Assembly (NCBI RefSeq): GCF_028595305.1
Contig: NZ_JAQQXS010000001.1
Coordinates: 186,001 to 250,000 of the forward strand
DNA length: 64,000 bases
Direction of reading: 5' to 3'
Origin: Roseateles koreensis
Lineage (GTDB): Bacteria > Pseudomonadota > Gammaproteobacteria > Burkholderiales > Burkholderiaceae_C
The notes beneath the pieces were generated by a model that saw only the letters and a program-made list of their open reading frames with translations, had not been told where the DNA came from and made no database searches. This document shows, in pieces, positions 1 through 64,000 of the stretch; the first letter of the stretch is position 1, and each line of letters starts with the position of its first letter. A program made the translations under genes and the position numbers.

Positions 1-2319
1 AAGGCCAAGCTGCTGGTGATCGACCCGCGTTTCACGCGTTCGGCTGCCATGAGCGATTACTACGCACCGATCCGCTCGGGGTCTGACATTGCCTTTTTGG
101 GTGGGGTCATTCACTACCTGTTGTCTAACGACAAGATCCAGCACGAGTACGTCAGCAAGTACACCAACGCCAGCTTCATCATCAATGAAGGCTTTGGCTT
201 CGAAGATGGCCTGTTCTCGGGCTACGACGAAGCCAAGCGCAAGTACGACCCGGCCAGCTGGGCGTATGAGCTCGACGACAAAGGCTTTGCCAAGGTCGAT
301 GAGACCCTGCAGCATCCGCGCTGCGTGCTCAACGTGATGAAGCGCCACTACGAGCGCTACACACCTGAGGTGGTCAGCAACATCACCGGCACCCCCAAGG
401 ACAAGTTCCTCAAGTGCTGCGAGATGATCAGCGAGACGGCCAAGCCGGGCAAGGTCATGACCGTCATGTACGCCTTGGGCTGGACCCAGCACAGCTACGG
501 CGCTCAGATGATTCGCACCGGGGCCATCATGCAGCTGTTGCTGGGCAATATCGGCCTGGCGGGCGGCGGCATGAATGCGCTGCGCGGTCACTCCAACATC
601 CAGGGCCTCACCGACCTGGGTCTGCTCTCGACCTCGTTGCCGGGTTATATGACCCTGCCGCGCGAGACTGAGCAGGATCTGGAGACTTACTACAAACCGC
701 GCGCCACCAAGCCCTTGCGCCCTGGCCAGATGAGCTTCTGGCAGAACTACCCCAAGTTCTTCGTCAGCCTGCAGAAGTCCTGGTGGGGCAAGGCCGCCAC
801 CGCTGAGAACGAGTGGGCCTATCACTACCTGCCCAAATGGGATAAGGCCTACGACGTGCTGCAGGCCTTCGAGATGATGGGGCAGGGCAAGCTCAACGGT
901 TACATCTGCCAGGGCTTCAACCCGGTGGGTTCCTTCCCGAATAAGAAGAAGATCATCGCCGGGCTGTCCAAGCTCAAGTATCTGGTCATCATTGATCCGC
1001 TCAACACCGAGACGGCTGAGTTCTGGAAAAACTTCGGCGAGCACAACGACGTCAAGAGCGAAGAGATCCAGACCACGGTGTTCCGTTTCCCCAGCACCTG
1101 CTTTGCCGAGGAGGAGGGCTCCATCACCAACTCCGGCCGTTGGCTGCAGTGGCACTGGCAGGGCGCCGAGCCTCCCGGCGAAGCCAAGGGCGACCCGGAA
1201 ATCATCGCCGAGCTCTTCACCCGCATGAAGGCCGCGTACCAGAAAGAGGGCGGCGCCTTCCCGGACGCCATGCTCAACCTGACCTGGCCCTATTTGATTC
1301 CCAACGCGCCCTCAGCCGAAGAATTGGCCAAGGAAGCCAATGGCCGTGCACTGGCCGATTTGCAAGACCCCAAGGACCCCAACAAGCTCCTGGCCAAGGC
1401 TGGCGAGTTGCTGCCGGGCTTTGCTCTGCTGCGCGATGACGGCTCCACCGCCAGCGGCTGCTGGATCTTTGCGGGCAGCTGGACACAGGCGGGCAATCAA
1501 ATGGCCCGGCGCGATAACAGCGACCCCTACGGCATCGGCCAGACCCTCAACTGGGCCTGGGCGTGGCCGGCCAACCGGCGGGTGCTCTACAACGCCGCGT
1601 CCTGCGATTCGACGGGCAAGCCCTGGAATCCCAAGCGGCGCCTGATCGGTTGGAACGGTGAGCGTTGGACGGGCTCCGACATCCCTGACATCCGACCCGA
1701 TGCCAACCCAAACGACCCGGATCGCGTCAACCCCTTCATCATGACCGCCGAAGGGGTGGCCCGTTTGTTCGCGCCCACCGGCTTGGTCGACGGTCCCTTG
1801 CCGGAGCACTACGAGCCCTTCGAGTCGCCCCTGCCCAACAACCCCATGCACCCCAAGAACGACAAGGCGCGGGCCAATCCCGCGGCACGTGTGTTCAAGG
1901 GCGATATGGAGGCTTTCGGCAAGCCCAAAGACTTCCCTTATGTGGCGACCAGCTACCGGCTGACCGAGCATTTCCACTACTGGACCAAGAACTGCGAAAG
2001 CAACGCCATCATCCAGCCGCAGCAATTCGTTGAAATCAGCGAAGAGCTCGCCAAGGAGAAGGGCATCGCTAACGGCGGTTGGGTCAAGGTCAGCAGCAAT
2101 CGCGGCTTCATCAAGGCCGTGGCGGTGGTGACCAAGCGCATTCCGGTGCTGGACGTGGCGGGGCAGAAGGTGCACACCGTCGGCCTGCCCAATCACTGGG
2201 GGTTTGTCGGTGCGGCCAAGCCCGGCTATCTGGTGAACACGCTGACCCCCTTTGTGGGCGACGCCAACACCCAGACGCCGGAGTTCAAGAGCTTCACCGT
2301 CAACATTGAGAAGGCATGA
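1..2319 (+). CDS. fdnG: Formate dehydrogenase-N/O alpha subunit (5' end outside window)
   Basis: This is the catalytic subunit of a membrane-associated respiratory formate dehydrogenase. It oxidises formate to CO2 at a bis-MGD molybdenum site and passes electrons to the beta subunit. The reading frame is open from base 1, so the N-terminus is missing, including the [4Fe-4S] cluster and the expected selenocysteine. About 772 residues remain. They match the E. coli FdnG/FdoG type almost throughout: an IDPRFTRSAAMSDYY start, GWTQHSYGAQ, GGGMNALRGHSNIQGLTD, TEHFHYWTKNCESNA and the ending TPFVGDANTQTPEFKS. It heads an fdnGHI operon followed by fdhE, selA, selB and selC. That context strongly suggests that the missing part carries an in-frame UGA for selenocysteine, but this cannot be seen here. 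Confidence 0.96.
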   Translation, partial: KAKLLVIDPRFTRSAAMSDYYAPIRSGSDIAFLGGVIHYLLSNDKIQHEYVSKYTNASFIINEGFGFEDGLFSGYDEAKRKYDPASWAYELDDKGFAKVDETLQHPRCVLNVMKRHYERYTPEVVSNITGTPKDKFLKCCEMISETAKPGKVMTVMYALGWTQHSYGAQMIRTGAIMQLLLGNIGLAGGGMNALRGHSNIQGLTDLGLLSTSLPGYMTLPRETEQDLETYYKPRATKPLRPGQMSFWQNYPKFFVSLQKSWWGKAATAENEWAYHYLPKWDKAYDVLQAFEMMGQGKLNGYICQGFNPVGSFPNKKKIIAGLSKLKYLVIIDPLNTETAEFWKNFGEHNDVKSEEIQTTVFRFPSTCFAEEEGSITNSGRWLQWHWQGAEPPGEAKGDPEIIAELFTRMKAAYQKEGGAFPDAMLNLTWPYLIPNAPSAEELAKEANGRALADLQDPKDPNKLLAKAGELLPGFALLRDDGSTASGCWIFAGSWTQAGNQMARRDNSDPYGIGQTLNWAWAWPANRRVLYNAASCDSTGKPWNPKRRLIGWNGERWTGSDIPDIRPDANPNDPDRVNPFIMTAEGVARLFAPTGLVDGPLPEHYEPFESPLPNNPMHPKNDKARANPAARVFKGDMEAFGKPKDFPYVATSYRLTEHFHYWTKNCESNAIIQPQQFVEISEELAKEKGIANGGWVKVSSNRGFIKAVAVVTKRIPVLDVAGQKVHTVGLPNHWGFVGAAKPGYLVNTLTPFVGDANTQTPEFKSFTVNIEKA

Positions 2320-2329
2320 GGTAACGGCT

Positions 2330-2410
2330 ATGAGCCCCCACGTTCACATTCGTTCACTGCCCCCCGAGGAGGCGCAGCCCTCCCTTGGGACGGCCCGGCG
2401 GGAGGTCTGA
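2330..2410 (+). other. Possible 26-codon leader ORF between fdnG and fdnH
   Basis: An ATG at 2330 opens a 26-codon frame that ends with a TGA at 2408-2410, one base before the fdnH ATG at 2412. A GAGG sequence lies about 9 bases upstream and overlaps the fdnG stop. The encoded peptide ([20 protein letters not shown] and six more residues) resembles no family I know. The proline- and glycine-rich core looks like the conserved intergenic repeats common in Comamonadaceae, so it may be a repeat rather than a gene. If translated, its stop would place ribosomes right at the fdnH ribosome binding site. Confidence 0.3.
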
Positions 2411-2411
2411 T

Positions 2412-3293
2412 ATGTCGTCACTTCAATCCCTGGACATCGCCAAGCGCTCAGCCACCACCACGCCGAGCCCGCAAGCGCGCAAGACCATCGAGGTCGCCAA
2501 GCTCATTGACGTGTCCTCCTGCATCGGCTGCAAAGCCTGTCAGGTGGCCTGCATGCAGTGGAACGATCTGCGCGACGAGGTGGGTGAGAACCACGGCACC
2601 TACGACAACCCCCGCGACCTCTCAGCCCAATCCTGGACGGTGATGCGTTACGCTGAGGTGGAGGTTGAGGCCAACAAGCTGGAGTGGTTGATCCGCAAAG
2701 ACGGCTGTATGCACTGCGAGGACCCGGGTTGCCTGAAAAGCTGCCCGGCGCCCGGTGCCATCATCAAGTACGCCAACGGTATCGTCGACTTCATCTCCGA
2801 GCATTGCGTGGGCTGCGGTAACTGTGTCACCGGTTGCCCCTTCGATGTGCCGCGCATCTCCAAGGCCGACAACAAGGCCTACAAATGCTCGTTGTGCTCC
2901 GACCGTGTCGGCGTGGGCCTGGAGCCGGCCTGCGTCAAAAGCTGCCCCACCGGCGCCATCCATTTCGGCGCCAAGGAAGACATGCTGGACTACGGCGCCG
3001 AGCGGGTGGCTGATTTGAATGAGCGGGGCTACAAACAGGCTGCCGTCTACAACCCCGAGGGCGTGGGCGGCACCCATGTGATGTATGTGCTGCAGCACGG
3101 CGACAAGCCTGAGCTGTATTCGGGCTTGCCCGCCAATCCCCGCATCAGCCCGCTGGTGTCTTTGTGGAAGGGCTTGGCCAAGCCACTCGCCGTGGCTGCC
3201 ATGGCCGGAGCGGTGCTGGCCGGCTTCTTCCACTACATCAAGGTGGGTCCGATTGAGGTCAAGGACGACGCGACTGAGGACGAAAGGAGCTGA
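2412..3293 (+). CDS. fdnH: Formate dehydrogenase beta (iron-sulfur) subunit
   Basis: This is the electron-transfer subunit carrying four [4Fe-4S] clusters from the catalytic subunit to the membrane cytochrome. The 293-residue protein has four cysteine groups: [11 protein letters not shown] at residues 37-47, then [24 protein letters not shown], and CSLC with a later CVKSC. A single C-terminal membrane helix ([18 protein letters not shown]) anchors it, as in E. coli FdnH/FdoH. An upstream ATG in the same frame at 2385 is possible. I chose 2412 because GGAGGT at 2401-2406 is correctly spaced from it and the upstream part is repeat-like sequence. It overlaps the start of fdnI. Confidence 0.96.
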
Positions 3294-3934
3294 TGATGAA
3301 AACCTCAACACCTCAACGCGGATTCATCCAGCGCTACTCAGACAGTGACCGCATCAACCATTGGGTGATTGCCCTCCTGTTCATTCTGGCGGGGTTGTCG
3401 GGGCTGGCCTTCTTTCACCCCAGCTTGTTCTTTTTGAGCAATCTGGTGGGTGGCGGTGTCTGGGCGCGCATTCTTCACCCCTTCCTGGGCGTGGCGATGT
3501 TCTTGTCCTTTCTGGGGCTGTTCTTCAAGCTGTGGCGTGAGAACGTCTTGAATGTCGCTGACGTCGAATGGCAACGGCACAGCATCGACATGCTCAGCGG
3601 CGACAAGAGCAAGATGCCGCCGGTTGGCAAATACAACGCCGGCCAGAAGGGCGTGTTCTGGCTCATGTCGGTGTGCCTGCTGGTGCTGCTCACGACCGGC
3701 GTTATGTTCTGGCAGCCCTGGTTTGCAGGCAGCTTCCCGATCATCTTGCGCCGCGTGGCCGTGCTGCTGCACGCGGCCAGCGCCGTGGCGCTGATTTTGG
3801 GTGTCATCATGCATGTGTATGCGGCCATCTGGGTCAAGGGCACAGTCCGTGCCATGACCCGTGGCACGGTGAGCGAAGCCTGGGCCAAGCAAAACCATGC
3901 GCTGTGGCACAAGGAAATGACCAAGGGAAAATAA
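3293..3934 (+). CDS. fdnI: Formate dehydrogenase gamma subunit, cytochrome b556
   Basis: This integral membrane di-haem cytochrome b takes electrons from the beta subunit and reduces quinone. The 213-residue protein has about four transmembrane segments. Candidate haem-ligand histidines lie in INHWVIALLF, ILHPFLGVAMF, VLLHAASAVAL and VIMHVYAAIW, the pattern of the FdnI/FdoI family. The ATG at 3293 overlaps the fdnH stop by one base and is followed at once by a second ATG (3296); AGGAG lies just upstream. It is the last structural gene of the fdnGHI operon, and a strong terminator follows. Confidence 0.95.
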   Translation: MMKTSTPQRGFIQRYSDSDRINHWVIALLFILAGLSGLAFFHPSLFFLSNLVGGGVWARILHPFLGVAMFLSFLGLFFKLWRENVLNVADVEWQRHSIDMLSGDKSKMPPVGKYNAGQKGVFWLMSVCLLVLLTTGVMFWQPWFAGSFPIILRRVAVLLHAASAVALILGVIMHVYAAIWVKGTVRAMTRGTVSEAWAKQNHALWHKEMTKGK

Positions 3935-3950
3935 GTCCCGCGCCATGTTA

Positions 3951-3987
3951 AAAAGGGCGGGCTGTGGCGCCGCCCTTTTGTTTTTTC
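3951..3987 (+). terminator. Intrinsic terminator after fdnGHI
   Basis: The arms AAAAGGGCGG (3951-3960) and CCGCCCTTTT (3970-3979) form a perfect 10-bp stem with a 9-base loop. A T-rich tract follows (3975-3986). It separates the fdnGHI structural genes from the fdhE-selA biosynthetic genes. Confidence 0.85.
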
Positions 3988-4056
3988 GACGCTGGCGGAT
4001 TGCCGCATGTTGCGCTCCGGTCGCGTATCAGGTGAGCTGAAGAAAATGGAAATTTT

Positions 4057-5139
4057 ATGACTGTGACCCAAGCCGCGAAGTTGATGTCCCCGGAAGAAAT
4101 CGCGGTGCGTGCCGGTGAGCAAATTCCTTTTTTGCTCTATCCAGAACCCGGCGTTTTTGCCGAGCGTGCGCTGCGTTTGCGGCAACTCGCGCAAGGCCAT
4201 GCCATGGCAGACTATCTGCTGTTCGCCGCCGAACTGGCGCAAGCCCAGCATGAGCAATTCAAGCGCCCGGCCCACCTTGCCTTGCCGAGTGCAGCGCAGA
4301 TCGAAGCCGCCGCGAATGTGGGCCAAGCCTTGTTGAAGGCCGACAACTGGCCGCTGGACCCCCTTTGGCGGGACGGCTTGCGCAGCCTCATGCAAACATT
4401 GGCAACCCGCCTGCCCCAAGGCGCCGCGCGGCATGCCGTGCAGGCCTTGGCTCAGGCGCCCGATGAAACCCTGGATCAACAAGCGCAGCGCTTGCTCAGC
4501 GGTGTCATGCTGGGGCTGGATCTGGCCACAGCGCCCCTGATTGCCGCGGCCCTGCAGCTGCATTGGGTGCGCCTCGTGACGCAGTTGCAGGCGCAATTCG
4601 AGCAAGCGCAGTCGGTGCAGAAGTCGGTGCAGATCAACAGTTCAGTGCTGGCGCCGTTCGGGCGTATTGATGACCCGCTGGTGTGCCCGTGCTGCGCGTC
4701 CCGACCGGTCGCCAGCATCACGCGCATTGGGGCGGATGGCGCGGGCTTTCGCTACCTGTCATGCAGCCTGTGCGCCACGCAGTGGCACTACGTTCGCATC
4801 AAATGCACGCATTGCCAAAGCACCAAAGGCATCAGCTTTCAGAGCCTGTTGGCGCAAGACGATGAGCAGCCCAGTGGCTCCGAAGCGGTTCAGGTTGAGT
4901 GCTGCGAGCCTTGTGGGCATTACCTCAAGATTGTGCATATGGAGAAAGACCAGCAGGTCGAACCGCATGCCGACGATCTTGCCTCCCTGACGCTGGATCT
5001 GCTCGTCTCCGAGACAGGGTTGATCCGCCACGGCGTCAACCTGATGTTGCTGTTCGGCGAATCCAACGAACCCGGCGAACCCGTCGAATTTGCCGATATC
5101 GACGTTACCGACCCGCCACCTGATCCCAAGGTCCACTGA
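4057..5139 (+). CDS. fdhE: Formate dehydrogenase accessory protein FdhE
   Basis: FdhE is a cytoplasmic, rubredoxin-like iron-binding protein needed to mature the membrane formate dehydrogenases; it binds the catalytic subunit. The 360-residue length is somewhat longer than the E. coli protein (about 309). The C-terminal half has the expected cysteine groups: CPCC at residues 210-213, CSLC at 236-239, CTHC at 250-253, and CCEPC at 282-286. The longer N-terminal region is mostly helical and alanine-rich. The gene lies just after the fdnGHI terminator, and its TGA overlaps the selA start (TGATG), so the two are probably translationally coupled. Confidence 0.93.
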   Translation: MTVTQAAKLMSPEEIAVRAGEQIPFLLYPEPGVFAERALRLRQLAQGHAMADYLLFAAELAQAQHEQFKRPAHLALPSAAQIEAAANVGQALLKADNWPLDPLWRDGLRSLMQTLATRLPQGAARHAVQALAQAPDETLDQQAQRLLSGVMLGLDLATAPLIAAALQLHWVRLVTQLQAQFEQAQSVQKSVQINSSVLAPFGRIDDPLVCPCCASRPVASITRIGADGAGFRYLSCSLCATQWHYVRIKCTHCQSTKGISFQSLLAQDDEQPSGSEAVQVECCEPCGHYLKIVHMEKDQQVEPHADDLASLTLDLLVSETGLIRHGVNLMLLFGESNEPGEPVEFADIDVTDPPPDPKVH

Positions 5140-6584
5140 TGAATACGCCCGAAGCATCCATGGTTCATGGTCTGAAGGCGGGGCCCAAAGACCTCCCGGC
5201 GCTGGACCGTTTGCTCAAGCAAGTGCCTGAGCTGCTGAGTCGTCACGGCCATCAATTCGTGGCGGGTGTGGCGCGCTCGCTGCTCGATGATTTGCGCAGC
5301 CGTGCCCTGGCCGGCACGTTGGCACTGGCCGAGTTGCAGCCGCCCGTGCTGGCGCAGCGCCTGAGCGAGTGCTGCGCAGAGCGCCTGGCGCCGCGCATGC
5401 GGGCCGTCATCAACCTTACCGGCACGGTCTTGCACACCAACTTGGGCCGAGCCCTCTTGGCCGATGCGGCCTTGACCCATGTGATGGCCATGATGGCCGG
5501 GCCGAATAACCTTGAATTTGATCTGACGACGGGCGGGCGCGGTGACCGCGACAGCATGGTTGAAGAACTGCTGTGCGAGATCACCGGTGCCGAGGCCGCC
5601 ACGGTGGTCAATAACAACGCCGCCGCCGTGTTGCTGTCGATCGCCGCCTTGGCCGGCGGGCGTGAGGTCATCGTCTCGCGTGGTGAGTTGGTCGAAATCG
5701 GCGGCGCTTTTCGCATGCCCGATGTCATGGCCGCCGCAGGCGCCCGCCTCGTGGAAGTGGGCACGACCAACCGCACCCACCCGGCCGACTACGAGCGCGC
5801 CATCAATGCGGGCACCGCCATGCTGATGAAGGTGCACACCAGCAATTACGCCATCCAGGGCTTCACGTCCGCCGTGGATGAAGCCACGCTGGCCCCCATC
5901 GCCCATGCCAAGGGCCTGCCTCTGGTCACCGATCTGGGCAGCGGGTCATTGGTCGATCTGGCGCAATGGGGCTTGCCGCGCGAGCCCCTGCCGCAGGAAA
6001 TGCTCAAAGCCGGTTGCGATGTCGTCACCTTCAGCGGCGACAAACTGCTGGGCGGCCCGCAGGCCGGCCTGATCGTCGGGAGTAAGGCGCAGATTCAACG
6101 CATTCGCAAATTCCCGATGAAGCGGGCGCTGCGCATGTCCAAGTTGCCGCTGGCGGCGCTGGAGGCCACGCTGCGCTTGTATTTGCGACCCGAGCGGCTC
6201 ACCCGCGATCTGCCCACGCTGCGCTTGTTGACCCGGCCGCTGGCCGATATCCAGCGCTTGGCGGGCGAGATGCGGGTCCCCATGGCTGAAGCCCTTAGCC
6301 CGCGCTATCGCGTGCAGGTGCAGGCCATGCAGGGGCAGATTGGCTCGGGCTCGCTCCCGGTTGCGAGCTTGCCGTCATGCGGCTTGGTGGTCACGCCAAT
6401 TTTGAGCGGTAAAAAAGGACTCGGCCAAGCGCTTGACGAACTTGCCAGGGCCTTGCGTGGCCTGCCTGTTCCCGTGCTGGGCCGCATCCACGAAGACCAG
6501 CTTTGGCTGGACCTGCGTTGCCTGGAGCGGGCCGCGGATCTGCTCACGCAACTGCCGGGGCTCAGCCAAGCACTGCGCGGCTGA
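5139..6584 (+). CDS. selA: L-seryl-tRNA(Sec) selenium transferase
   Basis: SelA is a PLP enzyme that converts seryl-tRNA(Sec) to selenocysteyl-tRNA(Sec) using selenophosphate. The 481-residue protein matches the family length. It contains the motifs INLTGTVLHTNLGRALL, NNNAAAVLL, the aspartate stretch PLVTDLGSGSL, and the probable PLP lysine in FSGDKLLGGPQAG (Lys302). It starts at an ATG overlapping the fdhE stop. selB and selC lie 3-5 kb downstream, separated by three unrelated-looking genes. The selenophosphate synthetase gene selD is not in this window. Confidence 0.97.
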   Translation: MNTPEASMVHGLKAGPKDLPALDRLLKQVPELLSRHGHQFVAGVARSLLDDLRSRALAGTLALAELQPPVLAQRLSECCAERLAPRMRAVINLTGTVLHTNLGRALLADAALTHVMAMMAGPNNLEFDLTTGGRGDRDSMVEELLCEITGAEAATVVNNNAAAVLLSIAALAGGREVIVSRGELVEIGGAFRMPDVMAAAGARLVEVGTTNRTHPADYERAINAGTAMLMKVHTSNYAIQGFTSAVDEATLAPIAHAKGLPLVTDLGSGSLVDLAQWGLPREPLPQEMLKAGCDVVTFSGDKLLGGPQAGLIVGSKAQIQRIRKFPMKRALRMSKLPLAALEATLRLYLRPERLTRDLPTLRLLTRPLADIQRLAGEMRVPMAEALSPRYRVQVQAMQGQIGSGSLPVASLPSCGLVVTPILSGKKGLGQALDELARALRGLPVPVLGRIHEDQLWLDLRCLERAADLLTQLPGLSQALRG

Positions 6585-6624
6585 ATCGCGAATTCTTGTT
6601 TATTTAATCTTTGGAGGACTGACG

Positions 6625-7767
6625 ATGGGAACGAGTCAACAAGCCTTGGCGCCGAATCTGGCTGCGGACCTGGAGCGCATCTGCGCAGACATCATCGCCC
6701 CGCATGCGCTAGAGACGGATCGTCAAGCCCGCTTTCCACGCGCTGCGGTGACGGCTTTGGCGCAGGCCGGTCTCTTGGGGCTGGTCTCCGCACGGGAGTT
6801 GGGCGGGCAGGGCGCCGGTATGGCCCAGGCCAGCCAGATGTTGCAGCGCATCGCGCAAGACTGTCCGTCCACAGCCATGGTGATGTGCATGCATTTCTGC
6901 GCCACCGCCTTGCTGGAGCAACAGGGGCCGCGGGCCACGCGCGAGGCTATCGCCCAAGGGCGGCATCTGAGCACCCTGGCATTTTCTGAAGCCGGTTCAC
7001 GCAGCCATTTCTGGGCGCCCACCGGCACGGCGCGTAGCGAGGGCGCGGGCGTGCGCCTGGATGCGAACAAAAGCTGGGTCACTTCGGCCGGTGAGGCCGA
7101 CAGTTATGTTTGGTCCAGCAAGCCGCTGAGCGCCGAGGGTGCCAGCAGCCTGTGGTTGGTGGATGCGCGCGCGACTGGCCTGCAAGTGCAGGGCAGCTTT
7201 GATGGCCTGGGCCTGCGCGGCAATGCCTCCAGCCCGGTGCTCGCGCAGGGCGTGCCCGTCACCGCAGAGCAACTGCTGGGTGAAGACGGCAAGGGCTTCG
7301 ACGCCATGATGAGTACCGTGCTGCCCTGGTTTAGCCTGCTCAACGCCTCCTGCAGCATCGGTTTGATGGAAGGCGTGTTGGCGCGCGCCTGCCAGCATGT
7401 GGGCCAGACCCGTCATCAGCATCTGGACAGCAGCCTGGCCGACCTGCCCACGGTGCGCGCATATCTGGCGCGAGCGCGTATCCGCACCGATATGTGCCGC
7501 TGCCTGTTGGATGATGGTCTGAACGCCATCGCCGAGGGCCGCGCCGACGCCATGCTGCGCGTGCTGGAGATCAAGGCCGCCGCGGGCGAGAGCGCGCTGG
7601 AGGTCAGCGACTTGGCCATGCGTGTGTGTGGCGGTGCCGCCTTCCGTAAAGAGGCCGGTATCGAGCGCCTGTTCCGCGACGCCCGTGCCGCCCATGTGAT
7701 GGCACCCACCTCCGATGTTTTGTACGACTTCATCGGCAAGGCCATCACCGGTCTGCCGCTGTTTTAA
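6625..7767 (+). CDS. Acyl-CoA dehydrogenase-like flavoprotein in the sel locus
   Basis: The 380-residue protein has the full acyl-CoA dehydrogenase fold order: an N-terminal helical domain, a middle beta domain (LSTLAFSEAGSRSHFWAP region, LGLRGNASSPV), and a C-terminal helical domain with VCGGAAFRKEAGIERLFRDA. In true dehydrogenases a catalytic Glu often follows the RDA motif in an EGT context. Here the segment reads RDARAAHVMAPTSDVLYDF, closer to the flavin monooxygenases of the superfamily (DszC/SfnB type), so an oxygenase or desulfurase-like reaction is possible. The ATG at 6625 follows GGAGGACTGACG; an earlier in-frame start lies inside selA. It begins a tightly spaced run with the next two genes and selB. 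The substrate is unknown. Confidence 0.75.
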   Translation: MGTSQQALAPNLAADLERICADIIAPHALETDRQARFPRAAVTALAQAGLLGLVSARELGGQGAGMAQASQMLQRIAQDCPSTAMVMCMHFCATALLEQQGPRATREAIAQGRHLSTLAFSEAGSRSHFWAPTGTARSEGAGVRLDANKSWVTSAGEADSYVWSSKPLSAEGASSLWLVDARATGLQVQGSFDGLGLRGNASSPVLAQGVPVTAEQLLGEDGKGFDAMMSTVLPWFSLLNASCSIGLMEGVLARACQHVGQTRHQHLDSSLADLPTVRAYLARARIRTDMCRCLLDDGLNAIAEGRADAMLRVLEIKAAAGESALEVSDLAMRVCGGAAFRKEAGIERLFRDARAAHVMAPTSDVLYDFIGKAITGLPLF

Positions 7768-8649
7768 ATGGTTAGCACGATGACAAACGATTCAACAAAG
7801 CCCCTGTTGATGGGCGCCGTGGCCTACGCACCCAAGGTGGTCACCATCTGGGAGGGCTTCAAGGCTTACTTCCAGGCCCAGGGTCTGCCTTTCGACTACG
7901 TGCTGTATTCCAACTACGAACGTCAGGTGGAGGCGCAGTTCGAGGGTGCCATCCAACTGGCTTGGAATTCGCCGCTGGCCTGGGCGCGCGCCCACCGCAT
8001 GGCAGCAGCGCGTGGCCTGCAGGTGGCTGCCGTGGCCATGCGTGACACCGACCGCGATCTGCAGTCCCTTATCGTCGTGCGGGAGGGCAGCGATATCCAC
8101 AACCTGCAAGACCTGCGCGGCCGCCGCCTGGGCCTGGGTGCCATCGATTCACCCCAGGCCACCTTGATCCCGCTGCAGCATCTGCGTGAACAAGGTCTGG
8201 TGAGCGGGCGCGATTTTGAAGTGCGTCGATTTGACGTGTTAGGCGGCAAACATGGCGACCATATCGGCGGCGAGCGTGAGGCTGCCATGGCGCTGTTGGC
8301 CGGCGAGGTCGATGCCTGCTGCATGATTGACGCCAACCATCTGGGCTTCAGCGCCGATGGCAGCCTGCCTGCCAACAGCACACGGGTGTTGGCGCGTACC
8401 GAGCCCTACGACCATTGCAACTTCACCACCAGCCCCGGTGCGCCACAGGCTCAGATCGAACGTTTTTGCCAGCTGCTGTTGGCCATGCGCTGGGACGATC
8501 CTGCCGTGCGTCCGTTGCTGGAATTGGAAGGCCTGCGCAAATGGCTGCCCGGGCGAACCAGCGGCTACGCCCAGCTTGAGCGTGCCGTGGATGAACAGAA
8601 CTTTTACAGCCCCCATGGCCACATCCTGCCCGCCGACTATCGATATTGA
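7768..8649 (+). CDS. PhnD-like substrate-binding-fold protein without signal peptide
   Basis: The 293-residue protein has the two-lobed periplasmic-binding fold of the PhnD (phosphate/phosphite/phosphonate-binding) type. Visible features are [68 protein letters not shown] and [13 protein letters not shown]. There is no signal peptide or lipobox, and no ABC permease or ATPase is nearby, so it is unlikely to serve a transporter in the usual way. A cytoplasmic ligand-binding or enzymatic role is more likely. The ATG follows directly on the stop of the previous gene. The 3' end overlaps the next gene by 35 bases, which supports coupled expression. Confidence 0.7.
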
Positions 8650-9820
8650 AGGCTTGGGCCTGGACCAAGGCGCTTTGCTGCTGATTCGTCAGGCCTTGGC
8701 TGGCGTGCCGGAGGAGGCCGAGTTGCGCGTGCTGGGCCAGTCGCCCGACTGGGATCTGCATCTGCGCGTCTGGTGCCGCAGCCAGGGCCATGGACTGCGC
8801 CTGGAGGCCGGCGCCGATGGCCGGCTGATTGCGGTGGTGACTCGCCATGGCCAAGCGCAGGGCCGCTGGCGTGGGGCGTTGCCGACCGGTGAGGCTGCTG
8901 CCATTCCCGCCGCCCAGGCCGATCCCGCCTGGGGCCTGGCCGCTCGTGGCGCTTTTGTGGAGGCGAGTGCGCCGCCCTTTAACTTCGCCCTGCGTCAGCG
9001 CCACCAGCTCTGGGCCGAAACGGCCGCCGAGCTCTACGCCCAAGGCGCGGCCGCGCAATGGGACCCGGCCACGGCCATTGATTGGCAGGCCCCCTTCGAG
9101 CTGGCGCCGTCGCTTGAAGCAGCGGTGGTGCAGCTGATGAGCTATCTGGTCGAAAATGAGAACGCCGCCCTGCTGGTGCCGGCCCGCCATTTGGCCCAGA
9201 TCCATCCGCATTACCGCGAGGTGATGCAGCTGCTGGCCCTGCAGTGTGCGGATGAAGCACGTCATGTTGAGGTGTTCACCCGCCGCGCCCAACTGCGCGG
9301 CGGTGCGCCCGTCTTGTCCACGGCTGGCGCGCAAGCCTCTTTGCAAAGCTTGTTCGAGGCGTCGGATTTTTCCAGTGCCAGCTTTCTTCTCGCCGTGCTG
9401 GGCGAAGGCACTTTCGTTAACCTGTTGAATTTTCTGCATGCCTATGGCCCCGATCCGGTGACGCGCCAGATCGCCCGCCTGGCCGCCATCGACGAGGCTC
9501 GTCATGTGGCCTTCGGCATGGCCCATTTGGCCTATCGCCTTGGGGTGGAGCCCAGCTACCAGTCGCAGCTCCGCAATGCCATCGAGACACGTTTCGATGC
9601 GCTGGCCAGCAGCGCCGGCCTGAACGAAGAAGTCTTTGACGCCTTGCAACTCCTGGCCGCCGGTGAATGCTCGGTAGGCGCGTTGGCCCTTGGCCATGCC
9701 AGGGTGCAGCAACTCAAACGCGAGATGCTGGATGGCCGCCGCGCCCGCCTGCTGCGCCTGGGCTTCGAGCGCACGGAGGCCGAGCGCTTGGCATCCATGC
9801 ACACCCGCAACTTCATGTGA
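8615..9820 (+). CDS. TusA-like domain fused to ferritin-like di-iron protein
   Basis: The 401-residue protein appears to have two parts. Residues 8-80 ([20 protein letters not shown], then a stretch ending near [17 protein letters not shown]) resemble the TusA/SirA fold: a GL-x-L turn, a long helix, then alternating strands. The TusA catalytic Cys in its usual GLxCP position is replaced (GLGLD). Residues about 165-390 form a ferritin-like bundle with paired di-iron ligands: Glu in [13 protein letters not shown], Glu in VLGEGTF and IDEARH. The di-iron set looks complete. The start is chosen at ATG 8615, inside the end of the upstream gene, because earlier codons are that gene's shadow. It lies 10 bases before selB. 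The function is unknown; the sel context suggests selenium or sulfur chemistry. Confidence 0.65.
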
Positions 9821-9830
9821 GGACGCACTC

Positions 9831-11795
9831 TTGATTATCGGCACCGCAGGCCATATCGACCATGGCAAGACCACCCTGGTGCGCGCGCTCACCGGGGTCG
9901 ACACCGATCGCCTGCCCGAAGAAAAGAAGCGTGGCATCAGCATCGAGCTGGGCTATGCCTTCATGGACGACGGCGCGGGCGGCAAGCTGGGCTTTATCGA
10001 CGTGCCGGGGCATGAGCGGCTGGTTCATACGATGTTGGCCGGTGCCACTGGCATTGACCATGCGCTCTTGCTGGTGGCTGCCGACGACGGCGTGATGCCG
10101 CAAACACGCGAGCATCTGGCGGTGTTGTCGCTGTTAGGCCTTCGCAGCGCCACGGTGGTGATCACCAAATGCGACCGGGCCGACGCAGCGCGTGTGCTCG
10201 GGCTCAAGGCGGAGATGTTTGAACTGCTGGCCGGTACTGGTCTGGACGCCTCGCCCATGTTCGAGGTGGCTGCGCACAGCGGTGTGGGTCTCGACGCGCT
10301 GCGCCAACATTTGCAGGCGCTGGCGCGAGAAGGGCGTGGCGGGCAGGCTCACCACGTGACCCAAGGCTTCCGCTTGGCGGTAGACCGGGTGTTTTCGCTG
10401 GACGGCGTGGGCACGGTGGCGACGGGCAGCATCCATGCGGGCCAAGTCAGCGAGGGTGATGAATTGTTGCTGGTACCGCCAGCACCAGGCCAGTCGCCGC
10501 GGCCTGCCCGGGTGCGCAGCCTGCATGCGCAGAACCAGAGCGTGCGGCAGGCGCATGCAGGTCAACGCTGCGCGCTGGGATTGGTCGGCGTAGATCGGGC
10601 CGAGGTGGCGCGCGGCCAATGCTGGGTGGCGCCCGAGATTGCCTTTTGCACTCAGCGGCTGGATGTGCAATTGCGCCTGTGGCCGGGCGAAGCCAAGCCC
10701 TTGCGCAGCGGCAGCAGCGTGCATGTTCACCTGGGTTCCGCCACCTTGATGGGCACCGTTGCGGTGTTGGAAGCCGCGCTCAAAGACAGCCTTGCACCGG
10801 GCGCGCAGGCCCTGGTGCAGCTCGTGTTGCACCAGCCAGTCGCTGCTTGGGCGGGGGACCGTGTGGTGCTGCGCGATGCGTCGGCCAGCCGCACGATGGC
10901 GGGCGGCCGGGTGCTCGATCCCGTGGCCCCGGCGCGTTATCGGCGCACACCGGAGCGCCTGGCGGAACTTGCTGCGCTGGCCCTGGACACGCCTCAACAG
11001 CGCCTGCATGCGCTGTTGAATGCCGCGCCGCTGGGCTTGGACCTTGCGCAATGGGCGACGGTGCAAGGGCTGTCTTCCGCCGGTAGACAAGACGTGACCC
11101 TGCCCGATGATGCTTTGAGTCAGCAAGGCGCGGCCGGCCATGAGGATTCGCATTGGATATTGGGCGCAAACCAGGCCACAGCGTTGGCCGAACACGCTTT
11201 GCAGGTGTTGGCGGTCTATCACGCTCAGCATCCCGATGAGTTGGGGCCCGACACGGCGCGCTGGCGGCGCCTCGCCGCGCCTCGGCTGGCCGAGTCTTTG
11301 TGGCGCGCCCTGCTTCAGCGGCTTCAACAGGCCGGGCGGGTGGTGTTGCGTGGCGCCGCTGCCCATTTGCCCGAGCATGGTGTGCAACTGTCTGCGGCGG
11401 ATGAGCGCGTGGCACAGAAAATCGCCCCTTTGTTGCGCTCAGGCGGCTTTGAAGGTGCCTGGGCACGTGATCTGGCGCGTGACACGCAAACGCCTGAACC
11501 GTTGATGCGCGTCAGCCTTTCGCGCCTTGCCCAAGGCGGATCACTGCACCAGGTGGTCAAAGACCTGTACTATGCGGCCCCTGCCATGGCGCAACTGGCC
11601 CAACTGGCCCGCCAAGCCATCGACGGGGAGGGGGCGATCAAAGCGGCTGCCTTTCGGGACGCTGCGGGGCTGGGACGCAAACGTGCCATTCAGATTCTTG
11701 AATACTTCGACCGCGTGGGCTTGACCCGCCGCGTGGGCGATACACACAAGCTGCGTGCCGATTCGAAGTTATTCTCGGCCGAGTGTGAAGGGTGA
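9831..11795 (+). CDS. selB: Selenocysteine-specific elongation factor SelB
   Basis: SelB is a translational GTPase that delivers selenocysteyl-tRNA(Sec) to UGA codons marked by a SECIS hairpin. The 654-residue protein has P-loop GHIDHGKT (residues 7-14), [18 protein letters not shown], the DVPGHE motif and TKCD. EF-Tu-like domains 2 and 3 follow, and C-terminal winged helices end with [20 protein letters not shown]. The start is a TTG at 9831, with GAGGA at 9819-9823. This matches the E. coli SelB N-terminus (MIIATAGHVDHGKTT), and upstream in-frame codons belong to the previous gene. It directly precedes selC, its tRNA partner. Confidence 0.96.
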
Positions 11796-11829
11796 GGGAC
11801 ATGGAGCATTTGACGTGTCCGATGCTTGT

Positions 11830-11924
11830 GGAGGGGAAACGATCCTGGTGGATCGGCCGGGCTTCAAACCCGGTGGGTGACGCCATGCGTTGCTGGGTGG
11901 GTTCGACTCCCATTCCCCTCCGCC
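11830..11924 (+). tRNA. selC: tRNA-Sec (anticodon TCA)
   Basis: This is the selenocysteine tRNA. The 8-bp acceptor stem typical of tRNA-Sec is formed by GGAGGGGA (11830-11837) and TCCCCTCC (11914-11921), with discriminator G at 11922. The anticodon arm reads CCGGG CTTCAAA CCCGG, giving anticodon TCA. A long variable arm follows (about 11872-11897). The T arm has GTGGG TTCGACT CCCAT. The 3' sequence is GCCG, so the terminal A of CCA is not encoded and must be added. It lies 34 bases after selB. At roughly 93 nt plus CCA it has the usual long tRNA-Sec size. Confidence 0.96.
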
Positions 11925-11952
11925 GTTTTTGCCTTCATTCGCCTAAAACATT

Positions 11953-12384
11953 ATGTTGATCCACGGCGTTCTCATCCCTGACGAGTTGCATTACCTGGTC
12001 GAGCATCAGACCTGGGCGCGGTGGCTGCCGGACGGCGCGGTGCGCGTGGGCATCACGGCCCTGGGCTTGAAGGCTTCCGGCGAAATTTATATGTGCCGGC
12101 CCCAACCGGTCGGCTCGGTGCTGGCGCAGGGGCGCTCGATGGCGGTGGTGGAGTTGTCCAAATCTATCGTCTCGGTGAAGACGCCTTTGTCGGGGCGGGT
12201 GCAGCGCGTGAACGAGGCGCTGGCTGAAACGCCGGAGTTGGTCTGGCGCGACCCCTATGGCGACGGTTGGTTGCTGGAGTTGGCGCCCACCCGTTTGGGC
12301 GAAGAACTGGCGGTGCTGGTGACCGGCGCTGCCGCCCAAGCGCCCATGGAGCATTACGCATGGCTGAACCAACAAGACTCGTGA
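11953..12384 (+). CDS. GcvH-like lipoyl-carrier protein next to selC
   Basis: The 143-residue protein has the GcvH/lipoyl fold. The lipoylation site is probably Lys70 in AVVELSKSIVSVKTPLSG, which aligns with the ESVKAASDVYSP region of glycine cleavage H protein. Other GcvH-like segments are VRVGITALGLKASGEIY and VWRDPYGDGWLLEL. No gcvT or gcvP is nearby, so a glycine-cleavage role is unlikely. Lipoyl proteins of this type outside glycine cleavage are known partners in sulfur oxidation (LbpA with sHdr). The gene lies 28 bases after selC and overlaps the next gene by 25 bases. The partner enzyme and lipoylation status are not shown by the sequence. Confidence 0.75.
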   Translation: MLIHGVLIPDELHYLVEHQTWARWLPDGAVRVGITALGLKASGEIYMCRPQPVGSVLAQGRSMAVVELSKSIVSVKTPLSGRVQRVNEALAETPELVWRDPYGDGWLLELAPTRLGEELAVLVTGAAAQAPMEHYAWLNQQDS

Positions 12385-12767
12385 GCCATGAGGTGACGGG
12401 CATCGCCTTGCTGCTGTGGGCGGCCGAGCCCGAGGCGCCGCATCGCCTGGTGACCCCGTTTTTTCATGCGGCGGCAGCGGCGGCCATGAATTTGCGGGTT
12501 GAAATCTACTTCACCGCTCGCTCCGTGCTCTTGCTCAAACCGGGTGTGGCTCTGGGTTTGCGTGCCTCGGACTTGTTTACAAAAACGGTGTACCACGCCA
12601 TGCAGGAGGCGGTGTCGCACGGCGCGGTTCTGCTGGCCTGCACCGATGCCCTGCACGCCCAAGGGATGCAACGCGATGGATTGATTCCTGAGTGTTCAGG
12701 CCACGGCGGGGCGGTGCAATTCATGGCGCGGGTGGCTGATCCGGCCTGGCGCAGCCTGGTTTTCTGA
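12360..12767 (+). CDS. Small DsrE-like protein
   Basis: The 135-residue protein resembles the DsrE/DsrF-like fold. A first strand (GIALLLWAAEPEAPHRLVTP) leads to a helix rich in alanine. The segment NLRVEIYFTARSVLLLKPGVA follows, then an AVLLACTDALHAQGM segment with Cys94 where these families often place a functional cysteine. A second cysteine is in PECSGHGG (Cys112). Relatives carry persulfide or relay sulfur, and a fused TusA-DsrE protein (YedF) is associated with selenium metabolism. The ATG at 12360 lies within the 3' end of the lipoyl gene; an upstream in-frame start inside that gene is possible but adds only shadow sequence. Family assignment is moderate because similarity was judged by eye. 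Confidence 0.6.
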   Translation: MAEPTRLVSHEVTGIALLLWAAEPEAPHRLVTPFFHAAAAAAMNLRVEIYFTARSVLLLKPGVALGLRASDLFTKTVYHAMQEAVSHGAVLLACTDALHAQGMQRDGLIPECSGHGGAVQFMARVADPAWRSLVF

Positions 12768-12797
12768 AGTTTTGGTTTTGAAGAGTTGGGCTCCCAC

Positions 12798-13394
12798 ATG
12801 AACGAAGCAACAGACGAGATGCCCGCACGGCAAGCGCTGCACGCGCTGCTAAGCCGTTACTCCATCGGCCCCAAACATCTGGTGGCGCCCGGCCCCAGCG
12901 AGGCGGAGTTGGCGCTGATGGTCGAGGCCGCGCTGCGTGCGCCTGACCACGGCGAGTTGATGCCATTTCGGTTCAAACGTGTGGCGGGCAATGCGCGTGC
13001 CCGCATGGCCGAGTTGTTTGCCGCCGCAGCCCGGGCAGCGGGCAAAGATGAGGCTGGCGCTGCGCTGGATGCCGAGCGTGCGCTGCGCCCTCCCGTGACG
13101 GTGGCGGTGGTGGCGCGCATCGACATGGGCCATCGGCAAGTGCCCGCGCATGAGCAATGGGCCTGTGTGGGCGGCGCGCTCAGCAACTTCTTGATGGCCG
13201 CTCATTTGCTGGGTTATGGCGGCAAGATGCTGTCGGGCGCCAAGGTGCGTGACCCTGGCATCACGGCTGCGTTTTGTGCACCCGGTGAAACCTTACTGGG
13301 CTGGATCGCCTTGGGTACGCCCACCCGCCAAGCCAGCGGCCCATCACGCAAGGGTGGCGTGGCTGCGGCGCTGCAAGACTGGACGGGCACCTGA
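12798..13394 (+). CDS. YdjA-like nitroreductase family protein
   Basis: The 198-residue protein belongs to the FMN-dependent nitroreductase family, the small YdjA type. Its hallmark is ALRAPDHGELMPFRF (residues 45-59), which corresponds to the RAPDHKSMQPWRF region of E. coli YdjA. Later segments ACVGGALSNFLMAAHLLGYGG and GETLLGWIALGTP also fit. It should form a homodimer with FMN and use NAD(P)H, but the physiological substrate of this subgroup is unknown. In E. coli ydjA sits directly upstream of selD, so its occurrence beside selC here is notable. An alternative TTG start lies at 12786. It closes the co-directional sel block; the next gene is on the other strand. Confidence 0.85.
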   Translation: MNEATDEMPARQALHALLSRYSIGPKHLVAPGPSEAELALMVEAALRAPDHGELMPFRFKRVAGNARARMAELFAAAARAAGKDEAGAALDAERALRPPVTVAVVARIDMGHRQVPAHEQWACVGGALSNFLMAAHLLGYGGKMLSGAKVRDPGITAAFCAPGETLLGWIALGTPTRQASGPSRKGGVAAALQDWTGT

Positions 13395-13420
13395 CGAGGT
13401 TTTTCAGGTTGACCGAGCCT

Positions 13421-14488
13421 TCAACGCAGCCCCAGTGCCTGTTTCAACTCGCTGGGTGAATATGGGCGGGCCCGCTGTGGCCAGTCCATCACCAACTCAC
13501 GCATGCGGCTGTTCAGCGGCGCGCTGCGGCCGGTGGATGCGGCCAGCCTTTGCACTTCACCGCACAGGGCGTCAATTTCGGTGAGGCGGCCGAGCTTGAG
13601 GTCGTCGGCCATGCTGGAGCGTGCCTGGGCATCGATTTTGAGCATGCGGGCAGCGACCAGACGAAACAGGGGCGAAGGCAAATTCAACACTTGAATCAAG
13701 CGGCGTGGCGGCACGGGCGCCATGGACTGAACGGGCAGGCCCGCCGCGTCAAGAATGTCCAGTGCCTCACGCTGCAGTGCCGCAAAACATTGGCGGTAGC
13801 CGCGCTCCAGCAACTGCGCCCGCAGGGCTCGGCCAGACAGGGCGTTGACGGGATTGTTCAAGTTGAGCAGCAATTTGCCCCACTGCACCGCATGCATGGA
13901 CGCGGGTGATTCAATCAACTGCAACTCAACCCCCCCTTGGGTGAAGGCCTGGGGCAGTGCGCGCAAAGCGCTTTCAGTGGCGCGGCCATGAACCATCAAA
14001 GCGCCGCCCGTGCCCCGGTGAAACTGGCCGGGGGCCAATTCAGCCACATTGAACGGGACCATGCCGGCACGCACATCCATGTCAGGCGCCGTGGCCTGGG
14101 CGTCGCGCGCATTGCCCACGCCGTTCTGCATGGACAGCACGACACTGCCTGCCGGCAGGGCGCGTTGCAACTCGCGAGCCGCTTCGGGCGTGGCGCCGCT
14201 TTTCACACACAGCAGGGTGACGTCAGGCGCCCAGCCGGGAGGGCAGGTTTCATTCAGATTCAGCATTGCGGTGCTGACATGCAGGCGGCGTTGGTTCAGG
14301 TCGGTGAGGGTCAGACCGTGGCTGCGCAGGGCCTGGATCACCCGTGGGCGGCCCACGAAGGCGACGTCTAACCCCGCCGCAACCAACAGGCCGCCCAGGT
14401 AGCAGCCAATGGTGCCGGCGCCCATCACCAGCACCCGCGGTGATGATGGCGCGGATGCGGGGGTGGAGATGGGGCCGGGGCTGCTCAA
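13421..14488 (-). CDS. 2-dehydropantoate 2-reductase family protein
   Basis: The 355-residue protein is of the ketopantoate reductase (PanE/ApbA) family, NADPH-dependent enzymes that make pantoate for coenzyme A. It has the N-terminal Rossmann motif VLVMGAGTIGCYLGGLL (about residues 19-35), the VLSMQNGVGN segment, a catalytic-region lysine in VQWGKLLLNLNNPVNAL, and a C-terminal helical domain ending in PLNSRMRELV. About 18 residues rich in Ser and Pro precede the Rossmann fold. Many Burkholderiales carry several PanE paralogs, so pantothenate synthesis is plausible but not certain. Its start overlaps the end of the upstream Mpo1-like gene by four bases. Confidence 0.85.
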   Translation of the reverse strand: MSSPGPISTPASAPSSPRVLVMGAGTIGCYLGGLLVAAGLDVAFVGRPRVIQALRSHGLTLTDLNQRRLHVSTAMLNLNETCPPGWAPDVTLLCVKSGATPEAARELQRALPAGSVVLSMQNGVGNARDAQATAPDMDVRAGMVPFNVAELAPGQFHRGTGGALMVHGRATESALRALPQAFTQGGVELQLIESPASMHAVQWGKLLLNLNNPVNALSGRALRAQLLERGYRQCFAALQREALDILDAAGLPVQSMAPVPPRRLIQVLNLPSPLFRLVAARMLKIDAQARSSMADDLKLGRLTEIDALCGEVQRLAASTGRSAPLNSRMRELVMDWPQRARPYSPSELKQALGLR

Positions 14489-15030
14489 GCGAGCGGCCGG
14501 GTCAGGTCCCGGAAATGAGTCGGGCCTACGCGGCGCTCGATCTCCAATAACATTTCACGCCCCCAGCCTAGCGCAAACATCAACTCGGCCATCACAAACA
14601 TGGGGCCCACCGCCAAGCCGATGAGGTCGTCGACGAAGGCGGGCTTTTTCCCTTCGTAATAGTGTCCCAGGAACTGAATGACCCAGCCCAAGGCAAAGGT
14701 GCCGACACCCCAAGCCAGCCAACTGCCCGTGGAGCCTACGGCCAGGGGTTCGGCCAGCACGCACAGCAGGCCGTTGAGAGCGCTAACTGCGAGACCCAGC
14801 GCAATATTGCCCCGCGTCAGGTACCAGACGGTGGTGACGGCCCACAGCAGCGCGGCGGGCGTGAGGCTCAAGCCCCCCACCTCAACGGTGAGCCGGGACA
14901 ACAGCACGCAGACCGCAAACACAATCAGCGGAATGCCGACGAAATGGGTGGCGATATTACGGCGGTCGCGATGGTAGGCGGCGTATTGCGCCATCAAATC
15001 AAGCGCCGGGCGAAAGGCAGAGGCGGCCAT
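14485..15030 (-). CDS. Mpo1-like (DUF962) membrane protein
   Basis: The 181-residue membrane protein belongs to the DUF962/Mpo1 family. The yeast member Mpo1 is an Fe(II) dioxygenase of 2-hydroxy fatty acid alpha-oxidation. Both family motifs are present: YHRDRRNIATHFVGIPLIV near the N-terminus and IQFLGHYYEGKKPAF in the second half, supplying conserved histidines. About four hydrophobic helices are predicted. I chose the ATG at 15030 because GGAGGG is spaced 5 bases upstream; an in-frame start at 15051 lacks this. It overlaps the PanE-like gene and probably shares a transcript with it. Confidence 0.85.
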   Translation of the reverse strand: MAASAFRPALDLMAQYAAYHRDRRNIATHFVGIPLIVFAVCVLLSRLTVEVGGLSLTPAALLWAVTTVWYLTRGNIALGLAVSALNGLLCVLAEPLAVGSTGSWLAWGVGTFALGWVIQFLGHYYEGKKPAFVDDLIGLAVGPMFVMAELMFALGWGREMLLEIERRVGPTHFRDLTRPLA

Positions 15031-15122
15031 GGAATCCCTCCAGTCAGTCAAGTTTCAATGCTAGTACAAGCGCGCCGGGCGGGCTGTCAGAATCGAGACA
15101 ATTTGGCGCTCTGTTTTCCCTC

Positions 15123-15947
15123 ATGGCAGCAATTTCAAAACGTTCAGGATTTTCGTGTTCGACATGGGGTGTGCCGTTTGCGGTCATTTTGGCGGTGCTG
15201 TTGAGCGCCTGCAGCCTGCCAGCGCCGACAGTGGCAATCACTGCGGCCACAGTGACAACGGCGGAGCGGGTGCGGGATGCGCCGGAAATTGCATCACCCG
15301 AAGCTGAGTTGGATCAACGTTATGAGGCTTTGCATCTGGCGCAGCCCGCGGCGCGCTTGTTCGCCCTTGATGCAGGCGCTTCGTCCTTGCGGATCCATGT
15401 GTTTCGGGCGGGTCGTCTGGCGGGTTTGGGTCACAACCATGTGCTGACCGCGCCGCGCTTGATCGGGCGGGTGTTGGTGCCTGAGAAGGTGAACGACGCG
15501 CAGCTGGAACTGGCCTTTCGCCTGGACGAGCTGGCGGTGGACGAGCCTGCGCAGCGCGCCTCACTGGGGCCGGCCTGGGCATCCGCGATGTCACCCGAGG
15601 CCATCGCCGGTACCCGCAAGAACATGCTGGGCGAGGCGGGTCTGCAGGCTGAGGCGCATCCTTGGGTGCGCATCAGGTCCTTGCACATTTCGGGCGAGTT
15701 GCCAAAGCTCGCGATGGAGGTCGAGATCGAGCTGCATGGACAGAAACGAGTCCAATGGCTGGCGCTGGATGTGCAGCCTGGGCCGGACTCACTCCGCGCG
15801 CAAGGTGCTTTGGTGCTGCATCAAAGTGAATTTGGCGTTACGCCATTTTCAATTGGAGCCGGCTTGCTGGCGGTGGCAGACGAGTTGGTGGTCGAGTTCT
15901 CGCTGCGCGCCGTGGTGCCGGGTCAGCGCCCGATTAGAAATAACTGA
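15123..15947 (+). CDS. YceI-domain lipoprotein
   Basis: The 274-residue protein has a lipoprotein signal peptide with lipobox LLSAC (Cys30), so it is probably anchored in the envelope. From about residue 77 onward it resembles the YceI lipocalin-like domain, which binds amphiphilic isoprenoid or lipid ligands: an RLFALDAGASSLRIHVFRAG strand pair, the GLGHNHVLTAP segment, then paired strands to the C-terminus. The region between the lipobox and the domain is low in complexity. No specific ligand can be read from the sequence. It lies alone, transcribed away from the Mpo1-like gene. Confidence 0.8.
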   Translation: MAAISKRSGFSCSTWGVPFAVILAVLLSACSLPAPTVAITAATVTTAERVRDAPEIASPEAELDQRYEALHLAQPAARLFALDAGASSLRIHVFRAGRLAGLGHNHVLTAPRLIGRVLVPEKVNDAQLELAFRLDELAVDEPAQRASLGPAWASAMSPEAIAGTRKNMLGEAGLQAEAHPWVRIRSLHISGELPKLAMEVEIELHGQKRVQWLALDVQPGPDSLRAQGALVLHQSEFGVTPFSIGAGLLAVADELVVEFSLRAVVPGQRPIRNN

Positions 15948-15985
15948 AAGCTTCAGTGGCCTCAGCGGATGAAGCCGGCGCGCGT

Positions 15986-17287
15986 TCAGTTCAAGCTGTC
16001 CAGCGGCCAAACTTCGACGGTACCGCCTGGCGGAATATCGCCCTGTTCATGCGGCAACACGACCAGTCCGTTCGCCTGGCTCATGCTGGACAAAATCCCT
16101 GAGCCTTGATGGCCGGTCAGTTCAACTTGCCATTGGCCCTGCGCATTGCGTTGAACGATGCCGCGCAAGAATTCTGTGCGCCCGGGCTTTTTGCGAATGC
16201 CTTGGGGGCTGATGGCTTGCACCGTCAGCAGGGGGCGGGGTTGGGCCCCGCTCACCCGCAGCAGCGCGCCACGCACAAAGGCGTAGAAGGCCACCATCGC
16301 CGCGACAGGGTTGCCGGGCAGGCCAAACAAAAGTGCGCTGTGGCCGTCAGCTTGTACGCGGCCCACCGCCAGCGGGCGGCCCGGGCGCATGGCCAGTTGC
16401 CAGAACAGCACCTCGCCGAACTCCGCCATCACCGCCTTGGTGTGGTCTGCTTCACCGGTACTCACACCGCCGGAGCTGATCACCACGTCGGCCTGTTGAA
16501 TGGCTTGTCCAAAGGCCGCACGCAGTGCCGCCGGTTCGTCGCGTACGGCGCCCAGGTCCAGCACCTCGACGCCGAGGCGTTCCAGCAGCGCAAACAAGGT
16601 GTAGCGGTTGCTGTCGTAGATGCCGCCGGCACCTAGCGCGACGCCGGGCTCGCACAGTTCGTTGCCGGTGGAGAGGAGGGCCACGCGCAGGCGCGGCCAG
16701 ACGGCAACCTCACCCAGACCCAGCGAGGCCAGCAAGCCGATGTCGGCCGGCTGCAGTATCTTCCCGGCCTGCAGCGCGACACCGCCTTGGCGAAGGTCTT
16801 CACCCGCCAGGCGCCGGTTGTCGCCCGGCTTGATCACGCCGGGCGGGAAGGTGATGCAGTCTCCCGCGCGTTGCACCCATTCCTGCGGCACCACCGTGTC
16901 GAGGCCGGCCGGCATGACGGCGCCGGTCATGATGCGCTGGCACTGCCCGCGCACGAGAGCGGTGGCGCCGGCTTGTCCGGCAAGACTGGTGCCCGCCAAG
17001 GTCAGCGAGATCGGGTGGTCGGTTTGAAGGTCTTGGCTGGCAAAGGCGTAGCCATCCATGGCTGCGTTGTCATGGGCAGGGACATTGAGTGGCGACACCA
17101 CGTCCTCGGCCACCACCCGGCCCAGGGCTTGGCGCAGCGGCACACGGCTCGCTTGCCGGGCAGGGAGGCTCAGTTGTTGGATGAAGGCTTGGGCCTCGTC
17201 AACGCGTATCGCTTCTGAGGGCTTGGCCTTGTGGTCAGGGGTCTGTGCGCGCGCATGCGCGTGATTTGGCGTGGTGTCGTTTGTCAT
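15986..17287 (-). CDS. moeA: Molybdopterin molybdotransferase MoeA (first copy)
   Basis: MoeA inserts molybdate into adenylylated molybdopterin, giving active molybdenum cofactor. The 433-residue protein has the expected order: an N-terminal domain with VPAHDNAAMDGYAF, the domain with IMTGAVMPAGLDTVVPQE, the catalytic core with STGNEL and IYDSNRYTL, VISSGGVSTGEADHT, and FGLPGNPVAAMVAF, followed by the C-terminal beta domain. It is the last gene of a reverse-strand run moaA-mobA-GNAT-moeA. A second MoeA paralog lies at 41778-43076. The product is needed for the formate dehydrogenase encoded at the left end. Confidence 0.95.
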   Translation of the reverse strand: MTNDTTPNHAHARAQTPDHKAKPSEAIRVDEAQAFIQQLSLPARQASRVPLRQALGRVVAEDVVSPLNVPAHDNAAMDGYAFASQDLQTDHPISLTLAGTSLAGQAGATALVRGQCQRIMTGAVMPAGLDTVVPQEWVQRAGDCITFPPGVIKPGDNRRLAGEDLRQGGVALQAGKILQPADIGLLASLGLGEVAVWPRLRVALLSTGNELCEPGVALGAGGIYDSNRYTLFALLERLGVEVLDLGAVRDEPAALRAAFGQAIQQADVVISSGGVSTGEADHTKAVMAEFGEVLFWQLAMRPGRPLAVGRVQADGHSALLFGLPGNPVAAMVAFYAFVRGALLRVSGAQPRPLLTVQAISPQGIRKKPGRTEFLRGIVQRNAQGQWQVELTGHQGSGILSSMSQANGLVVLPHEQGDIPPGGTVEVWPLDSLN

Positions 17288-17306
17288 GGGGCAACATCAA
17301 AGAGGG

Positions 17307-17909
17307 TCAGGGCTGGCGCAATCGTAGGCACATCAGGTCCTTGTCCAGCACCCGGCCATCCAGCAGTTTGATGGCCCCAGGCAGGCGGCCATAACGTGTA
17401 AAACCACAGCGCTCATACAGTTTCACTGCCGCGGTGTTGCTGGACGTCACGCTCAGCGTCACCAGCTCGAGTGCGGCTTCGCCGCGCAGCAGATGCAGGG
17501 TTCTCTCTAGCAATTGGCGACCCAAGCCATGACCATGCAGGTCTTCCCGCACCATCATGCCCATGATGTGGGCGATGTGGCGAATCTTCAGCCGGGCTTC
17601 ATGTTCGCAACTGATGGCGCCCACCATGTCAGCACCTTGCCAACCGACCAGGGTGAATAAATTCGCACCGCCGTTGCCACCGCTCAAGCGGCTGCGATAG
17701 CTGTTGGCATCGCGTTGCAGTTCGGTCGCTGCGTCGGAGGTGAAGGCCTCGGGGTGGCGTGCCAACATGCCGTCGCGCAGGTCTTTGTAGGCCGCAAGGT
17801 CTTCTAGATGCAAGGGGCGAATTTGCAGGTCGATTTGCATGCGGGACAGATGCTCCGTGGCGGTCGCCCAGTCCATCAACTGTTTCGTGCTGTTCTTGCC
17901 TTCAGGCAT
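17307..17909 (-). CDS. GNAT family N-acetyltransferase
   Basis: This is an acetyl-CoA-dependent acyltransferase of the GNAT fold. The acetyl-CoA pyrophosphate loop is visible in MVREDLHGHGLGRQLLERTL, followed by a strand (LELVTLSVTSSN) and the typical NTAAVKLYERCGFTRYGR. I chose the ATG at 17909, which overlaps the mobA stop by eight bases; this gives 200 residues. A later ATG at 17840 starts at the conserved core and is also possible. The substrate is unknown. Its position between mobA and moeA suggests co-transcription with cofactor genes rather than a defined role in that pathway. Confidence 0.8.
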   Translation of the reverse strand: MPEGKNSTKQLMDWATATEHLSRMQIDLQIRPLHLEDLAAYKDLRDGMLARHPEAFTSDAATELQRDANSYRSRLSGGNGGANLFTLVGWQGADMVGAISCEHEARLKIRHIAHIMGMMVREDLHGHGLGRQLLERTLHLLRGEAALELVTLSVTSSNTAAVKLYERCGFTRYGRLPGAIKLLDGRVLDKDLMCLRLRQP

Positions 17910-18591
17910 GCGGTGCGTCCTGTTCGAGTGACTGAAGTTCGGCGAGGCTGTTGGCGTTGAAGAAGGCTGCGACATCTCCGGGTCGGTCGAAAGGGACGGG
18001 CACAGCTTTCTGCGCCCGCAGCCAAGTTTGAATTTTGCGCTCACCGCTTTGGAGGTAGGCGGCCAGGCTGTCTTTGAGCTCCACCCGCATCAGGCAAAAC
18101 GCCGCTTGGACCTGCGGCGCCTCATGCACGTCGTTTTTTAGGGTCGCTTGCGGCCTGGCGCTTACTGGGACGGCCACTTTCGCGCCGCAGGCCAGCGCGG
18201 CTTCGGCCAAGCGCTCGGCCAGATCGAGGGGCAGGGCGGGCGTGTCGCAGGGCACGCACAGCAACCAGTCTGTGCGGGCCAGGCGTAGCCCGGCAAGCCA
18301 GCCTGCCAGTGGGCCGGCATAACTGTCATCCTCATCGCGCACCAAGGGGTGACCGGCGGCGGCATAGGCGTCAAGATTGCGATTCGCGCTGATCAACAGC
18401 GGCCCGACTTGGGGCGCCAGCCGGCTCAGCACGTGGGCAAACAGTGGGCGGCCGTTGAGGGTTTGCAGCCCTTTGTCCAAGCCCCCCATGCGGCTGCCGC
18501 GTCCGCCGGCCAGCAACAGACCGGTGATTTGGTCGCGTGCCAAGCGGCTTTTCACCGGGTGCTGCGGGCAGGGTGACGCAACGCCGCTCAC
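17902..18591 (-). CDS. mobA: Molybdenum cofactor guanylyltransferase
   Basis: MobA attaches GMP from GTP to Mo-molybdopterin, forming the MGD cofactor used by DMSO-reductase-family enzymes such as formate dehydrogenase. The 229-residue protein has the nucleotidyltransferase signature GLLLAGGRGSRMGGLDKGL near residues 24-42, followed by the VRDEDDSYAGPLAGWLAGL and LLCVPCDTPALP segments. The start is a GTG at 18591 directly after the moaA stop. It overlaps the GNAT gene at its 3' end. The bis-MGD requirement of the FdnG protein fits this neighbour set. Confidence 0.94.
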   Translation of the reverse strand: MSGVASPCPQHPVKSRLARDQITGLLLAGGRGSRMGGLDKGLQTLNGRPLFAHVLSRLAPQVGPLLISANRNLDAYAAAGHPLVRDEDDSYAGPLAGWLAGLRLARTDWLLCVPCDTPALPLDLAERLAEAALACGAKVAVPVSARPQATLKNDVHEAPQVQAAFCLMRVELKDSLAAYLQSGERKIQTWLRAQKAVPVPFDRPGDVAAFFNANSLAELQSLEQDAPHA

Positions 18592-19722
18592 TCAGCCCCC
18601 GATGTAATGCATTTCAACCCGCCGCTGCCCGGCCGGGCTTTGCGGCGCATCGACTTGTGCGCGCAGTTGTGAGTACCGGTCGCTGCGGCGCTGCCAAAGC
18701 TGGGCGATGGCTTGCGCCACCTGCGCATCATCGGCCGGGCCGCGCAGCAGCCCGCGTAGATCGGTGCCTTGATGCGCAAACAAGCAGGTGAACAATTGCC
18801 CTTCGGTGGACAGCCGTGCGCGATTGCAATCCCCGCAGAAGGCTTGAGTGACGCTGGAGATGAGCCCGATTTCACCGCCACCGTCGGCGTAGCCCCAACG
18901 CTGCGCCGTTTCGCCGGGTGCCGACGCGCTCAGTGCCTGCAGATCGAAAGATTCACGCAGGCGCGTCAGCACTTGGGCGGAGGGCATGACTTCATCCATC
19001 CGCCAGCCGTTGCTGCTGCCCACGTCCATGTACTCAATGAATCGAAGCGTGATGCCTGTGCCCCGGAAATGCCGCGCCATAGGCAGAATCTGGTCGTCGT
19101 TGGCGCCGCGCTTGACCACCATATTCACCTTGATCGGCGCCAGGCCCACGGCTTGTGCCTCGGCAATGCCGTCCAGCACCTCACCGACGGGAAAGCCCAC
19201 ATCATTCATGCGCTGAAATTGGGCGTCATCTAGTCCGTCGAGACTCACGGTAATGCGCTGCAGGCCGGCGTCTTTCAGCCTGCGCGCCTTCTTTTTGAGC
19301 AAAGAGCCGTTGGTGGTCAAGGTGAGGTCAAGCGGCTGGCCGTCGGGTGTGCGGACTTGGGCCAGCAACTCGATCAAGTGCTCAATGCCTTTGCGCAGCA
19401 GGGGCTCACCGCCCGTCAGGCGCAGCTTTTGCACGCCCAGGCGGGCGAAGACTTGCGCCAGGCGGGTGATTTCTTCAAAGCTCAGGAGTGCCGCATGCGG
19501 CAAAAATTCGTGTGTCTTGCCGAACACTTCCTTGGGCATGCAGTAGCTGCAGCGAAAGTTGCATCGATCGGTGACCGAAATCCGCAAATCGCGCAAGGGG
19601 CGGCCCAGCGTGTCTTGCAACTCACCGGGCGCTGGTAAAGGGCGGTCTTGCCCAGCCAAGGGAGGCGGTGTCACGGCAAGCGCCTGGCGGTGATCGGCAA
19701 TCGGAATAACTCGGTCAGACAT
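18592..19722 (-). CDS. moaA: GTP 3',8-cyclase MoaA
   Basis: MoaA is the radical-SAM enzyme for the first step of molybdopterin synthesis, converting GTP to 3',8-cyclo-GTP. The radical-SAM cysteines lie in CNFRCSYC (residues 54-61). The C-terminal second cluster is in [18 protein letters not shown], and the protein ends in the conserved Gly-Gly (HYIGG). I give the start as ATG 19722 (376 residues). A second ATG at 19731 and a longer upstream frame are possible; GGAGG lies very close to the 19722 ATG. The gene heads the moaA-mobA-GNAT-moeA run. The partner gene moaC is not in the window. Confidence 0.95.
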
Positions 19723-19842
19723 GGCCTCCATTGTGCCCGCTGCGACCCGGGCTGGCGTTGCGCGCTGCACCCGGCTTGATCAAGGGCAAGGTTTCTTGCC
19801 GGACCGGGGGCGTTGGCACCCGGCTCGGGTTCAGGCTCGGTT

Positions 19843-20445
19843 TCAAACTCGCCGCGTGGCCAGCAGGGATTTCACGGTGCCGGTCTGGAGTTGGGGGCGG
19901 TCGGGTTCAGCGGCAGGCAGGGCTTGCACCTCCGCCATCGAGGCGTGGCAGCGCAGCGTCAAATCCTGGTAGGCCTGCGTGCCTTCGCGCTTCCAGCGGA
20001 TTTCATCCTCCGTCAACGCGCGCAGCACCTTGGCCGGGAGCCCGGCGACCAAAGACTTCTCGGGCAGGATTTGGCCGGCCCGCACAAAGGCGCAAGCGGC
20101 GACGATGCTGTAGGCGCCCACTTCAGCCTCGTCCATCACCACCGCATTCATGCCGACCAGGGCATCGTGGCGAATGATGCAGCCATGCAAAACGGCGCCG
20201 TGGCCGACATGGCCGTTGGGCTCAATCACGGTGGTTGAGTCGGGAAAGCCATGGATGACGCAGGTGTCTTGCACATTCGAGCCTTCTTCCAGCACGATGC
20301 GACCGAAGTCACCGCGCAGTGACGCGCATGGGCCGACATAACAGCCTGGCCCCACGTGGACATCGCCGATCAAAACGGCGGTTGGATGCACATGGGCTGT
20401 GGGGTGAACGACCGGGATCACTCCGTCGATGGCGTAGCAAGGCAT
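19843..20445 (-). CDS. paaY: Phenylacetate-pathway protein PaaY (hexapeptide-repeat thioesterase)
   Basis: PaaY is a left-handed beta-helix protein of the gamma-carbonic-anhydrase-like family; family members act as thioesterases that clear dead-end CoA esters of the pathway. The 200-residue protein shows hexapeptide-repeat sequence from GDVHVGPGCYVGPCASLRGD to about HDALVGMNAVVMDEAEV, including metal-ligand-type histidines in TCVIHGFP and HVGHGAVLHG. The C-terminal tail follows the ALTEDEIRWKREGTQAY type. The ATG at 20445 is chosen over an upstream in-frame start that would cross the promoter region. It is divergent from paaG, with the putative PaaR operator between. Confidence 0.9.
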   Translation of the reverse strand: MPCYAIDGVIPVVHPTAHVHPTAVLIGDVHVGPGCYVGPCASLRGDFGRIVLEEGSNVQDTCVIHGFPDSTTVIEPNGHVGHGAVLHGCIIRHDALVGMNAVVMDEAEVGAYSIVAACAFVRAGQILPEKSLVAGLPAKVLRALTEDEIRWKREGTQAYQDLTLRCHASMAEVQALPAAEPDRPQLQTGTVKSLLATRRV

Positions 20446-20490
20446 GGCGGTCCTTTTGTTGAGTTTAGGGTTAGTCCTGAGCTGGCGGAC

Positions 20491-20519
20491 TTGCGCCAAA
20501 TCAAACTCAAGCCTAATAT
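20491..20519 (+). promoter_or_regulatory. Candidate sigma-70 promoter of the paaGIKABCDE operon
   Basis: A -35-like TTGCGC (20491-20496) and a -10-like TAATAT (20514-20519) are separated by 17 bases, and the first palindrome base follows three bases later. The promoter reads toward paaG. Each hexamer matches the consensus only in part, so the call rests mainly on spacing and on the adjoining operator. Confidence 0.45.
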
Positions 20520-20521
20520 CT

Positions 20522-20535
20522 ACCGACCGGTCGGT
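20522..20535. promoter_or_regulatory. Perfect 14-bp palindrome, probable PaaR operator
   Basis: ACCGACCGGTCGGT is a perfect palindrome in the paaY-paaG divergent gap. TetR-family regulators typically bind such sites, and paaR (TetR family) lies at the end of the same operon. The site overlaps the likely transcription start of paaG, a position expected for a repressor whose effector would be phenylacetyl-CoA. The identity of the binding protein is inferred. Confidence 0.65.
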
Positions 20536-20637
20536 CAAGAGTGTTTGCCGATCTCCCTATGTTCAAGCCCTGGTGGCAACGTCGACGTTCATTGCCGTTC
20601 ATCGACATGTCAGTGCCGGGATTCGAGGCTTCATCCC

Positions 20638-21441
20638 ATGCAAGACCCGCAATTTCTCAGAAGCCAGGACGGTCATGTGTTGACCTTCACCTTGAACCGT
20701 CCGCAGGCTTTGAATGCTTTCACGGCAACTTTGCTGGCGCAACTGCGGCAGGCGCTGGATGAGGCGGCTGACGACGCCAGCGTGCGCTGCGTGGTGATCA
20801 CCGGGGCGGGCCGCGGATTTTGTGCGGGTCAGGATTTGTCAGACCCGCTGGTCAAGCCGCCCGAGAACGCGGCAGAGTCGCCCAGGGACATCGGCCACAT
20901 CCTTGATGCCTACTACATTCCGCTGGCCCTGCGCGTGCGCTCCATGCCTGTGCCCGTGATTGCGGCGGTCAACGGTGTGGCGGCGGGCGCGGGCGCCAAT
21001 TTCGCTTTGGGTTGTGATCTGGTGGTGGCGGCGCAGTCGGCCAATTTCATTCAGGCCTTCGCCCGCATTGGCTTGCTGCCGGATTGCGGCGGTACTTGGC
21101 TGCTGCCGCGTCTGGTGGGTCGTGCCCGGGCTCTGCAGCTGGCGTTGCTGGGCGAGAAGCTGCCGGCCGCCGAGGCGCAGGCCATGGGCCTGATCTACCA
21201 ATGCGTGCCTGACGACACGCTGGCGGCCACCGCGCAGGCGCTGGCTCAACGGCTGAGCCAGCAACCGCTGCGCGCGATGGTGCAGACGCGTCAGGCCTTT
21301 GATCAGGCTTCGCTGCTGGACTTTGAAGACGCCTTGAAGCTGGAGGCCATGACGCAAAGCCAGTTGGGCTTCAGCCCTGACTATCTGGAGGGTGTGACAG
21401 CCTTCTTGAGCAAGCGCAGCCCCAAGTTCACCGACCGCTGA
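20638..21441 (+). CDS. paaG: Enoyl-CoA hydratase/isomerase, phenylacetate pathway (PaaG-like)
   Basis: This crotonase-family enzyme most likely isomerises ring-1,2-epoxyphenylacetyl-CoA to the seven-membered oxepin-CoA. The 267-residue protein has FTLNRPQALNAF, VVITGAGRGFCAGQDLSD and VNGVAAGAGANFALGCDLVV, the oxyanion-hole pattern, and an aspartate-bearing IGLLPDCGGTWLLPRLVG as in PaaG. The ATG at 20638 has GAGG 9 bases upstream; longer in-frame starts would run through the promoter and operator. It is the first gene of the co-directional paa operon. A PaaF-type hydratase role is the alternative. Confidence 0.88.
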   Translation: MQDPQFLRSQDGHVLTFTLNRPQALNAFTATLLAQLRQALDEAADDASVRCVVITGAGRGFCAGQDLSDPLVKPPENAAESPRDIGHILDAYYIPLALRVRSMPVPVIAAVNGVAAGAGANFALGCDLVVAAQSANFIQAFARIGLLPDCGGTWLLPRLVGRARALQLALLGEKLPAAEAQAMGLIYQCVPDDTLAATAQALAQRLSQQPLRAMVQTRQAFDQASLLDFEDALKLEAMTQSQLGFSPDYLEGVTAFLSKRSPKFTDR

Positions 21442-21472
21442 GCCCAGCACCGATCAAAAGACAGGACTTTGC

Positions 21473-21925
21473 ATGAACGCCCAACAGATTGCTGAAGCCG
21501 TGCTTGATGCGATGACGGCCAATGACCGTGCCTCCAAGGCGCTGGGGATGGAGGTCTTGCACATTGCGCCTGGCGCTGCCACCGTGGTGATGACGGTGCG
21601 CGAGAACATGCTCAATGGTTTTGATATCTGCCACGGCGGAGTGGTGTCGACGCTGGCGGACTCGGCCTTCGCGTTTGCCTGTAACTCCCACAATGAACTG
21701 ACCGTGGCTTCGGGCTTTTCGATCGACATCGTGGCCCCCAGCCGCTTGGGCGATCGCCTCAAAGCAGTGGCGCAGGAAGTGTCGCTGGCCGGACGAACTG
21801 GCGTCTACGACATCACTGTCACCAACCAGAACGATGAATTGATTGCGGTGTTTCGCGGCAAGTCATACCGCATCAAGGGCAAGCCCGTGGTGTTGTTGCC
21901 CATGCCGGCCGAACCCGCTGTTTGA
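21473..21925 (+). CDS. paaI: Hotdog-fold thioesterase PaaI
   Basis: PaaI hydrolyses CoA thioesters of the phenylacetate pathway, probably rescuing CoA from hydroxyphenylacetyl-CoA by-products. The 150-residue protein has the hotdog-fold segment GFDICHGGVVSTLADSAFAF, with an aspartate in the active-site helix, and the SGFSIDIVAPSRLGD strand. The gene sits between paaG and paaK, its usual position in betaproteobacterial paa operons. It is preceded by an AGGA-type ribosome binding site. Confidence 0.93.
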   Translation: MNAQQIAEAVLDAMTANDRASKALGMEVLHIAPGAATVVMTVRENMLNGFDICHGGVVSTLADSAFAFACNSHNELTVASGFSIDIVAPSRLGDRLKAVAQEVSLAGRTGVYDITVTNQNDELIAVFRGKSYRIKGKPVVLLPMPAEPAV

Positions 21926-21970
21926 CGCCCCGAACAGAACACCGAACACCGAACACAGGACAAGCGACAC

Positions 21971-23302
21971 ATGAGCATGAGTGAGCATAAAAAGTTGGGC
22001 ACCGCTCCGGACCGGAAGCTGTTGGACCCCATCGAGATGGCGAGCCGGGACGAGTTGCAGGCACTGCAGTTGCAGCGCCTGCGCTGGTCGCTGCAGCATG
22101 CCTACGCGAATGTGCCGCATTACAAGGCGGCCTTTGACGCCAAGGGCGTTCATCCCGATGACTTGAAGAGTTTGGATGATCTGCGGTTGTTCCCCTTCAC
22201 CACCAAGGCGGATCTGCGAAACAACTACCCCTTCGGGATGTTTGCGGTGCCACAGCAGCAGGTGTCGCGGATCCATGCTTCTTCGGGCACCACCGGCAAA
22301 CCTACGGTGGTGGGCTATACCGCCAAAGACCTCGACAACTGGGCTAATCTGGTAGCCCGCTCCATTCGTGCTGCGGGTGGACGGGCGGGCGATATGGTGC
22401 ACATTGCCTACGGCTATGGCCTGTTCACCGGCGGCATGGGAGCGCACTACGGGGCCGAACGCCTGGGTTGCACGGTGATTCCGATGTCGGGCGGGCAGAC
22501 TGAAAAACAGGTGCAGCTGATTCAGGACTTCAAGCCCCGCATCATCATGGTCACGCCCAGCTATATGCAGGTGATCATCGAAGAATTTTCCCGCCAAGGG
22601 TTGGACGCGGCGGCGTCGAGCTTGCAGATCGGCATCTTCGGCGCCGAGCCCTGGACCGAAGCGATGCGCCGTGAGATTGAGGGTCGGGCCGCCATCGACG
22701 CGGTGGACATCTACGGCCTGTCCGAGGTGATGGGCCCCGGCGTGGCGAGTGAATGCGTGGAAAGCAAAGATGGCCCGGTGATTTGGGAAGACCATTTCTA
22801 CCCCGAGATCATCGACCCTGAAACGGGTGAAGTGCTGCCCGACGGCAGCGAGGGCGAGTTGGTGTTCACCTCGCTCAGCAAGGAGGCGCTGCCCATCATC
22901 CGTTACCGCACGCGCGATCTCACTCGCCTGTTGCCGCCCACCTCCCGCGCCATGCGCCGCATGGGCAAGATCGTCGGTCGCAGCGACGACATGCTGATCA
23001 TCCGTGGGGTCAATATGTTCCCGACGCAGATCGAAGAGTTGGTGCTGCAAGAACCGCAACTGTCGGGCCAGTACCAAATCGTTTTGACGCGCGATGGGCC
23101 GTTGGATTCGGTGGAGGTGCGCTGCGAGTTGCAGATGGCGGCCGTTGGGCAGGCCGATGTCGGTGCCATCGCCAAGAGTTTGCAGCACCGCATCAAGACC
23201 TTGGTGGGCGTGTCGACCCAGGTGAGCGTTGGCGCGCCAGATTCCATTGAACGAACGTTGGTGGGCAAGGCGCGGCGGGTGGTCGATCAGCGCCCGCGCT
23301 GA
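21971..23302 (+). CDS. paaK: Phenylacetate-CoA ligase
   Basis: PaaK activates phenylacetate to phenylacetyl-CoA with ATP, the entry step of the pathway. The 443-residue protein has the AMP-binding signature HASSGTTGKPTVVGYT, then YGYGLFTGGMGAHYG, the core DIYGLSEVMGPGVASEC, and C-terminal GRSDDMLIIRGVNMFP. These are typical of PaaK. Two ATG codons, 21971 and 21977, are both usable. It follows paaI in the operon. The C-terminal domain is complete to VGKARRVVDQRPR. Confidence 0.96.
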   Translation: MSMSEHKKLGTAPDRKLLDPIEMASRDELQALQLQRLRWSLQHAYANVPHYKAAFDAKGVHPDDLKSLDDLRLFPFTTKADLRNNYPFGMFAVPQQQVSRIHASSGTTGKPTVVGYTAKDLDNWANLVARSIRAAGGRAGDMVHIAYGYGLFTGGMGAHYGAERLGCTVIPMSGGQTEKQVQLIQDFKPRIIMVTPSYMQVIIEEFSRQGLDAAASSLQIGIFGAEPWTEAMRREIEGRAAIDAVDIYGLSEVMGPGVASECVESKDGPVIWEDHFYPEIIDPETGEVLPDGSEGELVFTSLSKEALPIIRYRTRDLTRLLPPTSRAMRRMGKIVGRSDDMLIIRGVNMFPTQIEELVLQEPQLSGQYQIVLTRDGPLDSVEVRCELQMAAVGQADVGAIAKSLQHRIKTLVGVSTQVSVGAPDSIERTLVGKARRVVDQRPR

Positions 23303-23350
23303 GTCAGCCCCAGCGTGTTGAGTTTGAGACCGTAGATTTCAGGAGCAGGT

Positions 23351-24352
23351 ATGTATACCCAAGCCATGAGCGTTGGCCCCCAAGATGTGGCCAGTAAGGT
23401 CCAGAGCGCCGAAGACGCCCGCAAGGAGGCGGCCTTCGAGGCCCGCATCGCCGCAGGCGACTTCATCGAAGCCAAAGACTGGATGCCCGAGCACTACCGC
23501 AAGACCCTGGTGCGCCAGATCAGCCAGCACGCGCACTCTGAAATTGTCGGCATGCTGCCCGAGGGCAACTGGATCAGCCGTGCGCCCACGCTCAAGCGCA
23601 AGGCGATTTTGTTGGCCAAAGTGCAGGATGAGGGCGGCCACGGCTTGTACTTGTACGCCGCTGCCGAAACCCTGGGCACCAGCCGCGATCAAATGCTGGA
23701 TGCGCTGCATTCGGGCAAGGCCAAGTACAGCTCCATCTTCAACTACCCAACGCTGACTTGGGCTGATATCGGCGTGATCGGTTGGCTGGTGGACGGTGCG
23801 GCCATCATGAACCAGGTGCCTTTGTGCCGCTGCTCTTTTGCGCCCTATGCGCGCGCCATGATCCGCGTTTGCCGCGAAGAAAGCTTTCACCAGCGCCAGG
23901 GCTATGAGTCCTTGCTGGTGATGATGCGCGATGGTACCGAGGCGCAAAAGGCCATGGTGCAAGACGCGGTCAACCGCTGGTGGTGGCCGTCGCTGATGAT
24001 GTTCGGCCCGGCCGACAAGGATTCGTCCAACTCCGAGCAGTCGATGCGTTGGGGCATCAAGCGCATCAGTAACGACGATCTGCGCCAGAAGTTTGTGGAT
24101 GCCACGATTCCGCAGGCTGAGGTTTTGGGCGTGACCGTACCTGACGCCGATTTGAAGTGGAACGCCGAGACCGGCCAATATGACTTCGGTGCGATTGATT
24201 GGGCTGAGTTTTGGCGCGTGGTGGGCGGCGACGGGCCTTGCAACCGCGAACGACTGGCCACCCGTGTCAAAGCCTGGGACGACGGCGCCTGGGTGCGTGA
24301 GGCCGCACTGGCACACGCCAAGAAGCAAGCCACCCGCGCGCAGGCCGCCTGA
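23351..24352 (+). CDS. paaA: Phenylacetyl-CoA epoxidase catalytic subunit
   Basis: PaaA is the di-iron subunit of the multicomponent phenylacetyl-CoA 1,2-epoxidase. The 333-residue protein contains the di-iron ligand motifs [13 protein letters not shown] and [14 protein letters not shown]. The catalytic-core length is as expected for the family. It is co-encoded with paaB, C, D and E, the complete epoxidase set. A strong AGGAGCAGGT sequence sits just upstream of the ATG. The remaining steps of the pathway that need PaaF, PaaH and PaaJ are not encoded in the window. Confidence 0.97.
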
Positions 24353-24391
24353 GCCGGCACTGAACAACGACATCAGCCAAGGACGATCAAG

Positions 24392-24709
24392 ATGAGCGAT
24401 ACCAACAAGCAATCCGCCGCGAGCGGCCAGCATGAATGGCCTTTGTGGGAAGTTTTCGTGCGCAGCAAGGCGGGGTTGGACCACAAGCATTGCGGCAGCC
24501 TGCACGCCGCCGACGCCAAGATGGCGGTGCAGATGGCACGTGAGGTCTACACCCGCCGCCAGGAGGGCTGCAGCATCTGGGTGGTGCTGTCGAACCAGAT
24601 CGTGGCTTCGGACCCGGGCGAGAAGGGCATGTACTTCGACCCCATGGAAGACAAGGTGTACCGGCACCCGACCTTCTATGAGTTGCCCGAATCCGTGAAC
24701 CACATGTGA
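24392..24709 (+). CDS. paaB: Phenylacetyl-CoA epoxidase subunit PaaB
   Basis: PaaB is a small structural subunit of the epoxidase complex. The 105-residue protein matches the family from EWPLWEVFVRSKAGLDHKH, with the IWVVLSNQIVAS segment and the ending FYELPESVNHM. It has no catalytic residues of its own; it helps hold the PaaA-PaaC heterodimers in the complex. It is spaced 39 bases from paaA and is followed directly by paaC. Confidence 0.96.
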   Translation: MSDTNKQSAASGQHEWPLWEVFVRSKAGLDHKHCGSLHAADAKMAVQMAREVYTRRQEGCSIWVVLSNQIVASDPGEKGMYFDPMEDKVYRHPTFYELPESVNHM

Positions 24710-24720
24710 GAGGCCGGGTC

Positions 24721-25524
24721 ATGTCACATGTTTCCATCCAAGTCGGCAACCGGGCCGATGTTCACTACCTGCTGCGTATTGCCGACGCCTGTTTGATCCT
24801 GTCGCAACGCCTGGGCGAATGGTGCGGCCACGCGCCTATCCTTGAAGAAGACCTGGCGCTCTCCAATATGGCGCTGGACCTTGTTGGGCAGGCGCGCGGT
24901 TTGCTGACCCGCGCCGGGCAACTGGACGGCCAGGGCTTTGACGAAGATCAACTCGCCTTCTTGCGGGACGAACGCCAGTACTTCAACCCGGTGTTGATGG
25001 AGTTGCCGAATAGCGCGGACGGCGCCGGCCGCCAGCCCGGCGACTTTGCCCTGACCCAGTTGCGCAACTTTGGCGTCGCCACCTGGCTGCAGCTGTTGTG
25101 GGCAGCGCTTGAAGAATCTCGCGATGTCGAGGTGGCCGCCATCGCCGCCAAGGCCGTCAAGGAAGCCCGTTATCACCAGCAGCATGCGGCCGACTGGGTG
25201 GTTCGCTTGGGTGACGGCACGGCGGATTCGTCCGCCCGCATGCAGGCTGCCTTGGTGGTGCTGTGGCCCTATTTCAATGAGTTGTTCGTGGACGACGAGG
25301 TCAGCACGGCCGCCGCCGCACAAGGCCTGGGACCGACCTGGGGCGACTTGAAATCAGACTGGCAGGCGCAGATGGACGAGGTGCTGGCCGACGCGCAGCT
25401 GAAGCCGCCCAAGCCCAGCGCCTATGTGCCTGCCGGCCGTTTGGGCATCCACAGCGAGCACCTGGGGCATTTGCTGGCGGAGATGCAGTATTTGCAGCGC
25501 GCCTACCCGGGCGGCAAATGGTGA
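24721..25524 (+). CDS. paaC: Phenylacetyl-CoA epoxidase subunit PaaC
   Basis: PaaC is the ferritin-like structural partner of PaaA, without a functional di-iron site in characterised members. The 267-residue protein has YLLRIADACLILSQRLGEW, ALSNMALDLVGQARGLL, and KEARYHQQHAADWVVRLGDG, all typical. I chose ATG 24721 because it gives the conserved start; GTG 24706, overlapping the paaB stop, is an alternative. The stop overlaps the start of paaD. Confidence 0.95.
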   Translation: MSHVSIQVGNRADVHYLLRIADACLILSQRLGEWCGHAPILEEDLALSNMALDLVGQARGLLTRAGQLDGQGFDEDQLAFLRDERQYFNPVLMELPNSADGAGRQPGDFALTQLRNFGVATWLQLLWAALEESRDVEVAAIAAKAVKEARYHQQHAADWVVRLGDGTADSSARMQAALVVLWPYFNELFVDDEVSTAAAAQGLGPTWGDLKSDWQAQMDEVLADAQLKPPKPSAYVPAGRLGIHSEHLGHLLAEMQYLQRAYPGGKW

Positions 25525-26054
25525 TGACGCAGTCGCCGCCACCGCTGCAATCCTCAGCCTGCGGCCGCCTGGAGGCCGCTTGGGAGGTGCTGCGCCAGAT
25601 CCCCGATCCCGAGGTGCCCGTGCTGTCCTTGTGGGACCTGGGCATTGTGCGCGACCTGCGTGAGACTGCTGGCGGCCTGGAGGTGGTGCTAACGCCCACC
25701 TACAGCGGCTGCCCGGCCACAGAGCTGATTCAGGACGATGTGCGCAATGCGCTGGCGCGATTCGGCACGGTCGAGGTGATTCTGCAGCGAGCCCCGGCTT
25801 GGTCGAGCGACTGGATCAGCGAGGTCGGCCGCGAGAAGCTGCGCGCCTATGGCATAGCCCCGCCGGGCCGCGTGGTGTCGGCCGAGGGCCAGCCGATGCG
25901 CCTGGTGCACCGCAATGCGATGACCCAGCTGGCGTGCCCGCGCTGCGGGTCGATGCAGACCGAGCGTTTGTCGGCATTTGGCTCTACCGCTTGCAAGGCC
26001 TTGTATCGCTGCCTGGCCTGCCGGGAGCCCTTTGAATATTTCAAACCCATCTAA
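25524..26054 (+). CDS. paaD: Epoxidase maturation factor PaaD
   Basis: PaaD is thought to help assemble the iron-sulfur centre of PaaE or the di-iron site. The 176-residue protein joins an N-terminal MIP18/DUF59 domain (VLRQIPDPEVPVLSLWDLGI, TPTYSGCPATELI) to a C-terminal zinc-finger-like part with CPRCGSMQTERLSAFGSTAC and a final CLAC. The ATG at 25524 overlaps the paaC stop by one base; an ATG at 25518 in the same frame is possible. It is the fourth gene of the epoxidase set. Confidence 0.94.
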   Translation: MTQSPPPLQSSACGRLEAAWEVLRQIPDPEVPVLSLWDLGIVRDLRETAGGLEVVLTPTYSGCPATELIQDDVRNALARFGTVEVILQRAPAWSSDWISEVGREKLRAYGIAPPGRVVSAEGQPMRLVHRNAMTQLACPRCGSMQTERLSAFGSTACKALYRCLACREPFEYFKPI

Positions 26055-26070
26055 CAAGACCAGGCGCCTT

Positions 26071-27153
26071 ATGAGCTTGCACTTTCATCCCCTGACCGTT
26101 CGCGCCATCACGCCGGATGCTGACGACGCCGTAATCGTCAGCTTCGACGTACCGGCCAGCCTGCAGCAGCAATTTGATTTTGTGCCCGGGCAATACCTGA
26201 CCCTGCGCCACGAGGTGGCCGGGCAGGAGTTGCGCCGGTCCTATTCCATCTGCGCTGGCGTGGATGACGGCGAGCTGCGTGTCGGGGTCCGGCATGTGCA
26301 GGGCGGCGCTTTTTCGGGCTGGGTACACGATGCGCTGAAAGTCGGCGACGTGATTGACAGCTATCCGCCGCAAGGCCGTTTCTTCCCGCTGGGCATGGAG
26401 GCAAAGAGCGAGCGCCACTACCTGGGCATTGCCGCCGGTTCGGGTATCACGCCGATTTTGTCGATCATGAAATCGGTGCTGGCCCGTGAACCCGGGAGCC
26501 GCTTCACCCTGATCTACGGCAATCGGCGGCCGGCGTCGACGATGTTCAAGGAAGACATCGAGGATTTGAAAAACCGCTACATGACCCGTTTGGCCCTGCA
26601 CCATGTGTTCACCCGCGAGACGATGGACGCGCCCTTGCTCGCGGGTCGCCTGGACAAAGAAAAGATCAAGGCGTTTTTGCGCACCCTGGTGCCGGCGGAT
26701 CAGGTTGATGCGGTGTTTGTGTGCGGCCCCTTCGAGATGAATGAGCAGGCGCAGGCGGCCCTGCTTGAGGCGGGCGTGCCCGAAGAGAAAATTCATATCG
26801 AACGCTTTGGCACGCCGGAGATGCAAACGGGCAAGCCCGCCCCACATGCGGTTCTGGCGGGTGACGCCGACAGCGCCCGCGTCACGGTGATCCGCGACGG
26901 GCTGAGCCGTGAGATTGAATTCGCCAAGACGGATGCCAGCATTCTGGACGCCGCAGCCCGCGCCGGCATGGACGTGCCCTTCTCCTGCAAGAGCGGTGTG
27001 TGTTCGACTTGCCGCTGCAAACTGCTGGAAGGCGAGGTGCGCATGGACAAGAATTTTGCCTTGGACAAGAACGAGGTGGCGGCTGGCTTCATTTTGAGTT
27101 GCCAGGCCCACGCGTTGACGCCGCGCGTGGTGATTTCTTTTGACGAACGCTGA
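26071..27153 (+). CDS. paaE: Phenylacetyl-CoA epoxidase reductase subunit PaaE
   Basis: PaaE passes electrons from NADPH through FAD and a [2Fe-2S] centre to the PaaA di-iron site. The 360-residue protein has a ferredoxin-reductase-type FAD domain (RRSYSICAG), an NAD(P)-binding domain (GIAAGSGITPILSIMKS, VFVCGPFEM), and a C-terminal plant-type ferredoxin domain with CKSGVCSTCRCKLLEG and a later cysteine in ILSCQAH. It starts at ATG 26071 and is the last epoxidase gene before paaR. Confidence 0.97.
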   Translation: MSLHFHPLTVRAITPDADDAVIVSFDVPASLQQQFDFVPGQYLTLRHEVAGQELRRSYSICAGVDDGELRVGVRHVQGGAFSGWVHDALKVGDVIDSYPPQGRFFPLGMEAKSERHYLGIAAGSGITPILSIMKSVLAREPGSRFTLIYGNRRPASTMFKEDIEDLKNRYMTRLALHHVFTRETMDAPLLAGRLDKEKIKAFLRTLVPADQVDAVFVCGPFEMNEQAQAALLEAGVPEEKIHIERFGTPEMQTGKPAPHAVLAGDADSARVTVIRDGLSREIEFAKTDASILDAAARAGMDVPFSCKSGVCSTCRCKLLEGEVRMDKNFALDKNEVAAGFILSCQAHALTPRVVISFDER

Positions 27154-27227
27154 ACCATGGCGCATGTGCCGGGCTTGCAGGTCTGGTGCACACTGACGGT
27201 TTTTCAAAACCCTGTTGTTAGGACAAG

Positions 27228-27863
27228 ATGGCCAGAGGACGTGCCCCCGGATTTGAAAGTCAGCGCGAAGAAATACTCGACGCCGCTGCACGGCTTTTTG
27301 CCCACCAGGGCTATGCTGGCACCTCCATGAACGCGGTGGCGCAGGCGTGTCAGGTGTCCAAGCCGACGCTGTACCACTACGTCAAGGACAAACAAGAATT
27401 GCTGGCGCAGATCTGCGAAACCCATGTGCAAGGGCTGGTGGCACTGGTGGAGGAGGTGAGCGCGCAGGGCTTGCCGCCGGAGGCGCATTTGCGTGTGCTC
27501 ATCGCCCGCTTTGTCCAGAGTTACGGCGCAGCCCAAAATCAGCATCGCGTGCTGACGGAGGATGTCAAATTCCTGGGTAAAGCCGAGCAGGAGCGCCTGC
27601 TGAATATCGAACGGCGCGTGGTGGATGCGTTTGCACAAGCCGTTGCCGCGGTTCGGCCGAGCCTGCAGACGGACAAACTGCACAAGCCCCTGACCATGCT
27701 GTTGTTCGGCATGATCAACTGGACCTTCACCTGGCTCAAGCCCGATGGAGATTTGAGTTATGACGACATGGCGCCCATGGTGGCGGATTTGTTTTTTGGC
27801 GGCTTGGGCGCGGTGAACGCCGCCTCTGGCGACGCCGGGCCTGCGAAGAAGACGGTGGTTTGA
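27228..27863 (+). CDS. paaR: TetR-family regulator PaaR
   Basis: This 211-residue TetR-type repressor has its helix-turn-helix in ILDAAARLFAHQGYAGTSMN through VSKPTLYHYVKDKQELLAQI, followed by an all-helical ligand domain. It lies at the end of the epoxidase genes. The position suggests control of the paa genes, with phenylacetyl-CoA as the likely effector, as described for TetR-type PaaR in betaproteobacteria. The probable target is the palindrome at 20522-20535. It begins about 75 bases after paaE, with no separate promoter obvious. Confidence 0.85.
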   Translation: MARGRAPGFESQREEILDAAARLFAHQGYAGTSMNAVAQACQVSKPTLYHYVKDKQELLAQICETHVQGLVALVEEVSAQGLPPEAHLRVLIARFVQSYGAAQNQHRVLTEDVKFLGKAEQERLLNIERRVVDAFAQAVAAVRPSLQTDKLHKPLTMLLFGMINWTFTWLKPDGDLSYDDMAPMVADLFFGGLGAVNAASGDAGPAKKTVV

Positions 27864-27944
27864 GTCTGTGAGGCGCCTTGGCGATCTCGCAGGGCCAAGC
27901 CTTGCATCCACTGAGCATTGACTGCAAACATGACGGAGACATCG

Positions 27945-29108
27945 ATGAGCAAGCATTTGATCAAGAAGACCTTGGTTGCCTTGGCGGCGGCCTCAGCCCT
28001 GCTGACGGCGTGGACGGCCCGGGCCGACATCAATGTGGGTGTCACGGTGTCTGCCACCGGCCCTGCGGCCTCGCTGGGCATCCCTGAGAAAAACACCCTC
28101 AGTTTGATGCCCACAAAAATCGCCGGGCAAAAGGTCAACTACATCGTGCTGGACGACGCCAGCGACACGACGGCCGCCGTCACCAACACCCGCAAGCTGC
28201 TCAGCGAGCACAAGGTGGATGTGGTGGTGGGCTCGACCGTCACGCCCAACTCGCTGGCCATGATCGACGTGGCGTCCGAAGGTGGCACGCCCATGATTTC
28301 GATGGCGGCCTCTTCGCGCATTGTGGAGCCGCAAGACAGCAAGAAGCGCTGGGTCTTCAAGACGCCGCAGAACGACATCATGATGGCCCTCGCCATCGTT
28401 CAGCACATGGCCGCTTCTGGCGTGAAGACGGTCGGCTTCATCGGCTTTGCCGACGCCTACGGTGAAGGCTGGCTGACAGAGTTCAGCAAGATTGCCGCCG
28501 TCAAGGGCGTGCAGATCGTGGCGTCCGAACGCTACAACCGTACTGACACTTCGGTGACGGGTCAGGTGCTCAAGCTCATGGCCGCCAAGCCTGATGCCGT
28601 GCTGATCGGCGCTTCCGGCACGCCGGCCGTCCTGCCGCAGAAGACGCTGAAGGAGCGTGGCTACGCCGGCAAGTTCTACCAGACCCACGGCGTGGCGAAC
28701 AACGACTTCCTGCGCGTGGGCGGCAAGGACGTGGAGGGCACCTTCTTGCCCGCCGGGCCGGTCTTGGTGGCCACGCAGTTGCCCGCCAACCACCCAGTGA
28801 AGAAGAGCGCGCTGGAGTACATCGCCAAATACGAGGCGGCCTTCGGTAAAGGCACGGTGTCGACCTTCGGCGGCCACGCTTGGGATGCGGGCCTGTTGTT
28901 GCAGGCAGCCATTCCGCTGGCCCTGAAAAAGGCCGAGCCCGGCACGCCTGTGTTTCGCGCTGCCTTGCGTGATGCGCTGGAAAGCGTGAAGGAAATGCCC
29001 GGCGCGCATGGCGTGTTTTCCATGTCGAGCGCCGATCACCTGGGCCTGGATCAACGTGCCCGCGTGATGGTCAAGATTGACAAGGGTGCCTGGGTCTATC
29101 AGCCCTGA
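27945..29108 (+). CDS. Branched-chain-amino-acid-type ABC substrate-binding protein
   Basis: The 387-residue periplasmic binding protein has a signal peptide (TLVALAAASALLTAWTARA). The mature part has the LivJ-like fold: NVGVTVSATGPAASLGIPEK, LLSEHKVDVVVGSTVTPNSL, VGFIGFADAYGEGW. It lies inside the paa cluster between paaR and paaZ, so it may bind phenylacetate or a related aromatic acid for uptake. No permease or ATPase gene accompanies it here; a cognate transporter, if any, is encoded elsewhere. ATG 27945 follows GGAGAC; earlier ATGs in frame extend into the gap. Confidence 0.85.
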   Translation: MSKHLIKKTLVALAAASALLTAWTARADINVGVTVSATGPAASLGIPEKNTLSLMPTKIAGQKVNYIVLDDASDTTAAVTNTRKLLSEHKVDVVVGSTVTPNSLAMIDVASEGGTPMISMAASSRIVEPQDSKKRWVFKTPQNDIMMALAIVQHMAASGVKTVGFIGFADAYGEGWLTEFSKIAAVKGVQIVASERYNRTDTSVTGQVLKLMAAKPDAVLIGASGTPAVLPQKTLKERGYAGKFYQTHGVANNDFLRVGGKDVEGTFLPAGPVLVATQLPANHPVKKSALEYIAKYEAAFGKGTVSTFGGHAWDAGLLLQAAIPLALKKAEPGTPVFRAALRDALESVKEMPGAHGVFSMSSADHLGLDQRARVMVKIDKGAWVYQP

Positions 29109-29253
29109 AACGCGGGCCTTGAACCTGGGTCGTTGAAGTCATGCTGGGCTGGTCCGGCATGACTGCCGCTTAACGTGCCCCTTGTTGGTGTTTTTGCCAT
29201 TGCGACCCGTGCCGCTGTTTTTTTTGAAATTCGACTGACTGTTGAGAACCATC

Positions 29254-31308
29254 ATGAGCGCCACTCCCCCCCTTCTTCAAAGCCTGATCGCCAACCGATG
29301 GATTGGCAGCCAGGCTGGCCGCAGCCTGCACAGCGCCGTCAACGGCCGCACGGTGGCGCTGACCCATGCCGACGAAATCGACTTCGGTGAAAGCCTGCAC
29401 TACGCACGCGCCCAAGCCTTGCCCGCGCTGCTGAAGCTCGACTTTCAGCAACGGGCCGCGTTGCTGAAGACGCTGGCTGCGTACCTCATGGAGCGCAAGG
29501 AGTCGCTCTACGCTGTCTCGGCGCATACCGGGGCGACGCGGGCTGATTCGTGGATTGATATTGAAGGTGGCATCGGTACTTTGTTTGCCTACGCCAGCAT
29601 CGGGCGGCGGGAGTTGCCGTCCAGCAATGTGTTTCATGAAGGGCCTGCCACGCCGCTGGGCAAGGAGGGGCAATTCATGGGCACGCACATCCTCGCGCCC
29701 AAGCGCGGGGTGGCGGTGCACATCAATGCCTTCAATTTTCCGATCTGGGGCATGCTTGAAAAGTTCGCTCCCAGCTTTTTGGCAGGCATGCCCTGCATTG
29801 TCAAACCGGCCACCGCCACGTCATTCGCGGCGGAAGCAGCCGTCCGCTTGATTCACGCGTCAGGCCTGTTGCCAGCCGGCAGCCTGCAACTGATTGTGGG
29901 CAGCTCCGGCGACTTGCTGGACCGCCTGGAAGAAACCGACGTGGTGACCTTCACCGGCTCGGCGGACACGGCGGCGCAACTGCGGGTGACCCGCAATCTG
30001 GTTCAGCGCAGCGTGCCCTTCAACGCCGAGGCAGACAGCCTCAACTGCGCCATCCTGGCGCCCGATGTCTTGCCGGGCGACCCTGAATTTGACCTGTTCG
30101 TCAGAGAGGTGTTTCGGGAGATGACGACCAAAGCCGGGCAGAAGTGCACGGCGATCCGGCGCGCCATCGTGCCCCGCCAGCACCTTGAAGCGGTGGCCGG
30201 CGCGCTGCGTGAGCGGCTGGCCAAGCTCAAGGTGGGTGACCCGTCGATTGAAGGCGTTCGCATGGGGCCGCTGGCCTCCAAGGCGCAGCAAATCGACGTG
30301 GCAGAGCGGGTTGCGCGCTTGAGCGTCGGCAATCAAGTGGCGTTTGGTGCCGCGGATGGCTTTGCGCCGGTGGGCGAGGACGTGATTGAGGGGGCGTTCT
30401 TCTCGCCGACCCTGCTGGTGTGCGCCGACGCTTTTGCCAATTCGGTGGTGCACGATGTGGAGGCGTTCGGCCCGGTGTCGACCCTGATGCCCTACGGCGA
30501 CTTGGATGAGGCGCTGGCGCTGGCCGCCAAGGGCCGCGGCAGCTTGGTGGCCTCGGTGGTGACCAAGACTCCGGCGATCGCGGCGGAAGCCGTTTATCAG
30601 GCGGCGGCCTTCCATGGCCGCGTCCATGTGCTGGACCGGGCCTCTGCCAAAGAATCCACGGGCCATGGCTCTCCTTTGCCGCAGCTCAAGCATGGTGGGC
30701 CGGGCCGGGCCGGTGGGGGTGAAGAATTGGGCGGCCTGCGCGCCGTCAAGCATTACCTGCAGCGCTGTGCGGTGCAGGGCTCACCGACCATGCTCAGTGC
30801 GATCACGGGCGAATATCAGCGCGGTGCCCAGGTGCAGGAAGATGTGGTGCATCCCTTCCGTAAGCATTTCGAGGACATCCAGATCGGCGACTCGCTGCTG
30901 ACCCATCGGCGCACGGTCAGCGAGGCAGACATCGTCAACTTTGGCGGTGTGTCGGGCGACTATTTCTACATGCACTTTGACGCAGTGGCCGCCAAAGACA
31001 CGCAGTTCGGCCAGCGCATCGCGCATGGCTATTTCGTGTTGTCGGCCGCGGCAGGCTTGTTTGTTTCGCCCGCGCCGGGGCCGGTGCTGGCCAACTACGG
31101 GCTTGATACGCTGCGTTTCGTCAACCCGGTGGCGATTGGCGACACCATCCAGGCCCGCCTGACCTGCAAGCGCCGCATCGATCGTGGCAATCGGCCGGAT
31201 CAACCCCCGCAAGGCGTGGTGGCCTGGGACGTGCAGGTCATGAATCAGCGTGGCGAATTGGTGGCAAGCTACGACATTCTGACCCTGGTGGCCAAGAAGG
31301 CGGCTTGA
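29254..31308 (+). CDS. paaZ: Bifunctional oxepin-CoA hydrolase / aldehyde dehydrogenase PaaZ
   Basis: PaaZ opens the oxepin-CoA ring with its MaoC-type hydratase part and oxidises the resulting aldehyde with its ALDH part. The 684-residue protein has an ALDH domain at about residues 1-520, with the catalytic Cys in [13 protein letters not shown] and a Glu in FNAEADSLN. The C-terminal hydratase domain spans about 535-684, with the [18 protein letters not shown] and [12 protein letters not shown] motifs. Both parts look intact. The ATG at 29254 is preferred to 29242. It is separated from the binding-protein gene by 145 bases that contain an inverted repeat. Confidence 0.96.
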
Positions 31309-31339
31309 ACGGGCGCAGCGCTGTGCTACCGTGCGGCGC

Positions 31340-31834
31340 ATGAATTCAACAGTGCAAGCAGCAAGCAACCCCGAAGACAGCTGGGTGCAAGAAGACGGTC
31401 TGTGGCGTGACGAACGCTGGACCGCCCGCGTCATCAAGAACGAAGACGACGAAGGGTGGGCCGTGGCCATGACCTTGGCCGGCGAACAAGAGCCGGCCCT
31501 GGTGGGCCCCTGGACCATGGGCCGGGACAAGAAAAATCCCAAGCCGCTCTCGGCACCAGCTTTTCATACGCTGGTGAAAACCGCGTCCGAGGTGCTGCGC
31601 CGGCATGAGCAGCAGCTGCATGCGCGCTTGCACAAAAATCTCAGGATTGATTGCGACCGGGGGCGCGTGCTGGTCAAGCTCGACATTGTGCCCGATGACG
31701 ATAACCCTTATGCCACACTGACCGCCGAAGACGCCTCTGGCGAGTTGATCGCGCAGTTGAAGGTGGATGCGGGCTTCAAGCTGACCGAAGCCTCGGCACA
31801 AGCCTGGGCCGAGAAAGAGTTCACGCGGCCTTGA
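31340..31834 (+). CDS. Hypothetical protein
   Basis: The 164-residue protein has no signal peptide or membrane segment. It is acidic and rich in charged residues and contains segments such as VQEDGLWRDERWTARVIKNE, WAVAMTLAGEQEPALVGPWT and VLVKLDIVPDDDNPYATLTA. The regular mix of strands and helices suggests a small soluble fold. I do not recognise a family. An in-frame GTG at 31331 would add three residues. It follows paaZ by 31 bases, so it may be read through from the paa operon, though its role there is unknown. Confidence 0.7.
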   Translation: MNSTVQAASNPEDSWVQEDGLWRDERWTARVIKNEDDEGWAVAMTLAGEQEPALVGPWTMGRDKKNPKPLSAPAFHTLVKTASEVLRRHEQQLHARLHKNLRIDCDRGRVLVKLDIVPDDDNPYATLTAEDASGELIAQLKVDAGFKLTEASAQAWAEKEFTRP

Positions 31835-31850
31835 ATGGCCGCCGCCCGGG

Positions 31851-32777
31851 TCAGTTGGCGCTGCCGCTGTTGCTACCTTGGGCCATGCCGGCGCTCTTCA
31901 GGTCGGCACGCCGTGCGCCGGTGAAGCGCTTGGACCAGTAGGCTTCGCGCATGTCTTCCACGCGCACAGCACCGCCGACGCGGGGTGAGTGGATGAACTT
32001 ACCTTCACCGACATAAATACCTACGTGCGAGAAAGTGCGGCGCATGGTGTTGAAGAACACCAGATCGCCGGGCTTGAGTTCTTCTTTCTTGACCTGTAGC
32101 AGGCTGGGCATCTTGGCCTGCTCGTCGGCACGGCGGGGCAGCACCATGCCCACACTCATCTCGAAGATGTGTCGGGTGAAGCCACTGCAGTCAAACCCGC
32201 TTTCAACGGAGCTGCCACCTCGGGTGTAGCGCACGCCCAGAAAGTTCATGGCAGACAACACCATGTCAGAGGCGCCGTCGCGAACCTGGTTCAGCAAGGT
32301 ACTCGATTCGCCCTGTGCCTGCGTCAGGATGCCGCGTTCTTGCAAAAACCGGCTGACGGGGTCAGTGGCGCCGCCCGAGGGGTCGGGTGCAGTTGCCGCC
32401 GCCAGTGTGGCCGGACTGCCCGGGCTCAGCGCAATCGTGTTGGCGGGGGCTGTGCTTGTCGTTGCTGTGCTTGCCGTGGCGCCTGAATTGCCTGACTGCT
32501 TGTTACCCGCATTCGCCGTTGATGAATGGGCTTGAGTTGCAGTTTTTTGCGACGGGGCTTGAACGGGGCTTTGAAGGGCTGCTTGCCCGAATGCACCAGT
32601 CATCGTGCCCGGTGGCGGCAACTTTGCTGCCAGCCCCGTTTGCTGCTGGGCCTGTGCAGCGCCGAGTCCTCCTAGCCCTCCCACCAGCGCCACTGCCGCA
32701 ACCGCACGCAACGCAAAGCGCTGAAGGCTTGGGCTGGTGTGGCGGAGGGGGCGCTGTCGGCGGCTGGCGGTCGGCAT
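31851..32777 (-). CDS. NlpC/P60-family peptidoglycan hydrolase
   Basis: The 308-residue protein has a signal peptide (ALRAVAAVALVGGLGGLGA) and a long low-complexity Ala/Thr/Ser/Pro linker. Its C-terminal NlpC/P60 domain has the catalytic triad pattern: Cys197 in FDCSGFTRHIF, His251 in SHVGIYVGE, and His263 in FIHSPRVGG. Members cleave peptide cross-links or peptides of peptidoglycan. The ATG at 32777 follows 96 extra in-frame bases in the upstream region, which lack a clear start context. It ends 17 bases from the preceding gene, which is on the other strand. Confidence 0.9.
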   Translation of the reverse strand: MPTASRRQRPLRHTSPSLQRFALRAVAAVALVGGLGGLGAAQAQQQTGLAAKLPPPGTMTGAFGQAALQSPVQAPSQKTATQAHSSTANAGNKQSGNSGATASTATTSTAPANTIALSPGSPATLAAATAPDPSGGATDPVSRFLQERGILTQAQGESSTLLNQVRDGASDMVLSAMNFLGVRYTRGGSSVESGFDCSGFTRHIFEMSVGMVLPRRADEQAKMPSLLQVKKEELKPGDLVFFNTMRRTFSHVGIYVGEGKFIHSPRVGGAVRVEDMREAYWSKRFTGARRADLKSAGMAQGSNSGSAN

Positions 32778-33143
32778 GGTCGACGCGCAGCTTAGGTGGG
32801 GGCTGTTGCGGGTGTCAAGCAAAGTGGCGGCGACCAAGGGAAAGTCTGAGCTATCGCAAACACTGAGCGACAAAGTGCGAAATCCGCCAAGGGGATTCGC
32901 ACCCGGCCATTCTGTTCAGCAATGCCCTCGAAATTCGGGCCTTGGCAGGAAAATAGATGTGACCCCGATTGGAACACAGTTGCGCCTCTCGAAACGCCAG
33001 TGCCATCGAGGGCGGGCCTCCCCGGCTCGGTTGCCGCGCACTTGTGTGAAGTTTGACCGGTGGGGCTTTTTGTCACGATGGGGCGTCGCTACGGTCTCAC
33101 AATAGACCCCGGTGATTGGCACCGACTTTTTGAGGAACGCTTC
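32778..33143. other. 366-bp divergent region between the NlpC/P60 and yidB genes
   Basis: This gap should hold the promoters of both divergent genes. A near-perfect inverted repeat, GTGCGAAATCC (32875-32885) and GGATTCGCAC (32893-32902), with one bulged A, is the only clear structure. I see no tRNA, repeat family or additional gene. No confident -35/-10 pair stands out on either strand. Confidence 0.5.
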
Positions 33144-33581
33144 ATGGGACTGCTGGATTCTTTGGTGGGCGCTGCTGAACAAGCGCTGGCGGGGCAGGGC
33201 GCACAGGCTTCGGGCGTGCAGGGTGGTGGCAGCGATTTGATGAGCGTCGCCATGGGTTTGATCAACCAGCACGGCGGCTTGGCGGGGTTGGTGCAACAGT
33301 TGCAAAGCTCCGGCTTGGCCGATCAGGTGCAAAGCTGGGTGTCGAATGGCGCCAATCTGCCGGTGTCGGCCGATCAGGTCAGCGGTGCTTTGGGCGGCGA
33401 TGTCATGGGCAAGCTGGCGGCACAGGCCGGTTTGTCGCACGGCGAACTGGGCGCTCAACTGGCGCAATGGCTGCCGCAGATCGTGAATCACCTGACGCCG
33501 GGCGGGCAAGTACCTGCAACAGGTGCGGGTGGGCTGGGCGACTTGGCCGGCATGTTGGGCGGTTTGCTCAAACAGGGCTGA
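33144..33581 (+). CDS. YidB/DUF937 family protein
   Basis: The 145-residue protein has the YidB pattern: MGLLDSLVGAAEQAL at the start, GLINQHGGLAGLVQQLQSSG, LADQVQSWVSNG, ISADQ-like VSADQVSGALGGDVM, and a Gly-rich C-terminus (GDLAGMLGGLLKQG). It is soluble with no signal peptide and its function is unknown. A GAGGA sequence precedes the ATG at 33144; an earlier in-frame start at 33060 adds sequence with no family match. It converges with the HAD gene, with a 6-bp inverted repeat between them (33577-33594). Confidence 0.85.
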   Translation: MGLLDSLVGAAEQALAGQGAQASGVQGGGSDLMSVAMGLINQHGGLAGLVQQLQSSGLADQVQSWVSNGANLPVSADQVSGALGGDVMGKLAAQAGLSHGELGAQLAQWLPQIVNHLTPGGQVPATGAGGLGDLAGMLGGLLKQG

Positions 33582-33611
33582 GTACGGGCTCAGCGCCGGC
33601 TCTGTTGGGCT

Positions 33612-34478
33612 CTATCGGGCTGCTGGCGCGGCCCGGGCCCGATCCTGCCATCCGTCCTGGGTGATGAATTGCACCACGCTGTCGGTGTGGTGCGGGCCAA
33701 TGATTTGGTGGGCTTCGTCCTTGACTGCGGTGATGGCGTTTTCCACCGCGATGCCGCGGTGGGCGGCGCGCATCATCTTGATGTCGTTGACATGGTCGCC
33801 AAAGACGACCACTTCGCGCGCGTGCAGGCCGTACCGCTCAGCCAGAGTTTTGATGGCTTGATCCTTGGTAGCCCTGCGGTCGTGCACCGTGAGCCAGGGC
33901 CAACCGGGCAGGTACAGGTCGTCGGCGACATGGGTTTCCAGCAGATCGCCATATTGCGCATCAATTTCAGCCTGCAAGGCCAGCAGGGGTGCTTCGCGCT
34001 CGACCACGACGAAGGTGACCGCCGGGTCATGCAATTCGTCCTGCAGGCGTGAGGTGTGGCGCAGGCGAGGGTCGGCGTTGCGCAGCCGCTCTTCGACAAA
34101 GCGCTGCTGGCCTTCGTTTTCTGCGGCCTGGTAGAAAAGTTGGTCGCCCAAGGCGCCGTGGGTGGAGAAAAATGGCATGAAGCCGCGCTGCCTGATCAAC
34201 GCGAACAAGGCCTGCCCAAGGGCGGGCTCGATGGCATTGACCAACTCGTGGCGACCACTGCGCAGATCGCTGATGTAGGCGCCATTGGACGAAATAACGG
34301 GCAGCCGCAGCGGTAAATCACCCAGGATGCGGGCGATGGAAGACACATGGCGCGCACTGGCCACGGTGAAGCACAGGCCCTCGTCCAGCAAACGGCTCAA
34401 GCCCGCACGGGTGGCAGGCGAGAGCTGGGCTTGCGGGTCGAGCAGCGTGCCGTCGAGATCCGACACATAAAAGCTCAT
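33612..34478 (-). CDS. Cof-type HAD phosphatase
   Basis: This 288-residue protein is a haloacid-dehalogenase-superfamily hydrolase of the Cof type, which act on sugar phosphates or nucleotide cofactors. The nucleophile motif is YVSDLDGTLLDPQAQLSP (Asp7 and Asp9), a cap domain lies in the middle, and the metal-binding motif is VFGDHVNDIKMMRAA near residue 230. ATG 34478 is chosen because it starts at the motif; the upstream in-frame stretch overlaps the next gene and shows no family match. The substrate cannot be told from the sequence. Confidence 0.9.
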   Translation of the reverse strand: MSFYVSDLDGTLLDPQAQLSPATRAGLSRLLDEGLCFTVASARHVSSIARILGDLPLRLPVISSNGAYISDLRSGRHELVNAIEPALGQALFALIRQRGFMPFFSTHGALGDQLFYQAAENEGQQRFVEERLRNADPRLRHTSRLQDELHDPAVTFVVVEREAPLLALQAEIDAQYGDLLETHVADDLYLPGWPWLTVHDRRATKDQAIKTLAERYGLHAREVVVFGDHVNDIKMMRAAHRGIAVENAITAVKDEAHQIIGPHHTDSVVQFITQDGWQDRARAAPAAR

Positions 34479-34539
34479 GAAAGATGCATCCGCGAGTTCA
34501 GGTAAGGCGCAAGGCCGAGCGGGTGAGGCCGCCCAAGGA

Positions 34540-36303
34540 CTACAGCACCTCGGACGCGAAGTCAGCCAGGCGTGAGCGCTCGCCACGTGCCAAAGTCACA
34601 TGGCCGCTGTGCGCCCAGCCTTTGAAGCGATCTACCGCATAGGTGAGGCCGGAGCTGCCTTCGGTCAGGTACGGCGTGTCAATTTGCGCCAAATTACCCA
34701 GGCAGACGATCTTGGTGCCGGGGCCGGCACGGGTAATCAGTGTCTTCATCTGCTTGGGCGTCAGGTTTTGCGCCTCGTCGATGATCACGTACTTGTTCAA
34801 GAAGGTGCGACCGCGCATGAAGTTCAAGCTCTTGATCTTGATCTTGCTGCGCACCAGGTCATTGGTCGCGGCACGTCCCCATTCACCCGCAGTGCTGTCG
34901 CCGCGGCCCAACACCTCCAGGTTGTCGTCCAGGGCGCCCATCCAGGGGCTCATTTTTTCTTCTTCAGTGCCGGGCAGGAAACCGATGTCTTCGCCCACGG
35001 GCACGGTGACCCGGGTGACGATGATTTCTGAATAGCGGCGCTCGTCCAGCACCTGGCTCAAACCGGCCGCCAGGGCGAGCAGGGTCTTGCCGGTGCCGGC
35101 GGTGCCTGTGAGGGTCACAAAATCGCAGTCAGGGTCCAGCAGCAAATTGAGCGCGAAGTTCTGCTCACGGTTGCGTGCAGTGACACCCCATACTGCGTGC
35201 TTCTGGTTGCCGTAGTCTTTCAAGGTGCGCAGCACGGCCGTTTTGCCGGTGATCTCCATCACCTTGGCATAGAGTGGCGCGGCGCCCGGCGCTTCGAGGT
35301 ACAGCAATTCGTTCACCAGCAGCGAGGGCACCAAGGGCCCGCTGATGCGGTAGAAGGTGATGCCGCCCTGGCTCCAGCTCTCCATGGTTTTGCCATGGCG
35401 ATCCCAGAAATCAGCGGGCAGGGCTTGCACGCCGGTGTACAGGAGGTCGGAGTCTTCGAGCGTCTTGTCGTTGCGGTAGTCTTCGGCCGCCAGACCCAGG
35501 GCGCGTGCTTTGATGCGCATATTGATGTCTTTCGACACCAGCACCACCTCGCGCGCGGGATCTTTCGCCTTGAGGGCTTGCACCACGCCCAGAATCTGGT
35601 TATCGGCCTTGCCTTGCGGCAGGCCAATGGGCAGAACCGTATCGAGCAACTGGGTCTGGAAGAAGAGCTTGCCGCCTGCTTCTTTATGGCCCGTGCAGTC
35701 CAGTGGCATACCCTTGGCCATTTCTTCGACCGAACTGCCTTGCAGACCTGAGGCCAGTGCATCCAGTTCGCGGCTGACCTGGCGCACATTGCGGGCGACT
35801 TCGGTCATCCCCTTCTTGTGGCCGTCCAACTCCTCCAGGGTGATCATAGGGAGGTAGATGTCGTGTTCCTCGAAGCGGAACAAGCTCATTGGGTCGTGCA
35901 TCAGCACATTGGTGTCGAGCACGAAAAGTTTGGGCGCTTCGTCGGCATTTCTTTTGCCATTGCGCGGTTTTCGCGGCGCCGTGGCGGGCTTTGCGGTCGC
36001 TGCCGACACCTGGCGTTGCGGGGCAGGGGCAAAGGTGGTTTGAACTGCAGGCGTGGCGCTGGCCACAGGTTTTGACGCCTTGATCGGTGCTTCCAGCGCG
36101 ACTGGGGTGGGCTGAGCGGGCGTCTGTGCTGCTGGAACGGTCTCGTATTCGCCGACGGAGCGTGCGCTTGGGCTGGCCTTTCGGGCGGGCTTGGCTGGGG
36201 GCGTCTGGCGAGATGTGCCGGGTTTGCTCACCGCCGGGTTGGTGTCAAAGGCGGTGGCTTCAAGGCGGCTGGCGCGTTTTGTCGGGGGCTTTGGCAGTGG
36301 CAT
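34540..36303 (-). CDS. PIN-PhoH family ATPase (PhoH2-like)
   Basis: This 587-residue protein joins an N-terminal PIN-type nuclease domain (LFVLDTNVLMHDPMSLFRF, LEELDGHKKG) to a C-terminal PhoH ATPase domain (GTAGTGKTLLALAAG Walker A, YVIIDEAQNLTP Walker B). PhoH2 proteins are RNA-helicase/nuclease fusions. About 130 residues of low-complexity, Pro/Ala/Lys-rich sequence precede the PIN domain. The ATG at 36303 gives a start MPLPKPPTKRAS; an in-frame ATG at 36339 would add 12 residues. The whole enzyme set appears intact. It follows the PrxQ gene but is separated from it by a terminator-like hairpin. Confidence 0.9.
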   Translation of the reverse strand: MPLPKPPTKRASRLEATAFDTNPAVSKPGTSRQTPPAKPARKASPSARSVGEYETVPAAQTPAQPTPVALEAPIKASKPVASATPAVQTTFAPAPQRQVSAATAKPATAPRKPRNGKRNADEAPKLFVLDTNVLMHDPMSLFRFEEHDIYLPMITLEELDGHKKGMTEVARNVRQVSRELDALASGLQGSSVEEMAKGMPLDCTGHKEAGGKLFFQTQLLDTVLPIGLPQGKADNQILGVVQALKAKDPAREVVLVSKDINMRIKARALGLAAEDYRNDKTLEDSDLLYTGVQALPADFWDRHGKTMESWSQGGITFYRISGPLVPSLLVNELLYLEAPGAAPLYAKVMEITGKTAVLRTLKDYGNQKHAVWGVTARNREQNFALNLLLDPDCDFVTLTGTAGTGKTLLALAAGLSQVLDERRYSEIIVTRVTVPVGEDIGFLPGTEEEKMSPWMGALDDNLEVLGRGDSTAGEWGRAATNDLVRSKIKIKSLNFMRGRTFLNKYVIIDEAQNLTPKQMKTLITRAGPGTKIVCLGNLAQIDTPYLTEGSSGLTYAVDRFKGWAHSGHVTLARGERSRLADFASEVL

Positions 36304-36515
36304 GTTGGGCTGGGTTTCAGGCTGCAGGCTTGCGGCCATTCGGTCGGCAAGAAAGTGCCCGGCGCAAATGCAAAAGCCGCACAGGCAACTGTACGGCTTT
36401 CAGATTTTGGGCTGCGTGGCGCTCGGGCATGGGCTCATTATGCACAAAGCTCCGTGACACGCCGGCGAGCCCGCCCGGCGCGTCTTTCTCGCCACAGCGG
36501 TGCGCGCCGACATGA

Positions 36516-36551
36516 AAAAAGCCGACCCGGATGATCCAGAATCGGCTTTTT
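36516..36551 (-). terminator. Intrinsic terminator downstream of the PrxQ gene
   Basis: AAAAAGCCGA (36516-36525) and TCGGCTTTTT (36542-36551) form a perfect 10-bp stem. Both flanks are rich in A (left) and T (right), so it could stop transcription on either strand. It lies just after the reverse-strand PrxQ gene. Confidence 0.8.
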
Positions 36552-36577
36552 GGCCTTGCGCGGCGCTGGCCTTAAGC

Positions 36578-37060
36578 TCAGGCGGCTTCTTTCTTGGTCA
36601 AGGTTTTGACTTCCTTGAGGACTTCGTCCACATGGCCGGCCACCTTGATGCCACGCCATTCGGCGCGCAGCACGCCAGCGGGGTCGATCAGAAAGGTTGA
36701 GCGCTCAATGCCCTTGACCTTTTTGCCGTACATGATCTTGTTCTTGACCACGCCGAACATGTGGCAGAGCTTTTCTTCGGTGTCGGCGATCAATTCGAAG
36801 GGAAGTTCCAGCGTTTGCTTGAACTTTTCGTGCGACACCATATTGTCGCGGGACACGCCCAGGACGACAGCGCCGGCCTTGACGAAGTCTTTGTGGCGGT
36901 CACGAAACTGCATGGCCTCCGTGGTGCATCCTGGCGTATTGTCCTTTGGGTAGAAGTACAACACCACGGCTTGACCTGAATAGGTATGTGGTGTGAACTT
37001 CACGCCTCCGGTGGCGAGGGCTTCAATTTCCGGTAGAGGTTTGTTGAGCGCTGGCGTCAT
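36578..37060 (-). CDS. bcp: Thioredoxin-dependent peroxiredoxin, Bcp/PrxQ type
   Basis: This 160-residue enzyme reduces peroxides with a peroxidatic cysteine, Cys45 in DNTPGCTTEAM. In E. coli Bcp a resolving cysteine sits at position 50; here that position is Met. One further cysteine lies in EKLCHMFGVV. Catalysis may therefore follow a one-Cys route or use a different partner. The sequence KFTPHTYSGQAVVLYFYPKD and IERSTFLIDPAGVLRAEW fit the family. The ATG at 37060 is the natural start. A terminator follows it on the reverse strand. Confidence 0.92.
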   Translation of the reverse strand: MTPALNKPLPEIEALATGGVKFTPHTYSGQAVVLYFYPKDNTPGCTTEAMQFRDRHKDFVKAGAVVLGVSRDNMVSHEKFKQTLELPFELIADTEEKLCHMFGVVKNKIMYGKKVKGIERSTFLIDPAGVLRAEWRGIKVAGHVDEVLKEVKTLTKKEAA

Positions 37061-37217
37061 GTGGCGTTATGGGTATGATGTGCCCGGGAAGGCATAGCCG
37101 TCCATTATACGTTGAATGGCAAACCCCTCGACTTGTCCTGACCGATAGGGCGTCTGAAGTGCGCTGCGGCCAACAGTCTTCGCTATTAGGTGCTTGACTT
37201 CGCGCGGGGCTTTGCCT

Positions 37218-37592
37218 TCACGGTTCGATCAGCAGCGCCGCCAGCACCGCCCGGCCTTCGCTGGCCAGCACGTTATAGGTGCGGCAGGCGGCTGCCAAGT
37301 CCATAGTTTCGACACCAATGCGTTGCTGTATCAAGCATTGATAGAGAGCCGGATGCGCGAACCGGATGCGGCTGCCGCTGCCAAAAATCACCAACTCTGG
37401 CTGGAGCGACAGGATTTGCTCGAAGTGCGAGTTTGCCAGTGACTCAAAATGATCCAGCGGCCAGGGCTGCACCTCACCCTGCCAAGGCACTAACAGGCTG
37501 TGTGTGTGCTGACTATTGTTGACCCAGATGCTCTGGCCGTCGTGCCGCGAAATGCTGTTGCCGCCTTGCGGCTCGTCGAGTTGAAATTTCAT
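37218..37592 (-). CDS. Mth938-like domain protein
   Basis: The 124-residue protein resembles the Mth938/DUF498 family (NDUFAF3-like fold): SLLVPWQGEVQPWPLDHFES, QPELVIFGSGSRIRFAHPAL, GVETMDLAAACRTYNVLASE and the ending GRAVLAALLIEP. The human relative is a mitochondrial complex I assembly factor; bacterial members have no settled function. I chose ATG 37592 because the upstream in-frame stretch crosses the divergent gap toward alaA. It is soluble with no signal peptide. Confidence 0.8.
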   Translation of the reverse strand: MKFQLDEPQGGNSISRHDGQSIWVNNSQHTHSLLVPWQGEVQPWPLDHFESLANSHFEQILSLQPELVIFGSGSRIRFAHPALYQCLIQQRIGVETMDLAAACRTYNVLASEGRAVLAALLIEP

Positions 37593-37755
37593 GTGCGGAT
37601 GTTGAGAGCTTGAGGCGGCCGAGTCGGGATACAGGCAATCCCTGTGTTTAAATTGTATGTTTTGCGGTGCAGCATTGTTGAAGCCCCTTCGTTTCCTCAC
37701 TGTATTGCGCCGCAGATTCGGCCCATCCAGCCATCCCATTTCAGGAGTCCGCGCT

Positions 37756-38982
37756 TTGAAACCGATCGCCAAGTCCGCCAAGCTAGCCAATGTCAGCTAC
37801 GACATTCGGGGTCCCGTGCTGGACAAGGCGCGAGCGATGGAAGAAGAAGGGCAGAAGATCATCAAGCTGAACATCGGCAATGTGGCGGCCTTTGGCCTGG
37901 AACCACCCGATGAAATCGTGCAGGACATGATCCGCAATCTGCCGTCGGCGGCCGGCTACACCGACTCGAAAGGCTTGTTCGCCCCGCGCAAGGCGGTGGT
38001 GCATTACTGCCAGGAAAAGCTGATCCGTGGGGTCGGCATCGATGATGTTTATCTGGGTAACGGCGCCTCCGAGTTGATCCAGATGAGCATGCAGGCCTTG
38101 CTCAACGATGGTGACGAGTTACTGATCCCATCGCCTGATTTTCCGCTCTACACCGCCGTGGTCGGCTTGAGCGGCGGCCGGCCGGTGCATTACATCTGCG
38201 ACGAGCAGTCGGGCTGGACGCCTGATATTGCCGACATCCGCAGCAAGATCACGCCGCGCACCCGCGGCATCATTGTCTGCAACCCCAACAACCCGACCGG
38301 GGCGCTGTATCCGAACGAAGTGCTGCTTGAAATCATCGAGTTGGCGCGCCAGCATCAGCTGATCGTGTTCTCCGACGAAATCTACGACAAGACGCTGTAC
38401 GACGGCAATGTGCACACGAGCATGGCCAGCTTGGCGGACGACGTGCTGTTCGTGACCTTCAACGGCCTGTCCAAGAATTACCGCTCCTGCGGCTATCGCG
38501 CTGGTTGGATGGTCGTGTCGGGTGAAAAGCGCCACGCACGCGATTACATCGAGGGCCTCAATATGCTGGCCAGCCTGCGCTTGTGCTCCAACACGCCGGG
38601 CCAACTGGCCATTCAGACGGCGCTGGGCGGCTACCAAAGCATCAAAGATTTGGTGGCGCCCACCGGCCGGTTGTGCCGCCAGCGCGATCTGGCTTATGAC
38701 TTGCTCACGCAGATTCCTGGCGTTAGCGTGGTCAAGCCCAAGGCCGCTTTGTACATGTTCCCGCGCCTGGACCCCAAGATCTACCCGATCGCGGACGACC
38801 AGCAATTCGCCTACGAGTTGCTGGCCGAGGAAAAGGTGTTGATCGTCCAAGGGACGGGCTTCAACTGGAATGCCCCCGATCACTTCCGCCTGGTCTTTCT
38901 GCCCAATATCGACGATTTGCAGGAAGCGGTGGGCCGCATCGAGCGCTTTTTGGCGCAATACCGCAAGCGGCACAGCGTTTGA
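37756..38982 (+). CDS. alaA: Alanine aminotransferase AlaA-like
   Basis: This PLP-dependent class I aminotransferase (glutamate-pyruvate type) resembles E. coli AlaA along its length. Key features are NVSYDIRGPVLDKARAM, the ASELIQMSMQALLNDGD segment, VCNPNNPTGALYP, and the PLP lysine in FNGLSKNYRSCGYRAGW. The start is a TTG at 37756: AGGAG lies 8 bases upstream, and the resulting N-terminus KPIAKSAKLANVSYDI aligns with the AlaA start. An upstream ATG at 37657 would add 33 unmatched residues. It precedes hom and thrC on the same strand. Confidence 0.92.
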   Translation: MKPIAKSAKLANVSYDIRGPVLDKARAMEEEGQKIIKLNIGNVAAFGLEPPDEIVQDMIRNLPSAAGYTDSKGLFAPRKAVVHYCQEKLIRGVGIDDVYLGNGASELIQMSMQALLNDGDELLIPSPDFPLYTAVVGLSGGRPVHYICDEQSGWTPDIADIRSKITPRTRGIIVCNPNNPTGALYPNEVLLEIIELARQHQLIVFSDEIYDKTLYDGNVHTSMASLADDVLFVTFNGLSKNYRSCGYRAGWMVVSGEKRHARDYIEGLNMLASLRLCSNTPGQLAIQTALGGYQSIKDLVAPTGRLCRQRDLAYDLLTQIPGVSVVKPKAALYMFPRLDPKIYPIADDQQFAYELLAEEKVLIVQGTGFNWNAPDHFRLVFLPNIDDLQEAVGRIERFLAQYRKRHSV

Positions 38983-39029
38983 CGCTGGGCACGACTTGGC
39001 ATTCACAGCATTCAGCGAAGACGAAAAAC

Positions 39030-40340
39030 ATGAACCCGATCAAAGTAGGCCTGCTGGGCATTGGTACCGTGGGCACCGGCACTTTCCATGTGCTGCAGCG
39101 CAATCAGGAAGAAATTCGCGGGCGTGCCGGTCGTGGCATTGAAGTGACCATGGTGTGCCGCCGCGATGTGGCCGCCGCCCGTGCCGTGGTGGGCGATCGT
39201 GCTGTCGTCACCGCCGACCCCTACGCCATCATCAACAACCCCAACATCGACATCGTGGTCGAAACCATCGGTGGCACCGAGTTGGCCCGCGAGTTGGTGC
39301 TGGCGGCGATTGCCCAGGGGAAGCACGTGGTCACGGCCAACAAGGCCTTGCTGGCGGTGCACGGCACCGAGATTTTTGAAGCCGCCCGTGCCAAGGGCGT
39401 GATGGTGGCCTTTGAGGCCGCGGTGGCGGGAGGCATCCCCATCATCAAGGCGCTGCGTGAGGGCCTGTCGGCCAACCGTATTGAGTGGATCGCCGGCATC
39501 ATCAACGGCACGACCAATTTCATCCTTTCGGAGATGCGCAGCAAGGGTCTGGACTTTGCCGAGGTGCTGAAAGAAGCACAGCGCCTGGGCTATGCCGAGG
39601 CTGATCCCACCTTCGATATCGAAGGCGTGGATGCTGCCCACAAGCTGACCATCATGAGCGCCATCGCCTTTGGCGTGCCGGTGCAGTTCGACAAGGCGCA
39701 TGTGGAAGGCATCACGCAGCTGCAGGCGGCAGACATCAAGTACGCTGAACAACTGGGTTATCGCATCAAGCTGCTGGGCCACACGCGCCGGCGCGACAAG
39801 GGCATTGAGCTGCGTGTTCATCCCACCCTGGTCCCCGCCAACCGCCTCATCGCCAATGTGGAAGGCGCCATGAATGCGGTGCTGGTGCAGGGCGATGCCG
39901 TGGGTACCACGCTGTATTACGGCAAGGGCGCCGGCGCGGAGCCCACGGCCTCGGCGATTGTTGCCGATCTGGTGGATGTGACGCGCCTGGCTACGGCCGA
40001 CCCCGACCACCGCGTGCCGCATTTGGCCTTCCAGCCCGATGCCATGAGCGACACCCCGATCCTGCCGATGGAAGACGTGCTCACCGGCTACTACCTGCGC
40101 TTGCGTGTGGCCGACCAGGCCGGCGTGCTGTCGCGCATCACCACCATCCTGGCTGAGCACGACATCTCAATCGACGGCATGTTGCAGCGTGAATCTGAAG
40201 ATGGTGAAAAACAGACCGACCTCATCATCCTGACCCACAACACCGTGGAAGGTCGCATGAACAAGGCGCTGGCGCAAATGCAGGGCTTGCCTACGGTACT
40301 GGCGCCGATCGTGCGCATCCGCAAGGAAGACCTGGCCTGA
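39030..40340 (+). CDS. hom: Homoserine dehydrogenase
   Basis: Hom reduces aspartate semialdehyde to homoserine, the branch point for threonine and methionine. The 436-residue protein has the Rossmann motif VGLLGIGTVGTGT, the catalytic-region LSANRIEWIAGIINGTTNFI, GYAEADPTFDIEGVDAAHK and a C-terminal ACT domain (VADQAGVLSRITTILAEHDI). The ACT domain is usual for feedback-controlled enzymes. ATG 39030 is the start; an in-frame upstream ATG at 38979 lies in the alaA end. thrC follows 38 bases later, a classic Burkholderiales hom-thrC pair. Confidence 0.96.
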   Translation: MNPIKVGLLGIGTVGTGTFHVLQRNQEEIRGRAGRGIEVTMVCRRDVAAARAVVGDRAVVTADPYAIINNPNIDIVVETIGGTELARELVLAAIAQGKHVVTANKALLAVHGTEIFEAARAKGVMVAFEAAVAGGIPIIKALREGLSANRIEWIAGIINGTTNFILSEMRSKGLDFAEVLKEAQRLGYAEADPTFDIEGVDAAHKLTIMSAIAFGVPVQFDKAHVEGITQLQAADIKYAEQLGYRIKLLGHTRRRDKGIELRVHPTLVPANRLIANVEGAMNAVLVQGDAVGTTLYYGKGAGAEPTASAIVADLVDVTRLATADPDHRVPHLAFQPDAMSDTPILPMEDVLTGYYLRLRVADQAGVLSRITTILAEHDISIDGMLQRESEDGEKQTDLIILTHNTVEGRMNKALAQMQGLPTVLAPIVRIRKEDLA

Positions 40341-40378
40341 GCACTGTCCCGACTCCCCCGTTTTCGAGAGCCTCTTTG

Positions 40379-41785
40379 ATGAAGTACATCAGCACCCGTG
40401 GCGACAAGACTGAGCGCAGTTTCTGCGAAATTCTGCTGGAAGGCCTGGCGCCCGACGGTGGCCTTTACCTGCCCACGCACTACCCCCAGATCGACGACGC
40501 GACGCTGACCCGTTGGCGCGGATTGGCCTATGCCGATCTGGCCTTCGAGATCTTGTCGCTGTACATCGATGACATTCCTGCTGACGACCTGCGTGCGATC
40601 GCCCGGCGCACCTACACCGCCGAGGTGTTTGGCACGCCTGAGATCACGCCGCTGAAGCCTTTGGAGGCCGGACTGGCGCTGCAGGCGCTGTCCAACGGCC
40701 CCACGCTGGCCTTCAAGGACATGGCCATGCAGTTGCTGGGCCAGTTGTTCGAATACGAATTGGCGCGCCGTGGTGAAACGCTCAATATCCTGGGCGCCAC
40801 CTCGGGCGACACCGGCAGCGCGGCAGAGTACGCCATGCGCGGCAAGGCCGGCGTGAATGTGTTCATGCTGAGCCCGGCGGGTCGCATGAGCCCCTTCCAG
40901 CAGGCGCAGATGTTCAGCCTGCAAGACGCTAATATCCATAACATCGCGGTTGAAGGGGTGTTCGACGATTGCCAGGACATCGTCAAGGCCGTCAGCAACG
41001 ACCTCGACTTCAAGCGCAAGTACAAGATTGGCACGGTCAACTCGATCAACTGGGCGCGTCTGCTGGCCCAGGTGGTCTACTATTTTGCGGGCTACTTCCA
41101 GGCCACCCAACGCAACGATGAGCAAGTCAGCTTCACCGTGCCGTCGGGCAATTTCGGCAATGTGTGTGCCGGCCATGTGGCACGCATGATGGGTCTGCCG
41201 ATTGCGAACCTGGTCGTGGCCACCAATGAAAACGACGTGCTGAATGAATTCTTCCGCAGCGGTGTGTACCGTGTGCGCGGCAGCGCTGAGACGCATGAAA
41301 CCTCCAGCCCGTCGATGGATATCTCCAAGGCCAGTAATTTCGAACGTTTTGTGTTCGATCTGCTGGGGCGGGATGGCGCGCAGGTGAAAAGCCTTTTCGG
41401 CGAGGTGCTGAGCACGCAAGGCCGGTTTGCGCTCAACGGCGATCAGTACGCTGAAATTCAGAATTATGGATTTGTGTCCGGTGCCAGCAGCCACGCTGAT
41501 CGCCTGAACACCATTCGCAAGGCCTACAACGATTTCGGCGTGATCATCGACACCCATACCGCCGACGGTCTGAAGGTAGCGATGGAACACCGCCTGCCCG
41601 GCGTGACCATGCTGGTGCTGGAAACCGCTTTGCCCGCAAAGTTTGCCGCCACCATCGTCGAGGCCATTGGCGTGCAGCCTCCGCGGCCTGCAGGCCTTGA
41701 TGACATTGAAGCCTTGCCCAAGCGTGTGGTCACGCTGCCCGTTGATGTTGCCGCCGTGAAAGCCTTTGTGGAAAGCCATGTCTGA
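40379..41785 (+). CDS. thrC: Threonine synthase
   Basis: ThrC converts O-phosphohomoserine to threonine with PLP. The 468-residue protein has ISTRGDKTERSFCEILLEG, the PLP lysine in LAFKDMAMQLLGQLF, and LGATSGDTGSAAEYAMRGK. It belongs to the longer ThrC class. The start is ATG 40379, immediately after an in-frame TTG at 40376. The end overlaps the second moeA by eight bases, so the two are probably translated together although the pathways differ. Confidence 0.96.
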   Translation: MKYISTRGDKTERSFCEILLEGLAPDGGLYLPTHYPQIDDATLTRWRGLAYADLAFEILSLYIDDIPADDLRAIARRTYTAEVFGTPEITPLKPLEAGLALQALSNGPTLAFKDMAMQLLGQLFEYELARRGETLNILGATSGDTGSAAEYAMRGKAGVNVFMLSPAGRMSPFQQAQMFSLQDANIHNIAVEGVFDDCQDIVKAVSNDLDFKRKYKIGTVNSINWARLLAQVVYYFAGYFQATQRNDEQVSFTVPSGNFGNVCAGHVARMMGLPIANLVVATNENDVLNEFFRSGVYRVRGSAETHETSSPSMDISKASNFERFVFDLLGRDGAQVKSLFGEVLSTQGRFALNGDQYAEIQNYGFVSGASSHADRLNTIRKAYNDFGVIIDTHTADGLKVAMEHRLPGVTMLVLETALPAKFAATIVEAIGVQPPRPAGLDDIEALPKRVVTLPVDVAAVKAFVESHV

Positions 41786-43076
41786 GGCCCCGGCCGTACA
41801 GCGGCCCGCAATGCTGAGTCTTGACGAGGCGCTAACGCGCCTGTTGCAAGCCGTCAAACCTTTGGGTCAGACGGCGCGCATTGGCACTCAAGATGCCTTG
41901 GGCCGGGTGTTGGCGGCAGACATTCAATCGCTGCTGGACGTACCACCGCAAGACAACACCAGCATGGACGGCTATGCCGTTCGTTCGGCGGATGTGCTTG
42001 AAGCCGGCGCGTTGCTGCGGGTGACGCAGCGCCTGCCGGCTGGCGTGGTGGGCGCAATTTTGCAGCCCGGCACGGCGGCGCGCGTCTTTACCGGCGCGCA
42101 GATTCCTCCGGGCGCCGATGCCGTGGTGATGCAGGAGCAATGCGAGCTTGTGGCCGGTGGCGCAGAGCCCCCTGTTGGCGACTGGGGTGCTGTGCGGATT
42201 CAAGCCACGGTGCAAGCTGGCCAGTGGATTCGTCGCCGTGGCGAGGACGTTCAGCAGGGCAGTACCGTGCTCAAGGGCGGCACCCGGCTGGACGCCGCGG
42301 CCCTGGGCCTGGCCGCGTCCGTGGGCGCGGCGCAGGTGACGGTGGCCCGCCGCCCGCGCGTGGCCTTGTTCTCTACCGGCGACGAGTTGGTGATGCCCAG
42401 CGACCCGCCGCAGCCTCTCAAACCCGGCGCCATCTACAACTCCAATCGATTCACGCTGCGCGGGTTGCTGCAAGGCCTGGGCTGTGAGGTGATCGACCTG
42501 GGTTGCGTGCCCGATCGTTTGGACGCCACGCGTGCGGCGCTGCGCGAAGCGGCTCAGCACGCAGACCTCATCCTCACCTCGGGCGGCGTCTCGGTGGGTG
42601 AAGAAGACCATGTGCGCCCGGCCGTGCAAGCCGAGGGTCGGCTCGATTTGTGGCAGATCGCCATCAAGCCCGGCAAGCCGCTGGCGTTTGGTAACGTGCG
42701 CCGAGCTACGGCGACCGCTGCTGAGGGCGATGGCAGTGCCTGGTTCATGGGCCTGCCCGGCAACCCCGTGGCGAGCTTTGTGACCTTTCTCCTGCTGGTT
42801 CGCCCGGTGATTCTGCAGCTTCAAGGGGCAAGCCGTTTGGCCCCCCGCGGGCTTGAGTTGCGCGCAGATTTCGACTGGCCGCGCGCCGACAAGCGCCGTG
42901 AATTTTTGCGTGTGCGTGTCAACGATGCCGGTGGGCTGGACCTTTTTCCCAACCAGAGTTCGGGTGTGCTCAGCTCCGCCGTATGGGCCGATGGCTTGGT
43001 GGACAACCCGCCTGGACAAATCATCGCCCGGGGCGATCGGGTGCGATTTTTGCCTTTGAGCGAGTTGCTGTCGTGA
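41778..43076 (+). CDS. moeA2: Molybdopterin molybdotransferase MoeA (second copy)
   Basis: This 432-residue MoeA paralog carries the full domain order: VPPQDNTSMDGYAV, the IPPGADAVVMQEQCEL region, FSTGDELVMP, IYNSNRFTLRG, LTSGGVSVGEEDHV, and MGLPGNPVASFVTFL. It differs clearly from the first copy (15986-17287) in its insertions and C-terminus. Two MoeA proteins often coexist in Burkholderiales and may serve different molybdoenzymes or metals, but this sequence does not say which. It overlaps thrC at its start and moaD at its end. Confidence 0.93.
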   Translation: MSEAPAVQRPAMLSLDEALTRLLQAVKPLGQTARIGTQDALGRVLAADIQSLLDVPPQDNTSMDGYAVRSADVLEAGALLRVTQRLPAGVVGAILQPGTAARVFTGAQIPPGADAVVMQEQCELVAGGAEPPVGDWGAVRIQATVQAGQWIRRRGEDVQQGSTVLKGGTRLDAAALGLAASVGAAQVTVARRPRVALFSTGDELVMPSDPPQPLKPGAIYNSNRFTLRGLLQGLGCEVIDLGCVPDRLDATRAALREAAQHADLILTSGGVSVGEEDHVRPAVQAEGRLDLWQIAIKPGKPLAFGNVRRATATAAEGDGSAWFMGLPGNPVASFVTFLLLVRPVILQLQGASRLAPRGLELRADFDWPRADKRREFLRVRVNDAGGLDLFPNQSSGVLSSAVWADGLVDNPPGQIIARGDRVRFLPLSELLS

Positions 43077-43336
43077 GTGTCAAGATCAACGTCCAGCTGC
43101 GGTTTTTTGCGTCCCTGCGCGAGCAATTTGGCAGCCACGAGGCACTGACTTTGGCGCCGGGCACCACGGTCGGTCAACTGCGGGATCTGCTGATGGCGCG
43201 TTCAGACGCCCACGCCCACGCGCTCGGCCGGTCCCGCGCCTTGCGCTGTGCCGTGAACCAGTTGATGTGTGGCGAAGAAACCGTGCTTCAGGAGGGGGCG
43301 GAGGTCGCCTTCTTCCCGCCGGTTACTGGCGGGTGA
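43073..43336 (+). CDS. moaD: Molybdopterin synthase small subunit MoaD
   Basis: MoaD carries the thiocarboxylate sulfur that is transferred to cyclic pyranopterin. The 87-residue protein has the ubiquitin-like fold and ends in the essential di-glycine (FFPPVTGG). The start is a GTG at 43073 overlapping the moeA2 stop; a longer in-frame ORF begins in moeA2 and is a shadow. Its partner moaE is at 47267-47758, separated by a block of reverse-strand genes. Confidence 0.93.
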   Translation: MSVKINVQLRFFASLREQFGSHEALTLAPGTTVGQLRDLLMARSDAHAHALGRSRALRCAVNQLMCGEETVLQEGAEVAFFPPVTGG

Positions 43337-43347
43337 TCCAACCCTCT

Positions 43348-43368
43348 GCAGCGCAAGGCAGGCGCTGC
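43348..43368. terminator. Weak inverted repeat between moaD and the convergent HDOD gene
   Basis: GCAGCGC (43348-43354) and GCGCTGC (43362-43368) form a 7-bp stem with a 7-base loop in the 57-base gap between convergent genes. There is no clear T tract, so efficient termination is uncertain. Confidence 0.3.
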
Positions 43369-43393
43369 TGAAGTCATTTCGCATGACAACTCT

Positions 43394-44812
43394 TCAGTGT
43401 GGCAACCCGCTTCGCCACGCTTCGTCTGCCAGTGCTTGCACCGCGGCGGGTCCGCCAAAGGGCTGGCTCAGCTTTGCCACGGGGGCTTCGTCGGCGGCGT
43501 CCAGGGCCTTGGCCAACAGCAAGTAATGGGCCCAGGGGCCGCCTTGGTCCATGAGAGCCTGTACGGCCTGGGACGGCAGGGCCAGGATTTCAGCGGCCTC
43601 TTGCAGGCTGCAATGCAGCAGGCGGGGCAGCACGGAGGCCAGTCCTAGCAGGTACAGACACTCGGGCTGCGCCTCGCCTGCAGCGCGGGAGAGTGATTCC
43701 AGCAACCGTGCGCGGGCCAAAGCCATGGCTTGCAGCATCTGCCCGGCAGGGCGGGGGGGCGACTGGCGCACCAGTAGCTGCGAGGTCCAGCGGTACAGGG
43801 CGTCACGGCCCAGCACCATCACCGCATGCTCGATGGACTCCAACGGGCGGCCCGGCGTGGCGCCGGCGCTGTTCAAGAATTGCAGCAGGCGCACGCTCAG
43901 CGCAACATCTGATTTGATCTCGGCGGCCAGTACTGCGACATCTTCGTTGCGCACCAAGCGCGCCAGCAATTGCATCAGGCTGCGCGCATGCGGGGGTAGC
44001 GCGCGGTTGTCCAGCGAGGCGCTGCCTGCATCCATGCGGCAGGTGGCCAGGCAGACGGGCGGCTTCAGCAGCGACTCCATGGCATCGACATCCGGCATGT
44101 CAAGCAACAATTGAGGGACTTGCGGGCATGTTTGCGCGCTCAGGCGCAGGGCATGGCGTTGCGCGGCCTCGCTCATGTCCGGCAATAGCCGTGGCGCAAC
44201 GAAGTCGGGCGCCCCCAGCATCATCAAGGGTTCGACATCAATTTGGCGCCACCCTACTTGGGCCCCGGCAGCTCGCAGGCGCGCCAGCGAGTCCCGTGCG
44301 TGTTCAAACGACTCGGGTACAAGGCTGGGGCGGACCAGAAAATACATGCCCGGCGCGAGCGCGTTCGGCGCCGTGCAATGGGCCAGCCAGGCCAGCGGCA
44401 GTTCGGTCAGGGCCACAAAACCTTGCTGAATGCTCAGACGCATGGCGGCCAACAGCGCCTGGCTCTGCGCTGCGCCCGCCGTCGGGTCGCCACGCTGGAT
44501 GAGCCTTGCCATCAAGGTCTCGCCAAGACGAAATTCGAAACCCGCCAAGGCGCCCTGTTCCGAAATCAATGGCCGGCGTGCACCCACGGACATCAAACCT
44601 TGGGGGCTTGATAGGGTAACGCCGCTGGGCTGGGTGATTTTGAGGGCGTCAGCCATCTTTGACTCTGGCACCGCAGGTAAAACAGGCGCGGCTGGCGCTC
44701 GAAACCAACGGGCCAGCCGTTGCCACATCGTGTCGCCGCAAAGGTCATGACGCTGTCCGATGGCCGAAGGGCGATACGAGACAGGGGGCGTCGGCGAGCG
44801 TGGCTTGAGCAT
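43394..44812 (-). CDS. HDOD-domain signalling protein
   Basis: The 472-residue protein resembles the EAL-HDOD type (YuxH-like). A degenerate EAL-like N-terminal half (SEQGALAGFEFRL, FVALTELPLAWLAH) is followed by an HDOD domain from about LPPHARSLMQLLARLVRNED through SVRLLQFLNSAGATPGRPLE and LGLASVLPRLLH. The EAL motif is not intact, so cyclic-di-GMP hydrolysis is unlikely. HDOD proteins are usually signal-transduction adaptors. The ATG at 44812 gives the full ORF; an in-frame ATG at 44728 (MWQRLARWF) is also plausible. Upstream lie direct repeats at 44950 and 44975. Confidence 0.75.
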   Translation of the reverse strand: MLKPRSPTPPVSYRPSAIGQRHDLCGDTMWQRLARWFRAPAAPVLPAVPESKMADALKITQPSGVTLSSPQGLMSVGARRPLISEQGALAGFEFRLGETLMARLIQRGDPTAGAAQSQALLAAMRLSIQQGFVALTELPLAWLAHCTAPNALAPGMYFLVRPSLVPESFEHARDSLARLRAAGAQVGWRQIDVEPLMMLGAPDFVAPRLLPDMSEAAQRHALRLSAQTCPQVPQLLLDMPDVDAMESLLKPPVCLATCRMDAGSASLDNRALPPHARSLMQLLARLVRNEDVAVLAAEIKSDVALSVRLLQFLNSAGATPGRPLESIEHAVMVLGRDALYRWTSQLLVRQSPPRPAGQMLQAMALARARLLESLSRAAGEAQPECLYLLGLASVLPRLLHCSLQEAAEILALPSQAVQALMDQGGPWAHYLLLAKALDAADEAPVAKLSQPFGGPAAVQALADEAWRSGLPH

Positions 44813-45055
44813 GAGGAAACCTTGACCGGGGCGTAACGTTCAGGCGTGATTTGTGGTGTCGGCCTGCTGTTTGGGCGGGCTTTGAGTGTTGACAAGCATC
44901 GCACGGTAGCCCCTTGACCATCGCCGATGAAAGCTGACTTTTGCCGTGTAATTGGTAAAAGTGATGAAGTTTTCAATTGGTAAAAATGACAAATTCCGTG
45001 CGGGCGTGACTGAGTCAGCGCGCGTTTTTCAGCACCAGAGCTACGGATGCCGCTT

Positions 45056-46003
45056 TCAGGGCGTGCCCTCAGCATCCAGGCTACGCGCCAGCTGTTGATA
45101 GAGGGCCAGGCGGGGGCCGCCGATGGCAATGGCTTGCTCAATGGCATGGCGGGCCGCGCCCAACGCACCCTGTTCCATCAGCACTTGGGCCAGGTTGTTC
45201 CATGCATCCGCAGCTTGCGGGTGGCTTTGTGTGGCAGCGCGGTAGGCCGTCGCCGCCAAGGTTGGGTCGCCTGCGGCGTAGGCGCTGTTGCCCAGGCCCA
45301 TTTGCAGGACCAGGGCATCTGGCCAGCGCTGCAGCGCAGTGCGGTAGGCTGGCAGTGCGGCAGCGGGGTTCAGCCGCTCCAGGGCCACGATGGCGGTGCC
45401 CAGGGTGTCGGCATCAGCGGTGCTGGGCAGTGTGGATGTTGGCAAGGCGACAAAGGCCCAATGGTCGCCGCGCGCCCAGGTGCGTTCAAACGCTGACAGC
45501 GACATGGTCAGCCCCGGCGTGCTGCCTGAGTGCAGGGTGAGGGTGCTGTCGTCACGGTCGTAGCCAATGACCACGGCGTAATGCCACACCGGGTAGATGG
45601 GCAGCGACAGATTTTGAAACACCAGAACGGGGTGCCCTGCCGCCACCTCGCGCATCAGGGTCTCGAGTGTGGGTTGCAGGCGATAAGCGGGCAGGCCGTG
45701 GCGGCGCGCGGCCACCATCATTTCAATCTGCAAAGAGCCTTGGCGACCGGGGATGAAAACTTGGGGCCGCAGCTGTTCGGGCTGTACAGAAACGCCCGCG
45801 GCCTGCAGCAGCATGGCCAGGGCTGCGGGGCCGCATTCATAGTCGTCTTGGGCGATGAAGGGTGTGTTGTTCAGCTGCGCATGCGTGGGCAGCTCAGCCG
45901 GCCATTGCTGGGTGAGCTGCTGCACGGGTGTGGCAACGCAGCCGCACAATGCGAGGGTGGCGGCCAAAACAAACCCCGCCGCAGCGGGGTTGGAAGTAGT
46001 CAC
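45056..46003 (-). CDS. PA2778-type C39-like cysteine peptidase with TPR repeats
   Basis: The 315-residue lipoprotein-like protein has a signal peptide with a Cys at its end (ALCGC). A peptidase-C39-like domain follows, with the catalytic Cys in DDYECGPAALAML and His in PVWHYAVVIGYDRD. The C-terminal half is a TPR-like repeat region (ALPAYRTALQRWPDALVLQM, DAWNNLAQVLMEQGALGA). The name follows the Pseudomonas PA2778 family by resemblance. Start codon is a GTG overlapping the stop of the upstream partner gene (GTGA). Function is not established; a partner processing role is possible. Confidence 0.8.
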   Translation of the reverse strand: MTTSNPAAAGFVLAATLALCGCVATPVQQLTQQWPAELPTHAQLNNTPFIAQDDYECGPAALAMLLQAAGVSVQPEQLRPQVFIPGRQGSLQIEMMVAARRHGLPAYRLQPTLETLMREVAAGHPVLVFQNLSLPIYPVWHYAVVIGYDRDDSTLTLHSGSTPGLTMSLSAFERTWARGDHWAFVALPTSTLPSTADADTLGTAIVALERLNPAAALPAYRTALQRWPDALVLQMGLGNSAYAAGDPTLAATAYRAATQSHPQAADAWNNLAQVLMEQGALGAARHAIEQAIAIGGPRLALYQQLARSLDAEGTP

Positions 46004-46392
46004 CGAATCGAACGTGTGAATGGGAACACTTTGGTGAATCCCAGGATGTCGGTGACCAGCAGGATGACGAACACGGTGAAAATCAACCCCAGCACATCGC
46101 CGCCCGCCGGAGCCTGGGTGATTCGCCCGTCCAGCTGCGCGAGTTCGGCGTCAGACAAGGCCGCCACGCGGGCCTGCGCAGCCAGCGGGTCCACACCTTG
46201 CGACACCAGGGCGCGTTGGACATCGGCGCGGGCAAAAAATGCATCCACCCGCGCGTGGGCGTCGGCGTCAGTCGCAGCCGGTGCCAGCAGTGCATCCGTC
46301 GGCACGATGTCTGCATGCGCGTGCATGGGGGCGCTCATCAAGGTGATGGAAGTGATCAGCGTGGAGGCAACAAGGCGTTTGAAAGCAGACAT
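46000..46392 (-). CDS. PA2779-type small membrane protein
   Basis: The 130-residue protein has an N-terminal signal peptide (LVASTLITSITLMSAPMHAHA), an Asp/Ala-rich middle (ALVSQGVDPLAAQARVAALS) and a C-terminal transmembrane segment (GLIFTVFVILLVTDILGF) followed by a basic tail. It resembles the PA2779 family and sits directly upstream of the PA2778-like peptidase, overlapping it by four bases. The pair is conserved in many proteobacteria with unknown function. It starts at ATG 46392. Confidence 0.8.
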   Translation of the reverse strand: MSAFKRLVASTLITSITLMSAPMHAHADIVPTDALLAPAATDADAHARVDAFFARADVQRALVSQGVDPLAAQARVAALSDAELAQLDGRITQAPAGGDVLGLIFTVFVILLVTDILGFTKVFPFTRSIR

Positions 46393-46563
46393 GGTCGGTG
46401 ACGGGACTGGCTGTGGGAGTAGGGGGTAAATTCTAGGCCGCGCTGAACTGCTGCCGGGCGGCGCTTACAAATTGCGACATTGAAAATTGCGTGCTTGCGT
46501 CAAACCATGAACGTGCGGCACCGTCTGCCGCCATGGGCTGCGGTTGCGCCCCTCCCGCTTGCC

Positions 46564-47031
46564 TCACCCGATCTTTTTTAACAGCGCTGCCTTTTTTGCG
46601 ACGAATTCTTCCTCCGTCAAAATCCCTTTGCTGACCAACGCCCCCAACTTGTCGAGCATGGAAAGAACTTCGTCACTTTCATCGCGGGCTTTGGCGCCTG
46701 TTGCGTAGTGAGGCATGCTGAAAAAGTAGACATCGCTATTGAACGGCGAGTCAAACAGCGGGCCCCAATGCTTCAGGCAGTTCAGTATGGGCAAGGTTTG
46801 AGGGCAGAGCTTGTACTGGCCGGGCCCGAAGGCATCCGCCACCTTACCTTCACTCACGAAGAGGGCCAGTTGGCCTTCTTGGACGATCAAAGTCGCACCG
46901 GTCTGGATTGCCATGGCCCGCATCGGGAAGCGCCACGCCAGTGTGGCGGTCGGGTGCGGCGCGGCGGTTTCGGTCCACTGAATGAGGTCGATGAACGGGT
47001 TGTTGTCGAAAGTCATCGCAGTCATGCTCAC
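46564..47031 (-). CDS. Short SPFH N-terminus joined to a SHOCT motif (possible internal deletion)
   Basis: The 155-residue protein begins like the virion-core SPFH family: FIDLIQWTE, then LAWRFPMRAMAIQTGATLIV, FGPGQYKLCPQTLPIL and SPFNSDVYFFS. At about residue 107 this ends abruptly and a linker leads to a C-terminal SHOCT motif (LDKLGALVSKGILTEEEFVA). Full-length relatives have about 200 more residues of SPFH domain between these parts. This looks like a natural internal deletion or a short variant. The start GTG at 47031 has GAGGA 5 bases upstream; ATG 47025 is the alternative. Confidence 0.75.
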   Translation of the reverse strand: MSMTAMTFDNNPFIDLIQWTETAAPHPTATLAWRFPMRAMAIQTGATLIVQEGQLALFVSEGKVADAFGPGQYKLCPQTLPILNCLKHWGPLFDSPFNSDVYFFSMPHYATGAKARDESDEVLSMLDKLGALVSKGILTEEEFVAKKAALLKKIG

Positions 47032-47266
47032 TCGTTCCTCGGCTTCAGCCTATGCAGATAGACCAGCGTTTGGCCCGGTGGACACAGTATCGACGCGGCT
47101 GGCGTTCGGGGTTTTGGCACCATTTCCCCTTTTGTGGCGCTTGCACCGGTAACAAGGGTGAATCTTCCCTTGATGGTAAAAACCGTCAATCCCGATCCAC
47201 CTTCACCGTTAGGCGCATTGCTGTAGAACAGGCGTGCTTGCGGGCGGCGATGCCACAATTCCGACC

Positions 47267-47758
47267 ATGACATCTTTCCCCCGTGTTCGTATTCAAACCG
47301 ACGACTTTGACCTGAGCACCGAAGCGCTTGCGCTGCGGGCGGCGGATGGCTGCGTCGGGGCCGTGGTGAGTTTTGTCGGCACCGTGCGCGACAGCCATGA
47401 GGGCGAGGCGCTCAGCGTGATGGAGTTGGAGCATTACCCCGGCATGACCGAAGCCAGCATTGAGCGCATGATCGATCAGGCATTTGCGCGCTTTGATATT
47501 CGCGCAGCGCGAGTGATTCACCGGGTCGGCGCTTTGGCGGCACGGGCGCAAATCGTGCTGGTGCTGGTCAGCTCGGCCCATCGCGGCGAGGCCTTCCAGG
47601 CCTGTGAGTTTTTGATGGACTATTTGAAGACCCAAGCCCCGTTCTGGAAGAAAGAGCACCTGGCCAGCGGCGCGCGATGGGTGGATGCACGCGTGGCGGA
47701 CGACGCCGCTGTGGCACGCTGGGGCATTGAAGGCCTTGAATCGGGAAATGCGGCATGA
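47267..47758 (+). CDS. moaE: Molybdopterin synthase large subunit MoaE
   Basis: MoaE, with MoaD, inserts two sulfurs into precursor Z to give molybdopterin. The 163-residue protein has GAVVSFVGTVRDSHEG, LELEHYPG-like MELEHYPGMTEASIERM, RVIHRVGAL, and the lysine region KTQAPFWKKEHL. ATG 47267 is the start. moaD is 3.9 kb upstream on the same strand, and the intervening genes run the other way; moaE and crcB overlap by four bases (ATGA). Confidence 0.95.
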   Translation: MTSFPRVRIQTDDFDLSTEALALRAADGCVGAVVSFVGTVRDSHEGEALSVMELEHYPGMTEASIERMIDQAFARFDIRAARVIHRVGALAARAQIVLVLVSSAHRGEAFQACEFLMDYLKTQAPFWKKEHLASGARWVDARVADDAAVARWGIEGLESGNAA

Positions 47759-48135
47759 ATGGCCTGATCATGAAGGTGTTGGCGGTCTCCTGCGGCGCAT
47801 CAGGCGGCGCCTTGCTGCGCTGGCGCTTGGGCTTGGCGTTCAACGCCAGTTGGGCGGGTTTTCCGCTGGGCACCCTGACCGCGAATCTAGTGGGAGGGCT
47901 GCTGATTGGTGTGGCGCTGGAGTGGTTTGGCCGCACACCCAACGAGTTACTTCAACTGCTGATGGTTACCGGTTTTCTGGGGGGGTTGACGACCTTCTCG
48001 GCGTTTTCCGGCGAATCTTTGCTTTTGCTGCAGCGCGGCCACTATGAAATGGCCCTGCTGCACAGCGGTGTTCATGTGCTGGGTGCGTTGACCACGGCGG
48101 CCCTGGGGATGCGGCTGGCGCAATGGCTGCTCTGA
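47755..48135 (+). CDS. crcB: Fluoride efflux protein CrcB (Fluc)
   Basis: This 126-residue membrane protein is a small dual-topology fluoride channel of the CrcB/Fluc family. It has about four helices and the motifs GGALLRWRLGL, PLGTLTANLVGGLLIGV, and TGFLGGLTTFSAFSGE, with the family's Gly/Phe/Thr/Ser pore residues. The start overlaps moaE by four bases. No fluoride riboswitch would be expected in this overlap and none is seen. Confidence 0.95.
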   Translation: MNGLIMKVLAVSCGASGGALLRWRLGLAFNASWAGFPLGTLTANLVGGLLIGVALEWFGRTPNELLQLLMVTGFLGGLTTFSAFSGESLLLLQRGHYEMALLHSGVHVLGALTTAALGMRLAQWLL

Positions 48136-48249
48136 AACGCTGTCCTTGGACGGCTACCTCGTTGCATCGCACTTGAGCCAAGTCAATGCGTCCGGCCCTT
48201 GAAATGCCGGACCATGGGCCCACTTGCTTGCTTAACGGAGGTTACAGAC

Positions 48250-50844
48250 ATGCGAGTCGACAAATTCACATCACGTTTCCAAGAAGCGCTGAACGAAGCG
48301 TCCAGCTTGGCCATTGCCCGAGACAATCCTTACATCGAGCCGGCCCATGTGCTGGCGGCGATGCTGGTGCAGGACGACGGCCCGCGTGCGCTGCTTGAGC
48401 GCGCCGGCGTTAATGTCAACGGCCTAAAGACTGCGCTGGAGACCGTCATTGCTGGCCAGCCCCAAGTTAAAGGAGACGGGCAACAAGTGGGCGCCGGGCG
48501 CGACTTGGTGGCCTTGTTGCAAGGTGCCGAGAAAGAGGCAGGCAAACGTGACGACCAGTTCATTGCCAGCGAAATGTTTTTGCTGGCGCTCAGCGACGCC
48601 AAGACCGATCTGGCCGGTGTGGCGCGCGGCCACGGCCTGACCCGCAAGGCTCTGGAAGCCGCCATTGATGCGGTGCGTGGCGGTCAGAAGGTGGACAGTG
48701 CTGAGGCCGAGGGCCAACGCGAGGCGTTGAAAAAGTACACCCTCGATCTGACCGAGCGTGCGCGCCAGGGGAAGCTCGACCCGGTTATCGGGCGTGACGA
48801 TGAGATTCGACGGGCTATCCAAGTGCTGCAACGCCGCAGCAAGAACAATCCGGTGCTGATTGGGGAGCCGGGCGTGGGCAAGACCGCCATTGTCGAAGGG
48901 CTGGCGCAGCGCATCGTCAATGGCGAGGTGCCTGATTCGCTCAAGAACAAACGGGTGCTGGTGCTGGACATGGCCTTGCTGTTGGCGGGCGCCAAGTACC
49001 GTGGAGACTTTGAGGAACGCCTGAAGGGCGTGCTCAAGGAGGTGGCCCAGGATCAAGGCCAGACCATCATGTTCATTGATGAAATCCACACGATGGTTGG
49101 CGCCGGCAAGGCGGAAGGTGCCATCGACGCTGGCAATATGCTCAAGCCCGCGTTGGCTCGTGGTGAGTTGCATTGCATCGGTGCGACCACGCTGGACGAG
49201 TACCGCAAATACGTGGAGAAGGACGCAGCCCTGGAGCGCCGTTTCCAAAAGGTGCTGGTGGGCGAACCCACGGTGGAAGCCACCATCGCCATCTTGCGCG
49301 GCTTGCAGGAAAAGTATGAGTTGCACCATGGTGTGGAGATCACCGACCCGGCCATCGTCGCCGCAGCCGAGTTGAGCCACCGCTACATCACAGACCGCTT
49401 TTTGCCGGACAAGGCCATCGACCTGATCGACGAGGCCGCAGCCAAGATCAAGATCGAGCTGGACTCGCGCCCCGAGGTGATGGACAAGCAGGATCGGCGC
49501 ATGATCCAGCTCAAGATTGAGCGTGAGGCAGTGCGGCGTGAAAAGGACGAATCATCGCAAAAGCGTTTCGGCCTGATCGAAGAAGAACTGCTCAAGCTGC
49601 AACGCGAATATGCGGAGCTCGAAGAAATCTGGACCGCTGAAAAGGCCCAGGCACAGGGCTCGGCCCACGTCAAGGAAGAGATTGACCGCATTCGCTTCCA
49701 GATCGAGGAGCTCACCCGCAAGGGCGACTTCAATAAAGTGGCTGAGTTGCAATACGGGCAGCTGCCTGAGCTGGAGAAAAAGCTCAAGGCCGCGCAAGCC
49801 ACCGAGGCCGGCAAAAAGCCTGATCAGGCGAGGCCGCGCCTGTTGCGCACCATGGTTGGCGCCGAAGAGATTGCCGAAGTTGTGGCGCGCGCCACCGGCA
49901 TCCCGGTTTCCAAGCTGATGCAAGGCGAGCGTGAAAAGCTCTTGCAGATGGAGACCAAGCTGCACCAGCGCGTGGTGGGGCAGGATGAAGCCATCACCGC
50001 CGTTGCCGATGCCATTCGCCGCTCACGCGCGGGGTTATCTGATCCCAACCGGCCCACCGGCAGTTTCCTCTTTCTCGGCCCCACGGGCGTGGGCAAGACT
50101 GAGCTGTGCAAGGCTTTGGCGGGCTTCTTGTTCGACAGCGAAGATCATTTGATTCGCGTGGACATGAGCGAGTTCATGGAGAAGCATTCGGTCAGCCGCT
50201 TGATCGGGGCGCCTCCGGGCTATGTGGGTTACGAAGAGGGCGGCGCCTTGACGGAAGCCGTGCGGCGCAAGCCTTACTCGGTGCTCTTGCTGGACGAGGT
50301 TGAAAAGGCGCACCCCGATGTGTTCAATGTGCTGCTGCAGGTTTTGGACGACGGGCGTCTGACCGACGGCCAGGGTCGCACGGTGGACTTCAAGAACACC
50401 GTCATCGTGATGACCAGTAACTTGGGATCTCAGCAGATCATGGCCATGGTGGGTGAGCCTTCAGAAGCCATTCGTGAGGCGGTGTGGAGCGAGGTGAAAG
50501 CTCATTTCCGCCCCGAGTTCCTCAACCGGATCGACGAGACGGTGGTCTTCCATGCGCTGGATGCCCAGCACATTGCGTCCATTGCCAAAATCCAGTTGCG
50601 CATCCTGGAACAACGTTTGGAAAAACTGGAGATGACGCTGGATGTGACGCCTGCAGCCCTGGCGGAGTTGGCCAAGGTGGGCTTCGACCCGGTGTTTGGT
50701 GCCCGCCCGCTCAAGCGGGCCATCCAGCAACAGGTTGAGAACCCGCTCTCCCGGTTGATTCTCGAAGGCCGCTTCGGGCCCAAGGACGTGATTCCGGTGG
50801 ATGTGGTCGATGGGGTCTTCCAGTTCGGCCGCACGGTTCACTGA
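48250..50844 (+). CDS. clpB: ClpB protein disaggregase
   Basis: ClpB is a double-ring AAA+ chaperone that dissolves protein aggregates together with DnaK. The 864-residue protein has an N-terminal Clp domain ([20 protein letters not shown]), two Walker A motifs ([13 protein letters not shown] and [14 protein letters not shown]), and the coiled-coil M domain between them ([20 protein letters not shown]). It is complete. ATG 48250 is preceded by GGAGGTTACAG. A heat-shock-type -35 (CCCTTGAAA at 48196-48204) is present, but no matching -10 at normal spacing was found. A terminator follows. Confidence 0.97.
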
Positions 50845-50895
50845 AGGGTTTCGCCCCTTTCTGAGGCCCGCCCGCGTACAGGCGGCCTCAGCAGT

Positions 50896-50947
50896 CCCCG
50901 GCAATGCGCTTGCATTTTGCAAGGCCGCGTTGCCGGGGATGTTTTTT
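50896..50947 (+). terminator. Strong intrinsic terminator after clpB
   Basis: CCCCGGCAA (50896-50904) and TTGCCGGGG (50930-50938) form a perfect 9-bp stem, and a shorter inner hairpin is also possible. A run of six T (50942-50947) follows. It fits a strong Rho-independent terminator. Confidence 0.85.
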
Positions 50948-51061
50948 GGAGCCCTGCCCCCCGTCTGCTGGGTGGGGCCAGCCCCGAAGCGCGCTGCGCC
51001 TTGTTTGTGCTAATGTCGAATTCACACAGACCAAGGCACTCCGTTCGAAAGGCGCCATTTC

Positions 51062-52138
51062 ATGCTCTTCAGCCGACATGCTGGCTCCGGCTTGAGTACA
51101 TTCCCCCGGCGCTGGGCGAGTGGAGGGCACTGCGGGGTCCTCATTCGCCTGGTAATTTTGTCGCTGGGGTTGCCGGTTTGCGGCCCTACGCTCGCGCAAA
51201 CGGCTGCACCAGCGTCCGTGCCCCCGCCGATGCAGATTTTGGACTTGGGCCGCCCGCAATCTTTGTCAGCCCTGGGCGAGCCCTTGTTGTTGCGCCTGCC
51301 TTTGAGATGGCCCGCTGGAGAAGCCTTGAACACGGCTTGCCTGGCTGCCCGTGTCGTCGTTGGGGAGCAGCAACTCGGTGAGTCGGAGGTTCAAAAGTCG
51401 CTGGCCTTGAATATGGACGCGCAGACCGGGGTTCTGTCCCTGCGCACGCGGGCCGTGGTGGATGAACCGGTGGTTCGCGTCATGCTGGGCTGCCCGGCGC
51501 AGCAGGTGGTGGTGCTGATGGACCCGGCGCCAACGGCCGCGCCAGAGCCGGTGTTGGCTGCCGACCCACCGCAACTGCCAGAAGCCTTGATGCCTGAGTC
51601 TTCCCGGCAGGCCGTTGCGGCCAGCCAAGCCTTGCCGATGCAAGCCCCTTCTGCGGGACCGTTGGTGGTGCGGCGGCCGGCCGTTGCCAAATCAGCACTG
51701 CGGCCAGCTGTGCCGAAGGCCGGCCTGCAGAGAGCTGGCTTGCATATGGACGCCTTGGCCTTTAGCAGCGTGGCGGTGACATCCGGCACCGCCCACGCGG
51801 CCGCGCTACAAGCTGAATCGTCCAAGCCTGGGCAGGCGTCGGCGTCGGCGTCGACGTTGCTGTTGGTCCCCACGTCGCTTGAAGCCCGCCTGGCGTCTGC
51901 TGAATCCACCTACCGGGCGCTGCAACTCGAACAGCATGCCCTTCAGCTTGAGGCGGCGGCGCTGAGCTTGCAATTGCGCCAGTACCGAGCCTCGCCCTGG
52001 CACCGTTGGGGCGGCGTGGGATTGCTTGCGATGGGCGTGTGCGTGACGCTCTTGCTGACCGGTGGCACCCGTGCGATTCAACACCGTCAGCGGGGCCGTC
52101 AGCGGAGCCTTCAGCCCGATGTCCGGCAGGCTCTTTAG
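51062..52138 (+). CDS. FimV N-terminus-like envelope protein
   Basis: The 358-residue protein has a signal peptide (LVILSLGLPVCGPTLAQ), then a domain resembling the N-terminal part of FimV (PQSLSALGEPLLLRLPLRWP, with EVQKSLALN). A proline/alanine-rich region of roughly 200 residues follows, with a coiled-coil-like stretch (ARLASAESTYRALQLEQHAL) and a single C-terminal transmembrane helix (GGVGLLAMGVCVTLLLTGG). FimV is a peptidoglycan-linked protein required for type IV pilus and secretion functions. The match is by pattern only, so the function is inferred. ATG 51062 is the start; no classical operon neighbour is evident. Confidence 0.5.
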   Translation: MLFSRHAGSGLSTFPRRWASGGHCGVLIRLVILSLGLPVCGPTLAQTAAPASVPPPMQILDLGRPQSLSALGEPLLLRLPLRWPAGEALNTACLAARVVVGEQQLGESEVQKSLALNMDAQTGVLSLRTRAVVDEPVVRVMLGCPAQQVVVLMDPAPTAAPEPVLAADPPQLPEALMPESSRQAVAASQALPMQAPSAGPLVVRRPAVAKSALRPAVPKAGLQRAGLHMDALAFSSVAVTSGTAHAAALQAESSKPGQASASASTLLLVPTSLEARLASAESTYRALQLEQHALQLEAAALSLQLRQYRASPWHRWGGVGLLAMGVCVTLLLTGGTRAIQHRQRGRQRSLQPDVRQAL

Positions 52139-52186
52139 AATGGGTCATTCTCATTGACGGCGCTTGAACACGGCGCCAGGGCTCGC

Positions 52187-53836
52187 ATGTCTTCTGCTGA
52201 CGCTGTTGCTTCGCAAAATAGTTCCCCAGCCACGTCTTCTGCTCGAGTTTTGCCGATCGTGATCGTGGGCGCAGGTCTAGGTGGCCTGACCACGGCTTTG
52301 CATCTCGCCGATCATGGGCCGGTCATCGTGCTGGCCAAGCGCGAATTGAGTGAGGGCGCCACGGCTTGGGCGCAAGGGGGCATCGTCGGTGTGCTGGGGC
52401 AGGACGACAGCATCGAGAGCCATGTGCGCGACACCCAGGAGGCTGGTGGCGGCCTGGTGGATGAAGCCACGGCCCGCTTTATTGCCGAGCGCAGTGCAAA
52501 GGCGGTGGAGTGGCTGGTGCAGCGCGGTGTGCCCTTTACGCCCGACAGCGGCGGGCCTCTGGGCTTGCACCTGACACGCGAGGGGGGGCACGCGGTGCGC
52601 CGTATCGCCCATGCGGCGGACGCTACTGGCAAGGCGATTCACGACCAATTACTGGCGGCTGCGGCAGCCCATCCGAATATTGAGTTACGTCAGCGCTGGA
52701 TGGCACTGGACTTGATCACCTCCCGCCATGTGCAGCGCGAGGAGGAGCCGCGTTGCTACGGCCTCTACGCGCTGGACATCGACAACCAGCGGGTTGAAAC
52801 CCTGGCGGCCCAGGCCGTGGTGCTGGCCACCGGCGGCGCCGGCAAGGTCTACCGCTACACCACAAACCCCGACACCTCCACCGGGGACGGCATCGCCATG
52901 GCCTGGCGCGCCGGTTGCCGGGTGGCGAACATGGAGTTCATCCAGTTTCACCCCACCTGCCTGTACCACCCGCAGGAGCGCAGTTTTCTCATCACCGAGG
53001 CCTTGCGTGGAGAGGGGGGTTATCTCAAATTGCCCGATGGCACGCGCTTCATGGCGGCGCACGACGCACGCATGGAATTGGCTCCGCGCGATATCGTGGC
53101 CCGCGCCATCGATTTCGAGATGAAAAAGCACGGCCTGGACCATGTGTGGCTGGACGCTACACATCTGGGCGAGCCGTTCTTGAAAGAACACTTCCCGACC
53201 ATTCATGCCCGCTGCCTGAGCCTGGGCATCGACATCGCCCGGCAGATGATTCCGGTGGTGCCTGCGGTGCATTTCACCTGTGGCGGTGTGGTCAGTGACT
53301 TGAACGGGTGTTGTGATCTGCCGGGCTTGTATGCCGTGGGCGAAACCAGTTATACCGGCTTGCACGGCGCCAATCGCCTGGCCAGCAATTCATTGCTGGA
53401 GTGCGTGGTGCTGGGGCAAACCTGTGCGACACACATTCAGGCGCAAGCCCGGGCCGAGCCGGCGCCGCTGCCGGCGTGGGATGAAAGCCAGGTTGAAGAT
53501 GCCGACGAGCAGGTGGTGATTGCCCACAACTGGGATGAATTGCGCTTGCTGATGTGGAACTACGTGGGCATTGTGCGCACCACCAAGCGCTTGGAGCGGG
53601 CGCTGCACCGCATTGCCCTGCTGAGGGGCGAGATCGATGACTACTACGCCAACTTTCGCGTGACACGGGATTTGTTGGAACTGCGCAATCTGCTGGATTG
53701 CGGCGAACTCATCGTACGCTCCGCCTTGTTGCGCCATGAGAGCCGCGGCTTGCATTTCAGTCGCGACTATCCGCGCACTTTGCCCGTCAGCTTTCCGACC
53801 GTGCTGGTGGCAGAGCGCGGGTTGAAAACGCGCTGA
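52187..53836 (+). CDS. nadB: L-aspartate oxidase NadB
   Basis: NadB oxidises aspartate to iminoaspartate, the first step of de novo NAD synthesis. The 549-residue flavoprotein has the FAD-binding motif IVIVGAGLGGLTTALHLAD, then KRELSEGATAWAQGGI, the ARGFMATG-like stretch ATGGAGKVYRYTTNPD, and a C-terminal helical domain. ATG 52187 is chosen over an upstream TTG at 52154. nadA, its partner, is nearby on the other strand with a ComFB-like gene between. Confidence 0.95.
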   Translation: MSSADAVASQNSSPATSSARVLPIVIVGAGLGGLTTALHLADHGPVIVLAKRELSEGATAWAQGGIVGVLGQDDSIESHVRDTQEAGGGLVDEATARFIAERSAKAVEWLVQRGVPFTPDSGGPLGLHLTREGGHAVRRIAHAADATGKAIHDQLLAAAAAHPNIELRQRWMALDLITSRHVQREEEPRCYGLYALDIDNQRVETLAAQAVVLATGGAGKVYRYTTNPDTSTGDGIAMAWRAGCRVANMEFIQFHPTCLYHPQERSFLITEALRGEGGYLKLPDGTRFMAAHDARMELAPRDIVARAIDFEMKKHGLDHVWLDATHLGEPFLKEHFPTIHARCLSLGIDIARQMIPVVPAVHFTCGGVVSDLNGCCDLPGLYAVGETSYTGLHGANRLASNSLLECVVLGQTCATHIQAQARAEPAPLPAWDESQVEDADEQVVIAHNWDELRLLMWNYVGIVRTTKRLERALHRIALLRGEIDDYYANFRVTRDLLELRNLLDCGELIVRSALLRHESRGLHFSRDYPRTLPVSFPTVLVAERGLKTR

Positions 53837-53848
53837 AGGCGTCTCGCC

Positions 53849-54139
53849 TTAGCCGTTGCTGCGCAGTGCTGCGCGGGCATTGACGAAGTGGAAGGCATAG
53901 CTGACCGCTTCTTCAATGGCTGTATCGATTTCGCGCCGCTCATGTTCGGTGAGGTAGAACAAAAAATCGACTGCGTGGCGGATGTAGCGTGGAGGCAGGC
54001 GGTTCAATGCCACGCAGGCCACGTCGCACAGCAGGTCCCCGTCGGCCTGGATCAGAGGAAAATCCGAGGCGGACTTCATCACTGCGGCGAGCACTTCGCG
54101 CTCATGGTAGTTGTAGAGCGAGCTGAAATCTTGGTTCAT
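53849..54139 (-). CDS. ComFB family protein
   Basis: The 96-residue protein resembles late competence ComFB-type proteins: MNQDFSSLYNYHEREVLAAV, then DLLCDVACVALNRLPPRYIR and VDFLFYLTEHERREIDTAIE. Related proteins bind cyclic dinucleotides in cyanobacteria and other bacteria, so a second-messenger link is conceivable. The two cysteines in the CDVAC segment may coordinate metal. The gene lies between nadB and nadA and points the same way as nadA. It does not itself show an NAD pathway role. Confidence 0.8.
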   Translation of the reverse strand: MNQDFSSLYNYHEREVLAAVMKSASDFPLIQADGDLLCDVACVALNRLPPRYIRHAVDFLFYLTEHERREIDTAIEEAVSYAFHFVNARAALRSNG

Positions 54140-54209
54140 GACGAGGGTCTCCCACTGGGCTTTTCAGTTGGCAGACACGATAAGCCTTTTTCCGCGCCTT
54201 GACCCAAGA

Positions 54210-54235
54210 AAATGGCCGCTCGAAGGCGGCCATTT
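54210..54235 (-). terminator. Hairpin terminator downstream of nadA
   Basis: AAATGGCCGC (54210-54219) and GCGGCCATTT (54226-54235) form a perfect 10-bp stem with a 6-base loop. On the reverse strand it is followed by TCTTGG after a short T stretch. The T tract is short, so efficiency is uncertain. Confidence 0.65.
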
Positions 54236-54285
54236 CGGGCGGGAGTGATGAACAGGCGGCGCTCAGGTGACGCGTTAGGGCCTCG

Positions 54286-55398
54286 TCAAGCCGCGCCGAT
54301 ATGCGGAACCAGGCCGGCTTGTGGCTGAGGCACTCCGGCTTTCAACGCAGCGGTGAAGTCCAGCATGCGGGTGATGCAGGCTTTGGCCTCGATCCGCACA
54401 GGTTCATCCAGTTCGATCTGGCCTTGGCCCAGTTTCAGGCAGTCGATCAGCCCTTGCAGGCTGTTCATCGCCATCCAGGGGCAGTGGGCACAGCTCTTGC
54501 ACGTGGCACTGTTGCCGGCGGTGGGGGCTTCAATGAGCGTCTTGTTGGGGGCCAACTGACGCATGCGGTGCAGGATGCCATTGTCCGTGGCCACCACGTA
54601 CTCTTGCGCGGTGCCTTCAACCACGGCCTTGATCAAGGCGGAGGTGGAGCCCACCACATCGGCTTGCGCCACCACGCTTTGCGGCGATTCGGGGTGGACC
54701 AAAATCATGGCGCCGGGGTGCTGTTCGCGCAGCAGTTCAAGCTCCAGGCCCTTGAACTCGTCGTGCACGATGCAGGCGCCGTTCCACATCAGCATGTCGG
54801 CGCCGGTTTTTTCCTGGATGTAGCGGCCCAGATGGCGGTCGGGTGCCCAGAGAATCTTCTTGCCCTGGGCTTTCAGGTGCGAGACGATTTCCAGCGCGCA
54901 GGAGCTGGTCACCATCCAGTCGGCGCGGGCTTTCACGGCGGCGCTGGTGTTGGCGTAGACCACCACGGTGCGGTCCGGGTGGGCGTCGCAAAAGGCGGTG
55001 AAGTCGTCGGCCGGGCAACCCAGGTCGAGCGAGCAGGTGGCGTCCAGATCGGGCATCAGCACCCGTTTTTCGGGGCTCAAGATCTTGGCGGTTTCACCCA
55101 TGAAACGTACGCCGGCGACCACCAGGGTTTGCGCGGCGTGGTCGCGCCCGAAACGTGCCATTTCGAGGGAGTCGGAGACGATGCCGCCGGTTTCAAGCGC
55201 AAGGTCCTGCAAGTCGCCGTCCACATAGAAATGCGCCACCAGCACGGCGTTGTGAGCCTTGAGCAGGGCGGCAGCCTCCGTCTTGAGGGCTGCACGCTGG
55301 GCGGTGCTCAAAGGCGCAGGCACCTTGGCCCAGGCATGGGCCGTGCAACTTTGGCCCTGGGCGTCTTGGCGGGTGTAGTCAAAAAGCAGTTGATCCAT
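54286..55398 (-). CDS. nadA: Quinolinate synthase NadA
   Basis: NadA condenses iminoaspartate with dihydroxyacetone phosphate to quinolinate and carries a [4Fe-4S] cluster. The 370-residue protein has the three cluster cysteine sites: [16 protein letters not shown], and [33 protein letters not shown] and the [12 protein letters not shown] segment also match E. coli NadA. ATG 55398 gives this standard start; two upstream in-frame ATGs are possible. nadB lies on the opposite strand, and the next gene downstream is the ComFB-like one. Confidence 0.96.
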
Positions 55399-55578
55399 GG
55401 GAGAAGGGGGCGGGTTCAAACGGGTTTCAGGCCAACACAGCGCTGAAAGACCCGGCAAACTGTGGGCCGCGGAACTCAGCGGCATGGGCCGGATTTTAGG
55501 GGATCGCTTCAAGCGGGCCGATTCGCCGCGCGCTTGGCCCTATTTTTTGATGCCTTGCCAGCGTTGAGGCGCGGCGAG

Positions 55579-55941
55579 TCAGCGGGTGATGCGCGTTGGG
55601 GTTTGCGCAGGGGCGGGTGTGTCTGGCGTGGCCGTCGCCGTCAGGGTGGACTGAGTGGTATCTTCAGTGCCAAAGGTTTGCGTTGCTTGTGGAGCGCGAT
55701 CATTGGCATTGGCGGGTTCTATGGGCAAGCGACTCGGGGGAGTCGAGACAACGTTGTGCAGGTGCCGCTCGGTTCCTGCGCCGGGCACTGAGGTCGTCAG
55801 TTGCCACCACAGCGCTGCGCCGCCAATCAGCACGATGAAGGTAAAAGCCGCCAGCACGGGCGCCGAATTGGCGCCTTGAGGCTTTTCGGATTCATTGGGC
55901 TTGACGGTTTGCGTCAGCAGTCTGTTCATGGCGTGACTCAC
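55579..55941 (-). CDS. Hypothetical membrane protein
   Basis: The 120-residue protein has a single predicted transmembrane segment (APVLAAFTFIVLIGGAALWW) after a short N-terminal part. The rest is low in complexity and rich in Pro, Thr and Ala, ending TPAPAQTPTRITR. No family is recognised. The start is ATG 55941, or ATG 55929 (MNRLL) nearby. It stands alone between nadA and the AraC gene. Confidence 0.5.
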   Translation of the reverse strand: MSHAMNRLLTQTVKPNESEKPQGANSAPVLAAFTFIVLIGGAALWWQLTTSVPGAGTERHLHNVVSTPPSRLPIEPANANDRAPQATQTFGTEDTTQSTLTATATPDTPAPAQTPTRITR

Positions 55942-56073
55942 TTCACCGGATGGCGCCTTCGGGTCGGGTTGCCCCTCTTTTGCGCGACGGTGTTGATTGT
56001 AATTGATTGAAATGATTTAAGCATATCAATTGAATCAATCCTGCGAGTGATTTTTCCCCCGGCTGCGGGCGAT

Positions 56074-56922
56074 TCAGGCTTCGGCGAAAAAGCGGCTCGG
56101 TGGCATGCCGACGGTTCGTGTGACCATGGCGCTGAAGGCGCTGGCGCTGGCATAACCCAGTTCGGCCGCAATCAGGCCCATGGGCTGCCGGCGGGCGGCC
56201 AAGGTCAGGGCCCTTGCCAGCAAGACTTGTTGCCGCCATTGCACGTAGCTGCTGCCCAGTTCTTGGCGGAACAAACGCGAAATGGTACGGGTGCTGGCAC
56301 CCACCTCGGCCGCCCAACCCTCCAGATCAGCGTGCCGTTGGGGGTCTTGAAGCAGGGCCTCACAGAAGCGGCGTAGGCGTTTGTCCTGGGGCAGGTCAAT
56401 GCCCAGGCGCAGGCAATTGGCGCGGCGCAATTCATCTTCAATCAAACTGGCCAACCAATGCTCTCTCTCACTTGCACTCTCGTGGGAGAGCTGCGCGAGT
56501 TGCAATACCAGTTCACGCAATAGGGGCGACACCTCCATCACTCTGCAATCGGCCCAGGCCGCCGCGGCGACAGTGCCAGAGGGCAAGCCCGGGCCGATCC
56601 GGTCGGGGTGCTGATGGAGGTAGAGCGTGCGCAGGTGCACCTGTTCAATCGCTGTCACGGCGTGGATCACGCCGGGTGGAATCCAGACGGCACGCGACGG
56701 CGGCACCAGGTAAGTGGCGCGCTCGGTGCTGACGCGCACCACACCGCTGATTGAAAACACCAGCTGGCCCCAGCCGTGATGATGGGCGTGGATGTCTTCG
56801 TGGTGCGCGAGCACGCGGGATTTCGCGCGCACGGGACGCTCTGGTGTCGGTGCATAACGCTGAGGGTCCAGGGGCGGCAGGCTGATGCGTTCGGTTCGGT
56901 GGCGGCGCTGTGAGGTGGGCAT
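56074..56922 (-). CDS. AraC-family transcriptional regulator with cupin domain
   Basis: The 282-residue protein has an N-terminal cupin-like sensing part (HHHGWGQLVFSISGVVRVST, PSRAVWIPPGVIHAVT) and a C-terminal AraC helix-turn-helix (LEGWAAEVGASTRTISRLFR, with QPMGLIAAELGYASASAFSA). It is divergent from the MFS gene. The gap holds a 6-bp inverted repeat at 56937-56942 and 56954-56959 that could be its operator. The regulated genes are probably the MFS transporter and the TPP enzyme. Confidence 0.88.
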   Translation of the reverse strand: MPTSQRRHRTERISLPPLDPQRYAPTPERPVRAKSRVLAHHEDIHAHHHGWGQLVFSISGVVRVSTERATYLVPPSRAVWIPPGVIHAVTAIEQVHLRTLYLHQHPDRIGPGLPSGTVAAAAWADCRVMEVSPLLRELVLQLAQLSHESASEREHWLASLIEDELRRANCLRLGIDLPQDKRLRRFCEALLQDPQRHADLEGWAAEVGASTRTISRLFRQELGSSYVQWRQQVLLARALTLAARRQPMGLIAAELGYASASAFSAMVTRTVGMPPSRFFAEA

Positions 56923-56936
56923 GTTTGGCGCTTTAT

Positions 56937-56959
56937 CGATAGAACTTGGCGAACTATCG
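56937..56959. promoter_or_regulatory. Inverted repeat in the AraC-MFS divergent gap
   Basis: CGATAG (56937-56942) and CTATCG (56954-56959) form a perfect 6-bp inverted repeat with an 11-base spacer, in a 73-base intergenic region. The AraC gene starts at 56922 and the MFS gene at 56996. It is a candidate binding site for the AraC protein, though these often bind direct repeats; no footprint can be inferred. Confidence 0.35.
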
Positions 56960-56995
56960 TAACCCGGCCGGGTCGGCCCCGCCTACAGTGAGGGC

Positions 56996-58234
56996 ATGAA
57001 TACAGCCACACTGCCTCTTGCCGACAAGGCACAAGCCCGACGCGACGTTGCCACCATCGGCCTGATCGGCTTGGCCCACGGCACCTCGCACTTCTTCCAC
57101 ATGTTGTTGCCACCGATGTTTCCGGTGTTCATCCGCGAATTCGGGCTGAACTATTCGGAATTGGGCTTGCTGGTGACCACGTTTTTTGTCATCTCCGGCA
57201 TTGGGCAGGCCTTGGCCGGATTTTTGGTGGACCGCACGGGGGCGCGACCGGTGTTGTTCGCGGCCTTGAGCTGCTTTGTGCTGGCCGCGCTGGCGGCAGG
57301 GCTGGCCGGGGGCTTTGGCGGTTTGCTGCTTGCTGCGGCGTTGGCGGGTTTGGGCAACTCGCCCTTCCACCCTGTGGATTTCACGATCTTGAATAAAAAG
57401 GTGTCGCCTTTGCGCTTGGGGCATGCCTTCTCGGTTCATGGCATCACGGGCAATCTGGGTTGGGCCTTGGCGCCGGTTGTGCTGATCGGCATGGCGGCCT
57501 CGTTGGGCAACTGGCGGCATGCCTATTTCGTCGTGGCCCTGGTGCCGTTGATGGTGATCGGCTTGTTGGCCGCCAAGCGGGACGCCATTGACGACTCGCA
57601 AGGCAGTTGGGCGCATCAAAAGCCGGGCGCTGCGGCCCTGAAGGAGGAGCATCCGCTCGCCTTCTTGCGTTTGCCCTCGGTGTGGTTGTGTTTTTCTTTC
57701 TTTTTCTTTGGCACGGCGGCACTGACCGCCATTCAAAGCTTTGCCAGCCCGGCGCTGGCCAGCTTGTATCAACTGGATGCGAGCGTGACGGCATTTGTGG
57801 TCACGGGCTATATGTTGTGCGGCGCTGTGGGCATGGTGATGGGGGGATTTTGGGTGGCCAAGTCCGCCAGTCTTGAGCGCAATATCGCCCTGGCTCTGGC
57901 CTTGGGCGCGGTCTTGCTGGCGCTGGCTGGCACGGGCTGGTTGCCGCCTATGGCGGCGGCCGTCGTGGTGGCGGTGGCTGGATTCGGGACCGGCCTGGCC
58001 GGCCCGTCTCGCGACATGTTGATCAAGCGCGCTGCGCCACCCGGCGCTACCGGGCGGGTTTATGGCATGGTTTATTCGGGCCTGGACCTGGGCTTTGCCG
58101 TGGCAGCGCCCATGTTTGGCGCGCTGATGGATGGCGGGCACGCGGGCGGGGTGTTCTGGGGCGCAGCGGCCGCCTTGCTGCTGGCCATTGCGGCGGCTAA
58201 TCTGGTGCACTTTGCGAGCCCGCAACGGCGCTAA
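56996..58234 (+). CDS. MFS transporter (Fsr-like)
   Basis: The 412-residue protein has about 12 transmembrane segments and resembles the fosmidomycin-resistance-type (Fsr-like) major facilitators: GLAHGTSHFFHMLLPPMFPV, FVISGIGQALAGFLVDRTGA and GNSPFHPVDFTILNKKVSP. It is likely an exporter of a small molecule. ATG 56996 has GAGG upstream. The TPP enzyme starts 10 bases after its stop, so the two are probably co-transcribed. The substrate cannot be deduced. Confidence 0.85.
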   Translation: MNTATLPLADKAQARRDVATIGLIGLAHGTSHFFHMLLPPMFPVFIREFGLNYSELGLLVTTFFVISGIGQALAGFLVDRTGARPVLFAALSCFVLAALAAGLAGGFGGLLLAAALAGLGNSPFHPVDFTILNKKVSPLRLGHAFSVHGITGNLGWALAPVVLIGMAASLGNWRHAYFVVALVPLMVIGLLAAKRDAIDDSQGSWAHQKPGAAALKEEHPLAFLRLPSVWLCFSFFFFGTAALTAIQSFASPALASLYQLDASVTAFVVTGYMLCGAVGMVMGGFWVAKSASLERNIALALALGAVLLALAGTGWLPPMAAAVVVAVAGFGTGLAGPSRDMLIKRAAPPGATGRVYGMVYSGLDLGFAVAAPMFGALMDGGHAGGVFWGAAAALLLAIAAANLVHFASPQRR

Positions 58235-58244
58235 AGTCGCGGGC

Positions 58245-59978
58245 ATGACGAGCCCTCGACAAACCATGACGATGCAAACTCCCCGACTGGCCGGCCATGC
58301 GCTGGTTGAAGCCCTGATCGCCCAAGGCGTGGATACCGTGTTTGGCGTGCCTGGCGAAAGCTATCTGGCGGTGCTGGACGGTTTTCATGAGCACCGGGAG
58401 CAGATCCGCTTCATTGCCTGCCGGCAGGAGGGCGGCGCGGCCTTCATGGCGGAAGCACAAGGCAAGTTGAGCGGCCGCCCGGGCATCTGTTTTGTGACCC
58501 GAGGACCCGGGGCGACCAATGCCAGCATCGGGTTGCACACGGCTTTTCAAGATTCCACGCCCATGATTTTGTTCATTGGCCAGGTGGCCAGCGACCAGCG
58601 TGATCGTGAGGCCTTTCAGGAGGTGGATTACCGGCAGATGTTCGGCCCCGGGACACTGGGGTTCGCCAAATGGGTGGGTGAGGTGCACGACGCTGATCGC
58701 TTGCCTGAATACGTCGCCCGCGCCTTTCACACCGCCCTGCAAGGCCGGCCTGGCCCCGTGGTGCTGGTGTTGCCGGAAGACATGCTCACGGCGCTCACAA
58801 GTGCGCCGGTGCTGCCGTTTGCGCAAGCCGCCCAGGCTTGGCCGACGCCGCAGGCCTTAGGCCAATTGCGTGAACGCTTGTTGGCGGCCGAGCGCCCGCT
58901 GCTCTTGGTGGGCGGTGGCGGCTGGACGCCAGACAGCTGTGCCGCGTTGCAGCGCTTTGCCGAGGCCTGGCAGTTCCCGGTGGGATGCGCTTTCCGGTTT
59001 CAGGACTTATTCGACAACCGCCATCCTTTGTATGCCGGCGATGTGGGGATCGGCATCAACCCCAAGCTGGCCCAACGTGTGAAGGACGCTGACCTCATCC
59101 TCGCCGTGGGCCCGCGCCTGGGCGAGATGACGACGGGCGGCTACACCCTTTTGCAAGCCCCCCAGCCGAGGCAAACGCTGGTACACATCCATGCCGGGGC
59201 TGAAGAGTTGGGCCGCGTCTATGCCGCCGACCTGTTGATCAACGCCAGCATGGCTTGCGCCGCACAGGCTCTGGAGACACTGGCGGCGCCTTCTTCAGTG
59301 CCCTGGCAGGCCTGGACGAGCGCCGCCCAGGCCGACTACCAAGGCAATCTGACCGCGCAACCGGTGAGCCCGCTGGACATGGCCGAGGTGGTGAAGTCTT
59401 TGGGTGAAATCTGCCCCGAGGGCACGGTGTTTACCAACGGTGCGGGCAATTACAGCGGCTGGCTGCACCGCTTCCATCAATACCCAGGACTGCAACATCA
59501 GGGGCGCACCCAATTGGCACCCACCAGCGGCGCCATGGGCTATGGCTTGCCGGCAGCAGTGGCGGCCAGCTTGCTGCAGCCGCATCGCTGGGTGGTCAAT
59601 ATTGCTGGCGACGGTGATTTCTTGATGAACGGCCAGGAGATGGCGACCGCCACGGGCTACGGGTCACGGCAGCTGATTGTGGTGGTGGTGGACAACGGCA
59701 CCTACGGCACCATCCGCATGCACCAGGAGCGAGAGTACCCGGGCCGGGTGGCGGGCAGCGATCTGTTCAACCCCGATTTTTGCCTGCTGGCGCAAGCCCA
59801 TGGCTGGGTGACCTGCAAGGTGGAGCGCACCGAAGATTTTGCCAACGCCTTGCGTGCGCTGATGGCTGCGGGCCGCCCCGGGCTGATTCACCTGCGCCTG
59901 TCCAGCGAGGTGTCGACCAGCCGGGCGTCTTTGTCGGAGATCCGCGAGGCTGCGTTAGCGCGTCGTCAGACCAGCTGA
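58245..59978 (+). CDS. Thiamine-pyrophosphate-dependent enzyme (acetolactate-synthase-like)
   Basis: The 577-residue protein has the three-domain TPP enzyme fold. The N-terminal part carries the cofactor Glu62 in CRQEGGAAFMAE. The middle domain lies around RPLLLVGGGGWTPDSC. The C-terminal TPP-binding motif is GDGDFLMNGQEMATATGYGS. It is of the broad acetolactate synthase / benzoylformate decarboxylase family, but the residues do not define the substrate. ATG 58245 is preferred, with ATG 58266 also possible. It follows the MFS gene by 10 bases and is convergent with the RraA-like gene, overlapping by 13 bases. Confidence 0.85.
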   Translation: MTSPRQTMTMQTPRLAGHALVEALIAQGVDTVFGVPGESYLAVLDGFHEHREQIRFIACRQEGGAAFMAEAQGKLSGRPGICFVTRGPGATNASIGLHTAFQDSTPMILFIGQVASDQRDREAFQEVDYRQMFGPGTLGFAKWVGEVHDADRLPEYVARAFHTALQGRPGPVVLVLPEDMLTALTSAPVLPFAQAAQAWPTPQALGQLRERLLAAERPLLLVGGGGWTPDSCAALQRFAEAWQFPVGCAFRFQDLFDNRHPLYAGDVGIGINPKLAQRVKDADLILAVGPRLGEMTTGGYTLLQAPQPRQTLVHIHAGAEELGRVYAADLLINASMACAAQALETLAAPSSVPWQAWTSAAQADYQGNLTAQPVSPLDMAEVVKSLGEICPEGTVFTNGAGNYSGWLHRFHQYPGLQHQGRTQLAPTSGAMGYGLPAAVAASLLQPHRWVVNIAGDGDFLMNGQEMATATGYGSRQLIVVVVDNGTYGTIRMHQEREYPGRVAGSDLFNPDFCLLAQAHGWVTCKVERTEDFANALRALMAAGRPGLIHLRLSSEVSTSRASLSEIREAALARRQTS

Positions 59979-60460
59979 CTTTCACTGACCAGCACGCCGT
60001 CGGCGTCGGCGTAGAGCCAGTCGCCGGGGCGCAGCCAGTGACCCTGAATCTGCACGGGCACTTGGCTGAGACCTTGGTTTTTGCGGTCGGTGGGCATGGG
60101 CACATGACCCAAGGCAAAAATACCGGTTTGCGCCTGGGCCAGTTCAGCCACATCGCGCACACAACCGTCGATGAGCAAGCCCGCCCAGCCATTGCGCGCA
60201 GCCGCGGCGGCCAGATTTCCGCCCAGCAAGGCGCGCCGCAATGAGCCCCCACCATCCACCACCAGCACCTGGCCATTGCCCGGGCTTTCAACAGCGGCCT
60301 TCACCAGGCTGTTGTCGTCCAGGCATTTGACCGTAACAACGGGCCCGGAAAAGCATGGCAGCGCGCCATAACTGCGATAAACACCGGGGAGAACCCGCAG
60401 CACCCGACCGTCGTCAGCTTTGTGGGTGTCGCAGATGTCGCAGGTTGAAAACTTCGTCAT
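59966..60460 (-). CDS. rraA: RraA-family protein
   Basis: The 164-residue protein matches the RraA fold: CFSGPVVTVKCLDDNSLVKA, GQVLVVDGGGSLRRALLGGN, and LLIDGCVRDVAELAQAQ, then VPVQIQGHWLRPGDWLYADA and DGVLVSESQL. RraA inhibits RNase E in E. coli; close relatives are HMG aldolase/oxaloacetate decarboxylases, and the metal-binding residues of those are partly conserved here. The two functions cannot be separated by eye. It overlaps the S4-domain gene by four bases. Confidence 0.85.
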   Translation of the reverse strand: MTKFSTCDICDTHKADDGRVLRVLPGVYRSYGALPCFSGPVVTVKCLDDNSLVKAAVESPGNGQVLVVDGGGSLRRALLGGNLAAAAARNGWAGLLIDGCVRDVAELAQAQTGIFALGHVPMPTDRKNQGLSQVPVQIQGHWLRPGDWLYADADGVLVSESQLV

Positions 60461-60699
60461 GGCGAGGTCAGTTCCTGAAGGGGGTCGGCTTTCACGTGGA
60501 TGCGGGTGTCGTGCAGGGCCACCACCTGGCCGGCCCGGATCTTGGCAGTTTTGCGCAACTCCTGCTGCCCGTTCACCTGCACCTTGCCTTCGGTGATCAT
60601 CACCCGCGCACGGCCGCCGCTTTCGGCCAAGCCGCAGGCTTTGAGCAAGCTGTCCAGGGTGATGAACTCACCGCGCAATTCAAAGTCGATATTTTGCAT
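60457..60699 (-). CDS. S4-domain RNA-binding protein (YbcJ-like)
   Basis: The 80-residue protein consists mainly of an S4 RNA-binding domain: FELRGEFITLDSLLKACGLA, ESGGRARVMITEGKVQVNGQ, then RKTAKIRAGQVVALHDTRI. This is the YbcJ type, with unknown function. I chose ATG 60699; an upstream in-frame ATG at 60726 would add nine residues. Its stop overlaps the RraA-like start (ATGA), so they are probably co-translated. Confidence 0.88.
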   Translation of the reverse strand: MQNIDFELRGEFITLDSLLKACGLAESGGRARVMITEGKVQVNGQQELRKTAKIRAGQVVALHDTRIHVKADPLQELTSP

Positions 60700-60747
60700 G
60701 CGTCGTATTGTCCCAGACCGGCGCATGGGCCGGTGGTCAAGCTGGGT

Positions 60748-62298
60748 TCAAGCACCGCTGAACACTTCAACCGCCTCAACCAAAACGCTCGCCTGCTGCT
60801 TCAGGCGCTCCGCAGCGGCGGCAGATTCTTCGACCAGCGCCGAGTTTTGCTGGGTCATCTGGTCGAGTTGGTTGACGGCGGTATTGACTTGGCCAATGCC
60901 GCTGGATTGCTCTTTCGTCGCGGCGCTGATCTCGCTGATCAGGTCGTTGACGCGATTGACCTGGCTGACGATTTCAGCCATCGCTTTGCCTGCGCGGCCG
61001 ACCAGGTCAGAACCTTGCTCCACACGCTCGACGCTGTCGCCAATCAGCCCTTTGATCTCTTTGGCCGCCGTGGCGCTGCGTTGTGCCAAGCTGCGCACTT
61101 CACCCGCCACTACGGCAAACCCGCGCCCCTGTTCGCCGGCGCGCGCCGCCTCGACCGCTGCATTGAGCGCCAGAATGTTGGTCTGGAAGGCGATACCGTC
61201 GATCACGCCGATGATGTCGGAGATTTTCTTGCTGGACGCGGTGATCGCCTCCATAGTGCCGACCACCTGCCCGACCACTTCACCGCCATGCGCGGCCGCC
61301 GTGCTGGCGGCATCAGCGAGTTGCCTGGCTTGTTGGGCCGTTTCGGCATTGTTGTTGACGGTGGAGGTCATCTGCATCATGGACGCCGCCGTTTGCTCAA
61401 GATTGGATGCGGCCTGTTCGGTGCGTGAGCTCAGGTCCATATTGCCGGAGGCGATTTCGGCGCTGGCATTGCGAACGCCAGACACCTGGCCGGCCACGTC
61501 ATCCACCAGTGAGCGCAAGTTCAAGCCCGACTGGTTGACGGCCCGCAGGATCATGCCAATTTCGTCGACTCTGTTGAGGGCGATGTTCTCGCCGGGTTGA
61601 CCAGAGGCCACACTCAAAGCCTGGCGCTTGACTTGTTGAAGTGGGCGGGCGATTTGGGCCTCCAGCCATAGCGATACAAGTACCGCCAGTACGGCGCTGG
61701 CGCCAGCCATGCCACCCCAGGCCATGCCGTTCAAGCCCAGCAAACCGGCGCTCGCGACTGCGCCCAGGGCCATGGCGGCGACCGCGCAACGCAGGCGCGC
61801 GCTGACGGACAGGGTTTGAAGTGTCGAGGTCCAAGCCATCAGGCCGGTCCGGACAATCAAGCCTTGGTGGAAGGCTCTGGCGCCGGCGCGCGTCTCCCGA
61901 AACTCTGCATAGAGTTGTTCGGTGGCTGCGATTTCGGCACGCGAGGGTTTGGTGCGAACCGACATATAGCCGGTCACCCGGCCCTTGCGCACCACGGGTG
62001 TTGCATTTGCGCGAACCCAGTAATGGTCGCCATTCTTGCGCCGATTCTTGACCAGGGCCGTCCAGGATTCACCCGCCTTCAGCGTGGCCCACATGTCGGC
62101 AAAAGCCTCGACAGGCATATCGGGATGGCGCACCAAGTTGTGCGGCTGGCCGATGATCTCGTCGCGATCAAAGCCACTGACATCAATGAACGCTGCGTTG
62201 GCGTAGATGATGTGGCTTTGCGTGTCGGTGGTCGACATCAGCGTCGCTGCAGCCGGGAAATCGTACTCGCGTTGGGAGACTGGGTGGTTGGTGCGCAT
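60748..62298 (-). CDS. PAS-containing methyl-accepting chemotaxis protein (Aer-like)
   Basis: The 516-residue protein has an N-terminal PAS domain ([40 protein letters not shown]). Two closely spaced membrane helices follow ([20 protein letters not shown] and [16 protein letters not shown]), then a HAMP region and a C-terminal signalling domain with the hairpin-tip sequence [20 protein letters not shown]. There is no periplasmic ligand domain, so it probably senses an internal signal such as redox state. Start at ATG 62298. It is the only chemoreceptor in the window. Confidence 0.93.
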
Positions 62299-62616
62299 GT
62301 CTTGGACGCCTTTTCAAATTGTGGGCAAAGGCATTCAAGCCTGTACCGTGCAAACGCCGTTCTTGGGTCTGTCGCGCTGTTCTTCAGTTGCGGACATGTG
62401 ATGAGGTCGTCGTGCCGGCACGCCACCTCAATCGCACAACTGCGCAGATCGTTCAATCCCGTGGTCCTCCCTTGGACGCAGTGAAATTTATTCCCCTCGG
62501 GCGGGGGTGATCCTCAAAGAAGTCGGGGATTTCACCCTGAATTCTTGCGGTGAAAAATAACAGACAAGCCAAGCTGACTGTCAGGCGCGCGACGCTTTGG
62601 GCAGCGTTCTCCCGTG
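62299..62616. other. 318-bp intergenic region between the chemoreceptor and GGDEF-EAL genes
   Basis: This stretch is upstream of the chemoreceptor and downstream of the GGDEF-EAL gene, both on the reverse strand. It contains only weak inverted repeats: TTTCACC/GGTGAAA at about 62530-62555 and ACGCT/AGCGT at about 62592-62607. No gene, repeat family or clear flagellar sigma-28 promoter was seen. Confidence 0.5.
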
Positions 62617-64000
62617 TCAAAAGGCGCGGTCGGGTGATGACTGGGCCATCCAGTTGGGTAGATCCGCAGCTGCCATGGGCCGGGCGAAAAAATAACCCTG
62701 GGCCACCTCGCATCCCAGATCGCGCAAGACATGGTATTGCGCGGTAGTTTCCACGCCTTCTGCGACAACGCTGAGATTCAGTGCACGTCCGATGCTGATC
62801 ACGGCCTGGGACAGCGCACGGTCATCGGCATCGGTTTCCAGATCGCGCACGAAGCTTTTGTCCAATTTAAGCTCCGACACCGGCAGTTGTTTCAGGTAGC
62901 TGAGGCTGGAGTAGCCGGTACCGAAGTCGTCCACCGATAAGCGCACCCCCATGACGTCGAGCGCCTGGAGTTGGCTGCGCGCCTGGGGGGCGTTGTCGAG
63001 CAACAAGCGTTCGGTGATTTCCAGGGTGAGTTGCGACGCAGCCAGTTGATAGCGTTCCAGCAATTGACCGACATGGGCCGCCACATCGTCTTGAAAAAAC
63101 CGCAAGGCGGACACATTCACGGCCACATTGGGTACGGCAACGCCGGCCTCGTGCCAGGCGGCCAATTGCCGGCAAGCGGATTCAAGCACCCAGGCGTCCA
63201 ATGCGTTGATCAGGCCGCACTCTTCCGCAATGGGGATAAAGACATCGGGCGCCACGGGCCCCAATTGCGCATCCGTCCAGCGCAGCAGCGCTTCGACACC
63301 CGCCAGCTGCAAGTTCTGCAAGTGAACTTTGGGCTGGAAGTGAAGCTGCAAATGACCGGCGCTCAGGGCCACCCGCAAGGCGGATTCGATGCGCAGGCGT
63401 TCGTCAAGCTCCTGGTTCATCGTTTGCAGGAAATAGCGCGTGCAGTTTCGCCCTGTGCGTTTGGCCTCGTACATGGCGATATCAGCACTTTTGAGCAAGC
63501 TGCTCAGGGTCTTACCATCGCCTGGAAACGTGCTGATGCCAATGCTGCCACTCAATCTCAACTCGGCGATCCCGAATTCGGGCAATGGCAGATTTGCTCG
63601 CAGGGCCGTGTGAAGCTTTTCCGCCACCAGCATGGCGTCATGCGCGCAGCAGCCCGGCAACAGGGCGACAAACTCATCTCCGCCCAGGCGGGCCAGGGTG
63701 TCAATCTCTCGCAGGGTTGCTTGGAGCCGGGTGGCAACTTTTGCTAATACCTGGTCGCCGGCCGCATGACCCATCGAGTCGTTGATGGTCTTGAATCGGT
63801 CCATGTCCAGCAGCAACATCGCCACTTGGCCTTCTTGCCGAGTTGCCATGTGCAGCGTTTGTTCCGCCCGGTCGGAAAACAGCGTCCGGTTGGGCAGGCC
63901 CGTGACGTTGTCGAAATAGGCCAGGCGTTCAATCTGCCGCTTGTTGTGTTCGTGCTTCAAAGCGACTTGGCAAAGCTGCACGCAGGCCTCCACCATGTGG
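62617..64000 (-). CDS. GGDEF-EAL protein (5' end outside window)
   Basis: At least 461 residues of a cyclic-di-GMP enzyme are encoded, and the frame runs past the right edge. The diguanylate cyclase part has the signature GGDEF in LARLGGDEFVALLPG, with the linker NVTGLPNRTLFSDRAEQTL. The phosphodiesterase part carries GVEALLRWTDAQLGP with the EAL motif, NVSALRFFQDDVAAHVG, ITERLLLDN, and LSVDDFGTGYSSLSYLKQLP. Both catalytic motifs look intact. A sensory N-terminus is likely in the missing part, so net activity cannot be predicted. It is the right-most gene. Confidence 0.95.
   Translation of the reverse strand, partial: HMVEACVQLCQVALKHEHNKRQIERLAYFDNVTGLPNRTLFSDRAEQTLHMATRQEGQVAMLLLDMDRFKTINDSMGHAAGDQVLAKVATRLQATLREIDTLARLGGDEFVALLPGCCAHDAMLVAEKLHTALRANLPLPEFGIAELRLSGSIGISTFPGDGKTLSSLLKSADIAMYEAKRTGRNCTRYFLQTMNQELDERLRIESALRVALSAGHLQLHFQPKVHLQNLQLAGVEALLRWTDAQLGPVAPDVFIPIAEECGLINALDAWVLESACRQLAAWHEAGVAVPNVAVNVSALRFFQDDVAAHVGQLLERYQLAASQLTLEITERLLLDNAPQARSQLQALDVMGVRLSVDDFGTGYSSLSYLKQLPVSELKLDKSFVRDLETDADDRALSQAVISIGRALNLSVVAEGVETTAQYHVLRDLGCEVAQGYFFARPMAAADLPNWMAQSSPDRAF

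Follow-up and report, generated by a model that had tools for sequence, protein, structure and literature searches.

Why do six genes with no obvious place in selenocysteine synthesis lie among selA, selB and selC in Roseateles koreensis? Our analysis of a 64,000-nt stretch of this genome (hereafter the window) reveals that the selenocysteine operon fdh-fdhE-selA-selB-selC carries two independent accessory units, designated unit A and unit B, rather than the single module proposed in an initial annotation. We found no earlier description of either gene set. The order on the + strand is fdhA-B-C, fdhE, selA, ACAD-like, PhnD-like, TusA-like/di-iron fusion, selB, tRNA-Sec, GcvH-like, DsrE-like and YdjA-like nitroreductase; molybdenum cofactor genes follow on the opposite strand:

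16..2319, +, formate dehydrogenase alpha subunit (FdhA), the part after the probable selenocysteine codon (sequence)
2385..3934, +, formate dehydrogenase beta (Fe-S) and gamma (cytochrome) subunits (named by eye; order kept in relatives)
4057..5139, +, fdhE, formate dehydrogenase accessory protein (TIGR01562, 221 bits, over cut-off)
5139..6584, +, selA (TIGR00474, 562 bits, over cut-off)
6625..7767, +, unit B gene 1, ACAD-fold flavoprotein (Pfam Acyl-CoA_dh, 70 bits, over cut-off)
7768..8649, +, unit B gene 2, PhnD-type binding-protein fold (Phosphonate-bd, 116 bits, over cut-off)
8615..9820, +, unit B gene 3, TusA-like/AurF/VlmB-like di-iron fusion (AurF, 36 bits, over cut-off; TusA, 15.1 bits, below)
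9831..11795, +, selB, TTG start chosen by eye (TIGR00475, 456 bits, over cut-off)
11830..11924, +, selC, tRNA-Sec (ARAGORN; Rfam RF01852, 80.6 bits)
11953..12384, +, unit A gene 1, GcvH-like lipoyl carrier (GCV_H, 88 bits, over cut-off)
12381..12767, +, unit A gene 2, small DsrE-fold protein (Pfam DsrE, 21.8 bits, cut-off 22.7; model and PDB matches)
12798..13394, +, unit A gene 3 (optional), YdjA-like NAD(P)H nitroreductase (Nitroreductase, 58 bits, over cut-off)
15986..19770, -, molybdenum cofactor genes moeA, acetyltransferase-like, mobA and moaA (MoeA 524, MobA 210 and MoaA 388 bits, over cut-off)

We take the first gene to be fdhA from its sequence and the E. coli motif. Its upstream frame reads ...NQARV*HAPTVASLAPTFGRG, with an in-frame TGA at L127:1833, before the start of the window, and a stable hairpin (-20.1 kcal/mol) 3' of that codon. 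The fdh gene order of the window is repeated in relatives. As the initial annotation had it, the six genes are packed tightly among selA, selB and selC. On the unit B side, selA and the ACAD-like gene are separated by 40 nt, the ACAD-like and PhnD-like genes by 0 nt, and the fusion gene and selB by 10 nt, while the PhnD-like and fusion genes overlap by 35 nt. On the unit A side, 28 nt separate the tRNA gene from the GcvH-like gene and 30 nt the DsrE-like gene from the nitroreductase gene, with a 4-nt overlap of the GcvH-like and DsrE-like genes. The family names given to the Acyl-CoA_dh, Phosphonate-bd, AurF, GCV_H and Nitroreductase parts were borne out by Pfam scores over cut-off.

The six genes form two units with different distributions. 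Unit A consists of the GcvH-like and DsrE-like genes, often with the YdjA-like nitroreductase, and is located after selC. Unit B, which consists of the ACAD-like, PhnD-like and TusA-like/di-iron fusion genes, is a free-standing cassette that lies between selA and selB in the window. Among the loci fetched, all six genes occur together only in the window and in two Hydrogenophaga loci; congeners (L102, L104, L105) have the GcvH-DsrE-nitroreductase genes and no cassette between selA and selB. The arrangement is not due to chance, since the ACAD-PhnD-fusion set recurs in several phyla and the GcvH-DsrE pair recurs beside selB. The annotated link to selenium genes stood to this extent: the pair accompanies selB in 25 of 26 genomes, and the cassette lies near selAB or selD in several lineages.

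The first protein of unit B contains ACAD fold domains and matches solved ACADs with E values down to 6e-53. At the position of the canonical catalytic Glu (YEGT), the 26 aligned rows have Ala (21), Gly (3) or Ser (2), and Glu is absent; the other known catalytic site (isovaleryl type), placed by a hand alignment, carries Phe in 26 of 26. The protein scores 414 bits with the Rv1679_FadE16 model, below the cut-off of 600. The PhnD-like protein, whose PDB matches include PtxB, scores 250 bits with SBP_like_Rv1680 (cut-off 400) and has invariant KHGDH and DHC residues. Judged by eye, it has no hydrophobic N-terminus or evident signal peptide, and the genes read from fdhE to the nitroreductase gene include no ABC partner. 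The predicted model of the fusion protein (pLDDT 87) resembles aldehyde-deformylating oxygenase, R2lox and VlmB at 14-20% identity among the listed Foldseek matches. Its putative di-iron ligands are E182, E214, H217, E264 and H297, found in 24 of 24 rows, and E294, found in 23 of 24. The fusion of the window has this di-iron domain where the third protein of Rv1679-Rv1680-Rv1681 has radical SAM.

The name TusA-like for the N-terminal domain of the fusion fared less well. Scores are 15.1 and 18.5 of the 28.6 bits required, and the hhalign probability is 68-89% (68% with the genome's own TusA); the predicted model has a beta-alpha-beta-alpha-beta-beta element order, which we take to be that of TusA. 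The CPxP cysteine is catalytic in TusA. The alignment of 24 rows has no Cys in the stretch of this motif (named for TusA in PMC5322559), so the domain probably does not work as a normal TusA carrier. The "classic trio" of TusA, DsrE and lipoyl carrier in the initial annotation does not stand in that form: the TusA-like domain lacks the cysteine at the CPxP position and is part of the cassette, whereas DsrE and the lipoyl carrier make up the other unit.

The ACAD-PhnD-fusion set was found at 30 loci; in four Caulobacteraceae loci, no ACAD gene was seen. sel genes lie within the fetched stretch at 7 of the 30 loci and at none of the other 23, some of whose stretches are short. These 23 loci favor a doubtful but quite possible alternative in which unit B is not specific for selenium and serves an oxidative or radical pathway of the Rv1679-Rv1680-Rv1681 type that acts on some metabolite, accessory genes collecting near sel genes. 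Distant cassette relatives with radical SAM in G522 and G537 point in the same direction. No selD match was found in these two genomes, which indicates that selenium is not the whole story for the wider cassette family, and a TIGR04282-type glycosyltransferase gene (over cut-off) lies nearby. The selA-selB slot of five other loci hosts a transglutaminase-like cluster (L103 scanned), which also fits a role outside selenium metabolism. In other relatives, the slot houses further chalcogen-type genes, which speak for a selenium role: a sulfide-dehydrogenase-like flavoprotein cluster occupies it in six loci (L110 scanned; NF049943 at 98 bits, under its cut-off), and L115 and L116 have an ABC transporter there that groups with the TIGR04553 protein of L062.

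Two lines of evidence argue against this alternative. First, selD is over cut-off in 31 of the 34 distinct genomes with a PhnD-like gene (duplicates and G039 removed); 13 of the 34 have no selB over cut-off. The co-occurrence with selD is uninformative within Burkholderiales, where 215 of 300 genomes have selD. Among PhnD-like genomes not labelled Betaproteobacteria, 13 of 15 have selD (binomial 2e-4 against a baseline, not taxonomy-matched, of 38.3% of sequenced bacteria, as given in PMC5322559). Second, the cassette lies near sel genes in several separate ways: it can sit between selA and selB, follow selC or adjoin selD, and an actinobacterial plasmid carries it 6 kb away from selDAB. On the tree of PhnD-like proteins (36 rows), sel proximity changes five times, and four of these changes (gains or losses) are forced by well-supported branches. 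A 31-row clade (98/96) holds all sel-linked rows, and the radical SAM rows fall outside it.

Turning to unit A, the GcvH-like protein contains a GCV_H domain, and its relatives of solved structure are GcvH. The lipoyl-acceptor lysine K70 and the ExxK motif are present in 26 of 26 rows; scores with two NCBIfam GcvH models (91 of 117 and 70.6 of 115.85 bits) are below cut-off. The annotated DsrE fold held up in a predicted model (pLDDT 95), although the Pfam score stays just under the gathering score. Two of its eight best PDB matches are hypothetical proteins, and the titles of the other six name DsrE/DsrF-like, YchN or DsrEFH proteins; Foldseek matches include 3mc3 (4e-7), 2qs7, 3pnx, 1jx7 and 2hy5. 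Cys87 is found in 26 of 26 rows, at what is presumably the active-site position of the DsrE/DsrF/YchN superfamily, and a second Cys in 22 of 26. The nitroreductase scores 95 bits with PRK10828, below the cut-off of 183.

Of 299 genomes sampled from the family, 26, spread over 16 genera, encode the DsrE-like protein. These carriers have selB in 25 cases, compared with 68 of 280 sampled family genomes; the 25 comprise 23 from the family selB survey plus G985 and G724 (selB open frame), and the remaining carrier, G800 (small contig), has no selB assigned. Counting the window and 21 of the 25 fetched loci, the GcvH-DsrE pair is no more than ~3 kb away from selB at 22 of 26 loci; at three others, all from one genus, 16-29 kb of a shared contig separate it from selB. 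By both co-occurrence and adjacency with selB, the pair is a putative accessory of the selenocysteine operon. The nitroreductase gene is present in 11 of the 25 fetched family loci. Unit A is found in 23 of 68 selB-positive family genomes and is therefore not required for selenocysteine.

The main alternative for unit A is that it relays sulfur towards the molybdenum cofactor of the formate dehydrogenase encoded in the same cluster, its tie to sel genes reflecting only that this enzyme is a selenoprotein. E. coli FdhD passes sulfur towards the molybdenum cofactor, and there are known systems in which GcvH-like and DsrE-like proteins carry sulfur. Moreover, every family locus with unit A beside selB has formate dehydrogenase genes or fdhE/selA in the same cluster, so linkage alone cannot separate selenium from sulfur delivery to formate dehydrogenase, and moeA-mobA-moaA follow in the window. 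We nevertheless consider a sulfur relay rather unlikely: the pair adjoins selB-selC, not fdh, and goes with selB in all carriers except one, and a general sulfuration helper would be expected with cysteine-type formate dehydrogenases as well. Unlikely, too, is a protective role, against toxic selenite or selenide, of the nitroreductase, DsrE-like and ACAD-like genes in place of selenium supply; nitroreductase and sulfide-dehydrogenase-like flavoproteins near sel genes fit redox defence, but many selB-negative carriers would be expected, and G800 is the only DsrE-like carrier to which no selB was assigned.

We tentatively favor, at somewhat less than even confidence, a model in which unit A relays reduced selenium to SelD and unit B is an optional oxidative add-on for selenium supply or protection. 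Its direct basis is gene order, conservation, the linkage of unit A to selB, the co-occurrence of unit B with selD, active-site residues, and the predicted folds of the DsrE-like and di-iron proteins. Unit A would be a dedicated chalcogen relay of the selenocysteine operon. The DsrE cysteine may hold selenium as a perselenide, which the lipoyl dithiol of the GcvH-like carrier would accept and reduce with electrons supplied by the nitroreductase acting as a flavin reductase; selenide could then reach SelD without free release. Unit B would be an oxygen-dependent cassette, moving between genome positions, in which the PhnD-fold protein binds a selenium (or sulfur) compound whose oxidation feeds or protects the supply. 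We infer selenium as the element, every chemical step, the partners and the movement of unit B. It is distinctly improbable that a lipoyl/DsrE selenium relay to selenophosphate synthetase is combined with an interchangeable di-iron-or-radical-SAM cassette that makes or breaks a selenium compound, one selenium chemistry in oxygen-dependent and radical versions.

Selenium hand-over to SelD is a poorly understood step of bacterial selenium use, for which a GcvH-DsrE pair that goes with selB is a concrete, deletable candidate. That a TusA-like domain is followed by a di-iron domain in one set and by radical SAM in the other would suggest two routes to a single reaction, and the unit B variant provides a handle on the Rv1679-Rv1681 genes.

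Both units resemble known systems in part. YedF (TIGR03527), the TusA-DsrE fusion of SelD organisms, is described as a selenium candidate in PMC5322559 and, like unit A, ties a DsrE-type domain to selenium genes. However, the 128-residue DsrE-like protein of unit A is unfused and has a lipoyl carrier as its partner; it contains one invariant Cys in contrast to the CGxC motif given for YedF. The sHdr sulfur oxidation system (TusA, DsrE and the lipoate-binding protein LbpA) likewise places a DsrE-like carrier beside a GcvH-like lipoyl protein; unit A differs in its linkage to selA-selB-selC, and no Hdr-like genes are among those read in the window cluster. The unit A carrier shares fold family and lipoyl lysine with GcvH of glycine cleavage, but falls under both GcvH model cut-offs and lies beside selC. 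For unit B, the putative selenate ABC transporter binding protein TIGR04553 belongs to the same PhnD superfamily, and a protein of this type (391 bits, over cut-off) adjoins selD in the Roseateles koreensis genome. The cassette PhnD-like protein scores 52 bits against a cut-off of 250, and the sel cluster of the window contains no ABC genes. AurF, VlmB, aldehyde-deformylating oxygenase and R2lox share the di-iron helical bundle and conserved likely ligands with the unit B fusion, in which this domain is joined to a TusA-like domain. Rv1679-Rv1680-Rv1681 (NF049984, NF049985, NF049973), for which a literature search found no paper naming two of the genes, has ACAD-like and PhnD-fold proteins in the same order and a third protein with a weak TusA-like N-terminus. 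Unit B is a version of this gene set with a di-iron domain in place of radical SAM; the ACAD-like and PhnD-like proteins of the window score below the cut-offs of these models.

The 5' end of the window falls within a formate dehydrogenase operon. The gene for the alpha subunit contains, just 5' of the window, an in-frame TGA followed by a stable hairpin; its sequence context is that of the FdhA selenocysteine, which makes it the probable selenocysteine codon. On the + strand, fdhE, selA, three genes, selB, tRNA-Sec, and another three genes follow one another almost without gaps, and moeA, mobA, and moaA come next on the opposite strand. Domain scans backed the names that the initial annotation had assigned to the six additional genes, with the DsrE and TusA calls falling below cut-off by sequence.

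Searches with the PhnD-like protein identified 30 loci in public genome records from Betaproteobacteria, Caulobacteraceae, Deltaproteobacteria, Myxococcales, Acidobacteria, a Chloroflexota family, and other bacteria. As judged by tblastn, 26 of these loci contain the ACAD-like gene, 26 contain the TusA-like/di-iron fusion gene (complete or partial), and 22 contain all three, counts that include loci truncated at contig ends (L046 and others). The GcvH-like, DsrE-like, and nitroreductase genes appear in just two of the 30 loci, both from Hydrogenophaga, and we therefore treat the genes as separate sets: unit A (GcvH-like and DsrE-like, with an optional YdjA-like nitroreductase, 3' of selC) and unit B (ACAD-like, PhnD-like, and fusion, between selA and selB). 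The initial annotation had grouped all six in a single module, a reading rejected here on the differing distributions of the first three and last three genes. A description of either unit was not found among the literature matches listed.

Unit A is a genuine companion of selB-selC. A profile search of 299 genomes from the family detected its DsrE-like protein in 26, spanning 16 genera. The proposed link to sel genes extends beyond the window's own genome: selB is present in 25 of the 26 carriers versus 68 of 280 sampled family genomes, where the two samples overlap and differ in size and the selB of one genome (G724; frame open to the end), missed at the E limit of 1e-80, is counted as present. 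In 21 of the 25 loci fetched (all carriers except the window), the GcvH-like and DsrE-like genes lie no more than about 3 kb from selB, mostly 3' of selC; in L121 and L122 they are near selB but on the opposite strand. In three loci from one genus the pair and selB share a contig, 16–29 kb apart, and in L126 the DsrE-like gene is fragmentary and no further neighbor was matched. The nitroreductase accompanies 11 of the 25. Hydrogenophaga flava, a cultivable carrier of unit A, also carries unit B. Plasmid searches found no place for the DsrE-like protein. The lipoyl motif ExxK (E67, K70) and Cys87 of the DsrE-like protein are invariant in 26-row alignments, and the DsrE-like model (pLDDT 95) matches DsrE/DsrF-like proteins, YchN, and DsrEFH. 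Because the parts of unit A are those of sulfur relays, the simplest reading is that the unit would act as a selenium relay towards SelD. The main rival is a sulfur relay to formate dehydrogenase, since the formate dehydrogenase genes share the cluster with unit A.

Comparison of the sel locus in three congeners (L102, L104, and L105) revealed that selA adjoins selB and that unit A lies 3' of selC, which indicates that unit B was either inserted into this slot in the window's lineage or lost from it in the congeners. Other genes occupy the selA-selB slot elsewhere; their identities come from scans of L110 (flavoprotein) and L103 (transglutaminase-like) and from clustering for the remaining loci, including those with transporters. 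A flavoprotein cluster is found in six loci (L110, L113, L115, L118, L120, and L123), represented by:

L110:4031-5404, sulfide-dehydrogenase-like flavoprotein (FCSD_central, 82 bits; NF049943, 98 bits, below cut-off)

A transglutaminase-like cluster is found in five (L103, L109, L110, L111, and L120; PF01841, 77 bits in L103). The slot in L115 and L116 holds an ABC transporter whose parts fall into the same clusters as those encoded next to selD in the window's own genome. There, selD is at a separate site, adjoined by a TIGR04553-type binding protein (L062:7332-8324) that scores over cut-off and by ABC-type genes. Genes of this type also lie 3' of the DsrE-like gene in L124, assigned by clustering rather than by score. 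The binding protein and ABC-type genes constitute a candidate selenium importer.

Unit B is a genuine conserved cassette. Its first protein has the ACAD fold, but all 26 aligned rows have Ala, Gly, or Ser at the position of the catalytic Glu, which makes an ordinary acyl-CoA dehydrogenase unlikely. The PhnD-like protein retains K23, WNS, KHGDH, and DHC in 28 of 28 rows; a signal peptide is not evident, and its sequence and domain scan render a generic ABC binding protein unlikely. The third protein comprises a TusA-like domain, unlikely to be an ordinary TusA carrier since the cysteine is lost, followed by a di-iron bundle with likely ligands conserved. Modelled at pLDDT 87, the protein matches in structure aldehyde-deformylating oxygenase, R2lox, and VlmB, an azoxy synthase. 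The fusion gene match is split into two overlapping pieces in L033 and is limited to the TusA-like part, with an internal stop, in L069 (G084). In four Caulobacteraceae loci (L023, L026, L028, and L038) the fetched sequence contains the PhnD-like and fusion genes and no ACAD-like match; nearby genes encode a luciferase-like monooxygenase in L023 and a CoA-transferase in L028. Plasmid searches yielded three places for the PhnD-like protein and none for the fusion.

The link between unit B and selenium is suggestive but unproven. Of the 30 PhnD-like loci, 7 have selA, selB, or selD in the sequence that was fetched. Unit B is located within selA-selB in two Hydrogenophaga loci, as in the window, 3' of selB-selC in Ideonella (two loci) and Hylemonella, 5' of selD in Xenophilus, and between selAB and selD in Methyloversatilis. 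On a Miltoncostaea plasmid, selDAB and an ACAD-PhnD pair are about 6 kb apart, and other genes stand where the fusion would be. This stretch of the M. oceani plasmid (L073:3524-17847) encodes selB-selA-selD, DoxX, the ACAD-like and PhnD-like proteins, a DUF2515 protein, and a radical SAM/SPASM protein, together with Rv1681-like radical SAM and TIGR04282/TIGR04283-like glycosyltransferase matches, all below cut-off. On a 36-protein PhnD-like tree, sel linkage (set against all other rows) requires 5 changes, which may be gains or losses, and 4 of these are forced by well-supported branches. Sel-linked rows also group more closely than in most shuffles (4 of 500 gave a count as low), so linkage is partly inherited.

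Among 34 distinct genomes that carry the PhnD-like gene, a set from which G039 (no cassette) and two duplicates had been dropped, 31 have a selD match over cut-off; two metagenome-assembled genomes (G303 and G316) gave no match and G323 a match below cut-off. A selB match exceeds its cut-off in 21 of the 34, barely in G300. Among PhnD-like records not labelled Betaproteobacteria, 13 of 15 have selD, versus 38.3% of sequenced bacteria according to a published survey (PMC5322559). Inside Burkholderiales the association is uninformative, because selD occurs in 215 of 300 genomes and full-length fusion matches number just five, plus weaker partial ones. A phylum-wide sample of 398 genomes, in which 8 exceeded the limit, contains too few cassettes to be usable: G000 and G133 have the cassette, G522 and G537 a distant ACAD-PhnD pair, and G049, G171, G668, and G076 PhnD-like matches alone (E about 1e-26 to 1e-28). 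A second PhnD-like place in G000, at similar E, is the TIGR04553 protein. G522 and G537 gave no selD match, and their PhnD-like proteins fall outside the 31-row clade to which every sel-linked row belongs. Because selenouridine synthase occurs in 22 of the 37 genomes searched, it does not account for the cassette. The functions proposed for both units are predictions.

The nearest NCBIfam models to the ACAD-like and PhnD-like proteins of the window are Rv1679 and Rv1680, both below cut-off. No publication covering two of Rv1679, Rv1680, and Rv1681 was found in a literature search. The distant ACAD-PhnD pair adjoins a radical SAM protein in two genomes (L063 and L064) and two actinobacterial plasmids (L074 and L075, the match in L075 being fragmentary); those of L063 and L074 exceed the Rv1681 model cut-off. 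In L063 (1920-10181) and L064, from genomes without a selD match, the set lies near a nucleoside-phosphorylase-like gene and glycosyltransferase genes, including:

L063:5121-5825, glycosyltransferase, over the TIGR04282 'arsenosugar biosynthesis' cut-off

The radical SAM protein of L063 has a weakly TusA-like N-terminus, and the N-termini of the fusion and radical SAM proteins match each other (hhalign, 89% probability). The window cassette differs from the Rv1681 type in having a di-iron domain where the distant pair has radical SAM. On modest evidence for a common TusA-like domain, we interpret the two as one scaffold with an exchangeable catalytic part, either oxygen-dependent or radical.
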